This document shows, piece after piece, positions 1-64,000 of a stretch of 64,000 nucleotides of DNA (positions are counted from its first letter, which is position 1; the number at the start of each line of letters is the position of its first letter). Made by a program: the position numbers and the translations under genes. The notes under the pieces were generated by a model. That model made no database searches, was not told the DNA's origin, and saw only the letters and a program-made list of their open reading frames with translations. Source of the stretch: Rhodospirillaceae bacterium (GTDB taxonomy: Bacteria > Pseudomonadota > Alphaproteobacteria > UBA8366 > Aestuariispiraceae); NCBI GenBank assembly GCA_002709955.1, contig PAQY01000008.1, positions 30,472-94,471 of the forward strand, written 5' to 3'.

Positions 1-1
1 T

Positions 2-136
2 TACACATCTAATTGGAAGTTCTTCCTTGGTATTATGCTTGTCCTCTTTGTCCTTAGGGTGCGCGGCGGCGCTTGGCCATGGATAGCTGCAAGGGCAGAG
101 AACTTGAAACGACGTGACGGGGAGGCGCGGCCATGA
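2..136 (+). CDS. C-terminal end of a LivM-type ABC permease (partial)
   Basis: This is the last 44 codons of a gene that begins before the window. The frame reads a hydrophobic stretch (FFLGIMLVLFVL) followed by a basic, Arg-rich cytoplasmic tail. That is the usual end of a LivM inner-membrane permease of the branched-chain amino-acid (HAAT) ABC family. The stop overlaps the start of the next gene as ATGA, and the next two genes are the matching LivG and LivF ATPases, so translational coupling within one operon is expected. The assignment rests mainly on this context because too little sequence is visible for family motifs. Confidence 0.6.
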   Translation, partial: YTSNWKFFLGIMLVLFVLRVRGGAWPWIAARAENLKRRDGEARP

Positions 137-873
137 GCGCAGTTCTCGTCGCCGATCGGCTGACCCGTCGCTACGGCGGGTTGACCGCGATCAATTCGGT
201 CTGCTGGACGCTCGAGCAGGGGGAGATCCACGCGGTCATCGGGCCGAATGGGGCAGGTAAAACCACCTTCCTCAACCTCCTGTCCGGCGTTACCCGACCT
301 GACGGCGGAACGATCGAGGTCGTGGGCAAACGGCTAGAGGGGAGACCCGCTCATGTCTTCGCCCGGCACGGCGTCGGTCGGTCCTTCCAGCGCACCAACA
401 TCTTCGATTCCATGACTGCACAAGAGAATGTGAAGACCGCCGCTCTCGTGCATCTCGACCATGCCTTCCGTTTCGTGAAGCCCTTCGCCGCCTACCGTCG
501 CTTGGAGGAAGAAGCCGAACGCGCCCTATCCCTGGTCGGACTACAGGAACGTTGTCACGTTCAGGCACGCGCGCTGAGTTACGGCGAACAGCGCATGCTG
601 GAGATCGCTATGGTCCTTGCCACCCGTCCCTCCATCGTGCTGCTCGACGAACCGATGTCGGGTATCGGCTATGACGAGACACGCCGCGTCACCGAATTGA
701 TTGCTGGCCTGAAGCACGATCATTCCGTCATCCTTATCGAACACGATCTCAGCGCCGTCTTCTCGCTGGCAGATCGACTAACCGTACTTGTCAACGGGAC
801 GGTCGCCGCTTGCGGCTCGGTTGAAGAGGTCCGGGCCGACAAGGCGGTTCAAGAAGCCTATTTGGGAGAATAG
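133..873 (+). CDS. livG: LivG-type ABC transporter ATP-binding protein
   Basis: A 246-residue ATPase energising a branched-chain-amino-acid-type (HAAT) importer on the cytoplasmic face of the inner membrane. Walker A (GPNGAGKTT) lies near residues 37-45, a variant signature (SYGEQRMLEI) near 153, and Walker B with its catalytic Glu (VLLDEPMSG) near 175. A switch His follows in LIEHDL. The insertion around FVKPFAAYRR is typical of LivG rather than LivF. The start overlaps the preceding permease stop, and the LivF partner follows 3 bp after the stop. The substrate cannot be read from the ATPase. These systems carry amino acids, amides, urea or aromatic acids. Confidence 0.9.
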   Translation: MSAVLVADRLTRRYGGLTAINSVCWTLEQGEIHAVIGPNGAGKTTFLNLLSGVTRPDGGTIEVVGKRLEGRPAHVFARHGVGRSFQRTNIFDSMTAQENVKTAALVHLDHAFRFVKPFAAYRRLEEEAERALSLVGLQERCHVQARALSYGEQRMLEIAMVLATRPSIVLLDEPMSGIGYDETRRVTELIAGLKHDHSVILIEHDLSAVFSLADRLTVLVNGTVAACGSVEEVRADKAVQEAYLGE

Positions 874-876
874 CCG

Positions 877-1587
877 GTGACGCTCCACATCGATAACATC
901 CATACCTCTTACGGGCATGTCAAAGTCCTGCATGGCGTGTCCCTGAAGATCGGAGAAGGCCAGATCGTAACCCTGCTCGGCCGCAATGGTATGGGCAAGA
1001 CGACGACGATCCGCTCGATCATGGGTTTGACCACGACCGCGCAAGGGGAAATCACCTTCCGGGGTACAGCGCTTACCGGCAAGACGCCTTACAGCATCGC
1101 GCGGTTAGGTATCGGCCTAGTGCCGGAAGGTCGACGCATTTTCCCGACACTGACGGTTGAGGAGAATCTGTTGCTCGCCCAGCGCAGCCTACCCGATGCC
1201 TCACCGAGTAAAGTCTGGAAGTTGGAGGATTGCTACCGACTTTTCCCCCGCCTGAGAGAGAGGCGGAACAATTGGGGCGACCATCTGTCGGGCGGGGAAC
1301 AGCAGATGCTGGCGATCGCGCGCGCCATGATGCTGAACCCCAGCCTCTTGATTCTCGACGAAGCAACCGAGGGTCTAGCGCCGATCATCCGTCAAGAAGT
1401 CTGGAAGGGCATCAAGTCGATCTGCAGCAGAGGAATTTCCGCCCTGGTTGTCGACAAACACTTGTCCGACCTAATGGCTATTGCTTCCTACAATTATATC
1501 TTGGAGAATGGGCTCGTTGTCTTTGACGGTACCACCGAGGCGCTACAATCCGACTTGGCAGTCCAATCACGATATCTCGGAGTCTAG
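877..1587 (+). CDS. livF: LivF-type ABC transporter ATP-binding protein
   Basis: The second ATPase of the HAAT-type importer, 236 residues, starting at a GTG three bases after the LivG stop. It shows Walker A (GRNGMGKTT) near residue 36, a canonical signature (LSGGEQQMLAIARAM) near 135 and Walker B (LLILDEATEGLAP) near 157. The ATEGLAP ending is characteristic of LivF. The usual switch His region reads VVDKHLSD instead of VEQN. LivG and LivF form the heterodimeric motor below LivH/LivM. It is the last gene of this operon in the window, followed by a TetR regulator on the same strand. Confidence 0.9.
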   Translation: MTLHIDNIHTSYGHVKVLHGVSLKIGEGQIVTLLGRNGMGKTTTIRSIMGLTTTAQGEITFRGTALTGKTPYSIARLGIGLVPEGRRIFPTLTVEENLLLAQRSLPDASPSKVWKLEDCYRLFPRLRERRNNWGDHLSGGEQQMLAIARAMMLNPSLLILDEATEGLAPIIRQEVWKGIKSICSRGISALVVDKHLSDLMAIASYNYILENGLVVFDGTTEALQSDLAVQSRYLGV

Positions 1588-1676
1588 GGAGAGCGGGTTG
1601 ATTTTGATCTTTCGCTAGATATACTCGCGCCCAAACAGTCGCAGATACCCTATATTTGAAAGAATTTGGCAAGCAT

Positions 1677-2291
1677 ATGGCACCGAATGCGCCCAAGAAA
1701 ACAACTCGCAAATCCATGGTGCGCCGAAATCAGATTTTACAATCCGCGATTGTCCTGTTCGATCAGCGCGGATATTCATCCACTTCCCTTGACGACATCG
1801 CAAAGGACGTCGGCTTTACGCGCGAGGGCGTCTACTATTATTTCAAGAACCGCTCTGAAATTCTCTACGAAATCATTGAACCTCAAAGTGCATCGCTGCT
1901 GTTCGGACTTAAGGAAATTGTAGAGGATGATGCATTGAGCTATGAGGAGAAACTGCGCGGCGCGGTGCGCAATCACCTCGCCCGGTTCGACCGCTACTGC
2001 TTGGAAATGACAGTCTGCCTGCGCGACGGTCTGGTTGATGTGGATTCCGACGTGCGTAAAAAGATGATGTTGTTCTGGAAACATTACGAAGCCATGTGGT
2101 GCGACCTAATTAAAGCAGGTCAGCATGACGGCAGTTTCCGCGAGATCGGCGACCCTAAACTACTCGCATTCGGCATTCTCGGCATGTGTAACTGGATGGC
2201 CCGTTGGTATGATCAAGGCGGTCCATTTACGGTCGAGAAGATCATCGAATGCTTTTGTGAGTTGACTATGGGGGGCATAAAATCCCCATAG
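1677..2291 (+). CDS. TetR/AcrR family transcriptional regulator
   Basis: A 204-residue one-component repressor. The N-terminal helix-turn-helix is clear (RGYSSTSLDDIAKDVGF, then REGVYYYFKNRSEIL) at about residues 25-65. The C-terminal ligand domain ends in WMARWYDQGG and a short amphipathic helix, as in TetR proteins linked to acyl-CoA and organic-acid pathways. The ORF track starts at a TTG (1656), but the in-frame ATG at 1677 fits the family length better. It lies 90 bp downstream of the LivF stop on the same strand, so it could be co-transcribed and control that transporter. The effector is unknown. Confidence 0.8.
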   Translation: MAPNAPKKTTRKSMVRRNQILQSAIVLFDQRGYSSTSLDDIAKDVGFTREGVYYYFKNRSEILYEIIEPQSASLLFGLKEIVEDDALSYEEKLRGAVRNHLARFDRYCLEMTVCLRDGLVDVDSDVRKKMMLFWKHYEAMWCDLIKAGQHDGSFREIGDPKLLAFGILGMCNWMARWYDQGGPFTVEKIIECFCELTMGGIKSP

Positions 2292-2509
2292 CCACGATAT
2301 GACTTTCCCCTGATGAGAATTTACACCAAAGGTCAAATAGCCCTTTAATTAAGTTCAGTCCGACGGCTTCGTGAAGGGGGGCGCTGTCGAATATTCTCTT
2401 GACTTCGTGCGGTTCGACATTCTCACGTGCCTTCGATACTGTTTATCTCTAACTGTGTAACAAGTGTTGTGTAGCAGCAATCTACATACATGTTTCGATC
2501 AAGCGGTGA
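2292..2509. other. Intergenic boundary region, no gene seen
   Basis: About 220 bp between the TetR gene and the metal island. I find no credible ORF. The stretch is less GC-rich than its neighbours and ends in three tandem TTGGAC-like hexamers (2511-2529) that run directly into the truncated Asp-box gene. It is the likely left junction of the acquired metal-resistance segment, but no insertion-sequence end or target duplication is recognisable. Confidence 0.4.
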
Positions 2510-2581
2510 ATTGGACTTGGACTTGGACTTGTAACGGTTTGGTTCCGGTCACTTGTCTCGGGGAAACTGGCTCCGTCAGAG

Positions 2582-2839
2582 GTGCCTCTTCCTGAAGACG
2601 AGACGATCAACGCGTTGGTCAGCGCGGCTTCGCTGCCCACTCGGCTTTACGCCGCTTTGCCTTCGGGAATCTGGGAATCGCAGGATGCCGGAGTCGTGTG
2701 GTCGCAACGGTCGAGCGCAAGCGCGCTGGCCGTCGCTGTCCATCCCACCAATGCCGATCATGTCGTCGCCGTCACCGGCAACGGCCTTTTTGAGAGCCGC
2801 GATGGCGGCGCGAATTGGACCGCGCTCGCACGCGCATAA
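2582..2839 (+). pseudogene. C-terminal remnant of an Asp-box (BNR/F510_1955-like) protein
   Basis: About 85 residues with two recognisable Asp-box motifs of the SxDxGxxW type: SQDAGVVW near residue 33 and SRDGGANW near residue 72. These are the strand-loop-strand hairpins of beta-propellers such as sialidase-like or F510_1955-type extracytoplasmic proteins. Full-length relatives are several hundred residues with a signal peptide. Here only the last blade or two survive. The frame stays open upstream to about 2510 but runs into unrelated hexamer repeats with no start signal. Related proteins often sit next to DUF411 genes in copper clusters, and DUF411 follows here. I call it a 5'-truncated remnant. 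Confidence 0.6.
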
Positions 2840-2850
2840 TGGAGAATATC

Positions 2851-3339
2851 ATGAACAAGAACACAATTGCCGTCGCCGTCATCGCCGTGGCTGCCGCTGT
2901 CGGTATCGCCTACTGGTCGCTGGGCTCGGCGAACTCGCCTCTGCAAGGTTCCGCCATCGCGGCAGCCTCAGGCAGCAAGGCGATCACCATCTGGCGCGAT
3001 CCGGGCTGCGGTTGCTGCGATGCCTATGCCGACTATCTGGAAGGCAACGGCTACATGGTGACGCGCGTCGATGATCGCGATTTTGACAAGCGCTCGGTTG
3101 ACATGGGTGTTCCCGAGAGGGGTATCGGGTGCCACCTTGCCGAGATCGACGGCTACGTCGTGAGCGGCCTCGTACCTGTGGAGATCATCGAGCGGCTGGT
3201 CAGTGACCGCCCTGACATCACCGGGATCACACTGCCCGGTATGCCGGGGAACGCTCCCGGTATGGCACGCGAAAAGACCGGCACCTTGAAGACCTACGCG
3301 TTCGGCGAGGGCGGGGTCTCCGTTTATTCCGATGAATGA
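2851..3339 (+). CDS. DUF411 domain metal-binding protein
   Basis: A 162-residue exported protein. It has an N-terminal hydrophobic signal/anchor (AVAVIAVAAAVGIAYW), the family's CxCC metal/thiol motif (DPGCGCCDAY) near residue 52, and the conserved Cys-His-containing segment (GIGCHLAEIDGYVVSG) near residue 94. DUF411 proteins are periplasmic and commonly encoded in copper-resistance clusters, and copper chaperoning or thiol chemistry is inferred. The start at 2851 is chosen over the track's 2815 because GGAG at 2841-2844 sits correctly before it. It opens a tightly packed gene run (small membrane peptide, Sco-like remnant, DsbA-like, CcdA) that fits periplasmic metal and thiol handling. Confidence 0.85.
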   Translation: MNKNTIAVAVIAVAAAVGIAYWSLGSANSPLQGSAIAAASGSKAITIWRDPGCGCCDAYADYLEGNGYMVTRVDDRDFDKRSVDMGVPERGIGCHLAEIDGYVVSGLVPVEIIERLVSDRPDITGITLPGMPGNAPGMAREKTGTLKTYAFGEGGVSVYSDE

Positions 3340-3469
3340 GTTCATGGGCGGAATGGACGGCTTCATGGGTTGGATGATGGTCGGCAGCGGTCTCGTAGTG
3401 CTTCTGGTCCTTGCTGTCCTGATCCTCGGCCTCCTGGCGCTGGTGAAATATCTGCGGGGACCGCAATGA
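3332..3469 (+). CDS. Small Met-rich single-pass membrane peptide
   Basis: A 45-residue ORF, too short for the supplied track. It begins inside the DUF411 stop region (8-bp overlap) and ends in an ATGA overlap with the next ORF. The first 16 residues contain six methionines, including MGGMDGFMGWMM. A strong transmembrane helix (LVVLLVLAVLILGLLALV) and a basic tail (KYLRGPQ) follow. Met-rich ectodomains on small membrane peptides are compatible with Cu(I) binding, but that is inference. The overlapping arrangement on both sides argues that it is a translated operon member and not chance. No family name is recognised. Confidence 0.55.
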   Translation: MNEFMGGMDGFMGWMMVGSGLVVLLVLAVLILGLLALVKYLRGPQ

Positions 3470-3579
3470 GGCGCAACGCGGTCCTCCTTTCCGCTGTCGC
3501 TGTTGCGTGCCTGGCGGCCATCGCCTCGTTTGCGCAAGTGCAGGGTGGCAATGTGCGAGCGGAGGACGTGAACAGGTGA
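3466..3579 (+). CDS. 37-residue signal-peptide ORF (possible Sco-like N-terminus)
   Basis: Starts at the ATG of an ATGA overlap with the preceding membrane peptide and ends in a GTGA overlap with the next ORF. It encodes a basic N-terminus (MRRN) and a hydrophobic core with a plausible signal cleavage near SFA/QVQ, then only about 14 more residues. On its own it looks like an orphan signal peptide. The next ORF resembles the C-terminal half of a Sco1/SenC protein without its own signal. One reading is that both are fragments of a single sco-like gene that lost its middle and changed frame. A genuine small secreted peptide is the alternative. Confidence 0.45.
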   Translation: MRRNAVLLSAVAVACLAAIASFAQVQGGNVRAEDVNR

Positions 3580-3923
3580 ATGTTTCGCCAATGAGGCAAA
3601 TGGTCACGTTCGTAACCGTTCACGATGCTGACGCGTCAATCGAAGCACCGTGGGACGAGGCGAACTGGCGGCTCGTGATCCCATCGGACGACGAGACAAC
3701 TGCCGTTGCAGCGGATCGATTTGCCGTGCTGAGTGGCCGTAGCCAGGAGTTGCCGATGGCGCATGTCATCGACCGCAACGGACGGCATGCCGGAATCTTT
3801 CATGGTTCCGATTTCAGCAAGACAAATCTGACCCTCTACATCAACGGGCTCACCAACAACGCGCATGCGCCAAAGCCGCCTACCGAAAAGGGGTGGTGGG
3901 AATGGCTGACGGACTGGTTCTGA
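3576..3923 (+). CDS. Sco1/SenC-like C-terminal fragment (thioredoxin fold)
   Basis: About 115 residues, read from a GTG that overlaps the preceding stop (GTGA). The order of elements fits the second half of Sco proteins: a beta strand like the Sco FVSVDP segment (VTFVTVHDAD), a WRLVIPSDDE segment, an AADRFAVLSG helix, then HVIDRNGRHAGIFHG, which resembles the Sco IDP-DG strand-turn. The N-terminal CxxxC copper site of Sco proteins is absent and no signal peptide is encoded. It is therefore probably a deletion remnant or a specialised domain, not a working copper chaperone. Family assignment is by pattern only and moderately secure. Confidence 0.45.
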   Translation: MNVSPMRQMVTFVTVHDADASIEAPWDEANWRLVIPSDDETTAVAADRFAVLSGRSQELPMAHVIDRNGRHAGIFHGSDFSKTNLTLYINGLTNNAHAPKPPTEKGWWEWLTDWF

Positions 3924-3942
3924 AAGGCGGGAGAAAAGAAAC

Positions 3943-4743
3943 ATGCACCATCTGAACTTCACGAGCCGACGCCTCGGCTTTCTCCTCCTGCCCCTGCTGC
4001 TGATTATCGCGGCGGGCGCCTGGTATCTGCTCGATCCAGGGTTCAGGGCAGGCCGGCAACCCACGACCGCGTCGGCGAACCTGCCGCAGGACACGTTCGA
4101 GCGGCGGGTGCGCGACTATCTTGTCGCCAGCCCTGAAGTCATCGTCGAGGCCATGCAGAACCTCGAACGGAAGCAACGGGAGGCGGAACAGACGGAAGCT
4201 CAGGCGGCCCTTACTGCGCACCGTGACGAATTGCTCAACAGCCCCGAAAGCCCGGTCGGCGGCAATCCGCAAGGCGACGTGACCCTGGTCGAGTTCTTCG
4301 ACTACAATTGCCCCTATTGCCGGCAGGTCGCGCCCTCGATGGTGGCGGCCGAAGACGGCGATCCCCAATTGCGGATCGTCTACAAGGAGTTTCCCATTCT
4401 GGGGCCGAATTCCGTGTTCGCGGCAAGGGCAGCGCTCGCGGCCCGCAACCAGAACCTCTATCCACAGTTCCACAAGGCGATGATGCAGGCGTCGGGCTCT
4501 GCCGACGAAGCGCAGGTCGTCGCTGTCGCCGAAGAGATCGGCCTTGATGTCGACCAACTCCGGACCGACATGCAAGATCCCACGATCGACGCCGAGATCG
4601 AGCTCAATCTTGCTCTCGCCCGGGCACTACGGATCAACGGTACGCCGGGCTTCGTCATCGGAGACGAGATCCTGCGCGGCGCTACCGACTTGCAAACCAT
4701 GCATCGGCTGATCGACCAGGCCCGGAAGGATCAGAATCGATGA
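3943..4743 (+). CDS. DsbA-family thiol:disulfide oxidoreductase (Com1/ScsC-like)
   Basis: A 266-residue periplasmic oxidoreductase. An N-terminal signal anchor (LGFLLLPLLLIIAAGAWYLL) is followed by a charged helical spacer (residues 50-100) as in Com1/BdbD-type proteins. The thioredoxin-fold domain has the active site CPYC at about 123-126, a DsbA-like helical insertion, and the cis-Pro loop (NGTPGFVIGDEIL) near 230. It introduces or isomerises disulfides in exported proteins. The next gene, a CcdA-type electron transporter 30 bp downstream, suggests it is kept reduced, as in suppressor-of-copper-sensitivity systems that protect periplasmic thiols from copper. That role is inferred from context. 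Confidence 0.85.
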   Translation: MHHLNFTSRRLGFLLLPLLLIIAAGAWYLLDPGFRAGRQPTTASANLPQDTFERRVRDYLVASPEVIVEAMQNLERKQREAEQTEAQAALTAHRDELLNSPESPVGGNPQGDVTLVEFFDYNCPYCRQVAPSMVAAEDGDPQLRIVYKEFPILGPNSVFAARAALAARNQNLYPQFHKAMMQASGSADEAQVVAVAEEIGLDVDQLRTDMQDPTIDAEIELNLALARALRINGTPGFVIGDEILRGATDLQTMHRLIDQARKDQNR

Positions 4744-4773
4744 AGCCGGAGTCGCCTCTGAAAGTTTATCCAA

Positions 4774-5514
4774 ATGCCTGAACTCTCCAATATCGGGATC
4801 CTCAGCGCCTTCCTGGCCGGCATTATCTCGTTCCTGTCGCCCTGCGTGCTGCCGTTGGTGCCGGGATACGTTTCCTATGTCGCCGGCCGATCAACTTTTG
4901 CTTCGCCCTCCGGTGAGATCGCTGTCGCCCGAAGCATGACGCTCGGCCTGAGCCTCTGTTTCGTGCTCGGTTTCACCACGGTATTCGTGATCCTCGGAGC
5001 CAGTGCCTCGGCGCTTGGCCAGTTGCTGCTCAGTTACCGGTTCGAGTTGAACATCGTCGGGGGCGGGATCGTCACGCTGTTCGGGCTGTTCATGCTCGGA
5101 ACGATCCGCCCGGCATGGATGATGCGCGAGGCACGCTTCCACATCGATCTGCCCGGCGGACGCACCGTCTCGGCCTATGTCCTCGGCTTGGCCTTCGCGT
5201 TTGGCTGGACACCGTGCATTGGCCCGATCCTCGGCGCCATTCTGACGGTCGGCGCCGCGTCGGCGACACTCGCCGATGGTATTGCGCTGCTCACGATCTA
5301 TTCGCTGGGTCTCGGCGTGCCATTCCTGCTTGCCGCGCTGTTCACCGATACGCTATCCGCCAAGTTGAAGGCATTTGGGCGCCTCGGACGCTGTCTGAGA
5401 GTGCTGGCCGGAGTGGTGATGATCGCGATGGGCGTTGCCATGATGACGGGATATCTCTCCACGTTCGCCTTCTGGCTTTTGGAGACCTTTCCGATACTGT
5501 CTTCGATCGGCTGA
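4774..5514 (+). CDS. ccdA: CcdA/DsbD-TM family transmembrane electron transporter
   Basis: A 246-residue polytopic inner-membrane protein with six predicted helices. It carries the two family Cys-Pro motifs, SPCVLPLVPGYV in helix 1 and FGWTPCIGPILG in helix 4, whose cysteines relay electrons from cytoplasmic thioredoxin to periplasmic acceptors. Size and motif spacing match CcdA rather than full DsbD. It follows the DsbA-like gene by 30 bp and probably reduces that partner. Cytochrome c maturation is the classical role, but no ccm gene is nearby, so periplasmic thiol protection within the metal island is more likely. Confidence 0.88.
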   Translation: MPELSNIGILSAFLAGIISFLSPCVLPLVPGYVSYVAGRSTFASPSGEIAVARSMTLGLSLCFVLGFTTVFVILGASASALGQLLLSYRFELNIVGGGIVTLFGLFMLGTIRPAWMMREARFHIDLPGGRTVSAYVLGLAFAFGWTPCIGPILGAILTVGAASATLADGIALLTIYSLGLGVPFLLAALFTDTLSAKLKAFGRLGRCLRVLAGVVMIAMGVAMMTGYLSTFAFWLLETFPILSSIG

Positions 5515-5604
5515 GTTCGACCGGGGGAGAGTTGAAGAAATCGTGATTTGACCTTGCTCTTGCTGGATAGCGCAGGCTTGCATCTAGGCAAGGAGAAGAC
5601 GGCG

Positions 5605-5808
5605 ATGACCTCGAATGCCGAGCAGTTGGAGTGTGATATCCTGCGCGTCTTCAGGTGTGCCTGCCAGCAAGACCGACCGGACATCGCCGAATTCATGCTC
5701 GCAGCGCTCGAGAAACTCGATCGCGATAGGCCGGTATGTGAGCAGGAACATCGCGCCCTGAACGATGCCTACCGGGAGATTGCTGGCATCGGTATGTCGC
5801 CGCGGTAG
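5605..5808 (+). CDS. Small conserved-looking cytosolic protein, function unknown
   Basis: A 67-residue ORF starting at ATG 5605 with AAGGAG about 10 bases upstream. The track's longer version begins without a ribosome site. It is charged and helical (LAALEKLDRDRPVCEQEHRALNDAYREIAG), contains four cysteines (residues 10, 17, 19, 44), and has no signal or membrane segment. It lies 90 bp downstream of ccdA on the same strand and is probably the last gene of the run. I do not recognise a family. The Cys pair CAC plus the location hints at metal or thiol contact, nothing more. Confidence 0.5.
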   Translation: MTSNAEQLECDILRVFRCACQQDRPDIAEFMLAALEKLDRDRPVCEQEHRALNDAYREIAGIGMSPR

Positions 5809-5947
5809 CCACACTACGTCAGCTATTTGTTCTTGTGCCCCTGATTCCGATCAGGGCATTCCCGACTTTCGACCGAACGGATCGTTCGATCGAGTAGGAG
5901 CCGAATTCAGGCCGCGGGCGTCGGGAGCACCGTGACGGCGGGGACCA

Positions 5948-7006
5948 TCAGCCGTGCCCGTGCCGATGATGCAGGTCGGGGTAGTGCGGGTGGCGGTGGC
6001 GCAAGGGTTGATGCCGATGCCTGTGCGAATGCGGTTCGCTCACCGGTCCATCATGGTCATGTTGATGATGTGCGTCATGAACATGAAGATGATCATGCTC
6101 CAGAGTTTCGTGAACGTGCTCGTGGTCGTGCCGTTCTGCCAGATGGAGATAGAGCCCCAAGGTCATCAGCACACCGGCCGCCAGGAGTTGCAGCGTCAGC
6201 GGCTCGTGCAGGAAGATGATAGCCAACAGCGCACCGATGAACGGCGCCAGCGAAAAATAGGCCCCGGTCCGGGCGGTGCCGAGATGGCGTAGCCCCAGCA
6301 TGAACATCACAAGGCTGACGCCGACTCCGAAAAATCCGGTCAGGGCGCCGGATGCAATGATACTCGCGCTCGGAAGGACGGCACCCGAAGCCAGGGCGAG
6401 GACGAGGTTCACGGTCCCGGCCACGAGTCCTTTGAGCATGGCGATCTGGACAGGATCCGCCGAGGACAGTTTGCGGGTCAGATTGTTGTCGATGCCCCAA
6501 CTCAGGCACGCTGCCGTGATGAAGAGGCTTCCGGTGTCGAAGCGCAGGCCGGTTCCGGACCAGGACAGCAGGACGGCTCCGGCAAGGATCGCGCCCGCTC
6601 CGAGGATCAGTCGTCGATCGACGTTTTCACGAAAGACGACCCAGGCGATTGCCATCGTGGCCAGCCCCTCGAGATTGAGCAGCAGTGACCCCGATGATGC
6701 GGTCGTCTGGGACAGGCCGAGCATCAGAAAAAGTGGTCCGATCATGCCGCCGAAGACGATGACCGCCGCCAGCCACGGCCAGTCCGCTCGGTGGAGCGGT
6801 GCCTCGAGATTCTCGATCCCAACGAACGAGCGCCCCCATTGCATGATCGCAAGGCCCGCTCCGGCCCCGAGATAGAGGATGCCTGCGAGCAGCCAGGGAT
6901 CGATCGATCCCATGAGCAGCTTGGAGAGCGGTGCGGAGGTGCCGAAAAGAACGGCCGAGCCGAGGGCGAGCGGTACGCCCGGCCAAAGATGAGATGCCTT
7001 GATCAT
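5948..7006 (-). CDS. EamA/DMT-family transporter with His-rich cytoplasmic tail
   Basis: A 352-residue drug/metabolite transporter with two EamA repeats and ten predicted helices. The start at 7006 is set by an ATGA overlap with the upstream MerR gene. The track's longer ORF reads back through that regulator. After the last helix (LLAAGVLMTLGLYLHLAE) comes an unusual tail of about 65 residues with more than 20 histidines, largely alternating with D, E and R. Such His-rich stretches bind Zn, Ni or Co. Coupling to a ZntR/CadR-like regulator suggests a divalent-metal efflux role. This is inference, since most DMT proteins move organic solutes. Confidence 0.8.
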   Translation of the reverse strand: MIKASHLWPGVPLALGSAVLFGTSAPLSKLLMGSIDPWLLAGILYLGAGAGLAIMQWGRSFVGIENLEAPLHRADWPWLAAVIVFGGMIGPLFLMLGLSQTTASSGSLLLNLEGLATMAIAWVVFRENVDRRLILGAGAILAGAVLLSWSGTGLRFDTGSLFITAACLSWGIDNNLTRKLSSADPVQIAMLKGLVAGTVNLVLALASGAVLPSASIIASGALTGFFGVGVSLVMFMLGLRHLGTARTGAYFSLAPFIGALLAIIFLHEPLTLQLLAAGVLMTLGLYLHLAERHDHEHVHETLEHDHLHVHDAHHQHDHDGPVSEPHSHRHRHQPLRHRHPHYPDLHHRHGHG

Positions 7007-7461
7007 CCTCGAACATTCGCCGATAGAGGGGTAGTCTGTAACGATCGGTGTTCCGATCGGCAATGTCCGTGGTCGGCCAGCACCTCGATGATCCGGCAAT
7101 CGCAGACGCGGCCGCGACCGCACTCGCTGATCATGCGCGCCAGCTCGGCCTTCAACGTTGTCAGGCTGGCGATCCGGCGGTCGATTTCGATCAGGTGGCT
7201 GTTGGCGATGCTGTCGACCTTGTGACACGAGGACTGTGGCTGCTCTGACATGGCCAGCAATTCCCGGATGTTTTCGATCTCAAAGCCCAACTCGCGGGAA
7301 TGCCGGATGAAGTTCAGGCGGTCGACCTCGGCTTGCCCATAGAGGCGCCGGTTGCTGTCGGTGCGCGGTGCCGCGGGCAGCAACCCGATCTGCTCATAGT
7401 ACCGAATAGTCGGCACCTTGACTGCGGTGCGACGCGAGAGTTCGCCAATCGGAAAAGCCAT
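7003..7461 (-). CDS. MerR-family Zn/Cd/Pb-type regulator (ZntR/CadR/PbrR-like)
   Basis: A 152-residue metal-sensing activator. The N-terminal winged helix (FPIGELSRRTAVKVPTIRYY) and the arginine-rich second motif are typical. A long dimerisation helix starts near residue 80 with a conserved Cys (SSCHKV). The metal loop follows (CGRGRVCDC), and a His/Cys-rich tail (DHGHCRSEHR) resembles CadR/PbrR sensors. It is transcribed divergently from the ZntA-type ATPase across a MerR-type promoter and shares an ATGA overlap with the DMT gene behind it. It should therefore control both the pump and the possible exporter. Which ion it prefers cannot be decided from sequence. Confidence 0.88.
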   Translation of the reverse strand: MAFPIGELSRRTAVKVPTIRYYEQIGLLPAAPRTDSNRRLYGQAEVDRLNFIRHSRELGFEIENIRELLAMSEQPQSSCHKVDSIANSHLIEIDRRIASLTTLKAELARMISECGRGRVCDCRIIEVLADHGHCRSEHRSLQTTPLSANVRG

Positions 7462-7471
7462 GGAATACCTC

Positions 7472-7502
7472 TTGATCCTCTAGTGGCTAGAGGGTTTAGC
7501 AT
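7472..7502 (+). promoter_or_regulatory. MerR-type operator/promoter for the ZntA-like ATPase
   Basis: A -35 element TTGATC (7472-7477) and a -10 TAGCAT (7497-7502) are separated by 19 bp. The perfect dyad CCTCTAG-TGG-CTAGAGG (7477-7493) fills the spacer. A long spacer with a centred dyad is the signature of MerR-family promoters, which are activated by DNA untwisting. The adjacent divergent gene is the cognate regulator. Because the -10 overlaps the ATG at 7501, translation of the ATPase must begin further downstream. Confidence 0.85.
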
Positions 7503-7530
7503 GGCGCGGTATCGAATGGAAGGACCGAAG

Positions 7531-9717
7531 ATGGCAGAACCGATCAAGACCAAATACCGCGTCGGAGGAATGGACTGCGCGGCATGTGCGAGCAAGATCG
7601 AGACTGCGGTAAGCCGGATCCCGGGCGTTTCCGAAGTCGGTGCCAGCTATACCGCCGGCACGTTGAACGTGATCCATGACGCGGTTCAGTTCAGCGCCAT
7701 CCAAAGCGCCGTCAAATCGCTGGGCTACAGCATCTCGCTGGACGGTCCCGCACCGCGGGCAGGGGTCGATGAGACCCTTGATCATGGCCGCGAGCACGGT
7801 GCTGGTCACCTCGATCTCGGCGACGGCCCTTGGTGGAGGACACGCAAGGCGATACTTACCCTGGCCTGCGGCCTTGCGCTGATCGTGGCCTATCTGGCCG
7901 GACGGCTTGTGCCCGATACCGGTCATTTCGCATTCCTGGCAGCGCTGCTCGTCGGCTTGATACCGATCGGGCGGCGTGCACTGGCCGGCGCCATGGCTGG
8001 TACGCCGTTCTCCATCGAATCCCTGATGACCATTGCCGCCACCGGAGCTGTCATCATCGGCGCGACCGAGGAAGCGGCGACGGTGGTCTTGCTGTTCCTT
8101 GTCGGTGAACTGCTCGAAGGTGTGGCCGCGGGCCGCGCCCGCGCCAGCATCAAGGGGCTGGCCGATCTGGTGCCCAAAACGGCGCTCCTCGTCGAAGGCG
8201 ATCAGACCCGTGAAGTACCGGCAGCAGGCCTCGCAGTGAACGCGATCGTCATGGTGCGTCCCGGAGACCGGATCCCTGCCGATGGCGACATCGTCGAAGG
8301 GCACAGCGCGATCGACGAATCCCCTGTCACCGGTGAGAGCGTGGCCAAATCCAAGCAGGTGGGCGATCAGGTGTTCGCAGGCACGATCAATACCGATGCC
8401 GTCCTCAAGGTGCGGGTCACGGCGAGCGCGAGCGACAATACCATCGCGCGGGTCGTGCGGCTGGTCGAGGAAGCCCAGGAGAGCAAGGCGCCGACAGCCC
8501 GTTTCATAGATCGTTTCTCGACCTACTACACACCCGGCGTGCTCGTCGTCAGTGCCCTGGTGGCGATTGTACCTCCTCTCCTGTTCGGGCAGGCGTGGAG
8601 CGAATGGGTCTACAAGGGCCTCGCGATCCTGCTGATCGGGTGCCCATGTGCCCTCGTCATCTCGACGCCGGCCGCAATCGCCGCCGCGTTGTCGGCTGGC
8701 GCGCGCCAGGGCCTGCTCCTCAAGGGCGGCGCGGTGCTCGAACGCCTGCGTTCGATTTCGACGGTCGCGCTCGACAAGACCGGAACACTCACCGAAGGCA
8801 AGCCACAGGTGACAGACATCATTGGGGTCGGCCGTTCGCAGAGCAAAGTGCTGTCGCTTGCGGCTGCGCTCGAGACGGGATCGAGCCATCCGCTGGCAAT
8901 TGCAATTCTTGCCAGGGCACAAACCGACAAGGCGCCGATTCCACCCGCTGCATCAGCCGGGGCCATCGCCGGCAAGGGGGTCTCGGGTAAGGTCGGCGGC
9001 GAGGACGTATTCCTTGCATCGCCCGCGGCTGCAGCGGGACGTGCCATGATCGAGCCGGAACTGCAGGCAGTGATCGACGGGTTCAATGACGACGGCAAGA
9101 CCGTTTCCGTTCTCGTTGTCGGTTCAGAAGTCGCCGGCATACTGGCGATACGCGATGAACCTCGTACCGACGCTCAGGCCGGCCTTCATGCGCTCAAGGC
9201 CGCCGGCGTCGGTGTCGTCATGCTGACCGGCGACAACGCGCGGACCGCTCGGGCAATCGGCGCGAAGCTCGGCATCGAGGTTCGGGCCGGCCTGTTGCCC
9301 GAGGACAAACAGCGCATCGTTCGCGAGTTGCAGTCCGAGGGCAAAGTGGTGGCCAAGGTCGGCGACGGTATCAACGACGCTCCGGCGCTGGCGGCGGCAG
9401 ATATCGGCATCGCCATGGGTGGCGGCGCGGACGTCGCGCTGGAAACCGCCGACGCCGCGGTGCTGCATGCTCGCGTGCTCGACATCGCCGGAATGATCGA
9501 CCTGTCCAAGGCGACCATGGCCAACATTTGGCAGAACATCGCGGTCTCCCTTGGTCTCAAGGCCGCCTTTTTCGTGACCACCATCGTGGGTATAACCGGG
9601 CTCTGGCCGGCCATCCTGGCCGATACCGGTGCAACGGTGCTTGTCACCCTCAACGCGATGCGCCTGTTGGGTTGGGGCGTTCGCCGCCTCCCTACCGCCA
9701 CTGCTGCGGCAACCTAG
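7531..9717 (+). CDS. zntA: ZntA/CadA-type heavy-metal P1B-ATPase
   Basis: About 728 residues. An N-terminal HMA domain (GGMDCAACASKIE) is followed by a His-bearing linker and eight helices. The membrane metal site is the CPC motif (IGCPCALVISTP), the phosphorylation site is DKTGTLTEG, and the HP motif of the N-domain is SSHPLA. The hinge is GDGINDAPALAAADIGIAMG. The ending NAMRLLGW matches Zn/Cd/Pb exporters rather than copper pumps. It would export Zn, Cd or Pb to the periplasm. The start at 7531 is preferred because AAGGA lies seven bases before it and earlier ATGs fall in or next to the -10 box. It faces the ZntR-like regulator. Confidence 0.92.
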   Translation: MAEPIKTKYRVGGMDCAACASKIETAVSRIPGVSEVGASYTAGTLNVIHDAVQFSAIQSAVKSLGYSISLDGPAPRAGVDETLDHGREHGAGHLDLGDGPWWRTRKAILTLACGLALIVAYLAGRLVPDTGHFAFLAALLVGLIPIGRRALAGAMAGTPFSIESLMTIAATGAVIIGATEEAATVVLLFLVGELLEGVAAGRARASIKGLADLVPKTALLVEGDQTREVPAAGLAVNAIVMVRPGDRIPADGDIVEGHSAIDESPVTGESVAKSKQVGDQVFAGTINTDAVLKVRVTASASDNTIARVVRLVEEAQESKAPTARFIDRFSTYYTPGVLVVSALVAIVPPLLFGQAWSEWVYKGLAILLIGCPCALVISTPAAIAAALSAGARQGLLLKGGAVLERLRSISTVALDKTGTLTEGKPQVTDIIGVGRSQSKVLSLAAALETGSSHPLAIAILARAQTDKAPIPPAASAGAIAGKGVSGKVGGEDVFLASPAAAAGRAMIEPELQAVIDGFNDDGKTVSVLVVGSEVAGILAIRDEPRTDAQAGLHALKAAGVGVVMLTGDNARTARAIGAKLGIEVRAGLLPEDKQRIVRELQSEGKVVAKVGDGINDAPALAAADIGIAMGGGADVALETADAAVLHARVLDIAGMIDLSKATMANIWQNIAVSLGLKAAFFVTTIVGITGLWPAILADTGATVLVTLNAMRLLGWGVRRLPTATAAAT

Positions 9718-9726
9718 GCATGCTGT

Positions 9727-9753
9727 GACCGCGCTGATCGAGCCAGCGCGGTC
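9727..9753. terminator. Stem-loop between convergent zntA-like and ZIP genes
   Basis: A perfect 10-bp stem, GACCGCGCTG pairing with CAGCGCGGTC around a 7-base loop, sits in the 46-bp gap between two convergent stops. There is no strong T-run on either side. It probably acts as a bidirectional transcript end or RNA-stability hairpin and not a textbook intrinsic terminator. Confidence 0.55.
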
Positions 9754-9763
9754 CGCCAGGGCT

Positions 9764-10942
9764 TCAGACTTTGACCAACATGGCCGTGCCGTACATGAAG
9801 GTGACACCAAAGGCGAGCCCGGCCATGACCGGCCATGATAGCAGAGCTGCTGCCCCGCGGCCGTCGGATCTTGCCAGATAGGCGCCGGCTCCGATCGCTA
9901 GCGCCAGCGCCGACCATTGCGGCGCATAGGCGAGACTTCCGATCCACAGGCCCAGGACGGCCGGGCCGCCGGCAAGCAGGGTCAGCGCCGGGAAGGTCCA
10001 CAGCGGCGGGCGCTTCTTCAGCATCGGCGCGGCAATGTCGATACCCTCGGTGATGTTGTGAATGGTGAAGCCCAGCACGAGGAAGGTGCCAAGCCCGGCC
10101 GCCCCGGCGGCGAAGGCGGCGCCGATCGCCAGTCCTTCGCCGAGGTTATGCAGGCCGATCCCGAGAGCGATGAAGGTTGCAAGCGTCAGCCCGGCCGGCG
10201 TGCCGCCACGACGCCCGGCGGCTATGAGCAACAGAAAGCTCGCCGCCGCCGCAAGCGCCACCATGGCTTGCCCCTGGAAGATGGCTGCGGACTCACCGGC
10301 AAGGTCGAAGGCCTCGCCCGCCGCGTCGATCATCAGGAAGGCGAGCAGACCGACCGTCATGGCGAGCAGGAAATTCATGCCGTTGCGGCCGACGCCGCGC
10401 AACGCCGGATAGAACATCAACCCGATGGCCACCGGCACGATCCCGACGATCACCCCCAGGAGTGCCTGGGCGCTCAACATCGACACGCTGCTGACCGGTG
10501 TCGGAACCGCAACGGCGATCTCGTGCTCGAATGTGGCGCCCGTGTTGGTGATGATCTTGAACGCGTGTGCTTCACCGAGAACCCATGGATAGGGCAAACG
10601 GATCCAGGCAGTAGCACCACGGGCGAGCGGACCTGACGGTTCCTGCGCGAACTGCCAGTAGGCATCGTCAACGAGAACCTGGGCGATCGTCATCGGCTCT
10701 GACCCGCCCGCGCGAACGAGGATCTCGATGCCATCCGACGAAAGGACCGTCCTTTCGAAGGTGAGGTTTTCGACGGGTGGCGCGCCGTTGTCGAAGGTTC
10801 GCAAAGGATTGGCGGTGACGAGCCAGGTAATCGCGAGCGCGAGCACGGCGAGCGGGAGGATCAGCCAAGCCAGTGCCACGCGTGAGGGTTGCGGCACGCT
10901 GGGAGCCGCTGTGATCGTCTGGGTTGATGACACGTCGTTCAT
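9764..10942 (-). CDS. ZIP-family metal transporter with N-terminal ectodomain
   Basis: A 392-residue protein. The C-terminal 250 residues are a ZIP-type transporter with both metal-site helices recognisable: HNLGEGLAIGAA and HNITEGIDIAAP, the conserved HN-x-EG pattern of helices 4 and 5. Before this lies a helix (LAWLILPLAVLALAITWLV) and then about 110 residues predicted outside the membrane with a beta-rich, soluble character. Such an ectodomain is not present in minimal ZIP proteins. The start overlaps the multicopper oxidase stop (ATGA), so oxidase and transporter are translationally coupled. Metal uptake or redistribution is likely, but the ion is unknown. It is convergent with the Zn ATPase. 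Confidence 0.82.
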   Translation of the reverse strand: MNDVSSTQTITAAPSVPQPSRVALAWLILPLAVLALAITWLVTANPLRTFDNGAPPVENLTFERTVLSSDGIEILVRAGGSEPMTIAQVLVDDAYWQFAQEPSGPLARGATAWIRLPYPWVLGEAHAFKIITNTGATFEHEIAVAVPTPVSSVSMLSAQALLGVIVGIVPVAIGLMFYPALRGVGRNGMNFLLAMTVGLLAFLMIDAAGEAFDLAGESAAIFQGQAMVALAAAASFLLLIAAGRRGGTPAGLTLATFIALGIGLHNLGEGLAIGAAFAAGAAGLGTFLVLGFTIHNITEGIDIAAPMLKKRPPLWTFPALTLLAGGPAVLGLWIGSLAYAPQWSALALAIGAGAYLARSDGRGAAALLSWPVMAGLAFGVTFMYGTAMLVKV

Positions 10943-12081
10943 GCGACCTGCTCCACAACTTCGAACATGCTCATCCAGCCGAGCTCGGCGAACTCCGACT
11001 GGTGGGCATGGAACATGTAAAGACCCGGCTCATGGTCCTTGAACGAGAATTCCAAGATGCCGCGCTGTCCCTGGCACTGCGTGATCAGATCGACCGTCCT
11101 GGAAGTCGGCGTGAGTGTAGTGCCTTGGTCGAAATAGTCGAAAAAGTTCCCGTGCAGATGGAACGAATTGATCGGGTCGAACTCGACCGCGTTGGCGAGA
11201 TAAATGCGCACCGGTTTGTCGCGCAGGATGCGGATCGGCCGCTTCGTATAGGCATGCGCGACGGTGTTGACGGCATAAACCTCGTTTTCGTCGTCGAAGT
11301 TCGTGTCGAAGGCATTCATCACCATGGCGAGTTCCTGCCAGCCGGCATTCTCCGGGGTGCCGAGCAGGCGTGAGCGAGCAACATCGGCATGCTCGGCATG
11401 GCGTGCCGGGTCGGGATCGACAACGAAAAGCCCGTAGAGCCCCTTGTGGATATGCCGTTTCAGCGGCAGCGCGTGACAGTGATAGAAATGGCAGCCGAAC
11501 GGCTTGGCATCGAACTCATAGACGAACTCCTCGCCCGGATTGACCACACCAGCGCCGGGGACACCGTCCATGCGCGCGGAGTGGATGCCGTGAAAATGGA
11601 TCGAATGGGGCTGCGAGTCGTAATTGCGGAAGACGATCTTTCGCCTTTCACCTTCGGTTGCTCTCAGCGCCGGGCCGGGCACCTTGCCATTGTAGGTCCA
11701 GGCCGGAAACATGACGCCGGGCGCGATCTCGATTTCTTTGTCGACGGCTTCCATGACGAAGGTGTGTTGTGTCCGCCCATCGGGAAGATCGGAAACGGTT
11801 CCGGTCTCCCACTCTGTCAGCATCTTCGACGTGTCGAACCCGTTCCGCGTCTCATCGACGTCGCCGACCGTCATCATCGCGCCGTGGCTGGATCCGTGAC
11901 CGGACTGATGGCCCGAACCTGCCATCCCTTGATGCGGCTTGCCGCCGGCATATCCGGGTTAATTGACCTCCTGCGCACTGCCCACCGCGGCGACAGCGGA
12001 CCCGCCTGCGGCCGCAAGGCCCGCTCCCATAACCATACGCCGGCTCAATCGTGTTCGCAGCCAGTCGGAAATCTCGAGCAT
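10939..12081 (-). pseudogene. Two-domain multicopper oxidase with in-frame stop after Tat signal
   Basis: The mature part (from the ATG at 11925) has the multicopper oxidase copper ligands: HFHGIH, FYHCHALPLKRHIHKGL, SFHLHGNFFDY and MFHAHQSEFAELGWM. It is a short, two-cupredoxin-domain laccase-like enzyme. Reading the same frame upstream gives a convincing Tat signal peptide from ATG 12081 (SRRMVMGAGLAAAGG, cleavage near AVGSA), then QEVN, a TAA at 11959-11961, and the frame continues into the mature protein. A CAA-to-TAA change would explain it. Unless the stop is a sequence error, export of the enzyme is lost. A cytosolic product from 11925 remains possible. It is coupled to the ZIP gene by ATGA. 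Confidence 0.8.
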
Positions 12082-12088
12082 TCAACGT

Positions 12089-12123
12089 TCCTGCAATTGA
12101 GAATTATTTGGAATTTTGCAGGA
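12089..12123. promoter_or_regulatory. Inverted repeat upstream of the multicopper oxidase
   Basis: TCCTGCAA (12089-12096) is repeated in inverse as TTGCAGGA (12116-12123), separated by 19 bases of AT-rich sequence. It lies just upstream of the Tat-signal start at 12081. The spacing resembles a dimeric operator. No regulator for it is evident nearby, so this is a candidate only. Confidence 0.35.
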
Positions 12124-12264
12124 GCTATAATTTGAAGCAACGACTAAGATTATTGAAGCCAAGCCTCGTCGCTGCGCGGACTGCGGACGAAGCTCCGGCT
12201 GGCGTGTCGGAGGTGATGGAAAAGCGGCGTACCGAGAGAAGGCTGGCCGTGTGGCCGCGTGCCG

Positions 12265-12591
12265 TCAGGCGGGACGCGGCCCCCAGATGATGATCGCCGC
12301 ACCAAGGAGACAAACCGTGGCGCCGGTCACGTCCCAACGATCCGGGCGTTGCGCTTCGACTACCCAGAGCCACAAGAGCGACGCGCCAATATAGAAGCCG
12401 CCATAGGCAGCGTAGGCGCGGCCCGCGAAATCGCTGTCGATGCGTGTCAGCAGCCAGGCAAAGAGAGCAAGGCCGGCCATACCGGGAACGAGCCAGAGCG
12501 GCGAGCGGTCCAGACGCAGCCAGGCCCAGAAGGCGAAGCAGCCGGCAATTTCCGCCAGTGCCGCTCCTATGTAGATTGCAAGTGTCGCCAT
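12265..12591 (-). CDS. YnfA/UPF0060 family small membrane protein
   Basis: 108 residues, the exact usual length of YnfA. Four predicted helices begin [17 protein letters not shown]. The conserved signature of the family is visible ([11 protein letters not shown] near residue 60) and it ends in [10 protein letters not shown]. YnfA proteins are SMR-like inner-membrane proteins implicated in multidrug export, and in metal islands they accompany mercury operons. The start at 12591 overlaps the stop of the merR gene by one base (TGATG), so it is co-transcribed with that regulator. Confidence 0.88.
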
Positions 12592-13004
12592 CACGATGCC
12601 AGCGCCTCCAGTACCGGGCATTCAGGCACCTCCTCGCCGGAGCACTGCGCGGCGGTCCCCGCCAGCACCTTCTCGATCCGCTTGAGGTCGGCGATCTTGG
12701 CACGGACGTCGGCGAGGTGCCGCTCGGTCCGTTCCTTCACCTCGGCGCAGGTCTGCGTGCCGCCATCGACGAGATCGAGCAGGCCTCGGATCCCATAGAT
12801 GGAAAAGCCGAGTTCGCGAGCGCGCAGGATGAAACGCAGCCGCGAGACGTGGGCTTCGTCATAGACGCGATAGCCGGACGCCGTGCGCGGCGGATCGGGC
12901 ATCATGCCTGTCTTCTCGTAATAGCGGATGGTTTCGAGATTGCAGCCCGTGCGCCTCGCCAGTTCGGCGCGTTGCAATGTCTTCCCGGAAACGTGATCGG
13001 TCAT
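12591..13004 (-). CDS. merR: Mercury-responsive MerR regulator
   Basis: 137 residues. Winged-helix N-terminus ([20 protein letters not shown]), then a dimerisation helix carrying the three cysteines expected of Hg(II) sensors: TCAEVKER, and [10 protein letters not shown] further on. The loop between the last two is one residue shorter than in Tn501 MerR. The start at 13004 is chosen because the track's longer version reads across the operator. It is divergent from merT across a classical mer-type promoter and overlaps ynfA. It represses mer without mercury and activates it with mercury, and likely autoregulates. Confidence 0.9.
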
Positions 13005-13017
13005 CTCAAAATACCTC

Positions 13018-13048
13018 TTGAGTCTGTAGTTGCTACAGACTGTAGCTT
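13018..13048 (+). promoter_or_regulatory. merT operator/promoter
   Basis: TTGAGT (-35, 13018-13023) and TAGCTT (-10, 13043-13048) are separated by 19 bp. The spacer carries the dyad GTCTGTAG-TTG-CTACAGAC. This is the standard MerR architecture, and it sits between divergent merR and merT. The half-sites differ from those of the second MerR regulon at 15.5 and 17.0 kb. Confidence 0.88.
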
Positions 13049-13078
13049 GCATTCAATTGAACTTCGAGGGAAAACCGC

Positions 13079-13477
13079 ATGAGCGATATGGAAATTGAAA
13101 CAACAATGCCGGACGCGGCGTTGGAAACCAGCGATCGGCGCAAGGGCTGGTTCGCAACCGGCGGCGTCATCGGCGCAATCCTTGCCTCCACCTGCTGCAT
13201 TGCACCGCTCGTGCTGCTGACACTTGGCATATCCGGCGCGTGGATCGGCAACCTCACCGCGCTTGAGCCCTACAAGCCGATTTTCGCGGGCGTGGCGCTC
13301 GTCTTCATCGGGCTCGGCTTCCGACAGGTCTATTTCAAGGCCAAACCAGCCTGTGAGGACGGCTCCTATTGCGCACGGCCTGAATCCGCTCTCATCACCA
13401 AATCCGCCCTGTGGCTCTCGACGGTACTAGTCGTCCTGGCACTGACCATCAATTGGTGGGCGCCGTTTTTCTATTAA
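13079..13477 (+). CDS. merT: Mercuric ion transporter MerT
   Basis: 132 residues, three predicted helices. The vicinal Cys pair in helix 1 (STCCIAPLVLL, about residues 38-39) receives Hg(II) from MerP. The cytoplasmic loop has the second Cys pair (ACEDGSYCARP), which hands it to MerA. The C-terminus ends in NWWAPFFY. It has a slightly long hydrophilic N-terminus compared with Tn501 MerT. It is the first gene of the mer operon, 13 bp before merP. Confidence 0.92.
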   Translation: MSDMEIETTMPDAALETSDRRKGWFATGGVIGAILASTCCIAPLVLLTLGISGAWIGNLTALEPYKPIFAGVALVFIGLGFRQVYFKAKPACEDGSYCARPESALITKSALWLSTVLVVLALTINWWAPFFY

Positions 13478-13490
13478 GGAGAAGACCCCA

Positions 13491-13826
13491 ATGAAATCGA
13501 AGTTCTTTATTACCGCTGGATTGCTTGTTCTGGGCATATCCGGACTACCTCTCGTCGCCACTATCGCGTCGCCGGTCCTTGTTTCAGCGGCTCAGGCTGC
13601 TTCGAGCGAACAGACCGCCACCTTCGATGTGCCGGGTATGACCTGCGCGCTCTGTCCTGTCACGGTGAGAAAGGCAATGGAAAGCGTTGAGGGTGTTCGG
13701 TTGGTGACGGTCGATTTCGATGCCAGGACGGCAACCGTCGTGTTCGATCCGTCCGAGGCGAGCATCGATTCCATCGCGACCGCCTCGGAGAACGCCGGCT
13801 ATCCGGCACATATCGCCGGAGAATGA
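13491..13826 (+). CDS. merP: Periplasmic mercury-binding protein MerP
   Basis: 111 residues. A signal peptide (FFITAGLLVLGISGLPLVATI, ending near AQA) precedes a single HMA fold with the metal motif GMTCALC. The second half matches the beta-alpha-beta-beta-alpha-beta pattern (VRLVTVDFDARTATVVFDP). It scavenges Hg(II) in the periplasm and passes it to MerT/MerF. Co-transcribed with merT (13 bp) and merF (4 bp). Confidence 0.93.
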   Translation: MKSKFFITAGLLVLGISGLPLVATIASPVLVSAAQAASSEQTATFDVPGMTCALCPVTVRKAMESVEGVRLVTVDFDARTATVVFDPSEASIDSIATASENAGYPAHIAGE

Positions 13827-13830
13827 GCCG

Positions 13831-14061
13831 ATGAGCGATCCGTCCCATGTAAGCCTTGGGTTGATCGGTGGAGCGGTTGCGGTGCTGTGCTGCCTTGTTC
13901 CCCTGTTGCTGGTATCAAGCGGCGGCGTCGTGCTCGCCGCCCTGGCTAGCTATCTCGGCTATGTATGGATCGCTCTCCCCATTCTGGTGGCCGGACTGGC
14001 AGCCTACCTTCTGTTACGGCGCGCAAAGCTCCGCAACAATCGCGCTGAAAGGAGCCACTGA
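13831..14061 (+). CDS. merF: MerF-like mercuric ion transporter
   Basis: 76 residues with two transmembrane helices in a hairpin. The first carries a vicinal Cys pair (AVLCCLVPLLL), followed by a short SSGG turn and a second helix ending in a basic tail (LRRAKLRNN). MerF is a minimal Hg(II) importer. The second Cys pair present in classical MerF is not seen here. The start at 13831 is chosen because the track's longer reading extends through merP. The stop overlaps the merA start (TGATG). Confidence 0.82.
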   Translation: MSDPSHVSLGLIGGAVAVLCCLVPLLLVSSGGVVLAALASYLGYVWIALPILVAGLAAYLLLRRAKLRNNRAERSH

Positions 14062-15485
14062 TGAACGATTGCTGCGCGCCGCGAGCTGACCGCACCTACG
14101 ATCTTGCCGTTATCGGGGCTGGTTCAGCAGGCTTTTCCGCCGCGATCACGGCCGTCGGAGAGGGGGCGAAGGTCGCCCTCATCGGGCACGGCACGATCGG
14201 CGGTACCTGTGTCAATGTCGGCTGTGTACCCTCCAAGACCATGATCCGCGCCGCTGAGGCGGTGCATGGCGCAGGCGCTTCGAGTCGGTTTCCGGGGCTT
14301 GCCGGAGAGGCCCATGTCAGCGATTGGCGCGCACTGGTCGCGGCCAAGGACGATCTGGTCGGGACGCTCAGGCAGAAGAAATATATCGACCTGCTGCCCG
14401 AATACGATGGTGTCGCATATCTGGAAGGCGCCGCACGGCTCAATGGTTCGGGCGTGCTGGTGGACGGAAGTCCGATCAGCACCGGCAAGATCATCATCGC
14501 CACGGGTGCATCGCCGGCGATTCCTTCCATCCCCGGCATGGAGCGCGTTCCTTACCTCACCAGCACCACTGCGCTGGAGCTTAAGGAACAGCCGCGCTCG
14601 CTACTGGTCATCGGGGGCGGCTATATAGGCTGCGAACTGGCGCAGATGTTCGCGCGCCTCGGCACCAGGGTGACGCTGGTCACGCGCTCGCGCCTGTTGC
14701 CTGAGGCGGAACCGGAAATTGCCGAGGCGCTTACCGGCTATCTGGTCGGCGAAGGCATCACTGTACGCGCTGGCCTCAGCTATTCCGGGATCAAAAGCGG
14801 TGACGGCGAAATCGCGTTAAGCGTTGACGTGGATGGTCGAATTGAAACGTTAACCGCCGAAAAGGTTCTTGTGACCACTGGGCGCGTACCTAACACCGCC
14901 GACCTTGGTCTTGTCGAAAGTAGTGTGGAATTGGCCCGCAACGGCGGCGTTGTTGTCGATGACCGTATGCGCACCACCCGCGAGGGTGTCTACGCCGCGG
15001 GTGACGTCACCGGGCGCGACCAGTTCGTCCATATGGCTGCTTATGGCGCCAAGCTCGCCGCGAAGAACGCTTTGAACGGCGACAGCCTCATCTATGACAA
15101 TTCCGCCATGCCTTGGGTGGTGTTCACCGATCCACAGGTGGCTGGAGTCGGCTTTTCGGAGAAACAGGCTCGCGAACGCGGTTTCGAGATCAAGACATCG
15201 GTTGCGCCGCTCGATCAGGTGCCGCGCGCGCTGGCCGCCCGCGATACGCGCGGGCTGATCAAGCTAACGGCCGATGCAAAGTCAGATCGGTTGCTGGGAG
15301 CGCAGATTCTCGCTCCTGAAGGTGCGGACAGCATCCAGACCATAGTGCTGGCGATCAAGTATGGAATGACGACCAAGGAACTGGGTGAGACGATCTTTCC
15401 CTATCTCACCACCGTGGAAGGGCTCAAGCTCGCCGCCCAAGGCTTCGACAAGGACGTCGCAAAGCTCTCCTGCTGCGCGGGATGA
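14061..15485 (+). CDS. merA: Mercuric reductase MerA
   Basis: 474 residues. A flavin disulfide reductase that uses NADPH to reduce Hg(II) to volatile Hg(0) in the cytosol. FAD-binding GAGSAG near residue 20, redox-active pair in GGTCVNVGCVPSKT near 50-55, NADPH-binding GGGYIGCELAQMF near 190, and the C-terminal vicinal cysteines (LSCCAG) that receive substrate. No N-terminal HMA (NmerA) domain is present, though the first residues MNDCCAP add another Cys pair. It is the last gene of the merTPFA unit. Confidence 0.95.
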   Translation: MNDCCAPRADRTYDLAVIGAGSAGFSAAITAVGEGAKVALIGHGTIGGTCVNVGCVPSKTMIRAAEAVHGAGASSRFPGLAGEAHVSDWRALVAAKDDLVGTLRQKKYIDLLPEYDGVAYLEGAARLNGSGVLVDGSPISTGKIIIATGASPAIPSIPGMERVPYLTSTTALELKEQPRSLLVIGGGYIGCELAQMFARLGTRVTLVTRSRLLPEAEPEIAEALTGYLVGEGITVRAGLSYSGIKSGDGEIALSVDVDGRIETLTAEKVLVTTGRVPNTADLGLVESSVELARNGGVVVDDRMRTTREGVYAAGDVTGRDQFVHMAAYGAKLAAKNALNGDSLIYDNSAMPWVVFTDPQVAGVGFSEKQARERGFEIKTSVAPLDQVPRALAARDTRGLIKLTADAKSDRLLGAQILAPEGADSIQTIVLAIKYGMTTKELGETIFPYLTTVEGLKLAAQGFDKDVAKLSCCAG

Positions 15486-15531
15486 CAACATTTGATCCGG
15501 TCAAAACTGTCGTGAACCGCCTCTTCAATTG

Positions 15532-15563
15532 TTGACCCCGTACCAATATACGGAGTCTATTGT
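15532..15563 (+). promoter_or_regulatory. MerR-type promoter of the MerR-HMA operon
   Basis: TTGACC (-35, 15532-15537) and TATTGT (-10, 15558-15563) have a 20-bp spacer. The dyad CCGTA-ccaata-TACGG (15538-15553) occupies it. It lies upstream of, and on the same strand as, the MerR-HMA gene, so the regulator should control itself and the CcdA-like gene behind it. The half-sites match those at 16961-16980. Confidence 0.75.
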
Positions 15564-15583
15564 TTATGGGGAGATGAGACAGC

Positions 15584-16258
15584 ATGGCAAGAGCGATGAC
15601 CATAGCCCGCGCCGCCGAACAGGCCGGTGTCGGCGTCGAGACGATCCGGTTTTACGAACGACGAGGATTGATCGAACAGCCATTGCGTCCAAGCGGCGGC
15701 GGCTATCGCCATTATGAACGCGAGACTGTCGAGCGCATCCGCTTCATCCGGCAGGCACAGGAACTCGGATTCTCGTTGTGCGAGATTGCCGAACTCCTGG
15801 CGTTGAAGACGGATCCGAATGCAGACTGTTCTGATGTGCGTATGCAGGCTGTCGCCAAGCGCCAGGATGTGGACGGCAAGATCGCACAATTGGAGGACAT
15901 TCGCTCGGCGCTCGATGTGCTCATCGCCAGATGTCCCGGTGGCGGGGATTTGAGCGCCTGCACGATCATGGACGCGATCAGCGAGCGACCAACGATGAAC
16001 ACTGCGCCTCACCTGGACGATGCGGCATCCAGAACACAATTGGTCAGGACCATCTTCGGGATCGATGGAATGCATTGTGTGGGCTGCGCGCGGACCGTCG
16101 AGGCGCTGCTTGGCGCCGAACCGGGTGTCGGCGAGGCCAGCGTCTCGTTCGAACGCCGGGAAGTTAGCGTCAGTTTTGACAAGGGCATCACGAGCGTCGG
16201 GCGGTTGAGGGAAGCGGCCGCAAAGGCCGGATATCACATCAGCGAAAGCGGGCTATAA
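15584..16258 (+). CDS. MerR-family regulator fused to a C-terminal HMA domain
   Basis: 224 residues. Residues 1-140 are a MerR regulator: DNA-binding IARAAEQAGVGVETIRFYE, a dimer helix with Cys near 82 (ADCSDV), and a metal loop with ARCPGGGDLSAC. After a linker, residues 155-224 form a heavy-metal-associated domain with GMHCVGCARTVE. A tethered HMA could feed metal to the sensor or buffer it. The three-Cys pattern and a CCGTA/TACGG operator resemble mercury MerR systems more than CueR. It overlaps the next gene by one base (TAATG). Regulation of the downstream 17-20 kb operon is inferred from the shared operator. Confidence 0.85.
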   Translation: MARAMTIARAAEQAGVGVETIRFYERRGLIEQPLRPSGGGYRHYERETVERIRFIRQAQELGFSLCEIAELLALKTDPNADCSDVRMQAVAKRQDVDGKIAQLEDIRSALDVLIARCPGGGDLSACTIMDAISERPTMNTAPHLDDAASRTQLVRTIFGIDGMHCVGCARTVEALLGAEPGVGEASVSFERREVSVSFDKGITSVGRLREAAAKAGYHISESGL

Positions 16259-16935
16259 TGGAATTCAGTTTGTTCAATCTTCTCATTCTACCGGCAGGGC
16301 TTGGCCTGTTCGGCTTCATTGAACCCTGCTCAATCGGTTCCAGCCTGATCTTTATCAAATATCTGGAAGGCAAGGAGAGAGCGCAGAAATTCACCGAGAC
16401 GGCGGTTTTCGCGCTCACGCGCGCGCTTTTCATCGGCGCTCTTGGCGTGGCGGCGGTGCTGGTCGGGTCTGCATTTATCGGGTTCCAGCGCGGAGCCTGG
16501 ATCGTGCTCGGTCTTGTTTATGCGGCAATCGGGATTCTCTATCTCATCGGGCGCGCCGGATTTCTCATGCGTTCGATCGGGCCGCGGCTCGCCGGTTTGA
16601 GTGGTGCGCGCGGTTCGGTTGGGCTCGGTCTTATCTTCGGTCTCAACATTCCCGCCTGTGCCGCGCCATTGCTTCTGGTTCTGCTCGGCGTTGCAGGGGC
16701 CGATGGCGCCAGCGGCGACGCGGCTCTGAGTGGGTTCATATCGCTTGGAGTGTTCGGTCTGGCCTTGTCCCTGCCGCTCGTTGCGGCTGTGGCATTCAAA
16801 CCGGCGCGCCGTCTGTTCGACCATCTCGCGGGGCTTTCCGCCAAAATACCGTTCTGGGCAGGGGGGTTGCTCATCGCGCTTGGCCTTTGGTCGATCTGGT
16901 TCGGCCTGTTTTCCGCTGTGCCGGAACTGGCCTGA
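16258..16935 (+). CDS. CcdA-like cytochrome-c-biogenesis-family membrane protein
   Basis: 225 residues, six predicted helices. The family Cys-containing motifs are present in altered form: FGFIEPCSIGSSLIF in helix 1 and GLNIPACAAPLLLV in helix 4. It is shorter than the 4.8-kb CcdA and differs in flanking residues (EPCS, IPAC). It is translationally coupled to the MerR-HMA regulator. A role in reducing or transporting thiol-bound metal across the membrane is plausible, and a canonical cytochrome c role is unlikely without partner genes. Confidence 0.8.
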   Translation: MEFSLFNLLILPAGLGLFGFIEPCSIGSSLIFIKYLEGKERAQKFTETAVFALTRALFIGALGVAAVLVGSAFIGFQRGAWIVLGLVYAAIGILYLIGRAGFLMRSIGPRLAGLSGARGSVGLGLIFGLNIPACAAPLLLVLLGVAGADGASGDAALSGFISLGVFGLALSLPLVAAVAFKPARRLFDHLAGLSAKIPFWAGGLLIALGLWSIWFGLFSAVPELA

Positions 16936-16956
16936 CAGTCCGGCAGAAGAAAGCGC

Positions 16957-16988
16957 TTGACTCCGTAGTTTAGTACGGAGGGTAGGCT
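16957..16988 (+). promoter_or_regulatory. mer-like operator/promoter upstream of the 17-20 kb operon
   Basis: TTGACT (-35, 16957-16962), 20-bp spacer, TAGGCT (-10, 16983-16988). The perfect 7-bp dyad CTCCGTA-GTTTAG-TACGGAG lies at 16961-16980. The -35 plus first half-site reads like the Tn501/Tn21 mer operator. No regulator gene is divergent from it, so the MerR-HMA protein encoded 0.7 kb upstream is the probable ligand-dependent activator. Confidence 0.8.
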
Positions 16989-17001
16989 GGCCCCTGAGAT
17001 C

Positions 17002-17021
17002 ATCCCGCATGGTTGCGGGAT
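17002..17021 (+). promoter_or_regulatory. Leader stem-loop before the 17-kb gene
   Basis: ATCCCGCA and TGCGGGAT form a perfect 8-bp stem with a 4-base loop, entirely within the predicted mRNA leader. The ribosome site GGAGG follows about 10 bases later. It may stabilise the transcript. No alternative pairing that would mask the ribosome site is obvious. Confidence 0.4.
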
Positions 17022-17040
17022 CACCGTACCGGAGGCCGCC

Positions 17041-18524
17041 ATGACCCTATTTTCCGCTTTGACGAGAACAATCGCTGCGTACGCCGTTCCCGCCTCGCTC
17101 GTTACAAACCTTGCATTTGCGCCGTCTGCACGGGCTGCCGACGAATTCCATTATGACGAAAGCAATGTCCGCCCGGCGGTGTATTTCGCCGCGCTATCCA
17201 ACCTTGCCAACGCGGTGATGTTTTCCGGCCTCGGCGAGGCGCTGGTGATTTCACCCTATGAGCGCGACGAATGGTTGCGCCGTGCCGGTTTCGTCACCCG
17301 GCCCGAGATGCCGGACATGGCGGCGGTTGGCCCGGTTTACGCTGGTGCTCGGCCGGCCTTCGTGGGCACGCCGGATTTCGCCGTACCTCGGACGCTGGCC
17401 TGGGACGCGTCCACCTTCGACCGCACACTCGACCCGGCCGCACAGGCCTGGGCGATGATCAAGATCACGAGCCCCGAGTTCCACATGCAGTTCCATGACC
17501 TACCGGACAATAAATTGGCGGCCCTGATGGTGATTCCGCAGGCACGCGCCCAGGCGCAGACGCTTGGCGCGCGGCTGACGAGCGCCGATGGGCTGTTCGC
17601 GCCGCTGGCATCTAGCGGCAACCTTGGCGCGGCGGTTCCACGCGACCAGATTGCCGTGCTGTGGGCGGCGTCGAACATGGTGCTGGCCGGAACGAGTGCG
17701 CGCGATGACTACTGGCACGCCGCCTACCGGGACTTGACGGCTGCCGAGAACTATCGCCCGCTCTTGAGGTAAGCCTTCGCGGACGTCACGGCAATGCCAC
17801 CTGAGACCCCAGCCGAGCGCGGCCTTGCGGTAGTGGCATTGGGGCGTTTCGCCCTGGCCACCGATGATTCGGCGCTCAGAGGCGAGGCGCTGACGCTGGC
17901 GCGCACCTATGCGGAAAGCCTGGCCAAAAACCTGACGGGGAGCCCGGCACGGCCATCGAGGATATAGCGCTTGCCATCTACGGGTTGACAGAGGCCAGGC
18001 GGCTGTTGGCCGAACCAGCCTTTGCCGAGGCGGCGCAGAATTTGTTTAGCGACCGGCTGATACCGCTTTGGGATGACGAGGCAGAGCTGTTTCGCCGTGG
18101 CGAGGCGCCGGTGACCTATGACCCGCGATCCGCCGGTGCGGTCGTGGCAGCTCTCAATGCCGTGCGCTGGCACGGTTCCGATGCTGAGGCTGAGCAGGCT
18201 TCTGCGCTGTTTCCCCGCTTTTTCGAAAGCGTGATTGTTCGCTCCGGCCTCATGCAGGCGAGCCCGCTGCCACTGGTGGTCGCGCCTTATCTGGAAGGAG
18301 AGCCGGCGGAGCACTTCGCCCATCCCATATTGCCCGGAGCAGTATCGACAGCGCCGGTCTTTGCCTCTGAAGTGATCTTCGAGGACGGTGTCTGGCGGGT
18401 GAGCGACCCGACCTTCCACACCGGCGACGCACTGTTCCTGGCCAATATGCTGGCGATCCGCAGCGAGAATGGCCGCAGCGACCTGTTCCTCTCCGACGAC
18501 CTGCTGACCGGCTTGAAGAGGTGA
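17041..18524 (+). pseudogene. Disrupted secreted protein of unknown family (about 495 codons)
   Basis: The first ORF (17041-17772) begins with a signal peptide (cleavage near ARA/ADEFHY) and stops at TAA 17770-17772. The same frame then stays coding-like (AFADVTAMPPETPAERG) until about 17935, where sense continues in another frame as TAIEDIALAIYGLTEARR and on through the second ORF to 18524. One stop and one frameshift thus break a single gene. The product would be an alpha-helical periplasmic protein of roughly 490 residues. I do not recognise the family. It sits between a mer-like promoter and the copper-type ATPase, 4 bp before that gene. Confidence 0.75.
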
Positions 18525-18528
18525 CACC

Positions 18529-20078
18529 ATGAATGCGACAGCATCTGCCCCAACATCTACCTCTGGCACGCTCCAGCTCAAGATCGGTGGCATGAGTTGT
18601 TCGTTCTGTGCCAATTCGATCTCCTCGGCGCTCATGAGGGACAAGGGCGTGCGCGAGGCGCATGTCTCACTCGCCCATGAAGAGGTGTTGATCCGCTTCG
18701 ATCGGCAAGAGACCGACGAAGCGCGGATCAAGCATACGCTGACCGACCTCGGCTTCACCATCCGCGATCCGCGCAAGGCGAGCGCCTTCGAGGAGCAGAA
18801 ACGCGCGATCCGCGAGGAAGCAACCGATCTTGCCATGGCCGCCACCGCCGCGCTTATCCTGTTCATGGCGATGAGCGCTATGTGGCTGGGGCTGTGGCAG
18901 ATGCGCGACTGGCATGTATGGACCGCCTGGGCCATCGCCACTTTCGTGCTCTTGTGGAACGGACGGCGTATCGTCCGCATGGCCTGGGGCGCGGGCAAGC
19001 GCGGCATCACCAATCAGCATGTGCTCTTATCTGTCGGGTGCGCATTCCGGGGCCATCGGCGCCTATATCGGCGGTCTGCTCGGTGCGCCCATGCCCTGGT
19101 TCGGCTGGTATGGTTTCGTCGGCTTTCCGGCCGTCGATTTCTTCGGGGTGGTCGTGTTCCTCACCGCCTATCATCTGCTGTCGGGTTTCGTGTCGATTAT
19201 CGTGCGCACCAAGGCGTCGGAAAGCGTGCGTCAGCTCTTGTCCATGCAGCCACCGACAGCGAATGTCATCCGCGACGGGACCGAGCGGGAAGTGCCCATC
19301 GAAGAAGTCGCCGTGGGCGATCATGTGCGTGTGCGCCCCGGCGAGCGGGTGCCGGTGGATGGAAAGGTCATAGAGGGTGAAAGCGCCATCGACGAGGCGA
19401 TCGTCACCGGCGAGTCGGTGCCGGTGGAAAAGGCCGTTGGCGCCGAGGTCATCGGTGGGTCGATCAACCAGACCGGTGCGCTTCTAATCGAGACAACGCG
19501 CATCGGCGAGGACAGTTTCCTGCATCAGGTCGCCCGCCATGTCGAAGAAACCAAGGCGATGAAGCCCGGCATCGTCGTGCTGGTGGACAGGGTGCTCAAG
19601 CACTACGTGCCAGCCGTTCTCGTCGTTTCCCTCGCTGCGTTCCTGTTCTGGGGCCTCAGCCCGGATAGCTGGAGCCGCGAGCCGCATTGGGTGCGCGCCA
19701 TCTATGCCGCCGTTACCGTGCTGGTGATGGGCTATCCTTGCGCCCTCGGCATGGCCACGCCTCTGGCGCTGATCCGGGGCGGCGGTATTGCCGCAACACG
19801 CGGTATCCTGATCCGTTCGGGCGAAGCGTTCCAGGTCCTCAAGGACATTACGCATGTGGTGCTCGACAAGACCGGGACCCTGACTGAGGGCAAGCCGAAG
19901 CTCGTCGATGTCGTTGCTTTAAACGATATGAGCCGCGAAAGGGCGCTCGTGCTCGCCGCCGCGGCGGAAGAGCAATCGGAACATCCACTGGCCAGGGCAA
20001 TCGTGGCCGGCGCGCGGGATACGGGCGTCAGTTGGACAGTGGCTGAGGATTTTCAGTCCGTGACAGGCGGTGACGGCC
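18529..20078 (+). pseudogene. Copper-type P1B-ATPase, frameshifted and truncated
   Basis: An N-terminal HMA domain (GGMSCSFCANSIS), helices, then a frameshift near 19035 where one extra G in a GGG run (GTCGGGTGC) moves the frame from 18529 to that of 18914. Downstream lie the actuator TGES motif (VTGESVPVE), the membrane motif GYPCALGMATPLA with Tyr in place of the first Cys of CPC, and DKTGTLTEG. SEHPLARAI follows. The reading breaks at about 20078 inside the N-domain, where an IS110 piece begins, so the ATP-binding C-terminal third and last two helices are missing. It cannot be a working pump. It was the second gene of the operon under the 16957 promoter. Confidence 0.85.
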
Positions 20079-20371
20079 TCACAGATTGCTTCTGCATCAG
20101 CCGCATCGTTCTTTTGTCGTTTGACGTAAGGCTTCACATAGGAAGGTGGTATCAAGCGCACCGTATGCCCAAGGGCTGCAATCTCACGCGCCCAATAATG
20201 TGATGTGGCGCAAGCCTCCATGCCGATCAGGCAAGGCTTGAGCTTACCCAGAAAAGAAAGAACCGCTCCGCGCCGAAGTTTCTTCTGCAAAACAATGGCG
20301 CCTTGCGCATTCACACCGTGCAACTGGAAAACTGACTTGGCGAGATCAATCCCGAGTGTTGTAGTCGTCAT
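20079..20371 (-). pseudogene. IS110 transposase, N-terminal fragment
   Basis: About 98 residues remain. The first DEDD-domain aspartate is in TLGIDLAKSVFQLHGV, the glutamate in LIGMEACATSHYWARE, and the third site in KRQKNDAADAEAICEAV. After that the frame runs into the reverse complement of the copper ATPase gene. The Ser-containing C-terminal transposase domain is absent, so the enzyme is inactive. Confidence 0.8.
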
Positions 20372-20453
20372 GTGGATGGCTCCTTCCCACTGTTGGTTTC
20401 AAACAGCACCAATATGGCACATCGTGATGCCGTTCGGGTGGAGCCGTCCACAC
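20079..20453 (-). mobile_element. IS110-family fragment
   Basis: Contains the leader and first part of an IS110-family element. The upstream segment (about 20375-20453) resembles leaders of this family, and the transposase starts at 20371. The left edge joins the copper ATPase and the right edge joins the IS6-family element. Both ends of the IS110 element are therefore lost or hidden, and IS110 elements lack terminal inverted repeats that could confirm the boundary. Confidence 0.7.
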
Positions 20454-21203
20454 CATCAGACAAATGCGAACTCGTCTCAGTTTGCCCGTAGGTCGGTCGA
20501 ATGACGCAGCACAACGCTGCTGCCATTCAATTAGGGAAGCGTCACGTTGAATTTTGAATTCGTCTCTTGAGACAAGGTGCCTTTGAAAGTTGAAGCGGTT
20601 GAAGATGGCAGAGTGGATGGACGAGAGTTTCTGCAAACTTCGTCTGAGCCTAAACCTGGACACGGCTCGCTCTCGTCGACGAAATGGCAAGTGGGAGTTC
20701 TCGGCGCGATTGTTTTTCCAACGACCAACTTCCTGGGCTGCTTGATTACCAACGACCTTCATTGCCGCCCGGTAGGACTTCAGTCGATCCGTCGCAATGA
20801 CCTTCGGTTGGCCATATCGTTTCATTGCTTTCTTTAAGAATGCTAATGCAGCCTTACGGTTGCGGCGTTTCGTAACAAAGGATTCCAGCACTTCTCCTTC
20901 GTGGTCAACAGCCCGCCACAGATAGTGGGTTTCTCCATTGATCTTCACGAACACCTCATCGAGATGCCACCGCCAGTTTGAATATGAACAGTTTGTAACG
21001 CGACGTTTCCGGATTTCAGCGGCAAACATTGGCCCGAAACGGTTCCACCAATAGCGCACCTTCTCATGGCAGATTTCGATCCCGCGCTCATGGAGCAGGT
21101 CTTCAACATTGCGAAGTGACAGTGGAAACCGAACGTAAATCATGACCGCGAGCCGGATGATCTCGGGTGACGTCTTGAAATAACGGAATGGGGAACTTGT
21201 CAT
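20346..21203 (-). CDS. IS6-family DDE transposase with fused tail
   Basis: 285 residues, of which about the first 240-250 are IS6-family: N-terminal HTH (LRNVEDLLHERGI), then the catalytic triad in WHLDEVFVKI (about 82), VIATDRLKSY (about 139) and NRAENSHLPFRRRER (about 168). The normal end is near WQQRCAA. The last 35-45 residues read into the adjoining IS110 leader because the native stop was lost at the junction. The catalytic core is complete, so activity is possible. Confidence 0.8.
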   Translation of the reverse strand: MTSSPFRYFKTSPEIIRLAVMIYVRFPLSLRNVEDLLHERGIEICHEKVRYWWNRFGPMFAAEIRKRRVTNCSYSNWRWHLDEVFVKINGETHYLWRAVDHEGEVLESFVTKRRNRKAALAFLKKAMKRYGQPKVIATDRLKSYRAAMKVVGNQAAQEVGRWKNNRAENSHLPFRRRERAVSRFRLRRSLQKLSSIHSAIFNRFNFQRHLVSRDEFKIQRDASLIEWQQRCAASFDRPTGKLRRVRICLMVWTAPPERHHDVPYWCCLKPTVGRSHPHDDYNTRD

Positions 21204-21260
21204 CTAAGGAAGCTGTCCGGATACTCAAATTGCCTCAATCTAGTTTCTTCTGACAAAGCC
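20454..21260 (-). mobile_element. IS6-family insertion sequence
   Basis: About 0.8 kb, the usual size for the family. The transposase-proximal end reads inward GGCTTTGTCAGAAG from 21260, similar in style to IS6-family termini. I could not find a matching inverted copy at the other end, which I place near 20454 where the frame enters IS110 sequence. The element lies between IS110 and IS630 pieces. Confidence 0.55.
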
Positions 21261-21735
21261 AGGTGTGAAGGCGAGGCCGTTGATCGGGCCGTCAAGGACC
21301 AGCGGCGCAGCGGTCTTCGACCCATTCCGCTCGCTCGCCAGCAGCGCTTTTTTTATAGCTGAGGCCCTCGCGGCGCATGAACCGCCCCACCGAGCGGACA
21401 TGCACCACCGTCCCCTGTGCCTGCAACTCCGTCGTCAATGCCCGCAAGGTGATATCCGGCTTCTCGCGTATCCGCGCACGCAGCCAGGCCGCAACATCGC
21501 CAACCAACAGGCTCGGTCGGTGGCCGCCCCGTTTACTGGGCATAAGACTGAGCCCCGCACGCCCCCGCTGCGACCAGCGCATCGCCGTCGCAACCGAAAA
21601 GCCATAACGGGCCGCCGCCGACCGCGTCGTTGCACCACCGAGAACCGCCGCAACAACACGCTCCCGAAGATCAAGAGAATATGACCGAGACATCATGGCT
21701 GGCCTCCTATCCCAGCCATCATGATGAATCACAAT
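21261..21735 (-). mobile_element. IS630-family remnant
   Basis: Transposase orfA plus a short piece of orfB. In the alternate frame after an A-rich slippery run, LLASERNG is followed shortly by APLVLDGPING, which belongs to the middle of IS630 orfB. This implies an internal deletion. The remainder is cut off by the IS6 end at 21260. Confidence 0.65.
21292..21696 (-). pseudogene. IS630 transposase orfA (truncated element)
   Basis: About 134 residues from the ATG at 21696. It shows the paired helix-turn-helix regions of IS630 OrfA (SLDLRERVVAAVLGGATTRS and GFSVATAMRWSQRGR) and ends at LSYKKSAAGERAEW. A run of seven A residues at the YKK codons is the expected programmed frameshift site to reach orfB. 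Because orfB is deleted, no full transposase can be made. Confidence 0.7.
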
Positions 21736-21759
21736 TCGTCCCCTTTGGGAATCCCGATT

Positions 21760-23370
21760 CTAATTAAACGCTTCCGACACTAGAGTTTGTCTCGTCCTGC
21801 TCAACGGTATTTCTACACGACAGACCGTCCCCGATCCTTTAATGCTTTCGATAACGAACCCCATCTCGTGATGCCTTAATAGACTTGCGGTCATCGTAAG
21901 GCCAAGTCCGAATCCAGTCGATTTACGCTTGGAATAAGCGGAGCGTCCGATATTGGGTCCGGCCTGGAAATATGCCTCGGTAATCCGTGCGACCACGTCC
22001 TGATCAATGCCGCATCCATTGTCGCCTATCTCGATGTAAAATCGCCCTTCGCTTGTCCCAAAGATGACCACACGCGTTTTCGCTGTCGGACCCGCGTGAT
22101 CAAGGCTGTTGCCGACAAGGTTTGTAAGTATCCGGTTCATTGCCTTCTGGTCGGCGAAAATTTCTAAACCTGGATTTACATTCCCAGTATGCATCTGTAT
22201 CGTTTTTGCAGGCACTCCAGAATAGGTTGACTCGCACTTAAAAACTGCACGTCGAACGGTATCCAGTAGGTTATCCCATTGCTCGTCCAATTCAAAGGTG
22301 CCCGCTTCAATACGACCTAAATCAAGAAGGTCATCTACCAAAAATTTTAATTGACTGGCAGATTCTAGTATATCCTGGATATACTCACGATATCGTTCGC
22401 TTCCGACAGGCCCGAAGATTTCCATATTTATCGTTTCAGAATATCCAATTATCGCATTCAGCGGGGTGCGAAGATCATGGCTCATATTGGCGAGGAAATC
22501 TGACTTGGCATCGCTTATCTTTTTGATTTTTTCCGCTTCAGCTAACTGATCCTGTTGCTCCTTGATATCTAAAAAAGCCTGTCGAAGGCATCGGGTCAGG
22601 AAAATCAAGTTTTTTCGAACATCGACCCATTCGTCGACCTGGCGCTTTCCCATTTTTACGAACAGGGCGTCTTCCGATGTATTTCCGGGGTTACGGGCGA
22701 TATCAGAAAGCACCGTATTCACGCAGCGTATCGGGCGTAAAAGCACGCGCTCGAGAATGATCATAGAAGTAAGAGTCAGCGATAGGGAAATTAATAAGAC
22801 CAACCCGACAATTTTCAGAACATGTGCCTGAACCATTTCCGGTATATGTGTCACATCGACACGACCTGCGACAAAGCGAGATCCATCCATTCTTTTCGGT
22901 TTCCATAGAATATCCATGGTTCCATCAATAGATAAACGTGAATCCTTTTCATCGAATGGTGTAATGGTCGGTCGGTCGCCAAAACTCGCACTCGGCATTC
23001 CGCTTTCATCGAAAACGACCGCTCCCGACAGTAATGAATTTTTACGAAGAATAGGACCTATTTCTTCGAATGCGCTGTAGGATATTGCGCTATCGGTTAA
23101 TGTGTTATCTAGGCTATGCATATCATCGATTATCAGAGATGCCCTGATTATCGTTCTAGCGGTGACAAGCGCTTCTCTCTCTGCCTCGGCCAGTCGCGCT
23201 TTCTCGAACTGGTTTGCAGAAAATACGAGCAAGATTGCCTCAATCGTCAGAATCGAAACGAACAGAAGAAATGTAACTCTCCAACAGAGACCACAGGTCT
23301 TCAGCCCCCGCGCAATTTCCGATATTTCTTTAAAAATAATCCCGGTTGTATTGCAATGAATGGTGCTCAT
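21760..23370 (-). CDS. Orphan membrane sensor histidine kinase
   Basis: About 536 residues from ATG 23370 (the track's 23502 start adds 44 unsupported residues). Two transmembrane helices (VTFLLFVSILTIEAILLVF and IVGLVLLISLSLTLTSMII) flank a periplasmic sensor of about 130 residues. A HAMP-like segment follows. The kinase core has an H-box with the phosphorylated His (FLANMSHDLRTPLNAIIG), N-box (ILTNLVGNSLDHAG), G1 (IGDNGCGID) and G2 (STGFGLGLTMTASLL). No response regulator is adjacent. Neighbours are an IS scar and a secreted cytochrome cluster. Base composition is lower in GC than the metal island. Confidence 0.85.
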   Translation of the reverse strand: MSTIHCNTTGIIFKEISEIARGLKTCGLCWRVTFLLFVSILTIEAILLVFSANQFEKARLAEAEREALVTARTIIRASLIIDDMHSLDNTLTDSAISYSAFEEIGPILRKNSLLSGAVVFDESGMPSASFGDRPTITPFDEKDSRLSIDGTMDILWKPKRMDGSRFVAGRVDVTHIPEMVQAHVLKIVGLVLLISLSLTLTSMIILERVLLRPIRCVNTVLSDIARNPGNTSEDALFVKMGKRQVDEWVDVRKNLIFLTRCLRQAFLDIKEQQDQLAEAEKIKKISDAKSDFLANMSHDLRTPLNAIIGYSETINMEIFGPVGSERYREYIQDILESASQLKFLVDDLLDLGRIEAGTFELDEQWDNLLDTVRRAVFKCESTYSGVPAKTIQMHTGNVNPGLEIFADQKAMNRILTNLVGNSLDHAGPTAKTRVVIFGTSEGRFYIEIGDNGCGIDQDVVARITEAYFQAGPNIGRSAYSKRKSTGFGLGLTMTASLLRHHEMGFVIESIKGSGTVCRVEIPLSRTRQTLVSEAFN

Positions 23371-23553
23371 AGATGTCAGTTTCCTGATATAGGTTCCTTT
23401 ACAATCCGGAAGACATAAAGGTGGCACTTCATATCCGGAAACAGCCTGTGCCATGTCGGCTGAATACAAGTGCATAGGCCTATACTCAAGGAAGGACACC
23501 ATCAGTGAATCGATGGTGCCCTTTCCAGTTCGGTACGTCCGCGCGGCCGCCTC

Positions 23554-24471
23554 CTACTTTCTAAAGTCCTCTGGCAAGAAAAACAGGTAATCGGACTCTT
23601 CGCCCGCGATATGGCATTCATGGCAGAAGTCCATATTGGCGGCATTAGGACCCTTGGTTACGCCCACGGTGGAGCCGCCCGGCATGACCATTGAATATCG
23701 CCAGTCACCCGTCTCGGGGTTCCATCCCTCTTCCATCTTTGTCATGGTGAAGAGGGGACCGATTGCCGCCTTGCCATCTTCCAGAATGGCAAAACTGTTC
23801 TTTGCCAGAATGGACCCGACAGGTGCTTTGCCGATCTCCTCATATTTCATATAGGCGACGACGGCGACATCGTTGGCCGTATTGCTGACATAACGACCGC
23901 CATGGGTGATGGACTGATAGGGTCCGGTGCTGACATGCGGCCAGTTCAAATGGGCGGCACCGGCTGCTTCCGTTGATCCGGCAAAGGCTGCGGTCATTTC
24001 CGGTTTCAGGCAGTCATAGGCAGCGCGCGCTTCTGCATCACTTACTTCTACCGCTGCGACCGAACCGCCACATGGGTTGCTGGGATTTGCCGCACAGGGA
24101 TTGCAGGGGTTGCAAGCCTTGGCAGCGCAAGGGTTACAGGGGTTGCCCGCTTTTGCCGCACAGGGATTGCAGGGGTTATAAGCCTTCGCCTTGACGCTTG
24201 GTACGACACAACTTGCACTGACCTTTAACGCACCACCGGCGCAGGGGTTACAGGGATTGGCTGCACAGGGATTGCAGGGGTTGCATGCTTTTGCCGCGCA
24301 GGGGTTGCAGGACCCGCCACCGTCCATCTGTGCATCGATGGAGACATGTTCTGCGGAAACGGCATCTGCCAGTTCTATCTCCCCGGAACCTGCATGCCCT
24401 GTTGTTACAAGGCTTGCCACTGCCATCAGGGATACGGCGCTTGTCGACAGTAGATAGGTTTTGAAACTCAT
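23554..24471 (-). CDS. P460-like secreted c-type cytochrome with Asn-Pro-Cys repeats
   Basis: 305 residues; start at 24471 follows GGGAG at a good distance. A signal peptide (LLSTSAVSLMAVASLVTTGHAG) is followed by a low-complexity region with about twelve NPC tripeptides interspersed with AAKA (residues 54-134). The C-terminal 170 residues resemble the cytochrome P460 domain and include one haem-attachment motif (DFCHECH) near the end. P460 proteins oxidise hydroxylamine or bind NO. The Cys-rich repeats are not part of that family and could bind metal or cross-link. Exported from an operon-less position facing DUF3179. Function is inferred. Confidence 0.75.
   Translation of the reverse strand: MSFKTYLLSTSAVSLMAVASLVTTGHAGSGEIELADAVSAEHVSIDAQMDGGGSCNPCAAKACNPCNPCAANPCNPCAGGALKVSASCVVPSVKAKAYNPCNPCAAKAGNPCNPCAAKACNPCNPCAANPSNPCGGSVAAVEVSDAEARAAYDCLKPEMTAAFAGSTEAAGAAHLNWPHVSTGPYQSITHGGRYVSNTANDVAVVAYMKYEEIGKAPVGSILAKNSFAILEDGKAAIGPLFTMTKMEEGWNPETGDWRYSMVMPGGSTVGVTKGPNAANMDFCHECHIAGEESDYLFFLPEDFRK
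24070..24312 (-). repeat. In-frame repeats encoding (NPC) units
   Basis: A degenerate repeat, on the + strand resembling GGGTTGCAGGGATTGC, encodes NPCNPCAAKA-like units in two blocks separated by about 23 unique residues. Variants (NPS, AGNPC) show it is diversifying. The repeats stay in frame, which indicates selection on the protein. Confidence 0.85.
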
Positions 24472-24721
24472 TGGTGTCACTCCCTTGAATGGATGTTCGC
24501 TTTCTGCGAACTGTAGAATTGGAACCGGCATTCCAATAACAGGCGACCGATCCGTACATACCCATAACCGATTGTCGGGAATGCCTGGCATCAAGTTGTC
24601 TCACGATGCTGTGACGATTCCGAATCGAGATGGTTTTTTGTTGTATAGGAAGCTGGATGCTCTGGGTCAGAAGGCATTCCGGCCAATGCAGGCAGGCTTG
24701 GTTTGAGAAAGGCGCGTGTGA

Positions 24722-25777
24722 GTGATGTCATCCTGTTATCGAGTTTTATTTATAATCGGCATGCCTGATCGGTATCTTGCAGCGGGTTCGTTGCTTGCAT
24801 TTCTGTGCATGATTGTTGTTGGCCCACTTCAGGCACAGGAGAATGGCCTCCCTCCACGCGATTGGTTGCAGGAATGGCCGAATACAGATTTCAGCCGCGC
24901 GGAAGTCGCCTTCCGGGAGATTCTGTCGGGTGGTCCGCCAAAGGATGGCATCCTTGCCATAGACGATCCCCATTTCTCGCCGGTCCCTCAGGGGGGAGAT
25001 CTCTATGCTGACAGGGAACCGGTGATGAGCGTGCGTATCGATGGAGAGGCCCGCGCCTATCCATTGAGCATTCTGATGTGGCATGAGATCGTCAATGATA
25101 CGCTTGCTGATACCCCGATTTCAGTGACTTTCTGTCCATTGTGCAATTCTGGTATCGTCTTCGACCGACGCGTCGAGGGTATCGAGACGACCTTTGGTAC
25201 GACTGGAAAACTGCGCAATTCGGACATGGTCATGTATGACCGGCTGACAGAAAGCTGGTGGCAGCAGTTCGAGGGCCGAGCGATCATCGGTGCGAAAACC
25301 GGTGTCGAACTGGCACGTCTTCCTGCGAGACTGGAGAGTTTCGGCGAATTCGCTGCGCGAAATCCGACGGGCCGTGTTTTGGTTCCGAGGGACTCAACCA
25401 TCCGTGATTATGGGCGGAATCCCTATGTCGGATATGACGGATTGCCACGCCCATTTCTGTATGATGGCGAATATGATGGACCTGGATTACCCCTGATGCG
25501 GGTGGTGAGCGTGGTCGGGCGCGATGAGGCCTGGAGCCTGGGTTTGCTGCGTCAGTGTGGAGAAATCATTGTCGATGATCTTGTTCTGCGCTGGCGGTCG
25601 GGTCAGGCATCAGCCCTGGACAGAGCCCGTATCGACAAGGGCCGGGATGTTGGAATCGTCACAGTTCAACGCCAACAGGCGGAGGGTGGTCTTGTCGATG
25701 TTTCCTATGACGTGCCTTTCGCCTTCGCCTTTCGTGCATTTCATCCAGGTGCCCCGATCCATCACAATGCACCATAA
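24722..25777 (+). CDS. DUF3179 domain-containing exported protein
   Basis: About 351 residues. A signal peptide precedes a DUF3179 domain with its hallmark CPLCNSGIVFDR near residue 138, preceded by YPLSILMWHEIVND. A C-terminal region is beta-rich (LRVVSVVGRDEAWSLG-like and RDVGIV). AAAGG lies about 10 bases before the GTG/ATG at 24722-24725; a start at 24761 would give a cleaner signal peptide. The biochemical role of DUF3179 is unknown. It precedes the DUF302 gene by 29 bp and is divergent from the P460-like gene, suggesting a joint extracytoplasmic process. Confidence 0.8.
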   Translation: MMSSCYRVLFIIGMPDRYLAAGSLLAFLCMIVVGPLQAQENGLPPRDWLQEWPNTDFSRAEVAFREILSGGPPKDGILAIDDPHFSPVPQGGDLYADREPVMSVRIDGEARAYPLSILMWHEIVNDTLADTPISVTFCPLCNSGIVFDRRVEGIETTFGTTGKLRNSDMVMYDRLTESWWQQFEGRAIIGAKTGVELARLPARLESFGEFAARNPTGRVLVPRDSTIRDYGRNPYVGYDGLPRPFLYDGEYDGPGLPLMRVVSVVGRDEAWSLGLLRQCGEIIVDDLVLRWRSGQASALDRARIDKGRDVGIVTVQRQQAEGGLVDVSYDVPFAFAFRAFHPGAPIHHNAP

Positions 25778-25806
25778 GCCGTCTCTGACCTAAGGAGTCC
25801 TTCTTC

Positions 25807-26295
25807 ATGTATCGTATCGTCGCTTTCGCCGTGTTCATGATGCTGATGGTGTCCTCTGCCCAGGCTTTGCAGCCGCGCGAAGGTTGGGTAATCCAGCACA
25901 GTCAGAAACCCTTTGATCTTCTGCTGGCGGACCTCAAACAGGCAGTGACGGACAATAAAATGGGGCTCGTGACAGAAGCGGGACCGACCGCTGCCGCTGC
26001 GTCACGTGGCGTTGAGCTTCCAGGTAATCGAGTGGTGGGCGTTTTTCGCGTGGATTTTGCGATCCGGATATTGCCGCTCAGTGAGGCGGCAATGATTGAG
26101 GCCCCAATTCGGTTCTATGTCACCGAAGATCCGGACGGCGGGGCGACCTTGTCTTATAAGGCACCGTCATTTGTATTCTCCCCGTATCTGTCGGAAGGGG
26201 GCGAGGGCCTTGCTGAAGTCGCATCGGAACTTGATGCGATATTCTCCCGGATCGCGGAAAAGGCAATCCAACTCACGAGCTACACGCAGCCCTGA
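25807..26295 (+). CDS. DUF302 domain protein, C-terminus altered by IS fragment
   Basis: 162 residues. A signal peptide (FAVFMMLMVSSAQA) leads a DUF302 domain (fragments KPFDLLLADLKQAV and RVVGVFRVDFAIRILPL). The last codons (LTSYTQP) coincide with the reverse complement of an IS3-family transposase fragment starting at about 26266. The natural stop was therefore replaced, although only a few residues are affected. DUF302 proteins are small beta-alpha folds of unresolved function, sometimes linked to cytochromes and sulfur or metal redox. It is co-directional with DUF3179. Confidence 0.78.
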   Translation: MYRIVAFAVFMMLMVSSAQALQPREGWVIQHSQKPFDLLLADLKQAVTDNKMGLVTEAGPTAAAASRGVELPGNRVVGVFRVDFAIRILPLSEAAMIEAPIRFYVTEDPDGGATLSYKAPSFVFSPYLSEGGEGLAEVASELDAIFSRIAEKAIQLTSYTQP

Positions 26296-26427
26296 CAACG
26301 AAGTATCTGCGACAAGCGCCAGGTTCTCGCGCGTGCAATCATCGACGACGGCCAGAATCCGAAAGCGGCGACTGGCCGTGAACTGATCGGAGACGAAGTC
26401 CATTGACCAGTCGCCCCTCACACAGGG
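26266..26427 (-). mobile_element. IS3-family (IS407-like) transposase fragment
   Basis: About 54 codons in the minus frame match the start of the IS3-family integrase core: CVRGDWSMDFVSDQF with the first catalytic Asp, then ILAVVDDCTRENLALVADTS with the second, ending at GLRVARELD. It joins DUF302 on one side and the AbiEii stop region on the other, so only this core segment survives. It is a deletion scar and not a mobile unit. Confidence 0.75.
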
Positions 26428-26440
26428 GCGCGCCTTTTCA

Positions 26441-27361
26441 CTATTTCCAGGGACCGCCGACGACCCATTTACACTCGAGCGGCTTATCGACGACGAGTGA
26501 CTGGACGGGTGGCAAAACAAATGCTGACACCTTGGTCTGCATCTCAACGAACGACCCTGGTGCGATGGAAAGGGCTGTTCTGCGAAGAAATCCCTGCCAT
26601 TGTGCCCGCTTCGCGGCGTCTTCGGCAAAGGCTGGCGTCAGCGCGACGGGCGTCTCCACAGGGATGGTCGTGTGGCGGCGATCAAAGGTCGCTGCGATTG
26701 CATCCGCGAGGATCGATCCATCGAAGGCAAACGTCTCCGAGATCGCCCAGAGATCGAAGAAATCCTTCATGCGGCTGTTGAGCATGCCGAGTGCGACCAG
26801 CGCCTGGAACTTCTCGGCTACGACCGTCTCTGGCGGATAGGCGCGTAATCGCGGCGCTGGCATGTCGAGTAGCGAGGGATAGTTGATTTCCAGCACTGCC
26901 GGGGTCACGGCATCGCCAAATCCGATGTCGATCTGGATAGGCAGGCGCGCACCGGCGATCTCGGCGGTCATGGTGATCCGGACGCCGCTATACTCGTCTT
27001 CAGCCCGGGCCGGCTCGGCCTGCAGGGTTTCCGGCTTGAAGACCACGCCGTCGTCCTCGACGTCGATCCCGCAGACCGCGCGGAAGTTAGCAGCAATCCG
27101 CTCCGGCGACGCATCGCCATATCCCAGAAGATCGAGATCGCCGGTCGCTCGATACGGCGTGGGTGTCCAGAGACTGAACAGCATGGCACCCTTGAGGACG
27201 AATTGATCTTTGTGGGGCGACAGACTCAGCCGGTAGAGAAGTCGTTCGATGGCGAAACGGGTCAGCGCAAGCTGAACGTTTTCCTTGCGCTCACGGGCAG
27301 CGTGAGTGAGTCGTGCACGGACCGAGGCGCCGACATTCTTGAGGGGTGGCTTCGGGGTCAC
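26441..27361 (-). CDS. abiEii: AbiEii-type nucleotidyltransferase toxin
   Basis: 306 residues. The nucleotidyltransferase core shows the acidic pair in ATGDLDLLGYG near residue 75, a third acidic region in LPIQIDIGFGD, and the conserved Lys segment PETVVAEKFQALVALG near 185, followed by SRMKDFFDLWAI. AbiEii/MenT toxins transfer nucleotides to tRNA or other targets and stall growth, giving abortive infection or plasmid stabilisation. It starts with a GTG overlapping the antitoxin stop (GTGA), as is typical. The C-terminal end lies 14 bp from an IS3 scar but appears complete. Confidence 0.87.
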   Translation of the reverse strand: MTPKPPLKNVGASVRARLTHAARERKENVQLALTRFAIERLLYRLSLSPHKDQFVLKGAMLFSLWTPTPYRATGDLDLLGYGDASPERIAANFRAVCGIDVEDDGVVFKPETLQAEPARAEDEYSGVRITMTAEIAGARLPIQIDIGFGDAVTPAVLEINYPSLLDMPAPRLRAYPPETVVAEKFQALVALGMLNSRMKDFFDLWAISETFAFDGSILADAIAATFDRRHTTIPVETPVALTPAFAEDAAKRAQWQGFLRRTALSIAPGSFVEMQTKVSAFVLPPVQSLVVDKPLECKWVVGGPWK

Positions 27362-27972
27362 AGGGTCGCCTCGATATAGGGCCGTATGACATTCTGCACG
27401 CGGTCGATGGCAGCGAAATGCCAGAGGTCGTCAATTGTGGCGCGGCGGTTTCGGATACAGTCTCTCAGCGCTTCGATAGCGACATCGAGACCGATCTGGT
27501 TGCGGTATTTGAAGCAGTCTGCAACCGTCTTGGCCGGATTGGTGATGGGGACGTCTACCTGCTCGATTGTATGAAACGTCACACCGGCCGTCAGGGCTTC
27601 GCCGGTGGCGCGCATAATACGGAGGGATACAGGCGGGTTCTTCGGTGCCCATTTCTTGTGACCGATCAGCATCCAGACCTGATGCGGCAGTTGGGTCGTG
27701 AGTTCGTGGAATCTGAGCGCGGAGAGCAGGCAGATGGTGCCATGGGGCACTGTTCGGCTGGCTTCCGCAAGGCTATGAGACTCGGACCATTCCGCATCGG
27801 CAAGCTGATAGAGACCGCGCCCCATGCGCACCAGAAGCCCCTGATCCTGCAGTCGCCGCAGATAGGCACGGGGAACGCCCCCTGCATCGAAATCGCGGGC
27901 GCGCGCGATGCCGCGTTCCCTGGCGATTGTCAGCGCGCGATCCTTCAGCGTTCCTTGGGTCGGTTCAGTCAT
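27358..27972 (-). CDS. abiEi: AbiEi-type antitoxin / autoregulator
   Basis: 204 residues from ATG 27972. The N-terminal winged helix (RGIARARDFDAGGVPRAYLRR, then GLLVRMGRGLYQL) binds DNA. A middle and C-terminal domain includes TICLLSALRFHELTTQLP and TNPAKTVADCFKYRNQIG, both typical of AbiEi. It neutralises AbiEii by a non-contact (type IV-like) mechanism and represses the operon. The longer track start reads into the upstream promoter region. The gene is coupled to abiEii by a 4-bp overlap. Confidence 0.87.
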   Translation of the reverse strand: MTEPTQGTLKDRALTIARERGIARARDFDAGGVPRAYLRRLQDQGLLVRMGRGLYQLADAEWSESHSLAEASRTVPHGTICLLSALRFHELTTQLPHQVWMLIGHKKWAPKNPPVSLRIMRATGEALTAGVTFHTIEQVDVPITNPAKTVADCFKYRNQIGLDVAIEALRDCIRNRRATIDDLWHFAAIDRVQNVIRPYIEATL

Positions 27973-28132
27973 GTTCCTTAAACTCGGCAATAGAATGTAA
28001 GTGCCAAGCTTTAGTATCATCATCTGCGATCCTCCGCAACAGGAGCCGGGCACCACAATGACAAGTATGGTGGTCATATGTGATACTTTCCAACGTCTGG
28101 TCGGCAGCCATTGGGAAAGGACACGTCCATCC

Positions 28133-29005
28133 TCAATACAGAACAACCTGGCAAATCGACAGACTTTTACCATTCGTTGCCTGGATCGTTCGCACGATAC
28201 TGAGGCAGGGGAACGGGGTAGGGCCATGATTGGCGTATTTGCCCCTGTAGGCCAGTTCTATCCGATAAAGACTATCCAGACGCTCTGGAGCGACCGCCAG
28301 AAGGTTCGTCAGGATTCGGGCATTGGCGCTGGTCGCGGCACGCACAAGGTCGAGCCCCGGCCGCTGTAGCGCCGCCACCGTTTGCAGCAGATCGCGGCCT
28401 TCCCGGGTGCCCAAATACTCGATTGTCGTCTTGTCCAGGTCGGCGCGCTGTTCCGGTGTCAGTGAAAGCAGCCAGCGTAACAGTGTTGGTGCGTTCCCAA
28501 CTGCCGTGACGGCGTCGTTGATCAGGACAAGAACCGGACCGATCTTGGATTCAGGTAGGTTGGCGATATGACGAACAAATATCTGGATGGCACCATCCTT
28601 GCCGATCAGAGCCTCGTCCTTGAGGCCTGTCCATTCCGGCAGATAGTGGCGCCATTGCGTGCCCTCGACCGGTCGATCCAGATTCATCGTCAATGCCATG
28701 GCCTCGTTGGAGAGACCCAGCCGGGCCTCCAGTTCCGGTTCTGACAGATCGAAGCGATCCAACCCAATGGCCTGCAATCGTTTGAGAATCTGTCGTTCGC
28801 TTCCGCTCATCGCACGGAGATTGTCCAGATGATCGGAAGGAGGATGTAAACTCCATATGACCGCGCCGAGCGAGCAGGCGCCCAGTACAAAGCTCCCGAC
28901 AAGGAGACCCAACAGCCGTCGTGATTTTGTCCGGACACGCGTGACGAACTCCTGCTGGGCTTCTGACGCTGCCATCCGCAGCGGAACGGGCATTTGACTA
29001 TTCAT
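28133..29005 (-). CDS. Membrane-anchored protein of the mobilisation operon, unknown function
   Basis: 290 residues. The start at 29005 has a strong GGGAGG site and overlaps the stop of the ParA-like gene. One transmembrane helix (LLGLLVGSFVLGACSLGAVIW) at about residues 32-52 anchors a long, mostly helical domain with no recognised motif. The C-terminal 40 residues have few charges and may be a junction product. Being the terminal gene of the ParA-like operon, it could be a membrane partner for that ATPase. That is inference. Confidence 0.6.
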   Translation of the reverse strand: MNSQMPVPLRMAASEAQQEFVTRVRTKSRRLLGLLVGSFVLGACSLGAVIWSLHPPSDHLDNLRAMSGSERQILKRLQAIGLDRFDLSEPELEARLGLSNEAMALTMNLDRPVEGTQWRHYLPEWTGLKDEALIGKDGAIQIFVRHIANLPESKIGPVLVLINDAVTAVGNAPTLLRWLLSLTPEQRADLDKTTIEYLGTREGRDLLQTVAALQRPGLDLVRAATSANARILTNLLAVAPERLDSLYRIELAYRGKYANHGPTPFPCLSIVRTIQATNGKSLSICQVVLY

Positions 29006-29894
29006 CACCGCCTCCCTGCTCAAGGGGGATCAATCCGGCAACACGGAAGCTTTCGATGGCGTGCGAGATCCATTGCAGCAGATCCGCCCGCGCCCCGCTG
29101 GCCGCGAACATGTCGAGATGAAACTCCTGCGCCACATCCTGAGTGGTCATTGGGATGATGGAGCGCAGGGGTGTGTAATTGCGTTCCAGAGAGGGCCATA
29201 TCTCGCTGCGGCACTGTGGCAGGCGGACGATCTTCAGACCTGCATTGTGCTTCATTGCGCTCAGTCGCTCGAAATCACCACTGCTGCCATATCGCTCGAA
29301 ACCGCCGCTGGCTTCGTTCAGGACAAGAATACGGGCTGCAATCGGAAGGAAGGCATCCTCGCGGATGGAACGCTCCAGGACGGCAAGCGCATCCTCGATA
29401 GCCTGTGCCTGTGCACGCACCGGGACGACCAGGACAATCTGTGGCGCCTTTGCACTGCGCAGCACTTCCCCGGCATTGCGGGCATGGGCCCAGTTCCAGA
29501 CTGTATCCACCAGGTTCGCACCGATATCGACGAGTGCATTGCCCGAGGCCAGAATGCTGCCGAGTTGGTCCCAGTGGGAAACAACTTTCGACGAATCCGA
29601 CCGTACCGCATCGAATTCAGCGCCGATGCCGAGTTCCAGGACAGAACCGCGGTGGATCTTGCCAAGTTTTGATACCGCGTCGGCGGTCGACGAATCTGCG
29701 GAGGCAAGAAATTTGGAAATTCCCACCTCTTCGAAGGCGAGAGCAATCAACTGAGTGATAAGGGTCTTCCCCTGACCCCCGGTCCTGTTGCAGACAATCA
29801 CAGAACAGGATTTAGGATCAATCTTCTCACCCCATTGTGGTGAGGTAAGGGTCCGGTACAGTCTTTTCGATGAGGATGTGTCGTGCGTATTCAT
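28998..29894 (-). CDS. ParA/MinD-like P-loop ATPase
   Basis: 298 residues. A deviant Walker A (CNRTGGQGKTLITQLIALAF) near residue 36 fits the ParA/SIMIBI class, although the signature Lys of KGGxGKT is replaced by Thr. LASADSST takes the place of the Asp-containing A' motif, and a hydrophobic strand (QIVLVVPVRAQAQ) precedes helices. ATPases of this type in integrative elements act in partition or in presenting DNA for conjugation. Upstream lies a small basic protein and a relaxase-like gene, downstream a membrane protein overlapping by 8 bp. No ParB is recognised. Confidence 0.7.
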   Translation of the reverse strand: MNTHDTSSSKRLYRTLTSPQWGEKIDPKSCSVIVCNRTGGQGKTLITQLIALAFEEVGISKFLASADSSTADAVSKLGKIHRGSVLELGIGAEFDAVRSDSSKVVSHWDQLGSILASGNALVDIGANLVDTVWNWAHARNAGEVLRSAKAPQIVLVVPVRAQAQAIEDALAVLERSIREDAFLPIAARILVLNEASGGFERYGSSGDFERLSAMKHNAGLKIVRLPQCRSEIWPSLERNYTPLRSIIPMTTQDVAQEFHLDMFAASGARADLLQWISHAIESFRVAGLIPLEQGGGDE

Positions 29895-29912
29895 GGGGGG
29901 TTCCTTTATATA

Positions 29913-30317
29913 TCAGGTATCGAGGAGATCGGAGAGGCCGCGTATCGGTTTTTGTTGCGGACTATCCCGGCTCCTTGGCCGCATGTTCTGGATCAAGGGT
30001 TTCGACGGTAACGGTCCGGTAACAAGGTTATCTGCGCTAGGTTGGCTAGCTACTTTGTTTAGTCGCGTTCGGGTCCGTGACAGGAGCGATCGCAACTGGC
30101 TGCCCGTCACTGGTCTACCGGTTTTCCATCGCAGGCCTTCGCCCGAAAGCAGTTCCGCGACATTCGACCAGGTGCCCAGTTCCGCATGGAGTGTCAGGAG
30201 CAGATCGCGGTTCAACCGCACGAACGGCCCCACACCCTGACGCAGACTTTGTTCCCGCTTTTGGTTGGCAAGCTCTTCCGCTGCTCGCTTCAATCGGATT
30301 TCGAAGGGCTCTTTCAT
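29913..30317 (-). CDS. Small basic protein of the mobilisation operon
   Basis: 134 residues if started at ATG 30317; an in-frame ATG at 30392 would add 25 residues, and neither has a good ribosome site. The protein is rich in Arg and Leu, with a coiled-coil-prone start (EIRLKRAAEELANQKREQ), a central segment TGRPVTGSQLRSLLSRTRTR typical of a DNA-binding helix pair, and a disordered tail. It may be an accessory nicking or partition protein. I do not recognise a named family. Confidence 0.5.
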   Translation of the reverse strand: MKEPFEIRLKRAAEELANQKREQSLRQGVGPFVRLNRDLLLTLHAELGTWSNVAELLSGEGLRWKTGRPVTGSQLRSLLSRTRTRLNKVASQPSADNLVTGPLPSKPLIQNMRPRSRDSPQQKPIRGLSDLLDT

Positions 30318-30486
30318 GGCAGCGCCCCGGAATTCGCTGCGCAGATCGATGTGCCAGTTGCTGCGGTTTTCGCTGTGGCTCGCGCTGTACATAATGATGC
30401 GGTTGCCGCTGCGATAAGGTCCCCTGATTTGTGAGAGGGACTTACACCGTATCGCACTACATTTTTGGCCCGGGGCATCATTCACC

Positions 30487-31128
30487 TCACATCTCGAAAT
30501 CATCGCGCACGCGCCGACGCTTTTTGCGGGGTGGTGTTACTGGGCGAGGGGGTTCGAAGGGGACAACGGGCGGCGGAGGCGCCTCACTCTTGACCTCTTC
30601 CTTTTTGACCTCATTGTCCGAGGCGACTTCAATCTCCATCTCGAACGGACAGGCTTCGTTAAGCCGCTCCCGAATGCGGTGCATGGAAACGCTTCGCCCT
30701 GTTTCAGGAGAGGGAAGGGCGATAACGGCATGGAGATGGACCGATGGGGTACTTGCTGCAGCCGGAATGTTTGGTTGATGGAAGGCCAGAAGGGTCACTC
30801 TATCCGTTACGCCAAGCGCATCCGTCGCAGCGAAGAACGACTGAATCAGGGTATCCTTTGTATCTTCCAGATACCGGCCTTCCTCCGCTCGGGAGGGAGA
30901 GAAGGTGAGGTGCAGGACCGTGTGCTTCAGGTCGTCGCGAGTCTTCGATATTTCCGATACGATCTGCATGGCCTCAGAGGCTTTCATGGGCCCCAGTACC
31001 GATAATCCACTGTTCAGCAGATAGATGTCCGTGACTTTGGTATCGTCCTGATCGTCATGGGCTCCTGTACGGAGCACATAGCGCAATACATTGGCGGCGG
31101 TCCGCCCGCGTGTTTCACGGGTGATCAT
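30487..31128 (-). CDS. Relaxase-like mobilisation protein
   Basis: 213 residues. HLTFSPSRAEEGRYL near 70 and the beta strand SVHLHAVIALPSPETGR near 130 resemble the HUH relaxase fold, with an HxH pair that could coordinate metal. The first tyrosines are YVL at residues 17-18. The protein is shorter than full relaxases and has a Pro/Arg-rich C-terminal tail (PPPPVVPFEPPRPVTPPRKK). AGGAT lies nine bases before the start, which overlaps the RHH-like gene by 14 bp. I take it as a minimal relaxase or a paralogous DNA-processing protein; catalysis is unproven. Confidence 0.55.
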   Translation of the reverse strand: MITRETRGRTAANVLRYVLRTGAHDDQDDTKVTDIYLLNSGLSVLGPMKASEAMQIVSEISKTRDDLKHTVLHLTFSPSRAEEGRYLEDTKDTLIQSFFAATDALGVTDRVTLLAFHQPNIPAAASTPSVHLHAVIALPSPETGRSVSMHRIRERLNEACPFEMEIEVASDNEVKKEEVKSEAPPPPVVPFEPPRPVTPPRKKRRRVRDDFEM

Positions 31129-31558
31129 GATTGTTGATCCTTTCTATGATGGTCGCGACAAGGCGCGGGTGTGGGGTGTTCGGTGGTGGCAGCACATGGG
31201 GATCCAGCACGGAAGCGATTGACCCACCGCCCGTTCGTGCACGGTTATGACGTTTGATGAGTGTGGCCGCGTGGATCAGTAGCGTTCGGGCAAGCTCGCT
31301 GTTCTCTTCGTCGGCTTTGCCAGATACGACAAGAGAGTGAGCCGCCCGAGTAAGGACAATAGTATCGGCCATTGAATGGTGCCTGGCATTCTGCCGTGAC
31401 TGCAATTTCCCAGATGAGCGGCGTTGCTTTGAGCTGCTTTGGCCCAAAAGCATCCATTCTATAACTTCTGTGCGGGAGCAGCCTTGCTCAATACAAAGCA
31501 ATTCCAGCGCAGCTAGTGCGTCCGAGGACAGCCGAAAACTTGTTGGATTGCGGGCCAT
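31115..31558 (-). CDS. Ribbon-helix-helix-like mobilisation accessory protein
   Basis: 147 residues from ATG 31558. The N-terminus (PTSFRLSSDALAALELLCIE) followed by CSRTEVIEWML fits a ribbon-helix-helix DNA-binding domain. A helical C-terminal part ends near IIERINNHDH. It overlaps the relaxase-like gene and follows the AlpA-like gene by 4 bp. Such proteins (MobC/TraY type) bind oriT and assist relaxase loading. The track's 31642 start is rejected since it runs into the AlpA gene. Confidence 0.6.
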   Translation of the reverse strand: MARNPTSFRLSSDALAALELLCIEQGCSRTEVIEWMLLGQSSSKQRRSSGKLQSRQNARHHSMADTIVLTRAAHSLVVSGKADEENSELARTLLIHAATLIKRHNRARTGGGSIASVLDPHVLPPPNTPHPRLVATIIERINNHDHP

Positions 31559-31562
31559 GCCG

Positions 31563-31772
31563 CTAGCCCGCCGTGGATGTACGTCTTTGCTTTTCGAGCC
31601 ATTCAAGCAAGTCGTTGGCGGAGTAGCGAATGGCTCGGCCACCTACTCGAATAAAAGGAGGGCCATCACTTCTGGTAACGCGCCAATTGGCGAGAGTTGA
31701 TTTTGATATTCCAATTATCTTGGACACTTCAGAAGGCGTATATAAAACACCCATTTGAACATTCTCATTCAT
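31563..31772 (-). CDS. AlpA/excisionase-family helix-turn-helix protein
   Basis: 69 residues. MerR-like winged helix with YTPSEVSKIIGISKSTLANWR and the wing RVGGRAIRYSANDLLEWLE, the standard AlpA/Xis motif. These small proteins activate integrase or act as directionality factors of integrative elements. It heads a leftward operon of five or six genes up to 28133. An AT-rich regulatory region with direct repeats lies immediately upstream. Confidence 0.8.
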   Translation of the reverse strand: MNENVQMGVLYTPSEVSKIIGISKSTLANWRVTRSDGPPFIRVGGRAIRYSANDLLEWLEKQRRTSTAG

Positions 31773-31843
31773 AGCGGAAGTCCCTTCTGTTGAGAGACTT
31801 TACGCAATATCAAATGCTAACAATCAAAACTACCGAATAATTC

Positions 31844-31897
31844 AATATAAAATTAGAATTATTCGCAAAATATCAAATATAAAATTAGAATTATACG
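31844..31897. repeat. Two direct 22-bp AT-rich repeats, 32-bp period
   Basis: Copies start at 31844 and 31876 and differ at one position: AATATAAAATTAGAATTA then T(T/A)CG. The 32-bp period is about three helical turns, so both face the same side of the DNA. They lie about 75 bp upstream of the AlpA-like start. They could be operator sites, oriT-related sites or a small iteron set. Confidence 0.6.
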
Positions 31898-31899
31898 AC

Positions 31900-32040
31900 A
31901 AAATTGAATTTTATTGATATGAAATTAAAAATTTTTCTTTGGTAAAGGTGTGAATACAACAATATATACTGACAGTTAACCTAGGCCATACCTAAGTCAG
32001 GGAATGGAGGCGAATAGTACTTTACTTGATGGGTGAGAGT
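31900..32040. other. AT-rich spacer, no gene seen
   Basis: Very AT-rich up to about 31970, with poly-A/T stretches and no ORF of interest. It probably contains the promoter of the AlpA-like operon reading left. I could not fix the -35 and -10 hexamers with confidence because many near matches occur. Confidence 0.35.
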
Positions 32041-32420
32041 GGACTACCGATTTCGAACTGCTTTGTGAAACTTTGGTCGTTAGGCCGCCACGCGAGTGGC
32101 CGATACAGCGATCCAGGTTACTTTTTTGAGTTGGCGGCATGTTGATGGATGCGCACTGAGGTGCTGTCGGTCATCTGGATATCGCCGTCATAACCTGCGG
32201 GCAATCCGATGCTGAAGCCACCGCTCGTGCGAACGCCAAAAGCCCTCGATCCGCGCCAGCATCGACCATGTTTTTGCACACCAGAAGAACCGCTATAGCT
32301 TGTTCATTCGAACCATCAAGATCAAGCGGGCCGACGTGATACTGACCTCGGCAAATCTCACCTACAATATGGATCGACTGATCTTCCATGAATGCCGACG
32401 AATTGCAGGATCAGTCTGCC
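32040..32420. mobile_element. Scrambled IS5-family transposase remnant
   Basis: Two pieces of the same type of transposase lie head to head. On the minus strand at about 32040-32190, DIQMTDSTSVRIHQHAANS is the active-site Asp region, with GHSRGGLTTK readable in a shifted frame. On the plus strand at about 32245-32400, RASIDHVFAHQKNRYSLF and ANLTYNMDRLIFH form the usual C-terminal segment. No intact ORF exists. An internal inversion or two independent insertions explain the opposed orientation. Confidence 0.65.
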
Positions 32421-32601
32421 CCTGATCGCAGATCCTAACCCGACCGACACCAAAACCTAAGCGTTGGAACTCAAAAACTGATACTTCAAGCCGTCAGGCT
32501 GAAGATCGCATGATCCATTTAGCAAAATTGTTGGGTTAATGCGGATGTCCAGCTTGGAGCAGTAGGAGTAATTTGAATTACAGCTTTTCATACATAAACC
32601 C

Positions 32602-33594
32602 TCATTTTCCATCTTTAGGTAAAGCTTTTTCTTCGAGCATTTTTTTTGCCGTTTCAACATGCGATCGGATGGCAGAAGAACTAAATCCTTTATAGTATGT
32701 GTTAAAAAGAATTATAGTATAGTGATTTATGCACTTCTCAATCTCACCATTTTCTTTTAATTTTTCCATTACTTTCATTAATGCTGTTTTATTTCTAATA
32801 TGGTCAACAGCATTGTTCTTTTCGCCTTTATTTACACGTATTGCGCCGTTCTGTGAGAGCATGTCTAGAATTCTACGCTCTTCTGTGGTTAAATTTACAC
32901 CTGAGAATGGATAATCTAATTTACTCGTATTCTCCGTCTCTTGCTCTTTGTTTTGGGATGCAATGGTATCGTGTTTTGTATCGACCCTATCAGAGTTTTC
33001 GATTTGATTGACCGCCTCTGCATTACGGGCATTTACTGTAGATTCGGAATGGCGTTCACCAGTACGCTTGTAAATACAAATCCAAGAATATAGCGCAGTT
33101 TCTAAGGCGAGATCATCACATCTTATTTCAATTGTTCGTAATGAAGTCGCGGATTTGTCCGTTAATATTACCATCGTGGGAATACCAAAATTCTTCTTAG
33201 TTTTTAGTATCCTAATTTTATTTCGTTCATGCTTATGTAACCAACCATTTACTATTAGGTAAACAATCTGTTTATTTTTTGATAAACTCTCCAAGGCAAT
33301 ACCATTGCCATTTTGATCAACGGTCCATTTTTCTCTAGAAATACCAGATTTACGAATGCTCCACTGGAAGAGAAAGTGCCTGCTCATAAAATACACAGAA
33401 GAAAGAGATCCTATTGCAAACAAAAGTGGAAAAAATGCTAAAGCTACCATTGCATTGTGCGGAGCAAGGAAATTACTTGAGTATATTGCGAATACTATCG
33501 GTGTTGCGGCCAGGACAATAGCCGAGTTAAGAAGTGGTGTCTTCTCGAACGTATTTGGAAAGTAGAACTCAAAATTTTGTGGGACGCGAAACAT
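32602..33594 (-). CDS. AT-rich cargo gene: two-helix membrane protein with C-terminal winged-helix-like domain
   Basis: 330 residues with an excellent AGGAGG site. Two helices near residues 24-41 and 48-69 (ALAFFPLLFAIGSLSSVYFM) anchor a cytosolic PH-like segment (SREKWTVDQNGNGIAL, IRILKTKK). A charged, disordered linker follows (about 180-225), and then a domain beginning LTTEERRILDMLSQNGAIRV that resembles a winged helix. I recognise no family. Codon use and A+T content are far from the neighbours, so it was acquired recently. Position beside an integrase suggests island cargo, possibly signalling or defence, which is speculation. Confidence 0.7.
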   Translation of the reverse strand: MFRVPQNFEFYFPNTFEKTPLLNSAIVLAATPIVFAIYSSNFLAPHNAMVALAFFPLLFAIGSLSSVYFMSRHFLFQWSIRKSGISREKWTVDQNGNGIALESLSKNKQIVYLIVNGWLHKHERNKIRILKTKKNFGIPTMVILTDKSATSLRTIEIRCDDLALETALYSWICIYKRTGERHSESTVNARNAEAVNQIENSDRVDTKHDTIASQNKEQETENTSKLDYPFSGVNLTTEERRILDMLSQNGAIRVNKGEKNNAVDHIRNKTALMKVMEKLKENGEIEKCINHYTIILFNTYYKGFSSSAIRSHVETAKKMLEEKALPKDGK

Positions 33595-33759
33595 CGAAAT
33601 CCTCCTAATGATCAGGTTCCAATCTGATAATAAAAAATCGTAGAAATGATTCTTTCAAAATGTGAAGAGCATAAAATATGCAAATCCTGATTGAATGTGG
33701 ATTGTGTCGACGTCTATGGATGTTTGAATTTTTTGGTTTGGCACACATGGTCCTCAAGG
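33595..33759. other. Intergenic region left of the inverted repeat
   Basis: About 165 bp of AT-rich sequence upstream of the 330-residue gene. It must hold that gene's promoter, which reads left. I see nothing else interpretable here. Confidence 0.3.
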
Positions 33760-33816
33760 ATGAGTTTGAAGTCCGCTTGTTCTCTCAGGATGCAGGGAGA
33801 TGGATAGAGATACTTT
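33760..33816 (-). repeat. Left copy of a perfect 57-bp inverted repeat
   Basis: This sequence is the exact reverse complement of 35592-35648. The identity breaks sharply at both sides. In the right-hand copy, the last bases (CTCAT) are also the start of the tRNA-fMet 3' fragment. Together the two copies flank the integrase and one small gene. Confidence 0.92.
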
Positions 33817-33885
33817 GAGATGGCAACGCCCTGCACCCGGTTGATTGGTTGTGTTACATTGAGTTGCACTGCGCATGACCTCGAG

Positions 33886-33903
33886 TGCTTACCCTTGCTT
33901 ACC
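33886..33903 (-). promoter_or_regulatory. Pair of GGTAAGCA motifs, left (inverted)
   Basis: TGCTTACC occurs at 33886-33893 and 33896-33903, ten bases apart. It is the reverse complement of the GGTAAGCA pair at 35495-35513 and of another at 37289-37307. Paired short repeats near attachment sites are typical arm-type integrase or Xis binding sites. Confidence 0.6.
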
Positions 33904-33915
33904 TAATTTTGAGAT

Positions 33916-34110
33916 TCAATCGGCGGGTGGCTTCTTGCTCACAAAGGACTCTGTTGTAACCATTTCTGTTTCGCCGTCTTTCTTGGTTAGCATGAAGCCA
34001 CCGGTAAATTGGCCGCTGGCACTGCGGTAATGCCCTAAAGCCACGATGTTTTTGTGAGGGTTAGTTTCTTCTGGCTTGTCGTCCTTAGTCTGATCATCAT
34101 CACCGTCCAT
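33916..34110 (-). CDS. Small acidic hypothetical protein next to integrase
   Basis: 64 residues from ATG 34110, preceded by CAGGAGATG (a good ribosome site). Highly charged N-terminus (DGDDDQTKDDKPEE), then a short beta-rich part (NIVALGHYRSASGQFTGGF) and a terminal KKPPAD. No membrane helix, no known family. It lies between the left arm repeats and integrase, transcribed in the same direction as integrase, and might be an accessory recombination or transfer protein. Confidence 0.5.
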   Translation of the reverse strand: MDGDDDQTKDDKPEETNPHKNIVALGHYRSASGQFTGGFMLTKKDGETEMVTTESFVSKKPPAD

Positions 34111-34286
34111 GGAACATCTCCTGTTTTTGGCTAAGGGTTGATCCGAAAAACTGGTGGCTGTCTGAGAGTTGAAGCTGCCTTTGGCACTTCGACATGCAAT
34201 CCTGCCTTCAGCCAACCTGTAAACTACCACAGATTACAGGATTTTACCGTGTCATCGCTATATAATTGCCTCCAACAGCTTGATCA

Positions 34287-35480
34287 TCAAAGCACCGCTT
34301 TGGGACGCATAATGTCTCCGACCAATACCCCCACCTTGTCAGATGCATCCCGAAGCGGATCTTGAGATAGATGGGCATATGTAGACGTGGCCGACATGGA
34401 CCGATGGCCCAGCAATCCGCCAATAACAGGAAGCGATGCTCCAGTTGTTACGCCGAAGCTTGCAAAAGAATGGCGCAGGTCATGTATACGAACATCGTCC
34501 AAGCCAGCTCTTTTCCGAATCCTGCGCCATGGCTTTTGCAAATTGACCAGGGGTGCATTTTTTCTGAGCCCTGTGATCACATAGGGGTTTTCTGGGTCAC
34601 GGGGTATCTCCTTTAGAATATCGAGCGCAATCGCATTGAGAGGAAGTGCCTTTATGCCGCTAACATCTGTTTTGTGTTCGCGCAGGATAAGCAAACGTCG
34701 ATCCCAATCGATATCACTCCAGCACATGTTTATGATTTCACCGGATCGTGCGCCGGTTACGATTAACAGGCGGATCGCCCCTGCAACATGCGGTGAGATA
34801 AGACGTTCATTCTCGCTGTCATCAATTGCTTTCGCCAGCCTGGCAAGCTCTTCCCGGGAGAGGAACCGCTGGCGCTTCTTTTCTCTGAATGGGCGGATGG
34901 ATACTGCTGGATTGCCACCCTTTTCCAACAAGCCCCACAACTCGGCATGTCCCAGCATGGCCTTTAGAAGTCCAAGGACCCGGTTTGCGTTGTAGGGCGT
35001 ACCTATTAAGGATTGGTGTAGATGACCAATATCAGCACTGGTCAGTTCGGAAAGTAGAAACCGTCCCATTTTTGGCAATATGAACTTATTCAGCAGCCAG
35101 TTGTGCGCTTCGATGGTTGACGGCTTGCAGCGTCCCTCACAGTGCTCTTGCATGTACCGGGCTGCCAGATCTGCGACTGAGTTCTCGTTTCGCTTGCGCA
35201 GGCGATCTGCTCGAGGGTCTCTACCCCGGCTCGATGCGCTGAGAAGGGTTCGGGCTTCGGTCCTGGCTTCCTCCAGTGTCATTATGCCAAAGCGGCCAAT
35301 CGTATGGCGGCGTGATTTGTTGTATTCATTGCGGTACTGGATCATGAAACTCACCGTGCCCGACGGTTTAACCCGAATGCCAAAGCCTGGCATCGTGGTG
35401 TCCCATGCAACGATCTCCTGACCTTGTATGCGGGCCGCTTCACGTGTCTTATCGATCGTGGCCTTGGCGAGCTTTGACAT
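34287..35480 (-). CDS. int: Tyrosine recombinase / integrase of the genomic island
   Basis: 397 residues from ATG 35480. An N-terminal arm-binding domain of the P4/DUF4102 type (IVAWDTTMPGFGIRVKPSG) is followed by a SAM-like core-binding domain (SVADLAARYMQEHC). The catalytic domain has Arg I in VTGARSGEIINM, Lys on the beta-hairpin (REHKTDVSG), HxLR in IHDLRHSFAS and Tyr in STYAHL. It catalyses integration at a tRNA 3' end. The tRNA-fMet fragment lies about 160 bp beyond its start. It is flanked by the 57-bp inverted repeats, and its upstream region contains a GGTAAGCA pair. Confidence 0.92.
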   Translation of the reverse strand: MSKLAKATIDKTREAARIQGQEIVAWDTTMPGFGIRVKPSGTVSFMIQYRNEYNKSRRHTIGRFGIMTLEEARTEARTLLSASSRGRDPRADRLRKRNENSVADLAARYMQEHCEGRCKPSTIEAHNWLLNKFILPKMGRFLLSELTSADIGHLHQSLIGTPYNANRVLGLLKAMLGHAELWGLLEKGGNPAVSIRPFREKKRQRFLSREELARLAKAIDDSENERLISPHVAGAIRLLIVTGARSGEIINMCWSDIDWDRRLLILREHKTDVSGIKALPLNAIALDILKEIPRDPENPYVITGLRKNAPLVNLQKPWRRIRKRAGLDDVRIHDLRHSFASFGVTTGASLPVIGGLLGHRSMSATSTYAHLSQDPLRDASDKVGVLVGDIMRPKAVL

Positions 35481-35494
35481 TACTCCCTCCATTG

Positions 35495-35513
35495 GGTAAG
35501 CAATAGGTAAGCA
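35495..35513 (+). promoter_or_regulatory. Pair of GGTAAGCA motifs, right
   Basis: GGTAAGCA at 35495-35502 and 35506-35513, 11 bp apart, directly upstream of the integrase start. The placement fits integrase arm sites doubling as an autoregulatory operator. Confidence 0.6.
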
Positions 35514-35591
35514 AGATATCTGTATCTTGAGCCATCATGGTGTGACATGGTCAATCATCGAGTCAATAAAAAAGATAATGATATCAATAAG

Positions 35592-35648
35592 AAAGTATCT
35601 CTATCCATCTCCCTGCATCCTGAGAGAACAAGCGGACTTCAAACTCAT
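35592..35648 (+). repeat. Right copy of the perfect 57-bp inverted repeat
   Basis: Exact reverse complement of 33760-33816. Its right end enters the tRNA-fMet fragment by five bases (CTCAT, the anticodon loop). This suggests the repeated unit is an island-side attachment arm plus part of the crossover core. Confidence 0.92.
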
Positions 35649-35688
35649 AACCTGAAGGTCGTAGGTTCAAATCCTACCCCCGCAACCA
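35644..35688 (+). other. 3' fragment of tRNA-fMet (attachment junction)
   Basis: From the anticodon loop CTCATAA to the encoded CCA: the variable region GAAGGTCG, the T-arm GTAGGTTCAAATCCTAC and acceptor strand CCCCGCAACCA match an initiator tRNA-Met. The 5' half is absent, and the anticodon stem's 5' side is replaced by unrelated sequence. This is what remains at one junction after integration into the tRNA anticodon loop. By orientation, the island extends to the left and the intact tRNA would be at the far left end, outside the window. Confidence 0.85.
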
Positions 35689-35703
35689 GCTTCACTTGCG
35701 ATA

Positions 35704-35734
35704 GCCTCTCGGGCGATAATCCCGAGGGGCTTTT
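35704..35734 (+). terminator. Intrinsic terminator after the tRNA fragment
   Basis: GCCTCTCGGG pairs with CCCGAGGGGC (one G-U) around a 7-base loop, followed by TTTTGCTTTTTG. It is the original transcription end of the chromosomal tRNA-fMet gene. Its presence supports the reading that sequence to the right is host chromosome. Confidence 0.85.
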
Positions 35735-35899
35735 GCTTTTTGCCCATAGGGACAGAATGCCAGCCAGGTCTCCTTTAAGCTCTATCTTAAGGTCCCCCTC
35801 TTCGGGTATAAGGGTGATCTCATCGACCAGGCTGCGAATGACGTCAAAGGCTTCTGATTTAGTGGGATCTGATTGAAGTGCGGTATGAAGCTCTTCTGG
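35732..35899 (-). pseudogene. C-terminal tail of a serine site-specific recombinase
   Basis: The minus frame reads LPEELHTALQSDPTKSEAFD, then VIRSLVDEITLIPEEGDLKI and LKGDLAGILSL. This is the distinctive end of the large resolvase/invertase-type recombinases common in alphaproteobacteria. The catalytic N-terminus and zinc ribbon are missing, and the other end collides with the acyltransferase gene. It marks an earlier insertion next to the same tRNA. Confidence 0.7.
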
Positions 35900-35908
35900 G
35901 AGGCAATG

Positions 35909-36358
35909 ATGGCGAAGAAACCGAACGGCAAGTCTGGCAAGTCCGGCGCGAAACGCGTCGCGGCGAAGACGACGCCCGGTAATTCCACAACCGGAACGGG
36001 GCCGCAATCGGGTGCTCCTTTTGCCGACCCGGTCGCCGCCCAGTCGGCGCAACAGGTCGGCCAATTGCCGCAGGAGTTGCGGAAGTGGCAGGAACAGGCG
36101 GAGCGCGGCCACCAACCGGTGACGTCAGAGACCGCGGGCAAGCCGACCGTGTCGCAAATGCTGGGCGAGATCACCTGGCTCCTGTCCATGAGCCCGGCGA
36201 CCCGCCTGTGGGTCGTCGACCTGATCGACCTCACCGGTAACAGCCAGCAGAACATCGTCGCCGAATTGAAGGCCACCGTCTTCAAGGGCCAGACTTTCAA
36301 ATACCACCGCATGGAACCCGACGGGCGCCGAGTGACGGTGACGGAGCAGGTGGGATGA
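35909..36358 (+). CDS. HlyC/RTX-type toxin-activating acyltransferase with internal deletion
   Basis: 149 residues from ATG 35909, with GGGAGG about six bases before. A Lys/Ala-rich N-terminus leads to TVSQMLGEITWLLSMSP, the conserved start of toxin-activating lysine acyltransferases. The sequence then jumps directly to RLWVVDLI and FKGQTFKYHRMEPDGRR, which belong to the C-terminal part of the family. About 80 residues between them, including the catalytic His after the SP motif, are missing. The frame is kept. It is probably non-catalytic. No RTX toxin gene is in the window. Confidence 0.65.
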   Translation: MAKKPNGKSGKSGAKRVAAKTTPGNSTTGTGPQSGAPFADPVAAQSAQQVGQLPQELRKWQEQAERGHQPVTSETAGKPTVSQMLGEITWLLSMSPATRLWVVDLIDLTGNSQQNIVAELKATVFKGQTFKYHRMEPDGRRVTVTEQVG

Positions 36359-36773
36359 ATTTGCCCCTCCGCCAAAGTTGGTATGATGATGCCAATGCGA
36401 GATGAGCGTGTCCGAGGATCAGGTGTTGATCTGCACCCAAAAACAGTTGATACAAACTCAAGGTTTCATGCTGGGTCCTCCAGGGACGTTATCATAAATT
36501 ATTGAAAGTAAGGCAGTTCTCCCAAAGGTTTCCAAGGCGAAGGCAAAAATTTACCTCTTCAACACCGTAGGAAAGAAATAAGTAATTTTGTAATTCACAC
36601 TTCTGGGTGTATACCATTTAGTTGAATCGCTTCTGGGGAAGCAATCTGCGAAGCAAATCGGGTTCGTTGCACCTTCGTGCGCAAGTATGAAATTTGGCGT
36701 GGGGGGCGTTTGATTTTACATATACTGGCGAAGGTCGTTTTGGGTCCTGTTGTGGGAGGGAGCGATAAATGTA
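36359..36773. other. Intergenic region, nothing recognised
   Basis: Roughly 415 bp of falling GC content between the acyltransferase remnant and AT-rich small ORFs. No ORF above 40 codons with a plausible start, no tRNA-like fold, and no recognisable IS end. Confidence 0.3.
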
Positions 36774-36884
36774 ATGAACATAATTGAGGCAGATTCCGCT
36801 TTGTGGAAGTGGTATAGGGCCGTCATCATTTTCATTCCAGTTTTTGTTTATTTTTTTTCAGTGTTTTTAAGTGGTTTTTTGTGA
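36774..36884 (+). CDS. Possible 36-residue membrane peptide
   Basis: ATG 36774 with GGGAGGGAG about 15 bases upstream, which is rather far. It encodes MNIIEADSALWKWYRAV followed by a hydrophobic helix (IIFIPVFVYFFSVFLSGF). Too short for the ORF track. AT-rich context makes chance hydrophobic ORFs likely, so this is tentative. Confidence 0.25.
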   Translation: MNIIEADSALWKWYRAVIIFIPVFVYFFSVFLSGFL

Positions 36885-36931
36885 TTCTGATAACATAATG
36901 ATTTTTCCTGTTTTTTGTATTTGTATATGCG

Positions 36932-37201
36932 TTGTCATTTATATTTATATTTTTGTATTATGGAGTTTTGTATCTCCCCCAGGTTTACGGGATAGATATT
37001 ACTAATTTTAAAGTTTTCCACAGGTTTCCAGATTCCAAAGATGTACCAGGCGAGTATATTTGCTCTGAAGCGAAGGGGCGTATTGCGTTGGTTAGAGAGC
37101 GTTGTTTTCAGGTTTTCTGGATTTGCTGGGCTTGCTTTGCGCTGTATGCGGTTTTGTTGCCAACAGTGTTCGCGTTTGTGTTGATTGCTGTGTATCGGTG
37201 A
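36932..37201 (+). CDS. Possible small two-helix membrane protein
   Basis: 89 residues from a TTG start. Two hydrophobic segments (FIFIFLYYGVLYL and VFWICWACFALYAVLLPTVFAFVLIAVY) flank a polar loop with Cys (YICSEAKGRIALVRERC). No ribosome site is clear and the nucleotide composition is very AT-rich, so the first helix may be a compositional artefact. The loop looks less biased. Unknown family. Confidence 0.35.
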   Translation: MSFIFIFLYYGVLYLPQVYGIDITNFKVFHRFPDSKDVPGEYICSEAKGRIALVRERCFQVFWICWACFALYAVLLPTVFAFVLIAVYR

Positions 37202-37288
37202 GTGGGGGTTGACCTATTTGGGAGGGGAAAATGGGGACGATTAGTACGGTGGACTTTGAACGATACCAGGTGGTTATGGCGCAGATAC

Positions 37289-37307
37289 GGTAAGCAATTG
37301 GTAAGCA
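37289..37307 (+). promoter_or_regulatory. Third pair of GGTAAGCA motifs
   Basis: GGTAAGCA at 37289-37296 and 37300-37307, 11 bp apart, the same spacing as the pair upstream of integrase. No integrase gene or 57-bp repeat adjoins it. It may be a remnant of an attachment region from another insertion. Confidence 0.45.
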
Positions 37308-37453
37308 GCGGGGAGGGAACATCAGATTATATTGGCTGCTGTGTGGTGCCGCATTGGAGCCAGTGAAGGCACTTTTTTATATATAGAAAGCCAAGTTTGG
37401 CAGTTTGGAAGTATTGGAGGCGAAAGCTGTTAAGGCTTTGGAAGCGGAGTGCA

Positions 37454-37482
37454 GGCCGACGCCATTGTGATGGCATCGGCCT
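37454..37482. terminator. Stem-loop at the 3' end of the Liv operon
   Basis: GGCCGACGCCAT and ATGGCATCGGCC pair (one mismatch) around a 4-base loop. The position, 17 bp beyond the minus-strand stop at 37499, suits an operon end, but there is no T-run on the minus strand. On the plus strand CTTTGG follows. Confidence 0.4.
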
Positions 37483-37498
37483 TTGGTTAACTCTGTGC

Positions 37499-38749
37499 TT
37501 AGGAAAGTGTTTGCACGAATTCGTTCTTACCGTCTTTGATGACGCGGTGGAGGAAGTGGCGGTTTAGTTGATCCCCTTGGCTGTCAAAATCACAATCTGC
37601 GCCGGCACCGACATAGGCAATTTTTTCGCCAGCCCGCAGCATCTTTAACGCTTCGATCCCGTCGCTGACCAGTGCTCCAGGAGGATTGGCGATTTCGGGG
37701 ATGGATTTTGTCCAGACGGCGCTTTCGTCGGTTCCCGCCTTTTCGATGGCAAGTGCGGCGGTCCACACCTGATCAAAGGCATTTCCGGCAAAGAGGAATA
37801 CCGTATCCTCCGGCTCCCCCATATCCTTGATGAACTTCTTGTAAACTGGACTCTTCAGTGGCGGTGCCGGTTGGTAGTGATCGATGCCTTCGGCGACTTC
37901 CGCACCAACGCTTTCCAGGAAACGGCCATTTGCGTCTGCCGCAATCGACAGCGAACAAATCTTGCTGGTAAAGCCACCGCGATAGACTTCCTTCATGATC
38001 GAAGAAAAATCGGTCAGCAGGCCGGGGATGAATACGGCATCTGGTTCCGCGCTGAAAATCTTTTCGACTTCCGCACGATAAGAGGGTTGTTCCGGCAGAT
38101 AGGTGAGGTTGTCTACGATCTCGCCGCCGCCCTTTTGGACTTCTGCAACAAAGGGGTCAATCATGCTGTCGATGAAGGGGTTCTGCTGTGACAGAACGGA
38201 TATTTTCTTATGGCCGCGCTGTAACAGGATTTTGCCACCAACTGGGCCCCATTGGGTTGATTTGGCCTGAAAGCGCCAGATCAAACCACCATGTTCCTGC
38301 TCTGTCACGGCATTGGCTGCACAACTGATCATCATTACTTTTTTGGCATCAATCAGAAGCTGTTTGGACGCCATGGCAATCGGGCTGCCCCAATAGCCAA
38401 TGATGCAATTCACATCATTCACTTCCAGCAACTTCTTAGTCGCTGCTGCACCGGCTGTCGGGTTGGATTCTGAGTCTTCGATAAAGAGCTCAATCATCCG
38501 TCCGCCCAGCAATCCACCATTTTTGTTGATGGTATCAACTGCCAGTTTTGCCGCTTTCTCCATTTCAGGCCCATAGGCACCCGTGGATCCCGTAAAGGGG
38601 ATAACCATGCCAATTTTGATGGGGCCTTCCGCTGCCCAGGAGGGCCGAATGAAAGGCGTTGCGAGGGCTGCGACACCGGCCGCTGCGACGCCTGTTTTTA
38701 AGAGGTGACGGCGGCTGAGAGCGGAAAGGAAAACATCTTTAGTCTTCAT
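37499..38749 (-). CDS. LivJ/K-type periplasmic substrate-binding protein
   Basis: 416 residues. A Tat-like signal (SRRHLLKTGVAAAGVAALAT, cleavage near SWA/AEG) precedes a type I periplasmic-binding fold. Typical opening PIKIGMVIPFTGSTGAYG and the later IEDSESNPTAGAAA are present. It delivers substrate to the LivHM permease encoded upstream. It comes last in the cluster, 49 bp after the carboxymuconolactone-decarboxylase-family gene. Folded export via Tat is common for these proteins in marine and soil alphaproteobacteria. Substrate unknown. Confidence 0.88.
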   Translation of the reverse strand: MKTKDVFLSALSRRHLLKTGVAAAGVAALATPFIRPSWAAEGPIKIGMVIPFTGSTGAYGPEMEKAAKLAVDTINKNGGLLGGRMIELFIEDSESNPTAGAAATKKLLEVNDVNCIIGYWGSPIAMASKQLLIDAKKVMMISCAANAVTEQEHGGLIWRFQAKSTQWGPVGGKILLQRGHKKISVLSQQNPFIDSMIDPFVAEVQKGGGEIVDNLTYLPEQPSYRAEVEKIFSAEPDAVFIPGLLTDFSSIMKEVYRGGFTSKICSLSIAADANGRFLESVGAEVAEGIDHYQPAPPLKSPVYKKFIKDMGEPEDTVFLFAGNAFDQVWTAALAIEKAGTDESAVWTKSIPEIANPPGALVSDGIEALKMLRAGEKIAYVGAGADCDFDSQGDQLNRHFLHRVIKDGKNEFVQTLS

Positions 38750-38798
38750 ATCGGCTATTCCTTTGTTTGAGTGTAGGGAAGGTACGTGGAATGGGTCA

Positions 38799-39344
38799 TC
38801 AGGTTGGTGCTTGGGTAAGTTCTGGTTCGATTTCCAGCATCAAGGCATCGTTGAAACGATTGAAGAAGCCACACAGGGCGATGCGCAGCGTCAGTTCGAC
38901 GATTTCCGCCTCGGTAAATTCCGCCCGAAGTCGGTCAAACATGGCATCCCGGATACGCCCAGGTGTGTTGGTAACAGCGATTGTGTATTCGACGACAAGC
39001 TTGTCGACAGGGCTAAGTTCCGGATGGTCGTGATAGTCTAGGAGTGTTTCGATTCCGGCTTCTGAGAGGCCATCTACCCGCAAATGCGGTGAATGATGGG
39101 CGACGCAGTAATCGCAGGCGTTCAGTTTTGAGACGCAGACGACGGCAAGTTCAATGTAACGCCAGGTAATGCCCTGGCGCTGTTTCAATTCCATCAGCAT
39201 GGCGGCCAGATGCTGTGTTGGGGGAACATGGGCCAGAACCTGGGCCTGATTGTTGAATGGTCCGTATTCCGTACCGTATTTTTTCAGCACGGCCCCTGCA
39301 TCTGGGGGCAGGTTCTCGTAAGGCATAGGGCTGATACGGGTCAT
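38799..39344 (-). CDS. Carboxymuconolactone decarboxylase / AhpD-like protein
   Basis: 181 residues, all helical. The AhpD-type active site CxxCxxxH appears in LNACDYCVAHHSPHLR near residue 78. This makes a peroxidase-like or thiol-redox role more likely than aromatic decarboxylation. Its start overlaps the livM stop (ATGA), so it is part of the transporter operon. It may protect or process an incoming substrate; which one is not evident. Confidence 0.82.
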   Translation of the reverse strand: MTRISPMPYENLPPDAGAVLKKYGTEYGPFNNQAQVLAHVPPTQHLAAMLMELKQRQGITWRYIELAVVCVSKLNACDYCVAHHSPHLRVDGLSEAGIETLLDYHDHPELSPVDKLVVEYTIAVTNTPGRIRDAMFDRLRAEFTEAEIVELTLRIALCGFFNRFNDALMLEIEPELTQAPT

Positions 39345-40276
39345 GGATGATCCTTCCGGTCATTTGGCAATTGTGTGGGGGTCGTGGGGGCGGTGGCTCT
39401 ATATTCACGGACCAAACCTTGAGGGCGGTAGATCAACAGCAGGATCAGGCCGCCCCCGATCAAAATCAGGCGAATTGCTGCAATCTGACTGTTGTCCAGA
39501 ATGTCGATGACATCCTTCAGGAAGCGGGTTGCTTCCAGCAGCACCATGATGGAACAGGCACCCAGAATAAGGCCCGAATGCGACCCGCGCCCGCCGGCGA
39601 TAACAGCCATAAAGGCATAGACGGTCATGATGGCACTGAACTGGCTGGGATCAATGTAACTGAACTGAAACGCCTGCAGAGATCCCGCAATACCGGTTAT
39701 TCCGCCCCCGATCGCGAAAGCCTTCACCCGCATAAGCAGGACATTCCGGCCAAGGCTTGCGGCGACAACCTCATCATCGCGAATGGCGCGCAATGCCCGC
39801 CCGAATGGCGCGCGGGTTGCCAGTTCAAGGCCAGCAAACACAACAAGAACGACCAGAACACAGACTGCCAGATAAAATTTCTCGTAATGATCGGTTCCAA
39901 TGACCTCCACCAGAGGGCGGGGAATGCCCGGCAATCCAAGGGCGCCGCCGGTCAACCAAGCCTCATTCAGAGTAATAAGGCGGATCACCTCCCCAAAGCC
40001 AAGGGTGACGATGGCGAGATAATCATCCGATAATCGAAGGGATATCAGCGATAACAGCGCCCCCATCACGGAACAGATCACAATCGCGGCGGCAACTGCC
40101 ACGAAAACGCCTGTGCCATTCAGCATCAGAATTGCCGTTGTATAGGCACCCAGCGCGACAAAGCCTGACAGTCCAAAATTGACCATGCCGCACATGCCCC
40201 ATTGGACATTCAAGGCCATGGCGATCAGGACCGCGATAGAAACCAGGGTCATGATTGTTGTCAGATATCCGATCAT
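39341..40276 (-). CDS. livM: LivM-type ABC permease
   Basis: 311 residues from ATG 40276, which overlaps the livH stop (ATGA). Eight to ten hydrophobic helices. The LivM signatures NVQWGMCGMVNFGLSGFVAL near residue 25 and LRLSDDYLAIVTLGFGEVI near 85 are present, as is the EAA-like loop RAPFGRALRAIRDDEVVA. It forms the membrane channel with LivH. The track's 40588 start reads through livH. Confidence 0.9.
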   Translation of the reverse strand: MIGYLTTIMTLVSIAVLIAMALNVQWGMCGMVNFGLSGFVALGAYTTAILMLNGTGVFVAVAAAIVICSVMGALLSLISLRLSDDYLAIVTLGFGEVIRLITLNEAWLTGGALGLPGIPRPLVEVIGTDHYEKFYLAVCVLVVLVVFAGLELATRAPFGRALRAIRDDEVVAASLGRNVLLMRVKAFAIGGGITGIAGSLQAFQFSYIDPSQFSAIMTVYAFMAVIAGGRGSHSGLILGACSIMVLLEATRFLKDVIDILDNSQIAAIRLILIGGGLILLLIYRPQGLVREYRATAPTTPTQLPNDRKDHP

Positions 40277-41133
40277 TTGACGATCTCCCGCCGTCCCAGA
40301 AGGCCTGTTGGACGCACAAGCAGGACCAGGGCTACGACCATAAAGGCAATGGCGCTGCGATAATTTGGATCGACGATCAGTGTCGCCAGTTCCCCTACAA
40401 TACCTAAAGTCAGGGCACCAATGACGGCCCCTACAGGACTGCCAAGACCGCCCAGGATGGCTGCGGCGAAACAGACGATGATGTAATTCCACCCCAATTG
40501 TGGGTCGATCGCACGGTCCATACCGATCAAAACACCAGACGCGGCGATCAGCATTCCAGACAGGCACCAGGTGGCACCAATTACCCAATTGGCATCAATA
40601 CCACGGGCCGCGGCCAGATTTGGGTTGTCTGCCACGGCCCGCATCGCCCGCCCCAGAGAGGTGTGCTGAAGAATGAAATAGACCATTGCCATGGCACTGA
40701 TGCTGACCCCGGCGGTCACCAGCAACTCATAATTTATCCGCAGCCCCATAACGCGATAGGGGCGTGCCAGCGGTATTTCAAAACTGCGTGCATCATTGCC
40801 AAAGAACAGCCTGCAAATATTTTCCAATACAAAGGACAGGCCCATGCTGGCCACCAACAACGTGACGGGTCCCCGGATCCGTAAAGGTTTAAAAACGGAC
40901 AGGTCACAGATCAGGGCGATCAGCGGGAACAGCAGCAGTGTCAGGGCGGCAGCCAGGATCAGGGGCATTCCCAGAAGTGTGTTGAAACTCCATGCCATAT
41001 ATGCGGCCATGGTCAACATCGCGCCAATCGCAAAATTGGGGAATCGTAAAATCCCGAATGTCAGCGAAAGGGCCATTGCTGGTAGTGCAATGATCAATCC
41101 TGTTCCCAAACCATTGATAATCAGCTGACCCAC
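40273..41133 (-). CDS. livH: LivH-type ABC permease
   Basis: 286 residues with about eight helices. Family segments GLGTGLIIALPAMALSLTFG at the N-terminus and LGRAMRAVADNPNLAAARGI in the cytoplasmic loop are clear. It pairs with LivM. Three bases separate it from the livF stop, and it overlaps livM by four, in keeping with a single transcript from livG on. Confidence 0.9.
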   Translation of the reverse strand: MGQLIINGLGTGLIIALPAMALSLTFGILRFPNFAIGAMLTMAAYMAWSFNTLLGMPLILAAALTLLLFPLIALICDLSVFKPLRIRGPVTLLVASMGLSFVLENICRLFFGNDARSFEIPLARPYRVMGLRINYELLVTAGVSISAMAMVYFILQHTSLGRAMRAVADNPNLAAARGIDANWVIGATWCLSGMLIAASGVLIGMDRAIDPQLGWNYIIVCFAAAILGGLGSPVGAVIGALTLGIVGELATLIVDPNYRSAIAFMVVALVLLVRPTGLLGRREIVK

Positions 41134-41136
41134 GTC

Positions 41137-41859
41137 TTATGACTCCCGAAGAAATAGTTCATGCAGATCACCTCGTTCGCGCAGTGTTTTTGCATCGGAT
41201 TGATATCGGACCGATCCATTGACCAGGACCAGCGCGCGATCTGAATAGGGCAGGGCCATGGCCACATTCTGTTCGACCATGATCACGGTGGTGCCCAGAG
41301 TGTTGACAGCTTTGACCTTGTCGAAAATCTCGATTACCAGTTTTGGTGAAAGACCTGCGGAAGGTTCGTCCAGCAACAGGATATCGGGAGAGGATATAAG
41401 CGCGCAGGCAAATGCCAGCATTTGCCGTTGCCCCCCGCTCAAGTTTCCAGCCAGAAGAGTCTGTCGGTTGGCTATGTCTGGAAACAGTTCCAGAACGCGC
41501 TCTCGCTCCAGGTAGCCGGCGCGCCCCCTGAGCCCCAGAAACTCTGTCGACAGCTTCAGGTTTTCGGCAATTGTCATATTCCGGAATACATTGAATTCCT
41601 GAGGAACATAGGCCATGCCCTCACCGATACGCTGGGGTGCCTTGAACGCTGTCACATCTTTCCCAAACAGCGTGATGGCGCCTTTCCGAATGGGAACGAT
41701 CCCGGCCAGCACCTTGATCAGGGTGGATTTTCCTGAACCATTCGGGCCAATGATGGTGAAGATTTCTCCTGGAACCACCGACAGACTGACACCGTTGACG
41801 ATGTCATCACCGCCATATCCTGCGCGCAAATCTGATGCGATCAACAAGGGAGCCGTCAT
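41137..41859 (-). CDS. livF: LivF-type ABC ATPase
   Basis: 240 residues. Walker A GPNGSGKST near 40, signature LSGGQRQMLAFACAL near 140 and Walker B ILLLDEPSAGLSP near 162, with the LivF-like ending VMVEQNVAMAL. Start overlaps the livG stop by four bases. One of the two ATPases of this importer. Confidence 0.9.
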   Translation of the reverse strand: MTAPLLIASDLRAGYGGDDIVNGVSLSVVPGEIFTIIGPNGSGKSTLIKVLAGIVPIRKGAITLFGKDVTAFKAPQRIGEGMAYVPQEFNVFRNMTIAENLKLSTEFLGLRGRAGYLERERVLELFPDIANRQTLLAGNLSGGQRQMLAFACALISSPDILLLDEPSAGLSPKLVIEIFDKVKAVNTLGTTVIMVEQNVAMALPYSDRALVLVNGSVRYQSDAKTLRERGDLHELFLRES

Positions 41860-42611
41860 AGCACACCCCCCAGATACGCATCTGCAACCCTGCGATCACT
41901 GGTCACATCTTTGAAGGTGCCCTCAACAAGCTTTTTTCCTTCAGCCATAACGACGACATGGTCGCTCAACGCGGCAACCATATCCATGTTGTGTTCGACC
42001 AGGATGAAGCTGACACCCTTGCCCTGCAGTCCTTTGATCACCTCAATCAGAACCTGAACCATCGGGGGGGCGACGCCCGCAGCGGGCTCATCCAACAGCA
42101 CGACCCTGGGGTTCAGCATCAATGCGCGGGCAAGTTCCAGCAGCTTCTTCTGCCCGCCTGACAGGACGCTGGCGGTTTCATCTGCCAGTCGTTCCAGGCC
42201 GACCCGGGTCAGCAGTTGCATCGCGCGCTGTGTGGCTTCCTTTTCTTCCTTCAAGATTCGGCCGCGCAGAAAGATCGGGGCAAAAAAGTGTTCATCGGAT
42301 TGACTTTGCTGCGCCAGAAGAACGTTTTCTAACAGCGTCAGGCTGGAAAGCTCGCGTGAAATCTGGAACGTCCTGGCAAGGCCAGCGCGGGCCAGCCGAT
42401 GCGGCTTTTCAGCGGTGACATTGTTATCGAACAATGTGATCCGACCGCGATCCGGTTTGGTTGCACCGCTGATACAATTCAGCAATGTGGATTTTCCCGC
42501 ACCGTTTGGGCCAATAATGGCCGTGATATGCGACTCTGCGGCGTTGAAGGAACAACCATCCAGTGCCGCAACACCACCAAAACTCTTTTGTAACTGTTCA
42601 ACCATCAACAC
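41856..42611 (-). CDS. livG: LivG-type ABC ATPase
   Basis: 251 residues. Walker A GPNGAGKST near 37, LivG-type insertion (FFAPIFLRGRILKEEKEA), signature LSGGQKKLLELARAL near 160 and Walker B VVLLDEPAAGVAP. The initial MLM allows a start at 42611 or 42605. It is the first transporter gene. A 139-bp gap separates it from the TauD-family gene upstream on the same strand. Confidence 0.9.
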   Translation of the reverse strand: MLMVEQLQKSFGGVAALDGCSFNAAESHITAIIGPNGAGKSTLLNCISGATKPDRGRITLFDNNVTAEKPHRLARAGLARTFQISRELSSLTLLENVLLAQQSQSDEHFFAPIFLRGRILKEEKEATQRAMQLLTRVGLERLADETASVLSGGQKKLLELARALMLNPRVVLLDEPAAGVAPPMVQVLIEVIKGLQGKGVSFILVEHNMDMVAALSDHVVVMAEGKKLVEGTFKDVTSDRRVADAYLGGVL

Positions 42612-42750
42612 AGACAGGCAATCCTTTCTGGAAAATATCCAGGCTTACGGACCCCATGATCCGCAGCGTTTATTGCCCGCATTGGTAATTTCTATCCCAG
42701 AAGGCCGAAGCCTCTCCATGACATTCCGTCAGTCATTGGTGCTGACGGTT

Positions 42751-43743
42751 TTAACCGGTGTAGGATCGATCCCCTACATCACGCATCCACAGTCGTATCA
42801 AATGTCTCCTGTTTTCAGGTTCTTCGAAATCTTCGAATTCTGTCCGGCTATGACCGATGACCTTGTTGTTCACATATTGGAACTGGCCAGCGGACATTGT
42901 AAAATGGAACTGCAGATCTGGATCCGCAAACACCCTTTCCAGTGCCGATATGGCCTTGCGGGTAGACTCGTCCATTTCTACATTTGCCATCTCATAGCCA
43001 TTCCTGACCTGATGAATACCCAGCCGCGCGGTGAGACCACCCTGGTTGATAAAGACCGGCTCTGAAATCGTGGGGGCATCATTTTCCAAATGCTCTCTTT
43101 GACGGTCGAAAATGAAGGGATCATAGAGACGCGGCAGCACATCAGGATCACGCTTTAACAGCGCATTATGGGCCGTTTCAAAACTCATCACGCGACTGAC
43201 GCCCCCGCTTTTCGCGGGCTTCAAACATAACAGACCTACAAAATCAGGCATTGGATTGTTGTAGGAATTATCGTTGTGGAAGGTAAGGTCGATATTCGTT
43301 TTATCCGGTCGAACGCCTGATCCCGCGACGGCCTTTTTGCCTGTATCCTGGACATCATAGATCATTGTGCCATCCAGCTTTTGAGCCACCGGACGGCTGA
43401 TCATAGAAGACAGTAACCAATAGGACAATTTTGCGTCTTCGCTGTTAAGCCGATCCATCGGCAATCGGTCTACCAGGGCAAATCCACATCCAGAGACAAG
43501 CGCTTCTCGCACTTTAGACATCACAATCTGGCAGCGGGGCATGTCAAATCGATCAGCGTCCAGCAGCTCTATTGGCAGACGATGACTTTTGTGATGGGCA
43601 ACGGCCAATTCAATTTCATTCAGGCACGCCTCGTCCAGGCAAAACTTCCAATCATCCTCTTTCAGGTCAGCGGCGCGCCATACCAGGGGGCCAGTTAAGA
43701 CTGAAGTGATTGGTTCGCCGTGCGTGACTTTCTTGGTACCCAT
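42751..43743 (-). CDS. TauD/TfdA-family Fe(II)/2-oxoglutarate-dependent dioxygenase
   Basis: 330 residues. The 2-His-1-carboxylate facial triad is suggested by FHNDNSY (HxD) near residue 175 and VIGHSRTEF near 297, with the 2-oxoglutarate Arg in RRHLIRLW near 316. These enzymes hydroxylate or desulfonate small molecules in the cytosol. Placed first before the Liv genes and facing a LysR gene 114 bp away, it likely starts degradation of the imported compound. The particular substrate cannot be read from sequence. Confidence 0.85.
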   Translation of the reverse strand: MGTKKVTHGEPITSVLTGPLVWRAADLKEDDWKFCLDEACLNEIELAVAHHKSHRLPIELLDADRFDMPRCQIVMSKVREALVSGCGFALVDRLPMDRLNSEDAKLSYWLLSSMISRPVAQKLDGTMIYDVQDTGKKAVAGSGVRPDKTNIDLTFHNDNSYNNPMPDFVGLLCLKPAKSGGVSRVMSFETAHNALLKRDPDVLPRLYDPFIFDRQREHLENDAPTISEPVFINQGGLTARLGIHQVRNGYEMANVEMDESTRKAISALERVFADPDLQFHFTMSAGQFQYVNNKVIGHSRTEFEDFEEPENRRHLIRLWMRDVGDRSYTG

Positions 43744-43857
43744 TAAGGATTAACTTTCCGCTTTCAGGTGAAGGAGTGTCTGACTTTGGAAGAACCTTAA
43801 CAGTCGAATTTCATAAAAAGAAATTATTTTTCTTTAATACAAATATAACATATTCTT

Positions 43858-44718
43858 ATGATTATGTCCTATCGCAACCTTGATTTGTCCTTGCTTCGAA
43901 CCTTCTCTACCGTTGTGGAGTCTGGCAGCGTTACAGCCAGCGCCAGGCGCTTGAATGTCAGTCAGCCCGCGGTTAGCCAACAACTGCGGCGGTTGGAAGA
44001 ACTGGTGCAAAAGCCCTTGTTCAAGGCAATAAGAAGGCCCAGTGATCTTACCTCAGAGGGGGAAATTCTTCTTGGCTATTGTCGCGCCATCCTTCGCCTG
44101 AATGATGAGGCGTTAAGTCGGTTCGCGCGGCCAGAGGTGACGGGTCGCATTGTTTTGGGAAGCCCGGATCTTTATGCGAGCTTTTTTCTGCCAGACATTC
44201 TGGCAGATTTTGGCCGCGCCTATCCAACAGTCCAGATTGATTTGAGATGCGCCCTGACCGTTCCATTGTTGAAAGATTATGCGGCGGGACGGATGGATCT
44301 GGTCCTCGCCACCCAAATGCCAGATAACATACCTGGTCGATTTCTAAGGGCTGAGCCACTGCATTTTGTCACGGGAGAGAGCAGCACGGCCCATTCCAGG
44401 TCACCGCTGCCTTTGGCGATGTTGCCTCCCGGCAATTTATATAGGGATCATGCGATTGCCGCTCTTGAAGCACATGGCAGACCCTGGCGGATTGCCTGTG
44501 AAAGTGAGAGCATCGCTGGTCTATTGGCGTCGGTGCAAGCAGGCTTGGCAATCACAGTTCTCACCCGACCCGCCGTCGGCGCAGGTCTGAGGATCTGTTC
44601 AGGGTTTGATGGGGTGCCCGCCCTGCCCAGCGTTGACCTAGTCCTGTATCACGAGTTTTCCGAAACCAATGAGCCTGCGGGCCATCTCGCCGATTATCTC
44701 ATCACCCGCTTGGCTTGA
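43858..44718 (+). CDS. LysR-type transcriptional regulator
   Basis: 286 residues. N-terminal HTH (LLRTFSTVVESGSVTASARR and VSQPAVSQQLRRLEE), followed by a co-inducer-binding domain of standard length. Starts at ATG 43858 or, two codons on, 43864. It is divergent from the dioxygenase gene, the classic LysR arrangement, and should activate the TauD-Liv cluster in response to its substrate or an intermediate. Confidence 0.88.
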   Translation: MIMSYRNLDLSLLRTFSTVVESGSVTASARRLNVSQPAVSQQLRRLEELVQKPLFKAIRRPSDLTSEGEILLGYCRAILRLNDEALSRFARPEVTGRIVLGSPDLYASFFLPDILADFGRAYPTVQIDLRCALTVPLLKDYAAGRMDLVLATQMPDNIPGRFLRAEPLHFVTGESSTAHSRSPLPLAMLPPGNLYRDHAIAALEAHGRPWRIACESESIAGLLASVQAGLAITVLTRPAVGAGLRICSGFDGVPALPSVDLVLYHEFSETNEPAGHLADYLITRLA

Positions 44719-44968
44719 GGGCGTGAATTCTGAATTGCAAAAAGGGCACCGCCAAACCAATTCAACGTGATCGCAGATTACCCATCGCCTAATTCAGGAA
44801 TCCGAGCATTCATAGGCAAATCAGGGTTCAGGACACAAGGACCCGCCGTGCCGCACTGTCATGATTAATTGGATGTTAGAGATAGTAAATCTGTCATCTT
44901 CACTTTAACTGACAAACGAGTAACAGAAAGCAAATAAAGCTGGTTGCAAGCCCCAAAACAAAATAATA
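44719..44968. other. Intergenic region between LysR and TRAP clusters
   Basis: About 250 bp downstream of the LysR gene without any credible ORF or repeat. It ends at a terminator hairpin. Nothing else is interpretable. Confidence 0.3.
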
Positions 44969-44999
44969 AGCCACTAACTCAATACGTTAGGGGCTTTTG
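44969..44999 (+). terminator. Intrinsic terminator downstream of lysR
   Basis: AGCCACTAAC pairs with GTTAGGGGCT (one mismatch) around a 7-base loop, followed by TTTTGCTGT. It lies 250 bp after the lysR stop on the plus strand, so it is either a late terminator or belongs to a small transcript in between. Confidence 0.6.
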
Positions 45000-45053
45000 C
45001 TGTCTCAACCCTCACACTAATTTTATCCGACAAAGTTAAATCCCAGTAGAAGC

Positions 45054-45088
45054 AAAAAGGGGCAGGTCGATTTTGCGCGGCCTGCCCC
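45054..45088 (-). terminator. Intrinsic terminator of the TRAP operon
   Basis: On the minus strand GGGGCAGG pairs with CCTGCCCC around a 14-base loop and is followed by five T residues. It lies 29 bp beyond the dctP stop. Confidence 0.8.
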
Positions 45089-45116
45089 CATCTTAAAACT
45101 TACCCGATGCTAGAGA

Positions 45117-46190
45117 CTAGCGGTATGGGTAGCCTGCTTTCTGCATAACGGACGCATATTTCTTGAACGCATCGACAACGCGCTTCGGGCGTTCGCCCTG
45201 GGTTGCGATTTCGTCCCAGAATTTTTCTGCATCCGCGACAACCGTAGCCCATTCCTCTGGTGGAATGGATGTGAGTTCCATTTTCTCACCTTCAACACGC
45301 AATCGTGCTTCGCCGCCCCAATACCAGGTCGCGCGATAATAATGCGATTGGTCGATGGTGATCTTGAACAATTCTTGCAGGTGGGCTGGTACTTTTTCCC
45401 AACTGGCCGAGTTTGCGAAGTAAGACCCGAACCACGCGCCGGTCACTGAGTTGGTCAGTGCATAGTTACAGATGTCCGCCCAACCGACTTCATAGGCTTC
45501 GGTAAAGCCACACCATGCAACGCCGTCAAGCTCCCCAGTTTGAAGGGCGACTTCGACGTCATCCCAAGGAACCGTGACAGGGATCAACCCGTATTGGGAA
45601 AGGAACTTACCAGCGGTCGGTACGCCAAAGACGCGCTTGCCTTTCATGTCGGCAAGGGAGCGGATCGGCTCTTTTGTGAAGATGTGCAGCGGATCCCAGG
45701 CACCGGCAGACAACCAAGTGACATTGTCAACTTCGTCATAGGCTTCTTTCCAGATCTCATTCAACCCATAGTAATTGAACATCGCGGGCACATCGAGCGA
45801 GTAGCGCGTGGCGAAGGGGAAATATCCACCAAAGACTGAGATATCCACCGGTGAGGCCATGGTGGCTTCATCCGACTGAACCGCATCCAATGTGCCATTC
45901 TGAAGCGCACGGAACAGCTCCGACGTTGGTACGAGCTGGTCTGCATAATACAGCTCGATCTCCATTTCGCCATTTGCGGCGGCATTGAAGGCATCGATCT
46001 GTGGTTTGATCACATGCGCACCAAGAGGGGCACCTGAATAGGTTTGCAAACGCCATTTGATCGGCCCCGACTGGGCATGGACCGCTGGCGCGGCCAGAGC
46101 GGATGCCGCCCCGACAACCGATCCGGCCAAGAACTTACGGCGGGTTGAGAGAATCTGTTCGGATGGACTTTTCTTTGTATCTTCAGTCAT
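45117..46190 (-). CDS. dctP: TRAP transporter solute-binding protein DctP
   Basis: 357 residues. A Tat signal (STRRKFLAGSVVGAASALAA, cleavage near VHA/QSG) precedes a DctP-type fold. KWRLQTYSGAPLGAHV starts the mature domain and the substrate-binding Arg region FGVPTAGKFLSQYG is near 200. It binds an organic acid or polyol-like solute for the DctQM permease. It is last in a dctQ-dctM-dctP operon and ends at a strong terminator. Confidence 0.88.
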   Translation of the reverse strand: MTEDTKKSPSEQILSTRRKFLAGSVVGAASALAAPAVHAQSGPIKWRLQTYSGAPLGAHVIKPQIDAFNAAANGEMEIELYYADQLVPTSELFRALQNGTLDAVQSDEATMASPVDISVFGGYFPFATRYSLDVPAMFNYYGLNEIWKEAYDEVDNVTWLSAGAWDPLHIFTKEPIRSLADMKGKRVFGVPTAGKFLSQYGLIPVTVPWDDVEVALQTGELDGVAWCGFTEAYEVGWADICNYALTNSVTGAWFGSYFANSASWEKVPAHLQELFKITIDQSHYYRATWYWGGEARLRVEGEKMELTSIPPEEWATVVADAEKFWDEIATQGERPKRVVDAFKKYASVMQKAGYPYR

Positions 46191-46243
46191 GTTCTACACC
46201 TTCTCTGTTAGTAAATGATGGCCTTGCACTGGCCATTCTGGGG

Positions 46244-47575
46244 TTAACCTCTGACCAATTCGGGCAGCCAGAGCGCGATTTGCGGGAACAAAAGCACAAG
46301 TGCGATTGTGAATGTCATCATAGCCACAAAGGGCCAGATGGATCTGTAGATATCGGGCAGTGAAATCTCCTTCGGTGCCATCGCCCGCATCAGGAACAGG
46401 TTATATCCGAAGGGGGGCGTTATATAGGCAATCTGGCATGTCATCGTGTAGAGCACGCCAAACCAGATCAATTGGTTCTCAAAGCCGAGATCAAGGACTT
46501 TGACCAATGGAATGTAAAGCGGGGCGACAATAACCAGCATCGCAGTATCATCCAGGAACATACCCATCACGATGAAGCTGACCTGCATCATGATAATGAC
46601 CTGCCAGGGCGTCAGGTCCCAACGGTTGAGGAAAATATCTTCGACCGCACGCACCGCGCCGATCCCGTCGAACACCGCCCCAAATGCCAAGGCCGCCAGG
46701 ATCAACCAAAGAAACATACAGGAAACGCCCAGTGTCTTGCGCGCCGTTTCATGGACCATCTTGAAGCTGAGGCGCCCCTTGACGGCAGCCGCTAACGTCG
46801 CCGCAGACGCGCCCACGGCAGCGCTTTCAACAAGGCTGGTCACACCCATGACAAAGAGCCCTGTCATCGCAAAGAAAATCAGGAACGGGATGATACCCGC
46901 GCGCAGTAGCTTCAGCTTCTCGCGCATCGGCATATTGAGTTCTTCGTCTGACACAATCGGCGCAAGTTCAGGTTTGAGCTTCACGCGGACAACGACATAG
47001 ATCACGAACATCGTTGCCATCAACAGCCCCGGGATCATCCCGGCCAGCCAAAGCTGAGAGACAGGTTGGCGGGCAATCATGCCATACAGCACCATGACGA
47101 CGGATGGCGGCACCAGAATACCAAGCGACGATCCGCCCTGAACCACACCCGTGATCAATACCTTGTCATATCCCCGGCGCAACATTTCAGGCAGGGCAAT
47201 TGTTGCCCCAATCGCCATGCCAGCGACCGACAATCCGTTCATCGCCGATATGATCACCATCAGGAAAATGGTCCCAATGGCCAAGCCACCGCCAACGCGA
47301 CCGAACCAGACATGCAGCATCTTATAAAGATCTTCGGCGATACCGGATTCCGAAAGGACATAACCCATATAGACAAACAAGGGCAGGGTGAGCATCGGGA
47401 ACCAGTTGAACAGCTTGAACGCTGAAGAAAATGGGATTTCGATACCGCCGGTTCCATAGAGCATCAGCACCATTGCGGATGCGACAAAACCAATTGCCGC
47501 AAAAACACGCTGTCCGGTCAGAAGCAGGACAAGCATGGATGCGAACATGAGAAGGGCAATCAACTCGTGGGTCAT
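46244..47575 (-). CDS. dctM: TRAP transporter large permease DctM
   Basis: 443 residues, about 12 helices, the Na+- or H+-coupled transport subunit. Typical segments include GLSVAGMAIGATIALPEMLR, QGGSSLGILVPPSVVMVLYG and a second repeat with GMFLDDTAMLVIVAPLYIP. The start overlaps the dctQ stop by four bases. Substrate follows DctP. Confidence 0.92.
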   Translation of the reverse strand: MTHELIALLMFASMLVLLLTGQRVFAAIGFVASAMVLMLYGTGGIEIPFSSAFKLFNWFPMLTLPLFVYMGYVLSESGIAEDLYKMLHVWFGRVGGGLAIGTIFLMVIISAMNGLSVAGMAIGATIALPEMLRRGYDKVLITGVVQGGSSLGILVPPSVVMVLYGMIARQPVSQLWLAGMIPGLLMATMFVIYVVVRVKLKPELAPIVSDEELNMPMREKLKLLRAGIIPFLIFFAMTGLFVMGVTSLVESAAVGASAATLAAAVKGRLSFKMVHETARKTLGVSCMFLWLILAALAFGAVFDGIGAVRAVEDIFLNRWDLTPWQVIIMMQVSFIVMGMFLDDTAMLVIVAPLYIPLVKVLDLGFENQLIWFGVLYTMTCQIAYITPPFGYNLFLMRAMAPKEISLPDIYRSIWPFVAMMTFTIALVLLFPQIALWLPELVRG

Positions 47576-48084
47576 TGAACGGCTTCTCCACGTAAGTCAT
47601 TTATATGTTTAAATATCTGGGAAATCGTTTGCAGGATCATCAGCACGATACAGGCGACCATCAGCGATTTAATCGGGATCATGGATGGGTTCCACATCGA
47701 GAACCGCGTTTCGTTCGTATCAATGGCATAGTCTAAACTGGAGATAGATCCGTAGAGCAGCACCGACAGATAAAACAGCAGGCAGGAAATTGTGACCAAA
47801 TCCATCAGCGTTTTGCCCCGGTGCGATAGGCGTTCATAGAACAGGTCCATGCGCACATGGTCACCGTCCTTGATGGTCATCGCGCCACCCATGAAATAAT
47901 AGGCGGCCAGGGTGAATTGTGCGAATTCAACGCACCAATGCAGCGGAATATCGATGATATTGCGGGTGATGGCGTCCAGCAGCAACACCCCGACCATCAA
48001 AAAAATCAGATACATAGCAACAATGCCGACATACTGTGCCGCGCCATCAACCAAGCGCACATAGCTGCGCATTACATTTTGCAT
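47572..48084 (-). CDS. dctQ: TRAP transporter small permease DctQ
   Basis: 170 residues from ATG 48084 with four helices and the DctQ pattern WCVEFAQFTLAAYYFMGG followed by DGDHVRMDLFYERLS. It supports DctM in the membrane. The track's longer start at 48165 overlaps a structured intergenic segment and has no coding character. Confidence 0.88.
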   Translation of the reverse strand: MQNVMRSYVRLVDGAAQYVGIVAMYLIFLMVGVLLLDAITRNIIDIPLHWCVEFAQFTLAAYYFMGGAMTIKDGDHVRMDLFYERLSHRGKTLMDLVTISCLLFYLSVLLYGSISSLDYAIDTNETRFSMWNPSMIPIKSLMVACIVLMILQTISQIFKHINDLRGEAVQ

Positions 48085-48188
48085 TCGATAGTCCCCATTC
48101 TGTAACCCCCTTATTTTCTCGGGATTTGCTGCTAGAGCATCATGCGCTCGCATGAGCTCACACATGATACTCTTACCAATTGTTCTTT

Positions 48189-48235
48189 CAGCAAATACGT
48201 CGTCGCAAACGAGTCCGTTTGCTCGGGATTTGCTG
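48189..48235. promoter_or_regulatory. Nested palindrome between deoR-type gene and dctQ
   Basis: An outer pair CAGCAAAT/ATTTGCTG (48189-48196, 48228-48235) encloses a perfect inner hairpin GCAAACG-AGTC-CGTTTGC (48205-48222). The outer right arm is also part of a 14-bp direct repeat (CTCGGGATTTGCTG at 48118 and 48222). Candidate operator for the DeoR-type repressor or a processing hairpin on the leftward transcript. Confidence 0.5.
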
Positions 48236-48997
48236 TTAAGGTACCGAAACTCCCGCGCGTAAGAATGCTTCCATCATTGCCGGGCCTGGCGGCATCTCAC
48301 TCAATACAGTACCAACACCATCCAATTCACAAACCCTGAAGGCAGCACGCCGCCCAATTTTCGAAGACGTCGCCAACACCACCGTGTTGTTTGCGCGCTT
48401 CATCATGGCGCGGGCAATATGTGCCTCATCCACATTGGCATCAGTTGCTCCAATGTCTGCATCAAGACCCGCAACCGTTATAATTGCATGGTCGACTTGA
48501 AATTGGGTAATTTGTTCGAGCGCTGTTGGCCCAATTGTTTGATCGTTCCCAGGCGCATACTTTCCCCCCAGAAGGTATATATGAGTATCCACATCCGCAC
48601 GCCCGAAGACCATTGCTATGCTGAGTGAGTTAGTAATTACTGTCAATCCATGCGTCATGACCAATGCTTCGGCGGCGATCAAAGTGGTTGACCCTGTATC
48701 CATAAATACAGTGTCGCCAGGTTGAATGATGTCCCGGAGTTTCTTTGCAATAATTTGCTTGGCTTTCGGGTCTTCGACCATACGTTCCGAGAACGTGCCT
48801 TCGGAATGCAAAAGGGGCGGTGATGCCCCGCCATGGACTTTTCGCAACAGCCCGCGTGCATCCAGATCGCTCAGGTCGCGTCGAATGGTTTCAGGCGAAA
48901 CCCCAAATTCCTGTGCCAGATAATCGACGCTCGTCCTGCCATTGTTGGCGATGAACTCGATAATACCTGTTCTGCGACCTGATGTTTTCTTTGACAC
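48236..48997 (-). CDS. DeoR/GlpR-family transcriptional regulator
   Basis: 253 residues. HTH SVDYLAQEFGVSPETIRRDL near 24-43, then the sugar-phosphate isomerase-like effector domain with DTVFMDTGSTTLIAAEAL near 98. DeoR regulators sense phosphorylated sugars or polyols, here plausibly glycerol-3-phosphate or a related polyol phosphate made by the FGGY kinase. It is divergent from the GlpA-like gene (164 bp between the two starts) and upstream of the TRAP genes, so it can repress both units. Confidence 0.88.
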   Translation of the reverse strand: MSKKTSGRRTGIIEFIANNGRTSVDYLAQEFGVSPETIRRDLSDLDARGLLRKVHGGASPPLLHSEGTFSERMVEDPKAKQIIAKKLRDIIQPGDTVFMDTGSTTLIAAEALVMTHGLTVITNSLSIAMVFGRADVDTHIYLLGGKYAPGNDQTIGPTALEQITQFQVDHAIITVAGLDADIGATDANVDEAHIARAMMKRANNTVVLATSSKIGRRAAFRVCELDGVGTVLSEMPPGPAMMEAFLRAGVSVP

Positions 48998-49161
48998 CCA
49001 GTTCCCCTCTGCTTGTGTTAATTAGCGGGTTTCATACTTTGCTCGTCAACAATAAAATGCCCGATCGGTCATTCTTTTTGACCAGTTGTTGACTGTTTTG
49101 GTGTGTTTGATCATAAATTGCAGAGAACATAGTCAAAACCGCTCCCACAGAAAGACTCCAG

Positions 49162-50580
49162 ATGTCGCCCCAGATGTCGCGCTCGACGAACAATACAGGC
49201 GAAGTGTTTGATGTTGCCGTGATTGGAGCGGGGGTCGTCGGCTGTGCCATCGCGCGACGTTTTACGCTGGAAGGCGCGCGAACAATCGTGCTTGAAAAAG
49301 GTCATGATATTCTCGATGGGGCCTCAAAATCGAATAGTGCCATTCTGCATACCGGGTTCGATGCCCCACCAGGGTCGCGGGAGGCGCGCTGTATTCAGGC
49401 TGGATATCAGGAATATGAGAGAATTCGCGGCGCGTTGAACCTGCCGCTTGATCGGTGCGGTGCTTTGGTCCTGGCCTGGACGGAAGAGCAGGAGGCGCGT
49501 CTTCCAACCCTCATGCAGCAAGCCCGCGACAATGCGGTCGATGATGTCAAATTGTTGTCGCGGTCTGAAACAATCCACCTGGAACCCAATCTGGCCACCC
49601 ATATTCGCGCTAGTTTTCGGGTGCCCCGTGAGGCGTTGATTGATCCCTGGTCTGCGCCCCATGCTTATCTGGAACAGGCGCTGTTGAATGGGGCTACGCT
49701 AAAGCGCAATTGTGCCGTCCAGGCGGGCAATTTTGATGGTCAGCGGTGGCATCTTGAAACCAGTCAAGGCACGATCCATACCAAGTTTGTAATCAATGCG
49801 GCGGGCCTTTTTGGGGATCACATAGACAAAGCATTGTTGGGACGAACCGATTTTGAAATCCACCCCCGGAAAGGCCAATTCATCGTCTTTGATAAAACTG
49901 CAGCACGGCTCAGCCGCCATATTCTGCTGCCTGTTCCCACCGAAACGACAAAAGGGATTGTGGTTTGCCGCACCATCTGGGGCAATCTGTTGGTTGGTCC
50001 GACTGCTGAAGAACAAAGCGATCGGGAAACGGCGGCTCTGGTACCTGAAACGCTGGACTATCTGCACCAGAAAGGCATTGAAATTCTGCCGGCTCTCGCG
50101 ACGGAGGATATCACCGCAATTTATGCTGGGTTGCGTCCCGCCAGCGGTCAAAAAGAATATCAAATTCGGGCGCATGCCGGTCAAAATATGATCACCGTTG
50201 GCGCGATCCGCTCGACTGGATTAAGTGCGGCCCTGGGGATTGCGAAATACGTTTTCGACCTTGGGCAAGAGGCAGGGCTCCAATGCACGCCGCTGGTCGA
50301 TCCTGTGCAACAGCCAATCGAAAACATGTCGGAGGATCTTGAGCGGGATTGGCAACGGCCCGGCAATGGCGGCATTATATGCCATTGTGAGCGGGTCACC
50401 CGACGCGAGATAGAGGTGGCGATGTCCGGGCCATTGGCACCAAATTCACTTGCTGGATTGAAACGCCGAACACGGGTTACGATGGGACGGTGTCAGGGCT
50501 TCTATTGCACCGCTGCGCTGGCGGAGTGTACGAAGGGTAAGCTTGCGCACCCCATCGCAGGGGCCAGCCATGACGACTGA
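49162..50580 (+). CDS. GlpA-like FAD-dependent glycerol-3-phosphate dehydrogenase with BFD-like domain
   Basis: 472 residues. FAD-binding VIGAGVVGCAIARRF near 20, a DAO fold, and a C-terminal [2Fe-2S]-binding BFD-like domain with ICHCERVT and GRCQGFYC cysteines (near 410 and 450). The same architecture is found in GlpA of the anaerobic G3P dehydrogenase. It would oxidise a polyol phosphate to its keto form. The GlpC anchor is missing. The next gene encodes a second FAD protein, overlapping by 11 bp. Confidence 0.85.
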   Translation: MSPQMSRSTNNTGEVFDVAVIGAGVVGCAIARRFTLEGARTIVLEKGHDILDGASKSNSAILHTGFDAPPGSREARCIQAGYQEYERIRGALNLPLDRCGALVLAWTEEQEARLPTLMQQARDNAVDDVKLLSRSETIHLEPNLATHIRASFRVPREALIDPWSAPHAYLEQALLNGATLKRNCAVQAGNFDGQRWHLETSQGTIHTKFVINAAGLFGDHIDKALLGRTDFEIHPRKGQFIVFDKTAARLSRHILLPVPTETTKGIVVCRTIWGNLLVGPTAEEQSDRETAALVPETLDYLHQKGIEILPALATEDITAIYAGLRPASGQKEYQIRAHAGQNMITVGAIRSTGLSAALGIAKYVFDLGQEAGLQCTPLVDPVQQPIENMSEDLERDWQRPGNGGIICHCERVTRREIEVAMSGPLAPNSLAGLKRRTRVTMGRCQGFYCTAALAECTKGKLAHPIAGASHDD

Positions 50581-51784
50581 GCTTCCCAAAACATGTGACG
50601 TCCTGATCGTGGGGGGAGGGCCCGCCGGTCTGTCCGCCGCCTATGCCCTTCGTGCGGCTGGTGCGGGCGATGTCCATGTGATTGAGCGGGAGCCTGAAAT
50701 GGGCGGTATTCCGCGACATTGCGGTCATTCGCCCTATGGCATGCGCGAATTTCACCGTTTGATGGGCGGGGCCCGTTATGCCAGGCAACTGACCGAACGC
50801 GCACATCAAGTGGGTGCTGCTCTTCATTGCAATGTAACCGTGATGGCGCTTCATCCGGGGGGGCGTGTTTCGGTGTCGGGTCCTGAGGGTCTCTGTGACA
50901 TTCAAGCCCGTGCTGTATTGCTGGCCACCGGGGCGCGCGAAAGCTCCCGCGTTGCCCGGTTTGTTGGCGGCACAAAGCCGGGTGGCGTGCTCAATACGGG
51001 CAGCCTGCAAGGCCTGGTCTATCTGGACGGATTACAGCCTGTTCGCCGCCCGCTGATTGTGGGCAGCGAGCTTGTTTCATTTTCCGCCTTCTTGACCTGC
51101 CGCCATGCTGGGGCAAGGCCGGTGGCAATGATAGAAGCGGGCAATTGCCCGACCGCCCTGTGGCCCGCGCATTGGATGCCAAGGGTTTTGGGCACGCCAG
51201 TCTATTTCAATACCGAATTGACGCAGATCCATGGCAAGGCCCGCGTTGAAGCGGTGACCCTTTGCCGGGATGGCATTTCGCGTGATATCGAGGCCGACAG
51301 CGTCATCTTTACGGGCAAGTTTCGCCCGGAAAATGCATTGTTGCGCCAGTCCCATATTCGTGTGGATGCCGCAACCAATGGCCCGGAAGTGGACCAGTTT
51401 GGGCGCTGCTCCGATCCGTCCTACTTTGCGGCGGGGAATGTTTTGCGCGCCATAGAAACCGCTGGATGGTGCTGGCAGGAAGGACGCAGCGTTGCCACGG
51501 CAATCCTCGCGGCTCTAAAGGGACGACTTCCCGATCGCAGCAACGCGCATCGACTATCCAATCTGGGCGACCCGATTGCCTATGCCGTGCCGCAATTGCG
51601 TGTCGCCAGCGCGGTGCCCCCCGCGTTCGAGGCGGTGCAGCTACGCTTCAGCAGGCCCGCGCGTGGCACTGCCAAATTCGGGGCGACGTCTTATCGCTTA
51701 AAATCGCGCCCAGAACGTCGTATCACTGTGCCATTGCCACAGGATGATACCCCAATGACTTTAAGTTTTGATGAGGCGACATGA
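50570..51784 (+). CDS. FAD/NAD(P)-binding oxidoreductase (GlpB/HcnB-like partner)
   Basis: 404 residues from ATG 50570, which overlaps the preceding stop. GGGPAGLSAAYALRAAG near 15, an ATGARES motif near 120, and a C-terminal FAD motif ending in YFAAGNVLRAIETAGWCWQEG. The flavoprotein is pyridine-nucleotide-disulfide-oxidoreductase-like but without the active CxxC. It likely forms a heteromeric complex with the GlpA-like subunit, shuttling electrons as in HcnBC or octopine oxidase. It ends in an ATGA overlap with the kinase. Confidence 0.82.
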   Translation: MTTELPKTCDVLIVGGGPAGLSAAYALRAAGAGDVHVIEREPEMGGIPRHCGHSPYGMREFHRLMGGARYARQLTERAHQVGAALHCNVTVMALHPGGRVSVSGPEGLCDIQARAVLLATGARESSRVARFVGGTKPGGVLNTGSLQGLVYLDGLQPVRRPLIVGSELVSFSAFLTCRHAGARPVAMIEAGNCPTALWPAHWMPRVLGTPVYFNTELTQIHGKARVEAVTLCRDGISRDIEADSVIFTGKFRPENALLRQSHIRVDAATNGPEVDQFGRCSDPSYFAAGNVLRAIETAGWCWQEGRSVATAILAALKGRLPDRSNAHRLSNLGDPIAYAVPQLRVASAVPPAFEAVQLRFSRPARGTAKFGATSYRLKSRPERRITVPLPQDDTPMTLSFDEAT

Positions 51785-53190
51785 CCTTTCTTGCGATTGA
51801 TCAGGGAACAACCAGCACGCGCGGTCTCATCGTGGATGAACAGGGACGCACAGACGTCATTTTCAGCAAACCACACCGTCAAATATATCCACACTCTCAA
51901 TGGGTTGAGCATGATCCAGAAGAATTGCTCACCCATATTCTGGCTTGTATCGATCTGGGGCGAGGGCGGGGCGTCCGTGCGTTTGGCATCGCCAATCAAG
52001 GGGAAAGCTGCCTTGCATGGGACGCACAGACGGGAAAGGCGCTATCTCCCGTTATCGTATGGCAAGACGCCCGGACCCAGGAGAAAATAGAACATCTGCG
52101 CGCCGATGGTTCTGAAGCCACAGTTTTGCAGCGTGCGCGGTTGCCACTCGATCCCTATTTCTCCGCCTCTAAACTGGGCTGGATATTGGAAAACGTTCCA
52201 GCCGCCTCTGAATGCGCCGGACAGGGCCGATTGCGGCTCGGCACCACCGATGCCTTTTTTCGGGACCGTTTGACTGGGGATTTTGCGACCGACCTTGCAA
52301 CAGCCTCCAGGACATCTCTTCTCAACATTGCAGACGGTGTTTGGGATCCCGATCTCTGTGCGCTTTTTGGGGTGCCGATAGAGGCATTGCCGCGCATCAC
52401 GGCCTGCAATGGACGTTTTGGCGATGTCGATGGCTTGCCGCTGACGGCCAGCATTGTTGATCAGCAAGCAGCGCTCTATGGCAATTGCGTCGCGAATATT
52501 GGGGATGCAAAGGTGACCCTGGGGACCGGGGCCTTCGTGCTCGCCTTGTCTGGTGACACAATCAAATCGAACAGCGGTGGGGCGCTGCCAACAGTTGCCT
52601 GGCAGGAAGACGGTCATTCACCAATCTATGCCTTGGAAGGGGGTGTATATGCGGCCGCGGCTGCGGTGAACTGGGCGCAAGGGATCGGATTGTTCACCGA
52701 TTTTGATGAATTGATGCGATTTGAGGAGTCCAGCATGCTGGATCGCGGTCTCGCCTTTGTGCCTGCACTGGCAGGCTTGGCTTGCCCCTATTGGGATCGC
52801 ACTGCCAAGGGCAGTTGGCTCGGTTTAACCTTGGATACGACGCAGGCCAATATGATGCAGGCTGTTCTGGAAGGGATCGCCTATCGTGTCGCACAAGTGC
52901 TCACAGCCATGGACTCTCAGATACCGCTGAATTCCAGTCTGCGGGTTGATGGCGGTATGTCTGCCAACCCATGGTTCTGCCAGTTGCTGGCGGATGTGAC
53001 CGGGAAAGACGTGTTGGCTGGCACCGAAACGGAATTGACCGCCATCGGCGTCGCCCGATTGGCAGCCCGGGCCATGGGAGAAGACATCGTCCCCACCTTC
53101 GATTTAAACAAAACCGCCCCCCGAAAAAATGCCGCCATGCACCCGGACCGCTTTGCAACCGCCTGCAAAATCGTCCAACAATGGGGATAG
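51781..53190 (+). CDS. FGGY-family carbohydrate kinase (glycerol-kinase-like)
   Basis: 469 residues. N-terminal phosphate loop (IDQGTTSTRGLIVDEQGR), WVEHDPEELL, and IVWQDARTQ as in glycerol kinase. The C-terminal part has LGTGAFVLAL and RVDGGMSANPWFCQLLADV. Phosphorylates glycerol or a similar polyol at the expense of ATP. Coupled by ATGA to the upstream oxidoreductase, so the order is dehydrogenase, partner, kinase under a DeoR-type repressor. Confidence 0.85.
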   Translation: MTFLAIDQGTTSTRGLIVDEQGRTDVIFSKPHRQIYPHSQWVEHDPEELLTHILACIDLGRGRGVRAFGIANQGESCLAWDAQTGKALSPVIVWQDARTQEKIEHLRADGSEATVLQRARLPLDPYFSASKLGWILENVPAASECAGQGRLRLGTTDAFFRDRLTGDFATDLATASRTSLLNIADGVWDPDLCALFGVPIEALPRITACNGRFGDVDGLPLTASIVDQQAALYGNCVANIGDAKVTLGTGAFVLALSGDTIKSNSGGALPTVAWQEDGHSPIYALEGGVYAAAAAVNWAQGIGLFTDFDELMRFEESSMLDRGLAFVPALAGLACPYWDRTAKGSWLGLTLDTTQANMMQAVLEGIAYRVAQVLTAMDSQIPLNSSLRVDGGMSANPWFCQLLADVTGKDVLAGTETELTAIGVARLAARAMGEDIVPTFDLNKTAPRKNAAMHPDRFATACKIVQQWG

Positions 53191-53265
53191 GACGTCGCGT
53201 TGAATGTCTGCAACCGCCGTTTCCTCATCCGCAAACTCAAAATGGTTCGACTCTACGGGCGCAGG

Positions 53266-53595
53266 TCAGCCGATCTCTTCAAGGTTGGGGTTTGCGGGCA
53301 GGGGGTCGGGGAGGCCGTCTTGCCAGGTGACGTTTAGGTCTTCCCTCCAGGCAAATTTAACGAGATGCTGGTCCAGGACGGATTGCATCATTCCGACACC
53401 TTCCGGCTTTTGAGCTTTGCAGTAAAATGACAGCACAGTCTGATCTGCTGTCATCAGGCATAGGCCGCCTGGAAACTCCACGCGACCGAACGTCTTATTG
53501 TATTCGACCGTCACTTTGTGCCGGAAATGCTTGCACAGCTGTTGCAGGTACTTGCTGGCATTTTCTGTTTCAATGTTTGTGTGACAGTGAAGCAT
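53266..53595 (-). CDS. DUF2218 domain protein
   Basis: 109 residues. The family pattern is visible: ASKYLQQLCKHFRHKVTVEY near the start, FPGGLCLMTADQTVLSFYC in the middle, and VLDQHLVKFAWREDLNVTW near the end. DUF2218 proteins are small cytosolic alpha-beta proteins that are often encoded with iron and siderophore uptake genes, as here. Transcribed leftwards, convergent with the kinase. Role unknown. Confidence 0.8.
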   Translation of the reverse strand: MLHCHTNIETENASKYLQQLCKHFRHKVTVEYNKTFGRVEFPGGLCLMTADQTVLSFYCKAQKPEGVGMMQSVLDQHLVKFAWREDLNVTWQDGLPDPLPANPNLEEIG

Positions 53596-53685
53596 TTCTG
53601 TCTGGTCTCCTGTTGCCTGCGCGTTGTGTTAAGAGCGAAAGTCCGCCAATCAAATCTGATGGCTACGGCTGTAAGCTCAGATAAG

Positions 53686-54681
53686 TTATGACGATACTTG
53701 GCGTGGTGTACGCCCAAAAGCTTTGCGAAACGCTGTTGAGAAATTTGCGGCACTGGAATAACCCGCCAGGAACGCGGCTTCCTTTATGGAAATTCGATCC
53801 CGGTCCAGCGCGACCATGGCGCGTTCCAGGTTGCGTTGACGTATGTATTTGAAGGCGCTCATGCCGTGGACGGTCTGGAATAAGCGTTGCAGTGTGCTGA
53901 TGCTCAGACCCGTCGCCTCCGCTATTTCCTGAAGGGGGGTGAAGCCATCACAGGTTTCAAGGAATTGCTCAACCTTGCGAATGCGGCGCTGATCAAGTGC
54001 GACAAGGGAGGGCTGAGAGGGTCCCTCAGCGCCATTTGTCAGCTGTTTCAGGCTTTCCGCCAGCAATTCCAACGCCAGGCTTTCCAGATGAAGATTTGCC
54101 ATTGGCGCTGAAGAGATCGCTGCCTCCAGAATAAGTTCTGCCAGAGAGATCAGCCGGGGGGAGGGAGTCCAGACATGCTGTGCAAGATGTTTGCGGGTAA
54201 AGCGATCAATCGCACTGCCCTTTTCATCATGACGCCAATCACTTTGCGATAACCACTCGCTTGTCACCCGAAGGCTGACCTTGCGAATGTGATCGCCCCG
54301 ATGACCACGTCGTTCCAACAGCGATGTTTTGTTGCGCGAAATGATCAGCGCGCGCGGTCGGTTTGAATCCGCCCCTATTTCCCTGTCCATCAGCGGTTGA
54401 CCGTCTACGGTGGCATCCACCGTACCTTTCAGAAATATCTGCAAGGTCAACCCGGGTTGCTGTTCAGAATGTGTTACAAGATCATATTGATCGATGGCGT
54501 CAGATACGTGCAGCACCAGTCCTGGACGCAGACAGCGCATTTCAAAACTGCCCTGTAGAACGGGACCCTGCACTGTCTGTGGTGCGATGATCTGGAACTT
54601 TGAACTGACACTGGTCGCACTTTTGGTCAGTGCGTTCACATCAACTGAATGCATTCCGTCTGCTTTCTGTTTCGCTGACAT
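53686..54681 (-). CDS. AraC-family regulator of siderophore uptake (PchR-like)
   Basis: 331 residues. A C-terminal double helix-turn-helix is evident: LQEIAEATGLSISTLQRLF and IKEAAFLAGYSSAANFSTAF, followed by RKAFGRTPRQ. The N-terminal 200 residues are a ligand-binding region without membrane segments. It is divergent from the TonB-dependent receptor (358 bp). Such regulators use the ferri-siderophore as co-activator. This fits positive control of the receptor and ABC genes. Confidence 0.82.
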   Translation of the reverse strand: MSAKQKADGMHSVDVNALTKSATSVSSKFQIIAPQTVQGPVLQGSFEMRCLRPGLVLHVSDAIDQYDLVTHSEQQPGLTLQIFLKGTVDATVDGQPLMDREIGADSNRPRALIISRNKTSLLERRGHRGDHIRKVSLRVTSEWLSQSDWRHDEKGSAIDRFTRKHLAQHVWTPSPRLISLAELILEAAISSAPMANLHLESLALELLAESLKQLTNGAEGPSQPSLVALDQRRIRKVEQFLETCDGFTPLQEIAEATGLSISTLQRLFQTVHGMSAFKYIRQRNLERAMVALDRDRISIKEAAFLAGYSSAANFSTAFRKAFGRTPRQVSS

Positions 54682-54878
54682 TAAGATAACCCTTTAAAAC
54701 GCAAGCTATTGAGTCTCAACCCTATCTCTGATGCGTGGACTGACCCCGGCATGTGGCACAGGAGGCTGGGAAGGTGCGTTTCCAACCATTTTGGCGCATC
54801 TTGCACGAATGTTTTGCAAACAAGAATGATGCCGTCGCAAAGAGCGGGGTGATGGTCTGCCTCTCTCGTCTCTCATAT

Positions 54879-54897
54879 GATTATAATAATTAATCGC
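54879..54897. promoter_or_regulatory. Fur-like box upstream of the TonB receptor
   Basis: GATTATAATAATTAATCGC matches the 19-bp Fur consensus at 13 positions by my count. It lies about 140 bp upstream of the receptor start and 200 bp upstream of the AraC gene. The region is AT-rich, so the match is only suggestive. Confidence 0.4.
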
Positions 54898-55039
54898 AAC
54901 TCAAGGCAAGCCTTGCTTCGCCAGAGTGAATAGTGGTGCGCGATGGGCGCGCAATTAATGCATTGGATGATGAAGGGGCGGCTGAAAAGCAATGCCGTCG
55001 CTGGGGTCTGATGCTGTTTGGAAAAGTGGGGTATTTAGC

Positions 55040-57181
55040 ATGAGAAAGAATCGTTCCTTCTGGAATAGCCACGTTTCAGCGCTGGCGCTGATTGGTGGTT
55101 TTATCGCCGCAACCTCTTTGGGTCCGATCGGACTGGCAAAAGCAGAAGAGGCATCCTCTAAAGAAGCCATCATTCTAAGCCCGCTCAGTGTCATTGGGTC
55201 TGGTTATGAAACGGAGGAGTCCGGCAGCTATGCCTCAAACCTGATAAGCGTCGGTGAAAAGGATGCGCGAACGGTAAAAGAGGTTCCCCAGTCCACGACG
55301 GTTCTTACCAACCAGTATCTGAAAGACCGCAATGTCACGTCGCTGGATACGGCGATGCGCAAGACGCCTGGCATTGTTGTGCTGGACAATGACAATGGGC
55401 GCTCCAGCATATTCTCACGCGGTTTTGAGGTTGATAAGCTGTATTTCAACGGCCTGTCGGCACCGGTTTCCAGTCGTAATGGAACCCAGCCAGATATGTC
55501 GATTATCGACCATGCGGAAGTCCTGAAAGGACCGGCAGGCCTGTTTGATGGTGCGGGGGATCCGGGGGGCGCGATCAATATGAGCCTGAAACGGCCAACC
55601 CGTGAATTTGCGGCGTCTGTTGAGGCGTCGGGCAACACCTGGGGCGGCATTCGTGGGGTTGGCGACATATCCTCTCCCCTGACCGAAAACGGGGCTTTGC
55701 GCGGTCGCGTCGTTGCAACCCGCGATCAGGGGAAAACCTGGGTTGATAACAATGACAACGATTTGAGCCTTGGCTACCTGGTCATCGAGGGGGATGTTAC
55801 GGAATCCGATATGCTGACCTTCAGCGTCAGCCGGACAGAGCGTGATTTGAAGCCCTTTAACGGCCTTCCAAGCTTTGCGGATGGAACGTTGATCAATCTG
55901 GATCCCTCAACAACGACCGGTGCCGATTGGAACACGTTTGAAAGCGGTATCACGGATCTGATGGGGGAGTATGAGCATTTCTTCGATAATGGTGGGCATT
56001 TCAAATTATCCGGTCTGTATTCCGAGCGCACCGCTGAATCATTGTATGCCTATTCCAGATCAGCAGCAGCCGCGAACGGGAATATTACAGGCGTCACAGT
56101 TTATGCCGACGATTTTGAAGAAAGCTCGTTAAGCCTGGATGCGCATGTCAGCCAGCCGGTGCAGCTGTTTGGCCAAGAACACAATGTCCTGGCCGGCGTT
56201 GATTACAAACAGAATGACAGCACATCCCTGAACAATGGTCGCGGTGTTGCCAATGGAGATACGAATAACATCTTCAACTGGAATACAAACCTGACCATTC
56301 CGGCAATCACCTACACAACCCAGGAACAGATTGAAACAACCCAGTATGGCGTTTATGGGCAGGTCCGGGTCAAACCCATTGATCCTTTGACCGTGATTGG
56401 GGGATTACGCAGCACCTGGTATGAAAGCACCAACACGAACCTCCTGACGCGCACGGAAACGTCCCAATCGGTGGATGCGGAACTGACCCCCTATGCAGGC
56501 GTGGTTTATGATTTCACCCAGAATCTTTCTGCATATGGAAGTTATACCGAAATTTTTCAGCCGCAAACCGATACGGATGCGAATGGCAATCTGATTGGAT
56601 CCCGAACAGGCCGCCAATATGAAATTGGCGTTAAAGGAAACTATCAGGGGTTAAATGCATCTGCGGCTGTGTTTGATCTTGTGAATGAAAACTATGCGAC
56701 GGACGCGGATGGCATCAACGCGACGGTTGGCGATGCCGGGGCAGATATCAATGTCCGCGGTTTTGAATTGGAAGCCAGCGGTTCTGTTATGCCCGGTCTG
56801 GAAGTTATGGCGGGATATACCTATAGCTTGATCACCTATGTCAGTGGTCCAGACAGCATTCAGTCCTTCGTCTTGCGCGGTCAAACGCCGAAGCATCAGC
56901 TTCAGGTTTGGGCAAAACAGGACATTGATATCGTTGATGGGCTGTATGTCGGTGGTGGGGTGAAGGCATTCTCCGGTGCTAATAACGGCACGATCAAACG
57001 CCACGGCTATGCCATTTTTGACGTGATGGCCGGATATGATGTGACGGAGAATTTGGCGGCGACCCTGACGGTGAATAACCTGCTGAACAAAGAGTATTAT
57101 TCACGGACGGGATCGACGGCCTTGTTCAACTTTTATGGGGAGCCCCGCAGTGCCTTGCTGAAAATGACGGCAAAGTTCTAG
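55040..57181 (+). CDS. TonB-dependent siderophore receptor
   Basis: 713 residues from ATG 55040. After a signal peptide (ALALIGGFIAATSLG, cleavage near AKA/EEA), the plug domain has LSPLSVIGSGYETEE, the EVPQSTTVLTNQYL motif and DHAEVLKGPAGLFDGAGDPG. These are typical of FhuE/FpvA-type ferric siderophore receptors. The barrel ends with an aromatic C-terminus (KMTAKF). No extended signalling domain is present, so it is not a transducer. It transports ferric siderophore across the outer membrane and partners the ABC system at 58-62 kb. Confidence 0.93.
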   Translation: MRKNRSFWNSHVSALALIGGFIAATSLGPIGLAKAEEASSKEAIILSPLSVIGSGYETEESGSYASNLISVGEKDARTVKEVPQSTTVLTNQYLKDRNVTSLDTAMRKTPGIVVLDNDNGRSSIFSRGFEVDKLYFNGLSAPVSSRNGTQPDMSIIDHAEVLKGPAGLFDGAGDPGGAINMSLKRPTREFAASVEASGNTWGGIRGVGDISSPLTENGALRGRVVATRDQGKTWVDNNDNDLSLGYLVIEGDVTESDMLTFSVSRTERDLKPFNGLPSFADGTLINLDPSTTTGADWNTFESGITDLMGEYEHFFDNGGHFKLSGLYSERTAESLYAYSRSAAAANGNITGVTVYADDFEESSLSLDAHVSQPVQLFGQEHNVLAGVDYKQNDSTSLNNGRGVANGDTNNIFNWNTNLTIPAITYTTQEQIETTQYGVYGQVRVKPIDPLTVIGGLRSTWYESTNTNLLTRTETSQSVDAELTPYAGVVYDFTQNLSAYGSYTEIFQPQTDTDANGNLIGSRTGRQYEIGVKGNYQGLNASAAVFDLVNENYATDADGINATVGDAGADINVRGFELEASGSVMPGLEVMAGYTYSLITYVSGPDSIQSFVLRGQTPKHQLQVWAKQDIDIVDGLYVGGGVKAFSGANNGTIKRHGYAIFDVMAGYDVTENLAATLTVNNLLNKEYYSRTGSTALFNFYGEPRSALLKMTAKF

Positions 57182-57203
57182 TCACAGGAAAACGTGAAAA
57201 TTG

Positions 57204-57246
57204 GACAGGGCGGGATTTCATTGTCCCGCTCTGTCGGCCTTTTTTA
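57204..57246 (+). terminator. Intrinsic terminator after the receptor gene
   Basis: GACAGGGCGGGA pairs with TCCCGCTCTGTC (one G-U) around an 8-base loop, then GGCC and a run of seven T residues. It lies between the receptor and the esterase only 30 bp before the latter, so the esterase needs readthrough or its own promoter. Confidence 0.85.
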
Positions 57247-57275
57247 ATGCAGTGTTTATTATAAAGGGGTGGATC

Positions 57276-58211
57276 ATGATTGGTCAGGCGCGTTGGACGC
57301 TAATCATCGGAGGGTTGGTCGGACTGATGACGGTTGCGGATGTTCATGCTGCGGAAAAGATTACAATTCCAAACAGTGAATTGCATACCATAACGTCACG
57401 CGAAACCGGCGACGTGTATCAGATACAAATCCGCTTACCGAATGGTGAGGCACCGGAAGCAGGATTTCCTGTTGTTTATCTTTTAGATAGCAACGCCTGG
57501 TTCGGCATGGCGTCAGATTTGTTGCGCACACGCGCGATGAACACGGATTCTACTGGGATCGCGCCCGCTATCCTGGTCGGTATCGCCTATCCAACGGACG
57601 CGCCGTATGATCTGAAGCGTCGGACCTATGATCTGACCCCACCGTCTGAGATTGTCACGATGCCACCGCGCCCGAATGGCAAGCCGTGGCCCCCGACCGG
57701 CGGGGCGGATGCCTTTTTGCGGCTTATCGAAACACAGGTGAAGCCACTGGTTGACCAGCGTGCCCCCGTGGACAAATCGCAGGAAACGCTGATCGGGCAT
57801 TCTTTTGGCGGATTGTTCGCCCTGCATGTGATGCTGACGCAGCCAGAGGCTTTTGACACGTATCTGGCAGGCAGCCCGTCTATTTGGTTCAATCAGAAAC
57901 AGGTGCTGCACGAAGCCAAGGCGCATTTGGCAGCGGGTGGCTCTGTGAAGGGACGAGTGTATATATGTGTTGGCGGTGAAGAGGAGGATATCACCCCGGC
58001 GGAAGAAGCGCATCCACAGGCAGAAATAAGGCGTCAGTGGAAAAAGCATAACCGCATGATCGGAAATGCGCAGGATTTCGTGGCGTTGATGTCAGATCAG
58101 CCCGAACTGGATATCGCCTTTAAGGTGTTTGAGGGGGAAGATCATGGAACGATTATCCCGCAGTTGATGATCCATGGCCTTCACTTTGCCTTCAATCAGA
58201 AAGCGCCTTAG
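57276..58211 (+). CDS. Siderophore esterase (IroE/Fes-like alpha/beta hydrolase)
   Basis: 311 residues from ATG 57276, with AAGGGG in good position. An N-terminal signal/anchor (WTLIIGGLVGLMTVADVHA) indicates a periplasmic location as in IroE. The nucleophile elbow is GHSFGGLFALHV near residue 178, preceded by the YLLDSNAWFG strand, and a C-terminal catalytic His lies in FEGEDHGTI. It would hydrolyse an esterified siderophore to release iron. The 3' end overlaps the convergent ABC ATPase gene by 20 bp. Confidence 0.85.
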   Translation: MIGQARWTLIIGGLVGLMTVADVHAAEKITIPNSELHTITSRETGDVYQIQIRLPNGEAPEAGFPVVYLLDSNAWFGMASDLLRTRAMNTDSTGIAPAILVGIAYPTDAPYDLKRRTYDLTPPSEIVTMPPRPNGKPWPPTGGADAFLRLIETQVKPLVDQRAPVDKSQETLIGHSFGGLFALHVMLTQPEAFDTYLAGSPSIWFNQKQVLHEAKAHLAAGGSVKGRVYICVGGEEEDITPAEEAHPQAEIRRQWKKHNRMIGNAQDFVALMSDQPELDIAFKVFEGEDHGTIIPQLMIHGLHFAFNQKAP

Positions 58212-58980
58212 GGGTATTGATCGGCTTGAAATAGTAAACCAGCTTTTGTCCCTCAATCTCATGAATGGATGTATCAATTCCATAAATGTCACGAATGACA
58301 GAGGGCACGATAATATCGTTGGAACTGCCATCGTGCAAAATCCGCCCCTCCCGCATGGCAATGATCCTGTCTGCGTAACAGGATGCGAAATTAATGTCAT
58401 GCAGGACGACCACAATGGTCTTGCCAAGGTCTTCCGCCATGCTGCGAAAAACCCCCATCATGGTGACAGCATGTTTGATGTCCAGATTGTTCAGGGGTTC
58501 ATCCAGCAACAGGAAATCGGTATTCTGTGACAGGGACATCGCAATAAAGGCGCGCTGTCTTTGTCCACCGGAAATTTCATCCAGAAAATCTTTGCGGATC
58601 GAACAAAGGTCTAGATACTGCAAGGCTTGTTCGATTTGCTTTCGGTCTTCTGATGTAAGGTGCCCTTTGCTATGTGGGAACCGGCCGAAGCTGACCAGAT
58701 CTTCAACAGACATCCGTGTTGTTAAGGAATTATCCTGCCGCAGCACGGCCAGTTTTTGTGCCAAGATGGATCCAGGCGTGCGCGCGATATCCTGACCGTC
58801 CAGCATTACCTGACCTGATGTTGCTGGAAGCAGGCGGCTGATCAGGGACAGAAGGGTTGATTTCCCGGCCCCGTTGGCACCCACCAGGGCAACGACACCA
58901 CCGCGTTCGATCGTCAAACTGACGTCATCCACGACGGTGGTCTTTCCATAGGCTTTGGTGATGTTTCTGATCTCAATCAT
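58192..58980 (-). CDS. Iron-siderophore ABC transporter ATPase (FepC/YclP-like)
   Basis: 262 residues. Walker A GANGAGKST near 36, signature ISGGQRQRAFIAMSL near 135 and Walker B FLLLDEPLNNLD near 157, followed by VVLHDINFAS. These are hallmarks of the FecCD-associated iron ATPases. Overlaps the permease stop by 4 bp and is the last gene of the leftward ABC operon. Confidence 0.92.
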   Translation of the reverse strand: MIEIRNITKAYGKTTVVDDVSLTIERGGVVALVGANGAGKSTLLSLISRLLPATSGQVMLDGQDIARTPGSILAQKLAVLRQDNSLTTRMSVEDLVSFGRFPHSKGHLTSEDRKQIEQALQYLDLCSIRKDFLDEISGGQRQRAFIAMSLSQNTDFLLLDEPLNNLDIKHAVTMMGVFRSMAEDLGKTIVVVLHDINFASCYADRIIAMREGRILHDGSSNDIIVPSVIRDIYGIDTSIHEIEGQKLVYYFKPINTPKALSD

Positions 58981-59954
58981 TGTAATCGCCCACGCAGTAA
59001 AAGACTCAGAAAGAACAGGCCCCCGACAAACTCTACCACCACCCCCAGGGCGGTTTCATAGGACAGCACATGTTCCAACACGGTCTGTCCGATAATAAGG
59101 CAGATCGTTGCGGTCAGGGCGGCGGCGGGCAGAAGCAGCGCATGGCGATGGCTGGGGATCACCAGATAGGCCAAATGCGCTGCCAACAGGCCCAAAAACA
59201 GCATGGGCCCAACCAGGGCTGTCGATACTGCGACCAGGATCGATACCGCCATCAGGCCAGTTGTCACGGCACGGCGGTGATTCAGGCCCAGGCTGGTGGC
59301 ATGTTCGCGGCCAAGCGCCAGAACATCCAGCATCGGTAACGTTCGCCACCCCAACAGAAACACAAGTGCCGTGACCCCGGCGGAAATCATCAGGATATCC
59401 GGATCCGGTCGGTTGAAGGATGCGAATATGCGGTCCTGCACAACCGTAAATGCCGTGGGATCAATAAGCCATTTCAGAAATCCAGAGAGGCTTCGAAACA
59501 GAATTCCAAACACGATCCCAATCAGGATCAGAAGGTGCAGGCCCCGCGTTCCACCAGAAAACAGCATCCGATACAAGAATACGGAGAAAAGGGTCAAGGC
59601 AACGGCTTCAAGACTGAACCGCATGGGTGTCGACAGGCTGGCGACTGCGGTCACACCTATAGAAAATACCAGCAGGCTTTGTATTAAGATATATAGCGAA
59701 TCAAACCCCATGATGGAGGGGGTTAAAATTCGGTTCTGGGCCAGGGTTTGAAATATCACCGTTGATGTTCCAATTGCAGTACCGACCAGGATCATGGTCG
59801 CCAATTTTGCGCCCCGGAACGTCATGACGAATTCCCAACTGCCCCGCACGCCAATCGTCATGAATAAGATACCGCTCAGGACGGCGATTGCCGCCAGGAT
59901 TGCCAATCGGATATGCAGGGATGCCCGGCGTGTTGGTCCGACGTTACCGGTCAC
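58977..59954 (-). CDS. FecCD-family siderophore permease
   Basis: 325 residues from a GTG at 59954, overlapping the upstream permease stop by 11 bp. About nine helices. FecCD signatures include GTAIGTSTVIFQTLAQNRILTP near 75, LALGREHATSLGLNHRR near 210 and LVGPMLFLGLLAAHLA near 246. One half of the heterodimeric channel. Confidence 0.9.
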   Translation of the reverse strand: MTGNVGPTRRASLHIRLAILAAIAVLSGILFMTIGVRGSWEFVMTFRGAKLATMILVGTAIGTSTVIFQTLAQNRILTPSIMGFDSLYILIQSLLVFSIGVTAVASLSTPMRFSLEAVALTLFSVFLYRMLFSGGTRGLHLLILIGIVFGILFRSLSGFLKWLIDPTAFTVVQDRIFASFNRPDPDILMISAGVTALVFLLGWRTLPMLDVLALGREHATSLGLNHRRAVTTGLMAVSILVAVSTALVGPMLFLGLLAAHLAYLVIPSHRHALLLPAAALTATICLIIGQTVLEHVLSYETALGVVVEFVGGLFFLSLLLRGRLQ

Positions 59955-60930
59955 GACGCATGCTCCGCAACAACAGGGCCAGGAAGCCCGCTCCACCAAT
60001 CACGCCCATGGTTGTCCCAACCGGTAATTCATAGGGATGCAGGATCAATCGGCCCGCAATGTCGGATGCCAGCAGCAGACAGGCCCCGGTCAGTGCGACC
60101 CAAGGCAGGTTGCGCCGGACATTGTCGCCCATGACCAGGGTGACCAGGTTGGGGACGATTAACCCAACGAACGGAATCATCCCGCTGGTGACAACGACCA
60201 CGGCGGTTATCAGGGACACGATCACCACGCCGAAAACGACGGTCCGCCGATAGTTCAGGCCTAGGCTGGTGCTGACGGTTTCCCCCATCGCGATGACTGT
60301 GAACCGATCGGCGGCCAGATATGCGCCAATGGTCAGGACAAGCGACAGCCAAAGCAATTCATACCGCCCTTGCAGAATGTTGGAGAAATCCCCAACAGTC
60401 CAATTGCTCAGCGCCTGCATCATATCTGTTCGATAGGCGAAGAAATTGGTCGCCGCTTCTATGACGCCCCCCAGCATCAGACCGACCAGCGGCACAATAT
60501 ACATCGATCCCCAGGAAATCCGCTGAAGCAGCAGCAGAAACAGCACCGTTCCCGCCATGGCAAAGCCCATCGCAACCAACATGCGCCCGGCAATCGGCAT
60601 TTCCGGGGCGACCAGAAGCACGATCAACAATCCGAATGCCGCAGATTCTGACGTCCCAACGGTCTTTGGTTCGACAAATTTATTCCGCGCCAGCATTTGC
60701 ATGATCAGGCCTGAAACCGACAGGCCTACACCGGCCAGAATAAGCGCGATTGTCCGCGGGATACGGCTGGTGACCATCACCGTGACGGCTTCTGCCGTTC
60801 GTTCCTGCATGCCGCCTGTGTTTTGACCAAACCCGTCTATCAGCGCATTTAATGCGCCATTGCTGACCCCGACAAACAAACTGGTGATCGCCAAGCCGAC
60901 CAGAAAGAGGGAGCATAAAAGAAGTTTCAT
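59944..60930 (-). CDS. FecCD-family siderophore permease
   Basis: 328 residues. Family segments LILAGVGLSVSGLIMQMLAR near 65, ETVSTSLGLNYRRTVVFGVV near 210 and SGMIPFVGLIVPNLVTLVMG near 245. Partner of the other permease. The pair plus the binding protein resembles petrobactin/vibriobactin-type (YclNOPQ, ViuPDGC) importers. Ends in LLLRSMRRDR. Confidence 0.9.
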   Translation of the reverse strand: MKLLLCSLFLVGLAITSLFVGVSNGALNALIDGFGQNTGGMQERTAEAVTVMVTSRIPRTIALILAGVGLSVSGLIMQMLARNKFVEPKTVGTSESAAFGLLIVLLVAPEMPIAGRMLVAMGFAMAGTVLFLLLLQRISWGSMYIVPLVGLMLGGVIEAATNFFAYRTDMMQALSNWTVGDFSNILQGRYELLWLSLVLTIGAYLAADRFTVIAMGETVSTSLGLNYRRTVVFGVVIVSLITAVVVVTSGMIPFVGLIVPNLVTLVMGDNVRRNLPWVALTGACLLLASDIAGRLILHPYELPVGTTMGVIGGAGFLALLLRSMRRDR

Positions 60931-60968
60931 TGGGGTTCGTATCTCTGGACCGACGCGATCCGTCGTGG

Positions 60969-61892
60969 TTACGGTCTGCGCATGGCCAACAGAATGTCAT
61001 CCATGCTGCGCAGCAAGGCTTCAATGCCTCCGCCGCCCAGATACCAGGCATCCGAAGACAGATAGACGATGTGGTTCTGCTTCCAGGCTGTTGTGCGATG
61101 CATGATCGCATTGTCCAGCAGCGTCCGGGCCGCGGCGCTGTCATGACCGATGGCCGCATCGCGGTCCAACACGAACAGCCAGTCAGGATTTGTTTCCAGC
61201 AGGAACTCATTGGAAATAGCCTGTCCATGGGTCCCGATATCCAGTGCTGGCGCGCTGGGCGTTATGCCGAATTCATCATACAAAAGACCGAAACGGGATC
61301 CGGGTCCGAATGCGCTCATCCGGCCACCGGTGGTCAGGATCAACTGTCCCGTTCCCGCCGATGCGGTCGCCGTGCGAACTTCATTAAGTTTCGCGTCGAT
61401 GGTTGCCAATTGCGCAGCGACCTCTTCCGTCTTGCCAAAGATTTGCCCCAGCAGTTTCGCATGGTCGACGATGCTGCCGATCTGCTTTGACGGATCATAA
61501 CTTAAATCCAGCGTTGGCGCGATTTTCGACAAGTCTTTCAGCTTTGACGCAGATCGTGCGCCCAACAGGATAATGTCGGGTGACAGGGCGTTGACCGCCT
61601 CATAATTGGGCTCAAACAAGGTTCCAACCTTGGCGTATTTATCGTCATTATAGGCCTGAAGATATTCCGGCTTTGGACCGGTGGGAATGCCCGTGACCGG
61701 GATATCCAGACTGTTCAGCAAATCCAGAACACCCAGATCAAAGACCACAACCCTTTTCGGGTTTAAGGGAACCTCTGTTTCGCCCTGGGCATGTTTGACG
61801 ATCATCGTTTCAGCCAAGCCACCATGCGGCATACCGAACAAGCAGGAAAATGCTAAGACTCCAGCCAGAAAATATCTGCGATTAAGATGCAT
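60969..61892 (-). CDS. Periplasmic siderophore-binding protein (FatB/YclQ-like)
   Basis: 307 residues from ATG 61892 with GCAGGAG before it. A signal peptide (YFLAGVLAFSCLFGMPHGGL) precedes a type III binding fold. PKRVVVFDLGVLDLLNSLDI near residue 45, PDIILLGARSASKL near 105 and a C-terminal WYLGGGGIEALLRSMDDIL are typical of FepB/YclQ proteins. It delivers ferric siderophore to the FecCD permeases, 38 bp downstream. It heads the leftward ABC operon. Confidence 0.9.
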   Translation of the reverse strand: MHLNRRYFLAGVLAFSCLFGMPHGGLAETMIVKHAQGETEVPLNPKRVVVFDLGVLDLLNSLDIPVTGIPTGPKPEYLQAYNDDKYAKVGTLFEPNYEAVNALSPDIILLGARSASKLKDLSKIAPTLDLSYDPSKQIGSIVDHAKLLGQIFGKTEEVAAQLATIDAKLNEVRTATASAGTGQLILTTGGRMSAFGPGSRFGLLYDEFGITPSAPALDIGTHGQAISNEFLLETNPDWLFVLDRDAAIGHDSAAARTLLDNAIMHRTTAWKQNHIVYLSSDAWYLGGGGIEALLRSMDDILLAMRRP

Positions 61893-61946
61893 GATCGACT
61901 CCTGCCGCGGGTGGATGGTGTGGATGGATTGAGGCCGTTCTATAAT

Positions 61947-61965
61947 GTAAATAATAATCATCCTC
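61947..61965. promoter_or_regulatory. Fur-like box upstream of the siderophore ABC operon
   Basis: GTAAATAATAATCATCCTC matches the 19-bp Fur consensus at 14 positions by my count. It lies 55-73 bp upstream of the binding-protein start and thus over the expected promoter. Iron repression of the ABC operon is likely. Confidence 0.55.
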
Positions 61966-62018
61966 AATATAGGGGCGGGCTTTTTCTGGGCATTCGCGCC
62001 GTCTTGCTTGTTATGCAA

Positions 62019-62300
62019 AGGTTTTTGACCGTCCTGGACAATGCTGTGAACAGACCACTTATGGATCGCCCAAATTCACCAGTGTCACCTGCCTCCTCAT
62101 CCGTGACGGCCCCTGTTCAACTCTGAATGGATATTTAGCCAGTGAGAGGACCCAGGCATTGTTACGTCAGTTCAAGAAATCCTCCTGAGACGTAAAAAAA
62201 CTTATCCCTTACACCCATTTTCCTTCGTTTGCTTTTCCCTGAAGACACCATGAGAGTCCGCCTGATATCACAGTTGGTTTAGGCTTGAGGGGTTGTTTTT
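62019..62300. other. Intergenic region before the GMC gene
   Basis: About 280 bp between the divergent siderophore operon and the GMC gene. No ORF with a start and ribosome site is convincing. It must hold the promoter of the GMC gene. No dyad stands out. Confidence 0.3.
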
Positions 62301-63911
62301 ATGGAGGCGGATTACATTATCGTGGGAGCCGGGTCGGCTGGATGCGTCCTGGCCGAAAAGTTAAGCGCCCATCCGAACAACCGTGTAATCGTCGTCGAAG
62401 CCGGGGGCGCGGATAGGTCTTTCTGGATATCGACCCCCATCGGCTATGGTCGTCTGTTCTATGATAAGGCCGTTAATTGGTGTTACACAACACAGCCCGA
62501 CCCCAGCTTAGAGGGCCGGACCAGCCATTGGCCTAGAGGGCGTGTTCTGGGGGGATCCAGTTCAATCAATGCCCTGGTCTGTATTCGCGGGCGATCAGAA
62601 GATTATGAAGATTGGGCCACGGCAACGGGGGATACCCGCTGGGGCCCCGACGCGATGGCAGCGCGCTTCCGTTCATTGGACGACACGGATCAAGGGGCGA
62701 ATGAATGGCGCAATACCGGCGGTGTTTTCCCTATCCACAGTATCGAAGGGGCCTCGCATCCTGTTACACAGAATTTTCTGGATGCCTGTGCGGAAATCGG
62801 TGTCCCCCGAAATCCGGATTTCAATGCAGAACGTCAGGAAGGGGCCGGACTGTATCAAATCAATACACGACGCGGTAAACGCGTTTCCGCTGCGGATGCT
62901 TTCTTGCGCCCGGCAATGCGCAGACCAAATCTGACAGTGCTGAAACGAACCCAGGCGCTGCGATTGATCTTCACTGAAAATCAATGCACCGGCATAATGG
63001 TTCAGCGAAATGGTGAGCCGGTAAATCTGGTCGCCCGGAAGGAAGTCATACTGGCGGCCGGTGCCATTGAGTCGCCAAAACTGCTTCAACTGTCGGGCAT
63101 TGGCGATGCGGGCCAGTTATCAAAACTGGGCATAAAGATACAGGTTGATAACCCCAATGTGGGGGCGAATCTACAGGACCATGTCGGCCTGAACTATTAT
63201 TTCCGATCCAGGGTGCCGACATTGAATCAGGAACTTTCCCCCATCATTCGGCGGTTCTGGAATGGGGCGCGGTATTTGCTGACACGATCCGGCCCTCTTT
63301 CTTTATCTGTGAACCAGGGGGGCGCTTTCTTTAAGACATCATCAGACCGCCCCCTGCCAAACATGCAGTTATATCTGCAATTGATCACGACCCTGAATGG
63401 GCGGGGACAATCCCGACCGTTGCTTGCGCCCGATCCATTTCCAGCGTTTGCGCTGGGACTGTCAAATATCCGACCGAAAAGTCGGGGCAGTATTCAGATC
63501 GACAGCGCCGATCCTTTGACTCCGCCGATGATTAACGCCCGTGCCTATAGCGCGTCAGAAGACCTGGATGAGATGCTGGAGGCCGTTCAGTTCATCCGGA
63601 AACTGGTTTCGACCAAAGCCTTCTCTGGCATCATGGATTCTGAGATCGTGCCGGGCCGTGATGTGCAATCGCGTTCGGATTTGTTGGAAGATATCCGACA
63701 ACGGACGGGGACTGTCTATCACCCCAGTTGCACCTGTGCGATGGGGCTGGACCCCAAGACCAGTGTTCTGGACCCGGAATTGAGGGTACGAGGCACGGGT
63801 GGGCTGAGGGTCGTCGATGCTTCCAGCTTTCCCAATATCGTCAGTGGCAACCTGAATGTACCGGTAATGATGCTGGCGCTACAGGCATCAGATATCATTT
63901 TGAAGGACTGA
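62301..63911 (+). CDS. GMC-family oxidoreductase (choline dehydrogenase-like)
   Basis: 536 residues. N-terminal FAD motif (YIIVGAGSAGCVLAEKLS), GMC signature 1 (WPRGRVLGGSSSINALVCIR near 75) and signature 2 (GAIESPKLLQLSGIG near 255). The active-site His-Asn region is formed by YHPSCTCAMG near 475 and NIVSGNLNVPVMMLALQASD near 513. It oxidises an alcohol to an aldehyde. BetB/BetI partners are not present, so choline is only one candidate and a long-chain or polyethoxylated alcohol is as likely. Confidence 0.88.
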   Translation: MEADYIIVGAGSAGCVLAEKLSAHPNNRVIVVEAGGADRSFWISTPIGYGRLFYDKAVNWCYTTQPDPSLEGRTSHWPRGRVLGGSSSINALVCIRGRSEDYEDWATATGDTRWGPDAMAARFRSLDDTDQGANEWRNTGGVFPIHSIEGASHPVTQNFLDACAEIGVPRNPDFNAERQEGAGLYQINTRRGKRVSAADAFLRPAMRRPNLTVLKRTQALRLIFTENQCTGIMVQRNGEPVNLVARKEVILAAGAIESPKLLQLSGIGDAGQLSKLGIKIQVDNPNVGANLQDHVGLNYYFRSRVPTLNQELSPIIRRFWNGARYLLTRSGPLSLSVNQGGAFFKTSSDRPLPNMQLYLQLITTLNGRGQSRPLLAPDPFPAFALGLSNIRPKSRGSIQIDSADPLTPPMINARAYSASEDLDEMLEAVQFIRKLVSTKAFSGIMDSEIVPGRDVQSRSDLLEDIRQRTGTVYHPSCTCAMGLDPKTSVLDPELRVRGTGGLRVVDASSFPNIVSGNLNVPVMMLALQASDIILKD

Positions 63912-64000
63912 AATCTGGTCTGACGATGCGTTCAGGCTTCGGAATCAAATCGATTGCATCTGATCGATCAACCACGATCTAAACAAAACCATTTCAGGTT
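63912..64000. other. Window end, no gene seen
   Basis: 89 bp after the GMC stop with no interpretable signal. Confidence 0.3.

Follow-up and report, generated by a model that had tools for sequence, protein, structure and literature searches.

The IncW plasmid R388, whose relaxase is of the MOBF11 type, carries three consecutive stb genes encoding a small DNA-binding-type protein (StbA), an ATPase with a deviant Walker A motif (StbB), and a small membrane-type protein (StbC) (PMC3098194). StbB features D-x-G-A-S/N and S/TGxxGKT motifs, and the stb operon adjoins the transfer genes; it and the relaxase gene diverge from either side of oriT. In IncP plasmids, exemplified by RP4 and R751, a TraJ-type accessory gene, a MOBP relaxase gene, and the genes traK, traL, and traM, in this order, are distributed over two divergent operons, with a T4CP gene located beside traI. 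Integrated IncP-type islands harboring a MobP relaxase, TraJ, and TraK have also been described, and relatives have been reported in Alphaproteobacteria; these islands depend on helpers, encode their own relaxosome proteins and relaxases related to IncP TraI, and carry some T4SS proteins (PMC5704250). The closest outside relative to join a StbA-like protein, a StbB-like protein, and a membrane protein resides on the Azospirillum lipoferum 4B plasmid AZO_p1, where the cassette is divergent from a MOBF relaxase gene (PF08751, 3e-50), as in the layout of R388.

In a 64,000-nucleotide window of contig PAQY01000008.1 from a Rhodospirillaceae bacterium, a minus-strand operon at 28133-31772 encodes a gene set resembling these known plasmid transfer genes, its unusual features being a very small, very diverged relaxase and a rare gene arrangement. 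All six genes of the original prediction are present, and a 55-aa ORF absent from the first list brings the operon to seven. The first gene (31563-31772) encodes an AlpA/excisionase-like HTH protein of 69 aa (PF12728, HTH_17, 1.6e-11; TIGR01764 excise, 2.2e-5, under its cut-off). It is separated by 4 nt from the gene of a 147-aa RHH protein of the CopG type (31115-31558; PF01402 at 3.9e-4, barely above its cut-off), which by its position would be a TraJ/MobC-like relaxosome accessory protein. The RHH gene overlaps by 14 nt the gene of a minimal MOBP-like relaxase of 213 aa (30487-31128). The 55-aa ORF (30314-30481) occupies the gap between the relaxase gene and that of a putative DNA-binding protein of 134 aa in the StbA/TraK position (29913-30317), with which it shares an ATGA overlap. 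The operon ends with the genes of a 298-aa StbB/TraL-like ATPase of the MinD/ParA superfamily (28998-29894) and of a 290-aa, one-helix membrane protein in the StbC/TraM position (28133-29005), with a hydrophobic segment near residues 31-53. These last two genes overlap by 8 nt, so that the earlier description of the genes as overlapping holds for some junctions but not for that between the AlpA and RHH genes. For the StbA-like gene, at first listed as 29913-30503, ATG 30317 is the most likely start, since its homologue in the related locus L055 (L055:7913-8323) begins and aligns from there.

Two other alphaproteobacterial genomes contain the same AlpA-RHH-relaxase-StbA-like order, with relaxase identities of 33-41%, and one of the two has a clear StbB-like gene. 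L055 shares the order, with identities of 41% for the relaxase, 44% for the ATPase, and 41% for the StbA-like protein, and here, too, the RHH gene overlaps the relaxase start. In the other locus, L047, the order is kept in part; an integrase gene adjoins alpA, and the counterparts of the RHH protein and the ATPase are very diverged. The operon is therefore not a chance assembly, as its order recurs in L055 and partly in L047. The AlpA-like protein has counterparts in both loci (z = 20.8 in L055; z = 8.2 in L047), while the RHH protein is matched in L055 (z = 10.3) and its comparison with the L047 counterpart was not significant. The 55-aa ORF is matched by one of 75 aa (L055:7689-7916) that is positioned and ATGA-coupled in the same way; the pair scores 47 against a shuffled mean of 27 (1/500, z = 4). 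The StbA-position protein shares 28% identity with the AZO_p1 protein adjoining the MOBF relaxase, and the ATPase 24% with its StbB-like neighbor. Against the StbA/TraK profile, the StbA-position protein gave a non-significant hhalign E-value of 0.14; its position and size fit. For the membrane protein, profile searches yielded no family match, and its weak local resemblance to the AZO_p1 counterpart was not significant. Homology to the last gene of L055 was also considered for this protein and discarded, the comparison not being significant.

The relaxase consists of a nuclease domain (Y17, H117, H131-L-H133), a Pro-rich linker, and an Arg/Lys-rich tail (RKKRRRVR). Its match to the Pfam Relaxase family PF03432 (E 3.2e-4, 21.4 bits) lies below the cut-off of 24.6 bits, as does that of a second homologue (E 4.3e-4, 21.0 bits); a third shows no PF03432 match. 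Homology to relaxases is supported by profile comparison, since hhalign against a MOBP set gave a probability of 93.6% (E 2e-7), the HLH motif aligning on the HIH of TraI. The catalytic Tyr and His residues on which the original prediction was to be judged, Tyr17, His117, His131, and His133, are invariant across all three known homologues (31-41% identity). The acidic residue that follows the first motif III His in classical MOBP enzymes (HxD) is missing from these proteins, which read HQP, HGA, and HAPD. An AF2 model of the relaxase, examined for an HUH fold, was poor (pLDDT 64), and its Foldseek matches in PDB and viral libraries, including MobM and pCU1 TraI, were not significant. A search of PLSDB plasmids returned no relative of the 213-aa protein. 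A profile search of 385 genomes of the class and 399 of the phylum recovered the known relatives and only two further matches, one of them a 601-codon frame whose relaxase motif is ordinary (G316), the other short and interrupted.

For the ATPase, which carries the Walker A motif NRTGGQGKT and a second motif, LVDIGAN, of the D-x-G-A-(S/N) type, the match to PF01656 reached 0.05 only. Its AF2 model (pLDDT 80) retrieved ParA2 and MinD in Foldseek searches at E ~1e-6, indicative of a MinD/ParA fold. Comparison by hhalign with a StbB/TraL set gave a probability of 97 (E 8.8e-11). The best single full-length match is TraL of R751, over 175 columns, whereas most ParA-type controls align over 39-53. 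The D-x-G-A-(S/N) motif is common to the ATPase and seven of eight StbB/TraL proteins and occurs in none of eight ParA-type controls. The Walker A motif, originally termed degenerate, deviates from the canonical form in the TGxxGKT manner described for StbB of R388 (PMC3098194).

The operon lies on an island, near the gene of the island's own 401-aa tyrosine integrase, encoded at 34287-35492 on the minus strand (PF00589 2.9e-22, PF13356 1.7e-13). The right end of the island was located by pattern scan at a tRNA-Met 3′ fragment (CTCATAACC...CCGCAACCA; 35644-35688, plus strand); an identical integrase copy is found beside the same att in another genome, G009, homology to which stops exactly at 35688. 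A second tRNA-Met 3′ fragment is present on the same contig (G000:C7:92-136), and intact tRNA-Met genes reside on contigs C16 and C23; the left end of the island is less certain because islands occur in tandem. The operon is immediately followed downstream by the genes of an AbiEi/AbiEii type IV toxin-antitoxin pair (26441-27972, minus strand; PF08843 7.5e-52, PF13338 1.8e-11; PADLOC AbiEi 9e-86, AbiEii 6e-144), which likely stabilizes the island. Neither T4CP (PF02534) nor VirB4 (PF03135) is matched on the 170-kb contig, and both are matched elsewhere in the genome (C15, C16, C23, C24), one T4CP element adjoining an intact tRNA-Met. The island combines several features of an integrative mobilizable element (IME), namely its own integrase, tRNA-Met att repeats, its own relaxase domain, and a contig free of T4CP and VirB4. 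No oriT was found for the island. A TACGGTGnAnGTCCC stretch shared with L055 between the relaxase and StbA-like genes was considered as a nic region but not assigned to oriT, since the RYGxxP codons of the small ORF, which is conserved, account for it better. A+T-rich direct repeats with 32-nt units, detected by repeat search upstream of alpA (31805-31935), are candidate operator or oriT-proximal binding sites.

Measured against the known systems, the original view of an unrecognized type does not fully hold: StbABC of R388 and TraKLM of IncP are matched in position by the ATPase, the protein encoded upstream of it, and the membrane protein, and the ATPase additionally matches StbB/TraL in motif and profile. 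In contrast to R388, however, these genes reside downstream of the relaxase gene in the same operon, the relaxase is MOBP-like rather than MOBF, and the protein in the StbA position is not recognizably homologous. The 747-aa TraI of R751 far exceeds the relaxase described here, which is highly diverged, whereas those of the IncP-type islands are related to IncP TraI. The AZO_p1 cassette differs in being plasmid-borne, divergently arranged, and linked to a MOBF relaxase.

The operon probably constitutes the mobilization module of an IME inserted in tRNA-Met, with StbAB/TraKL-like functions incorporated into the relaxase operon, and the proposal of a minimal mobilization system relying on a helper is supported by the relaxase domain with its Tyr and His triad, by the kept gene order, and by T4CP and VirB4 being matched elsewhere in the genome but not on the contig. 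In such a module, the integrase and the AlpA-like excisionase/regulator would generate an excised circle, on which the RHH protein and the relaxase may bind and nick a putative oriT. The relaxase would remain on the 5′ end, its Arg-rich tail presenting the strand to the T4CP and T4SS of another element, while the StbA-position protein, the ATPase, and the membrane partner might place the circle or relaxosome at the transfer pore. The helper plasmid envisaged at the outset is not required, since integrated T4CP-bearing elements of the same genome are candidate helpers.

Alternatively, the ATPase and the StbA-position protein could segregate the excised circle, with the HUH-like protein starting rolling-circle replication rather than transfer. 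Such a maintenance role would agree with the ParA/MinD superfamily membership of the ATPase, with the requirement of StbA for R388 stability (PMC3098194), and with the probable use of plasmid-like maintenance by excised integrated elements (PMC5704250). It is nevertheless unlikely, since the ATPase carries the StbB/TraL motif, the StbB-type ATPase of R388 is required for transfer and not for stability (PMC3098194) and the nuclease domain of the 213-aa protein matches relaxases, not Rep families. Partition, the other function originally suggested, is weak: TGGQGKT lacks the signature Lys of KGGxGK(T/S), LVDIGAN stands in place of a D-x-P-P-type motif, profile searches detected no ParB domain in the neighboring genes, and the motif test against the eight ParA-type controls led to its rejection as the main function. 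That the operon is a decayed remnant, its degenerate relaxase no longer nicking and retained through linkage to the AbiE pair and the integrase, would account for the sub-threshold divergence, the missing Asp of HxD, and the poor model. Intact reading frames throughout, the kept operon order, the invariance of the catalytic residues in three genomes, and a near-identical copy of the module in a different neighborhood of a second genome render decay quite improbable. Related ATPases are also encoded on two chromosomes as singletons without a relaxase, between moaB-like and ftsE-like genes (L009, L010), as would be expected if AlpA and RHH merely marked a regulatory island operon whose ATPase/membrane pair serves another process and resembles conjugation proteins by chance. 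Given the linked relaxase domain and integrase, and an Azospirillum cassette adjoining a MOBF relaxase, such a coincidence is very hard to credit.

Beyond its assignment as a mobilization module, the operon may, more tentatively, represent an undescribed relaxase subfamily in Alphaproteobacteria, in which a stand-alone nuclease domain of 213-253 aa with an altered motif III is encoded in a single operon together with an excisionase of the AlpA type and positioning proteins of the StbAB type. Excision, nicking, and transport of the excised circle to a resident conjugation pore would then be co-regulated as a compact IME transfer unit. Many integrated islands without a profile-accepted relaxase look immobile; since the relaxase of this module falls under the Pfam cut-off despite its conserved catalytic residues and operon, islands carrying the module would be missed. 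The presence of a StbB/TraL-type ATPase, with its putative positioning role in conjugation, in a small helper-dependent system would also make its effect testable without a T4SS of the element's own.

The operon on the minus strand at 28133-31772, whose existence is borne out by the reading frames, is best read as a putative helper-dependent mobilisation module that varies on kinds already known, namely an integrative mobilisable element (IME), a MOBP-like relaxase and a Stb-like cassette. It opens with an AlpA-like HTH protein (31563-31772), followed by an RHH protein (31115-31558), a relaxase-like protein of 213 aa (30487-31128), an ORF of 55 aa absent from the earlier gene list (30314-30481), a 134-aa protein in the StbA/TraK position (29913-30317), a P-loop ATPase (28998-29894) and, last, a one-helix membrane protein (28133-29005). 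Both in the window and at L055, the locus of a relaxase relative, the RHH and relaxase genes overlap by 14 nt, and an ATGA overlap joins the end of the 55-aa ORF to the gene that follows. Upstream of the operon lies a tyrosine integrase (34287-35492; PF00589, 2.9e-22), downstream an AbiE toxin-antitoxin pair. Between integrase and operon, a 330-aa protein (32602-33594) with hydrophobic N-terminal stretches yielded no family match.

The MobA/VirD2-like nuclease domain (PF03432) matches the relaxase at 3.2e-4 and 21.4 bits, below the Pfam cut-off of 24.6 bits, and also matches the L055 relaxase (4.3e-4). Scans of public genomes returned two independent relatives, L055 in the Rhodospirillaceae MAG SAT42 (41% identity) and L047/L056 in an Alphaproteobacteria MAG (33%), as well as an identical copy (L054) in the same-genus MAG G009. 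Y17, H117 and the pair H131-L-H133 are invariant in the alignment. When profiles were compared, the relaxase family scored 93.6% (E 2e-7, 119 columns) against a set made of R751 TraI and four further relaxases, the HLH falling on the HIH of TraI. A structure model built from three sequences (pLDDT 64) gave no significant match in a fold search, MobM and pCU1 TraI being among the hits. Since the Asp of HxD is absent and the Pfam score is sub-threshold, the protein should be filed as MOBP-like rather than as a MOBP member. After a Pro-rich linker, the window and L055 relaxases both end in an Arg/Lys-rich tail (RKKRRRxR), which may act as a T4SS signal.

An AF2 model of the ATPase (pLDDT 80) matched ParA2, MinD and Get3 at E ~1e-6 with probability 1.0. 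StbB/TraL match the ATPase family profile at 97% (E 8.8e-11, 184 columns), the best single-sequence score being that of R751 TraL (61, 175 columns); for most ParA-type controls the alignment was confined to 39-53 columns near the P-loop, and for one it reached 147. With the Azospirillum row removed, the TraL alignment still spans 165 columns and IncC ParA scores somewhat higher, so the profile score alone is not decisive. The motif D-x-G-A-S/N, present in all six family members, 7 of 8 StbB/TraL proteins and none of 8 ParA-type controls, separates the two types better. Work on R388 stb reports that homologues of StbB, TraL_RP4 and MobD among them, are encoded in operons of three genes situated in the leading region of both MOBF and MOBP plasmids, and that in one group of them KGGxxK(T/S) is replaced by SGxxGK(T/S) (PMC3098194); the TGGQGKT of the operon ATPase fits this deviation, with T for S. 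The degenerate Walker A and membrane partner singled out in the original prediction stand as features, and a StbB/TraL-type cassette has that look. The 134-aa protein upstream of the ATPase suits StbA/TraK in place and size and gave no significant match to their profile. On Azospirillum lipoferum 4B AZO_p1, homologues of this protein (28%) and of the ATPase (24%), plus a membrane protein, are divergent from a MOBF relaxase (PF08751, 3e-50). This is the R388 layout, and it supports reading the three operon proteins as a Stb-like cassette. Elsewhere, ATPases 36-37% identical to the operon StbB-like protein (L009, 9589-10494; L010, 9725-10630) stand alone on two chromosomes, flanked by MoaB-like and FtsE-like genes and without a relaxase, a possible domesticated version. 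A 528-codon frame at L012 (9256-10842), with a StbA-like segment at its start and a StbB-like ATPase in its later part, is possibly a natural fusion.

Relatives are rare. L055 has the full order AlpA-RHH-relaxase-small ORF-StbA-like-StbB-like; L047 has integrase-AlpA-RHH-like-relaxase and then a single ORF with a weak StbA-like start, in which an ATPase part was not recognisable. A single-protein search matched one other genome among 385 of the class, to which a profile search added one long ordinary relaxase frame; the profile search of 399 phylum genomes gave one short interrupted match, and no relative was found among PLSDB plasmids.

In the window (G000:C7:30472-94471, G000 being the source genome), a 45-nt tRNA-Met 3′ fragment occupies 35644-35688; the island copy in G009, 99.97% identical across 23 kb, ends exactly at 35688, with a different island beyond. 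A second fragment lies at C7:92-136, giving an island of about 66 kb if no further junction was missed, and intact tRNA-Met genes lie on contigs C16 and C23. Several such fragments, many of them accompanied by an integrase, show tRNA-Met to be a hotspot where islands insert in tandem. Fragments occur at G009:C49 (L014-L017) and on G000 contigs C2, C7, C10, C11, C21 and C23, several beside a tyrosine integrase. Perfect 57-nt inverted repeats (33760-33816 and 35592-35648) lie either side of the integrase gene, one abutting the island-end tRNA-Met fragment; identical in G009 and not found in the other islands examined, they are possibly a duplicated att arm or an invertible segment. Cargo of the hotspot islands includes copper-type metal genes and acyl-CoA/enoyl-CoA metabolism; among that at 9764-17772 in the window are a multicopper oxidase (10939-11925) and, resembling mercuric reductase, a pyridine-nucleotide-disulphide oxidoreductase (14061-15485).

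PF02534 (T4CP) and PF03135 (VirB4) have no match on contig C7. The lack of a T4SS, also part of the original prediction, is the defining trait of a mobilisable element. In the same genome, T4CP was found on C16, C23 and C24, and VirB4 on C15 and C24. ParA/VirC1-like, RepA, T4CP, ArdC, ParB and DUF736 proteins lie beside the intact tRNA-Met on C23, making this region a candidate T4CP-bearing conjugative element at the same hotspot.

The integrase and the AlpA-like protein would excise the island, the relaxase, aided by the RHH protein, would nick it, and the nicked island would be handed to the T4CP of a helper, with the StbA-like/StbB-like pair handling positioning. IMEs that encode a MOBP relaxase of their own together with proteins of the TraJ/TraK type have already been reviewed as IncP islands (PMC5704250). 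In contrast to these, the relaxase here is a 213-aa, sub-threshold protein with an altered motif III, the contig carries no recognised T4SS gene, and the genes form a single co-directional operon. R388 no longer transfers once StbB is lost; without StbA it transfers more and becomes unstable, and when the entire stb operon is missing its transfer is unaltered (PMC3098194). This deletion pattern yields a sharp prediction for the operon described here.
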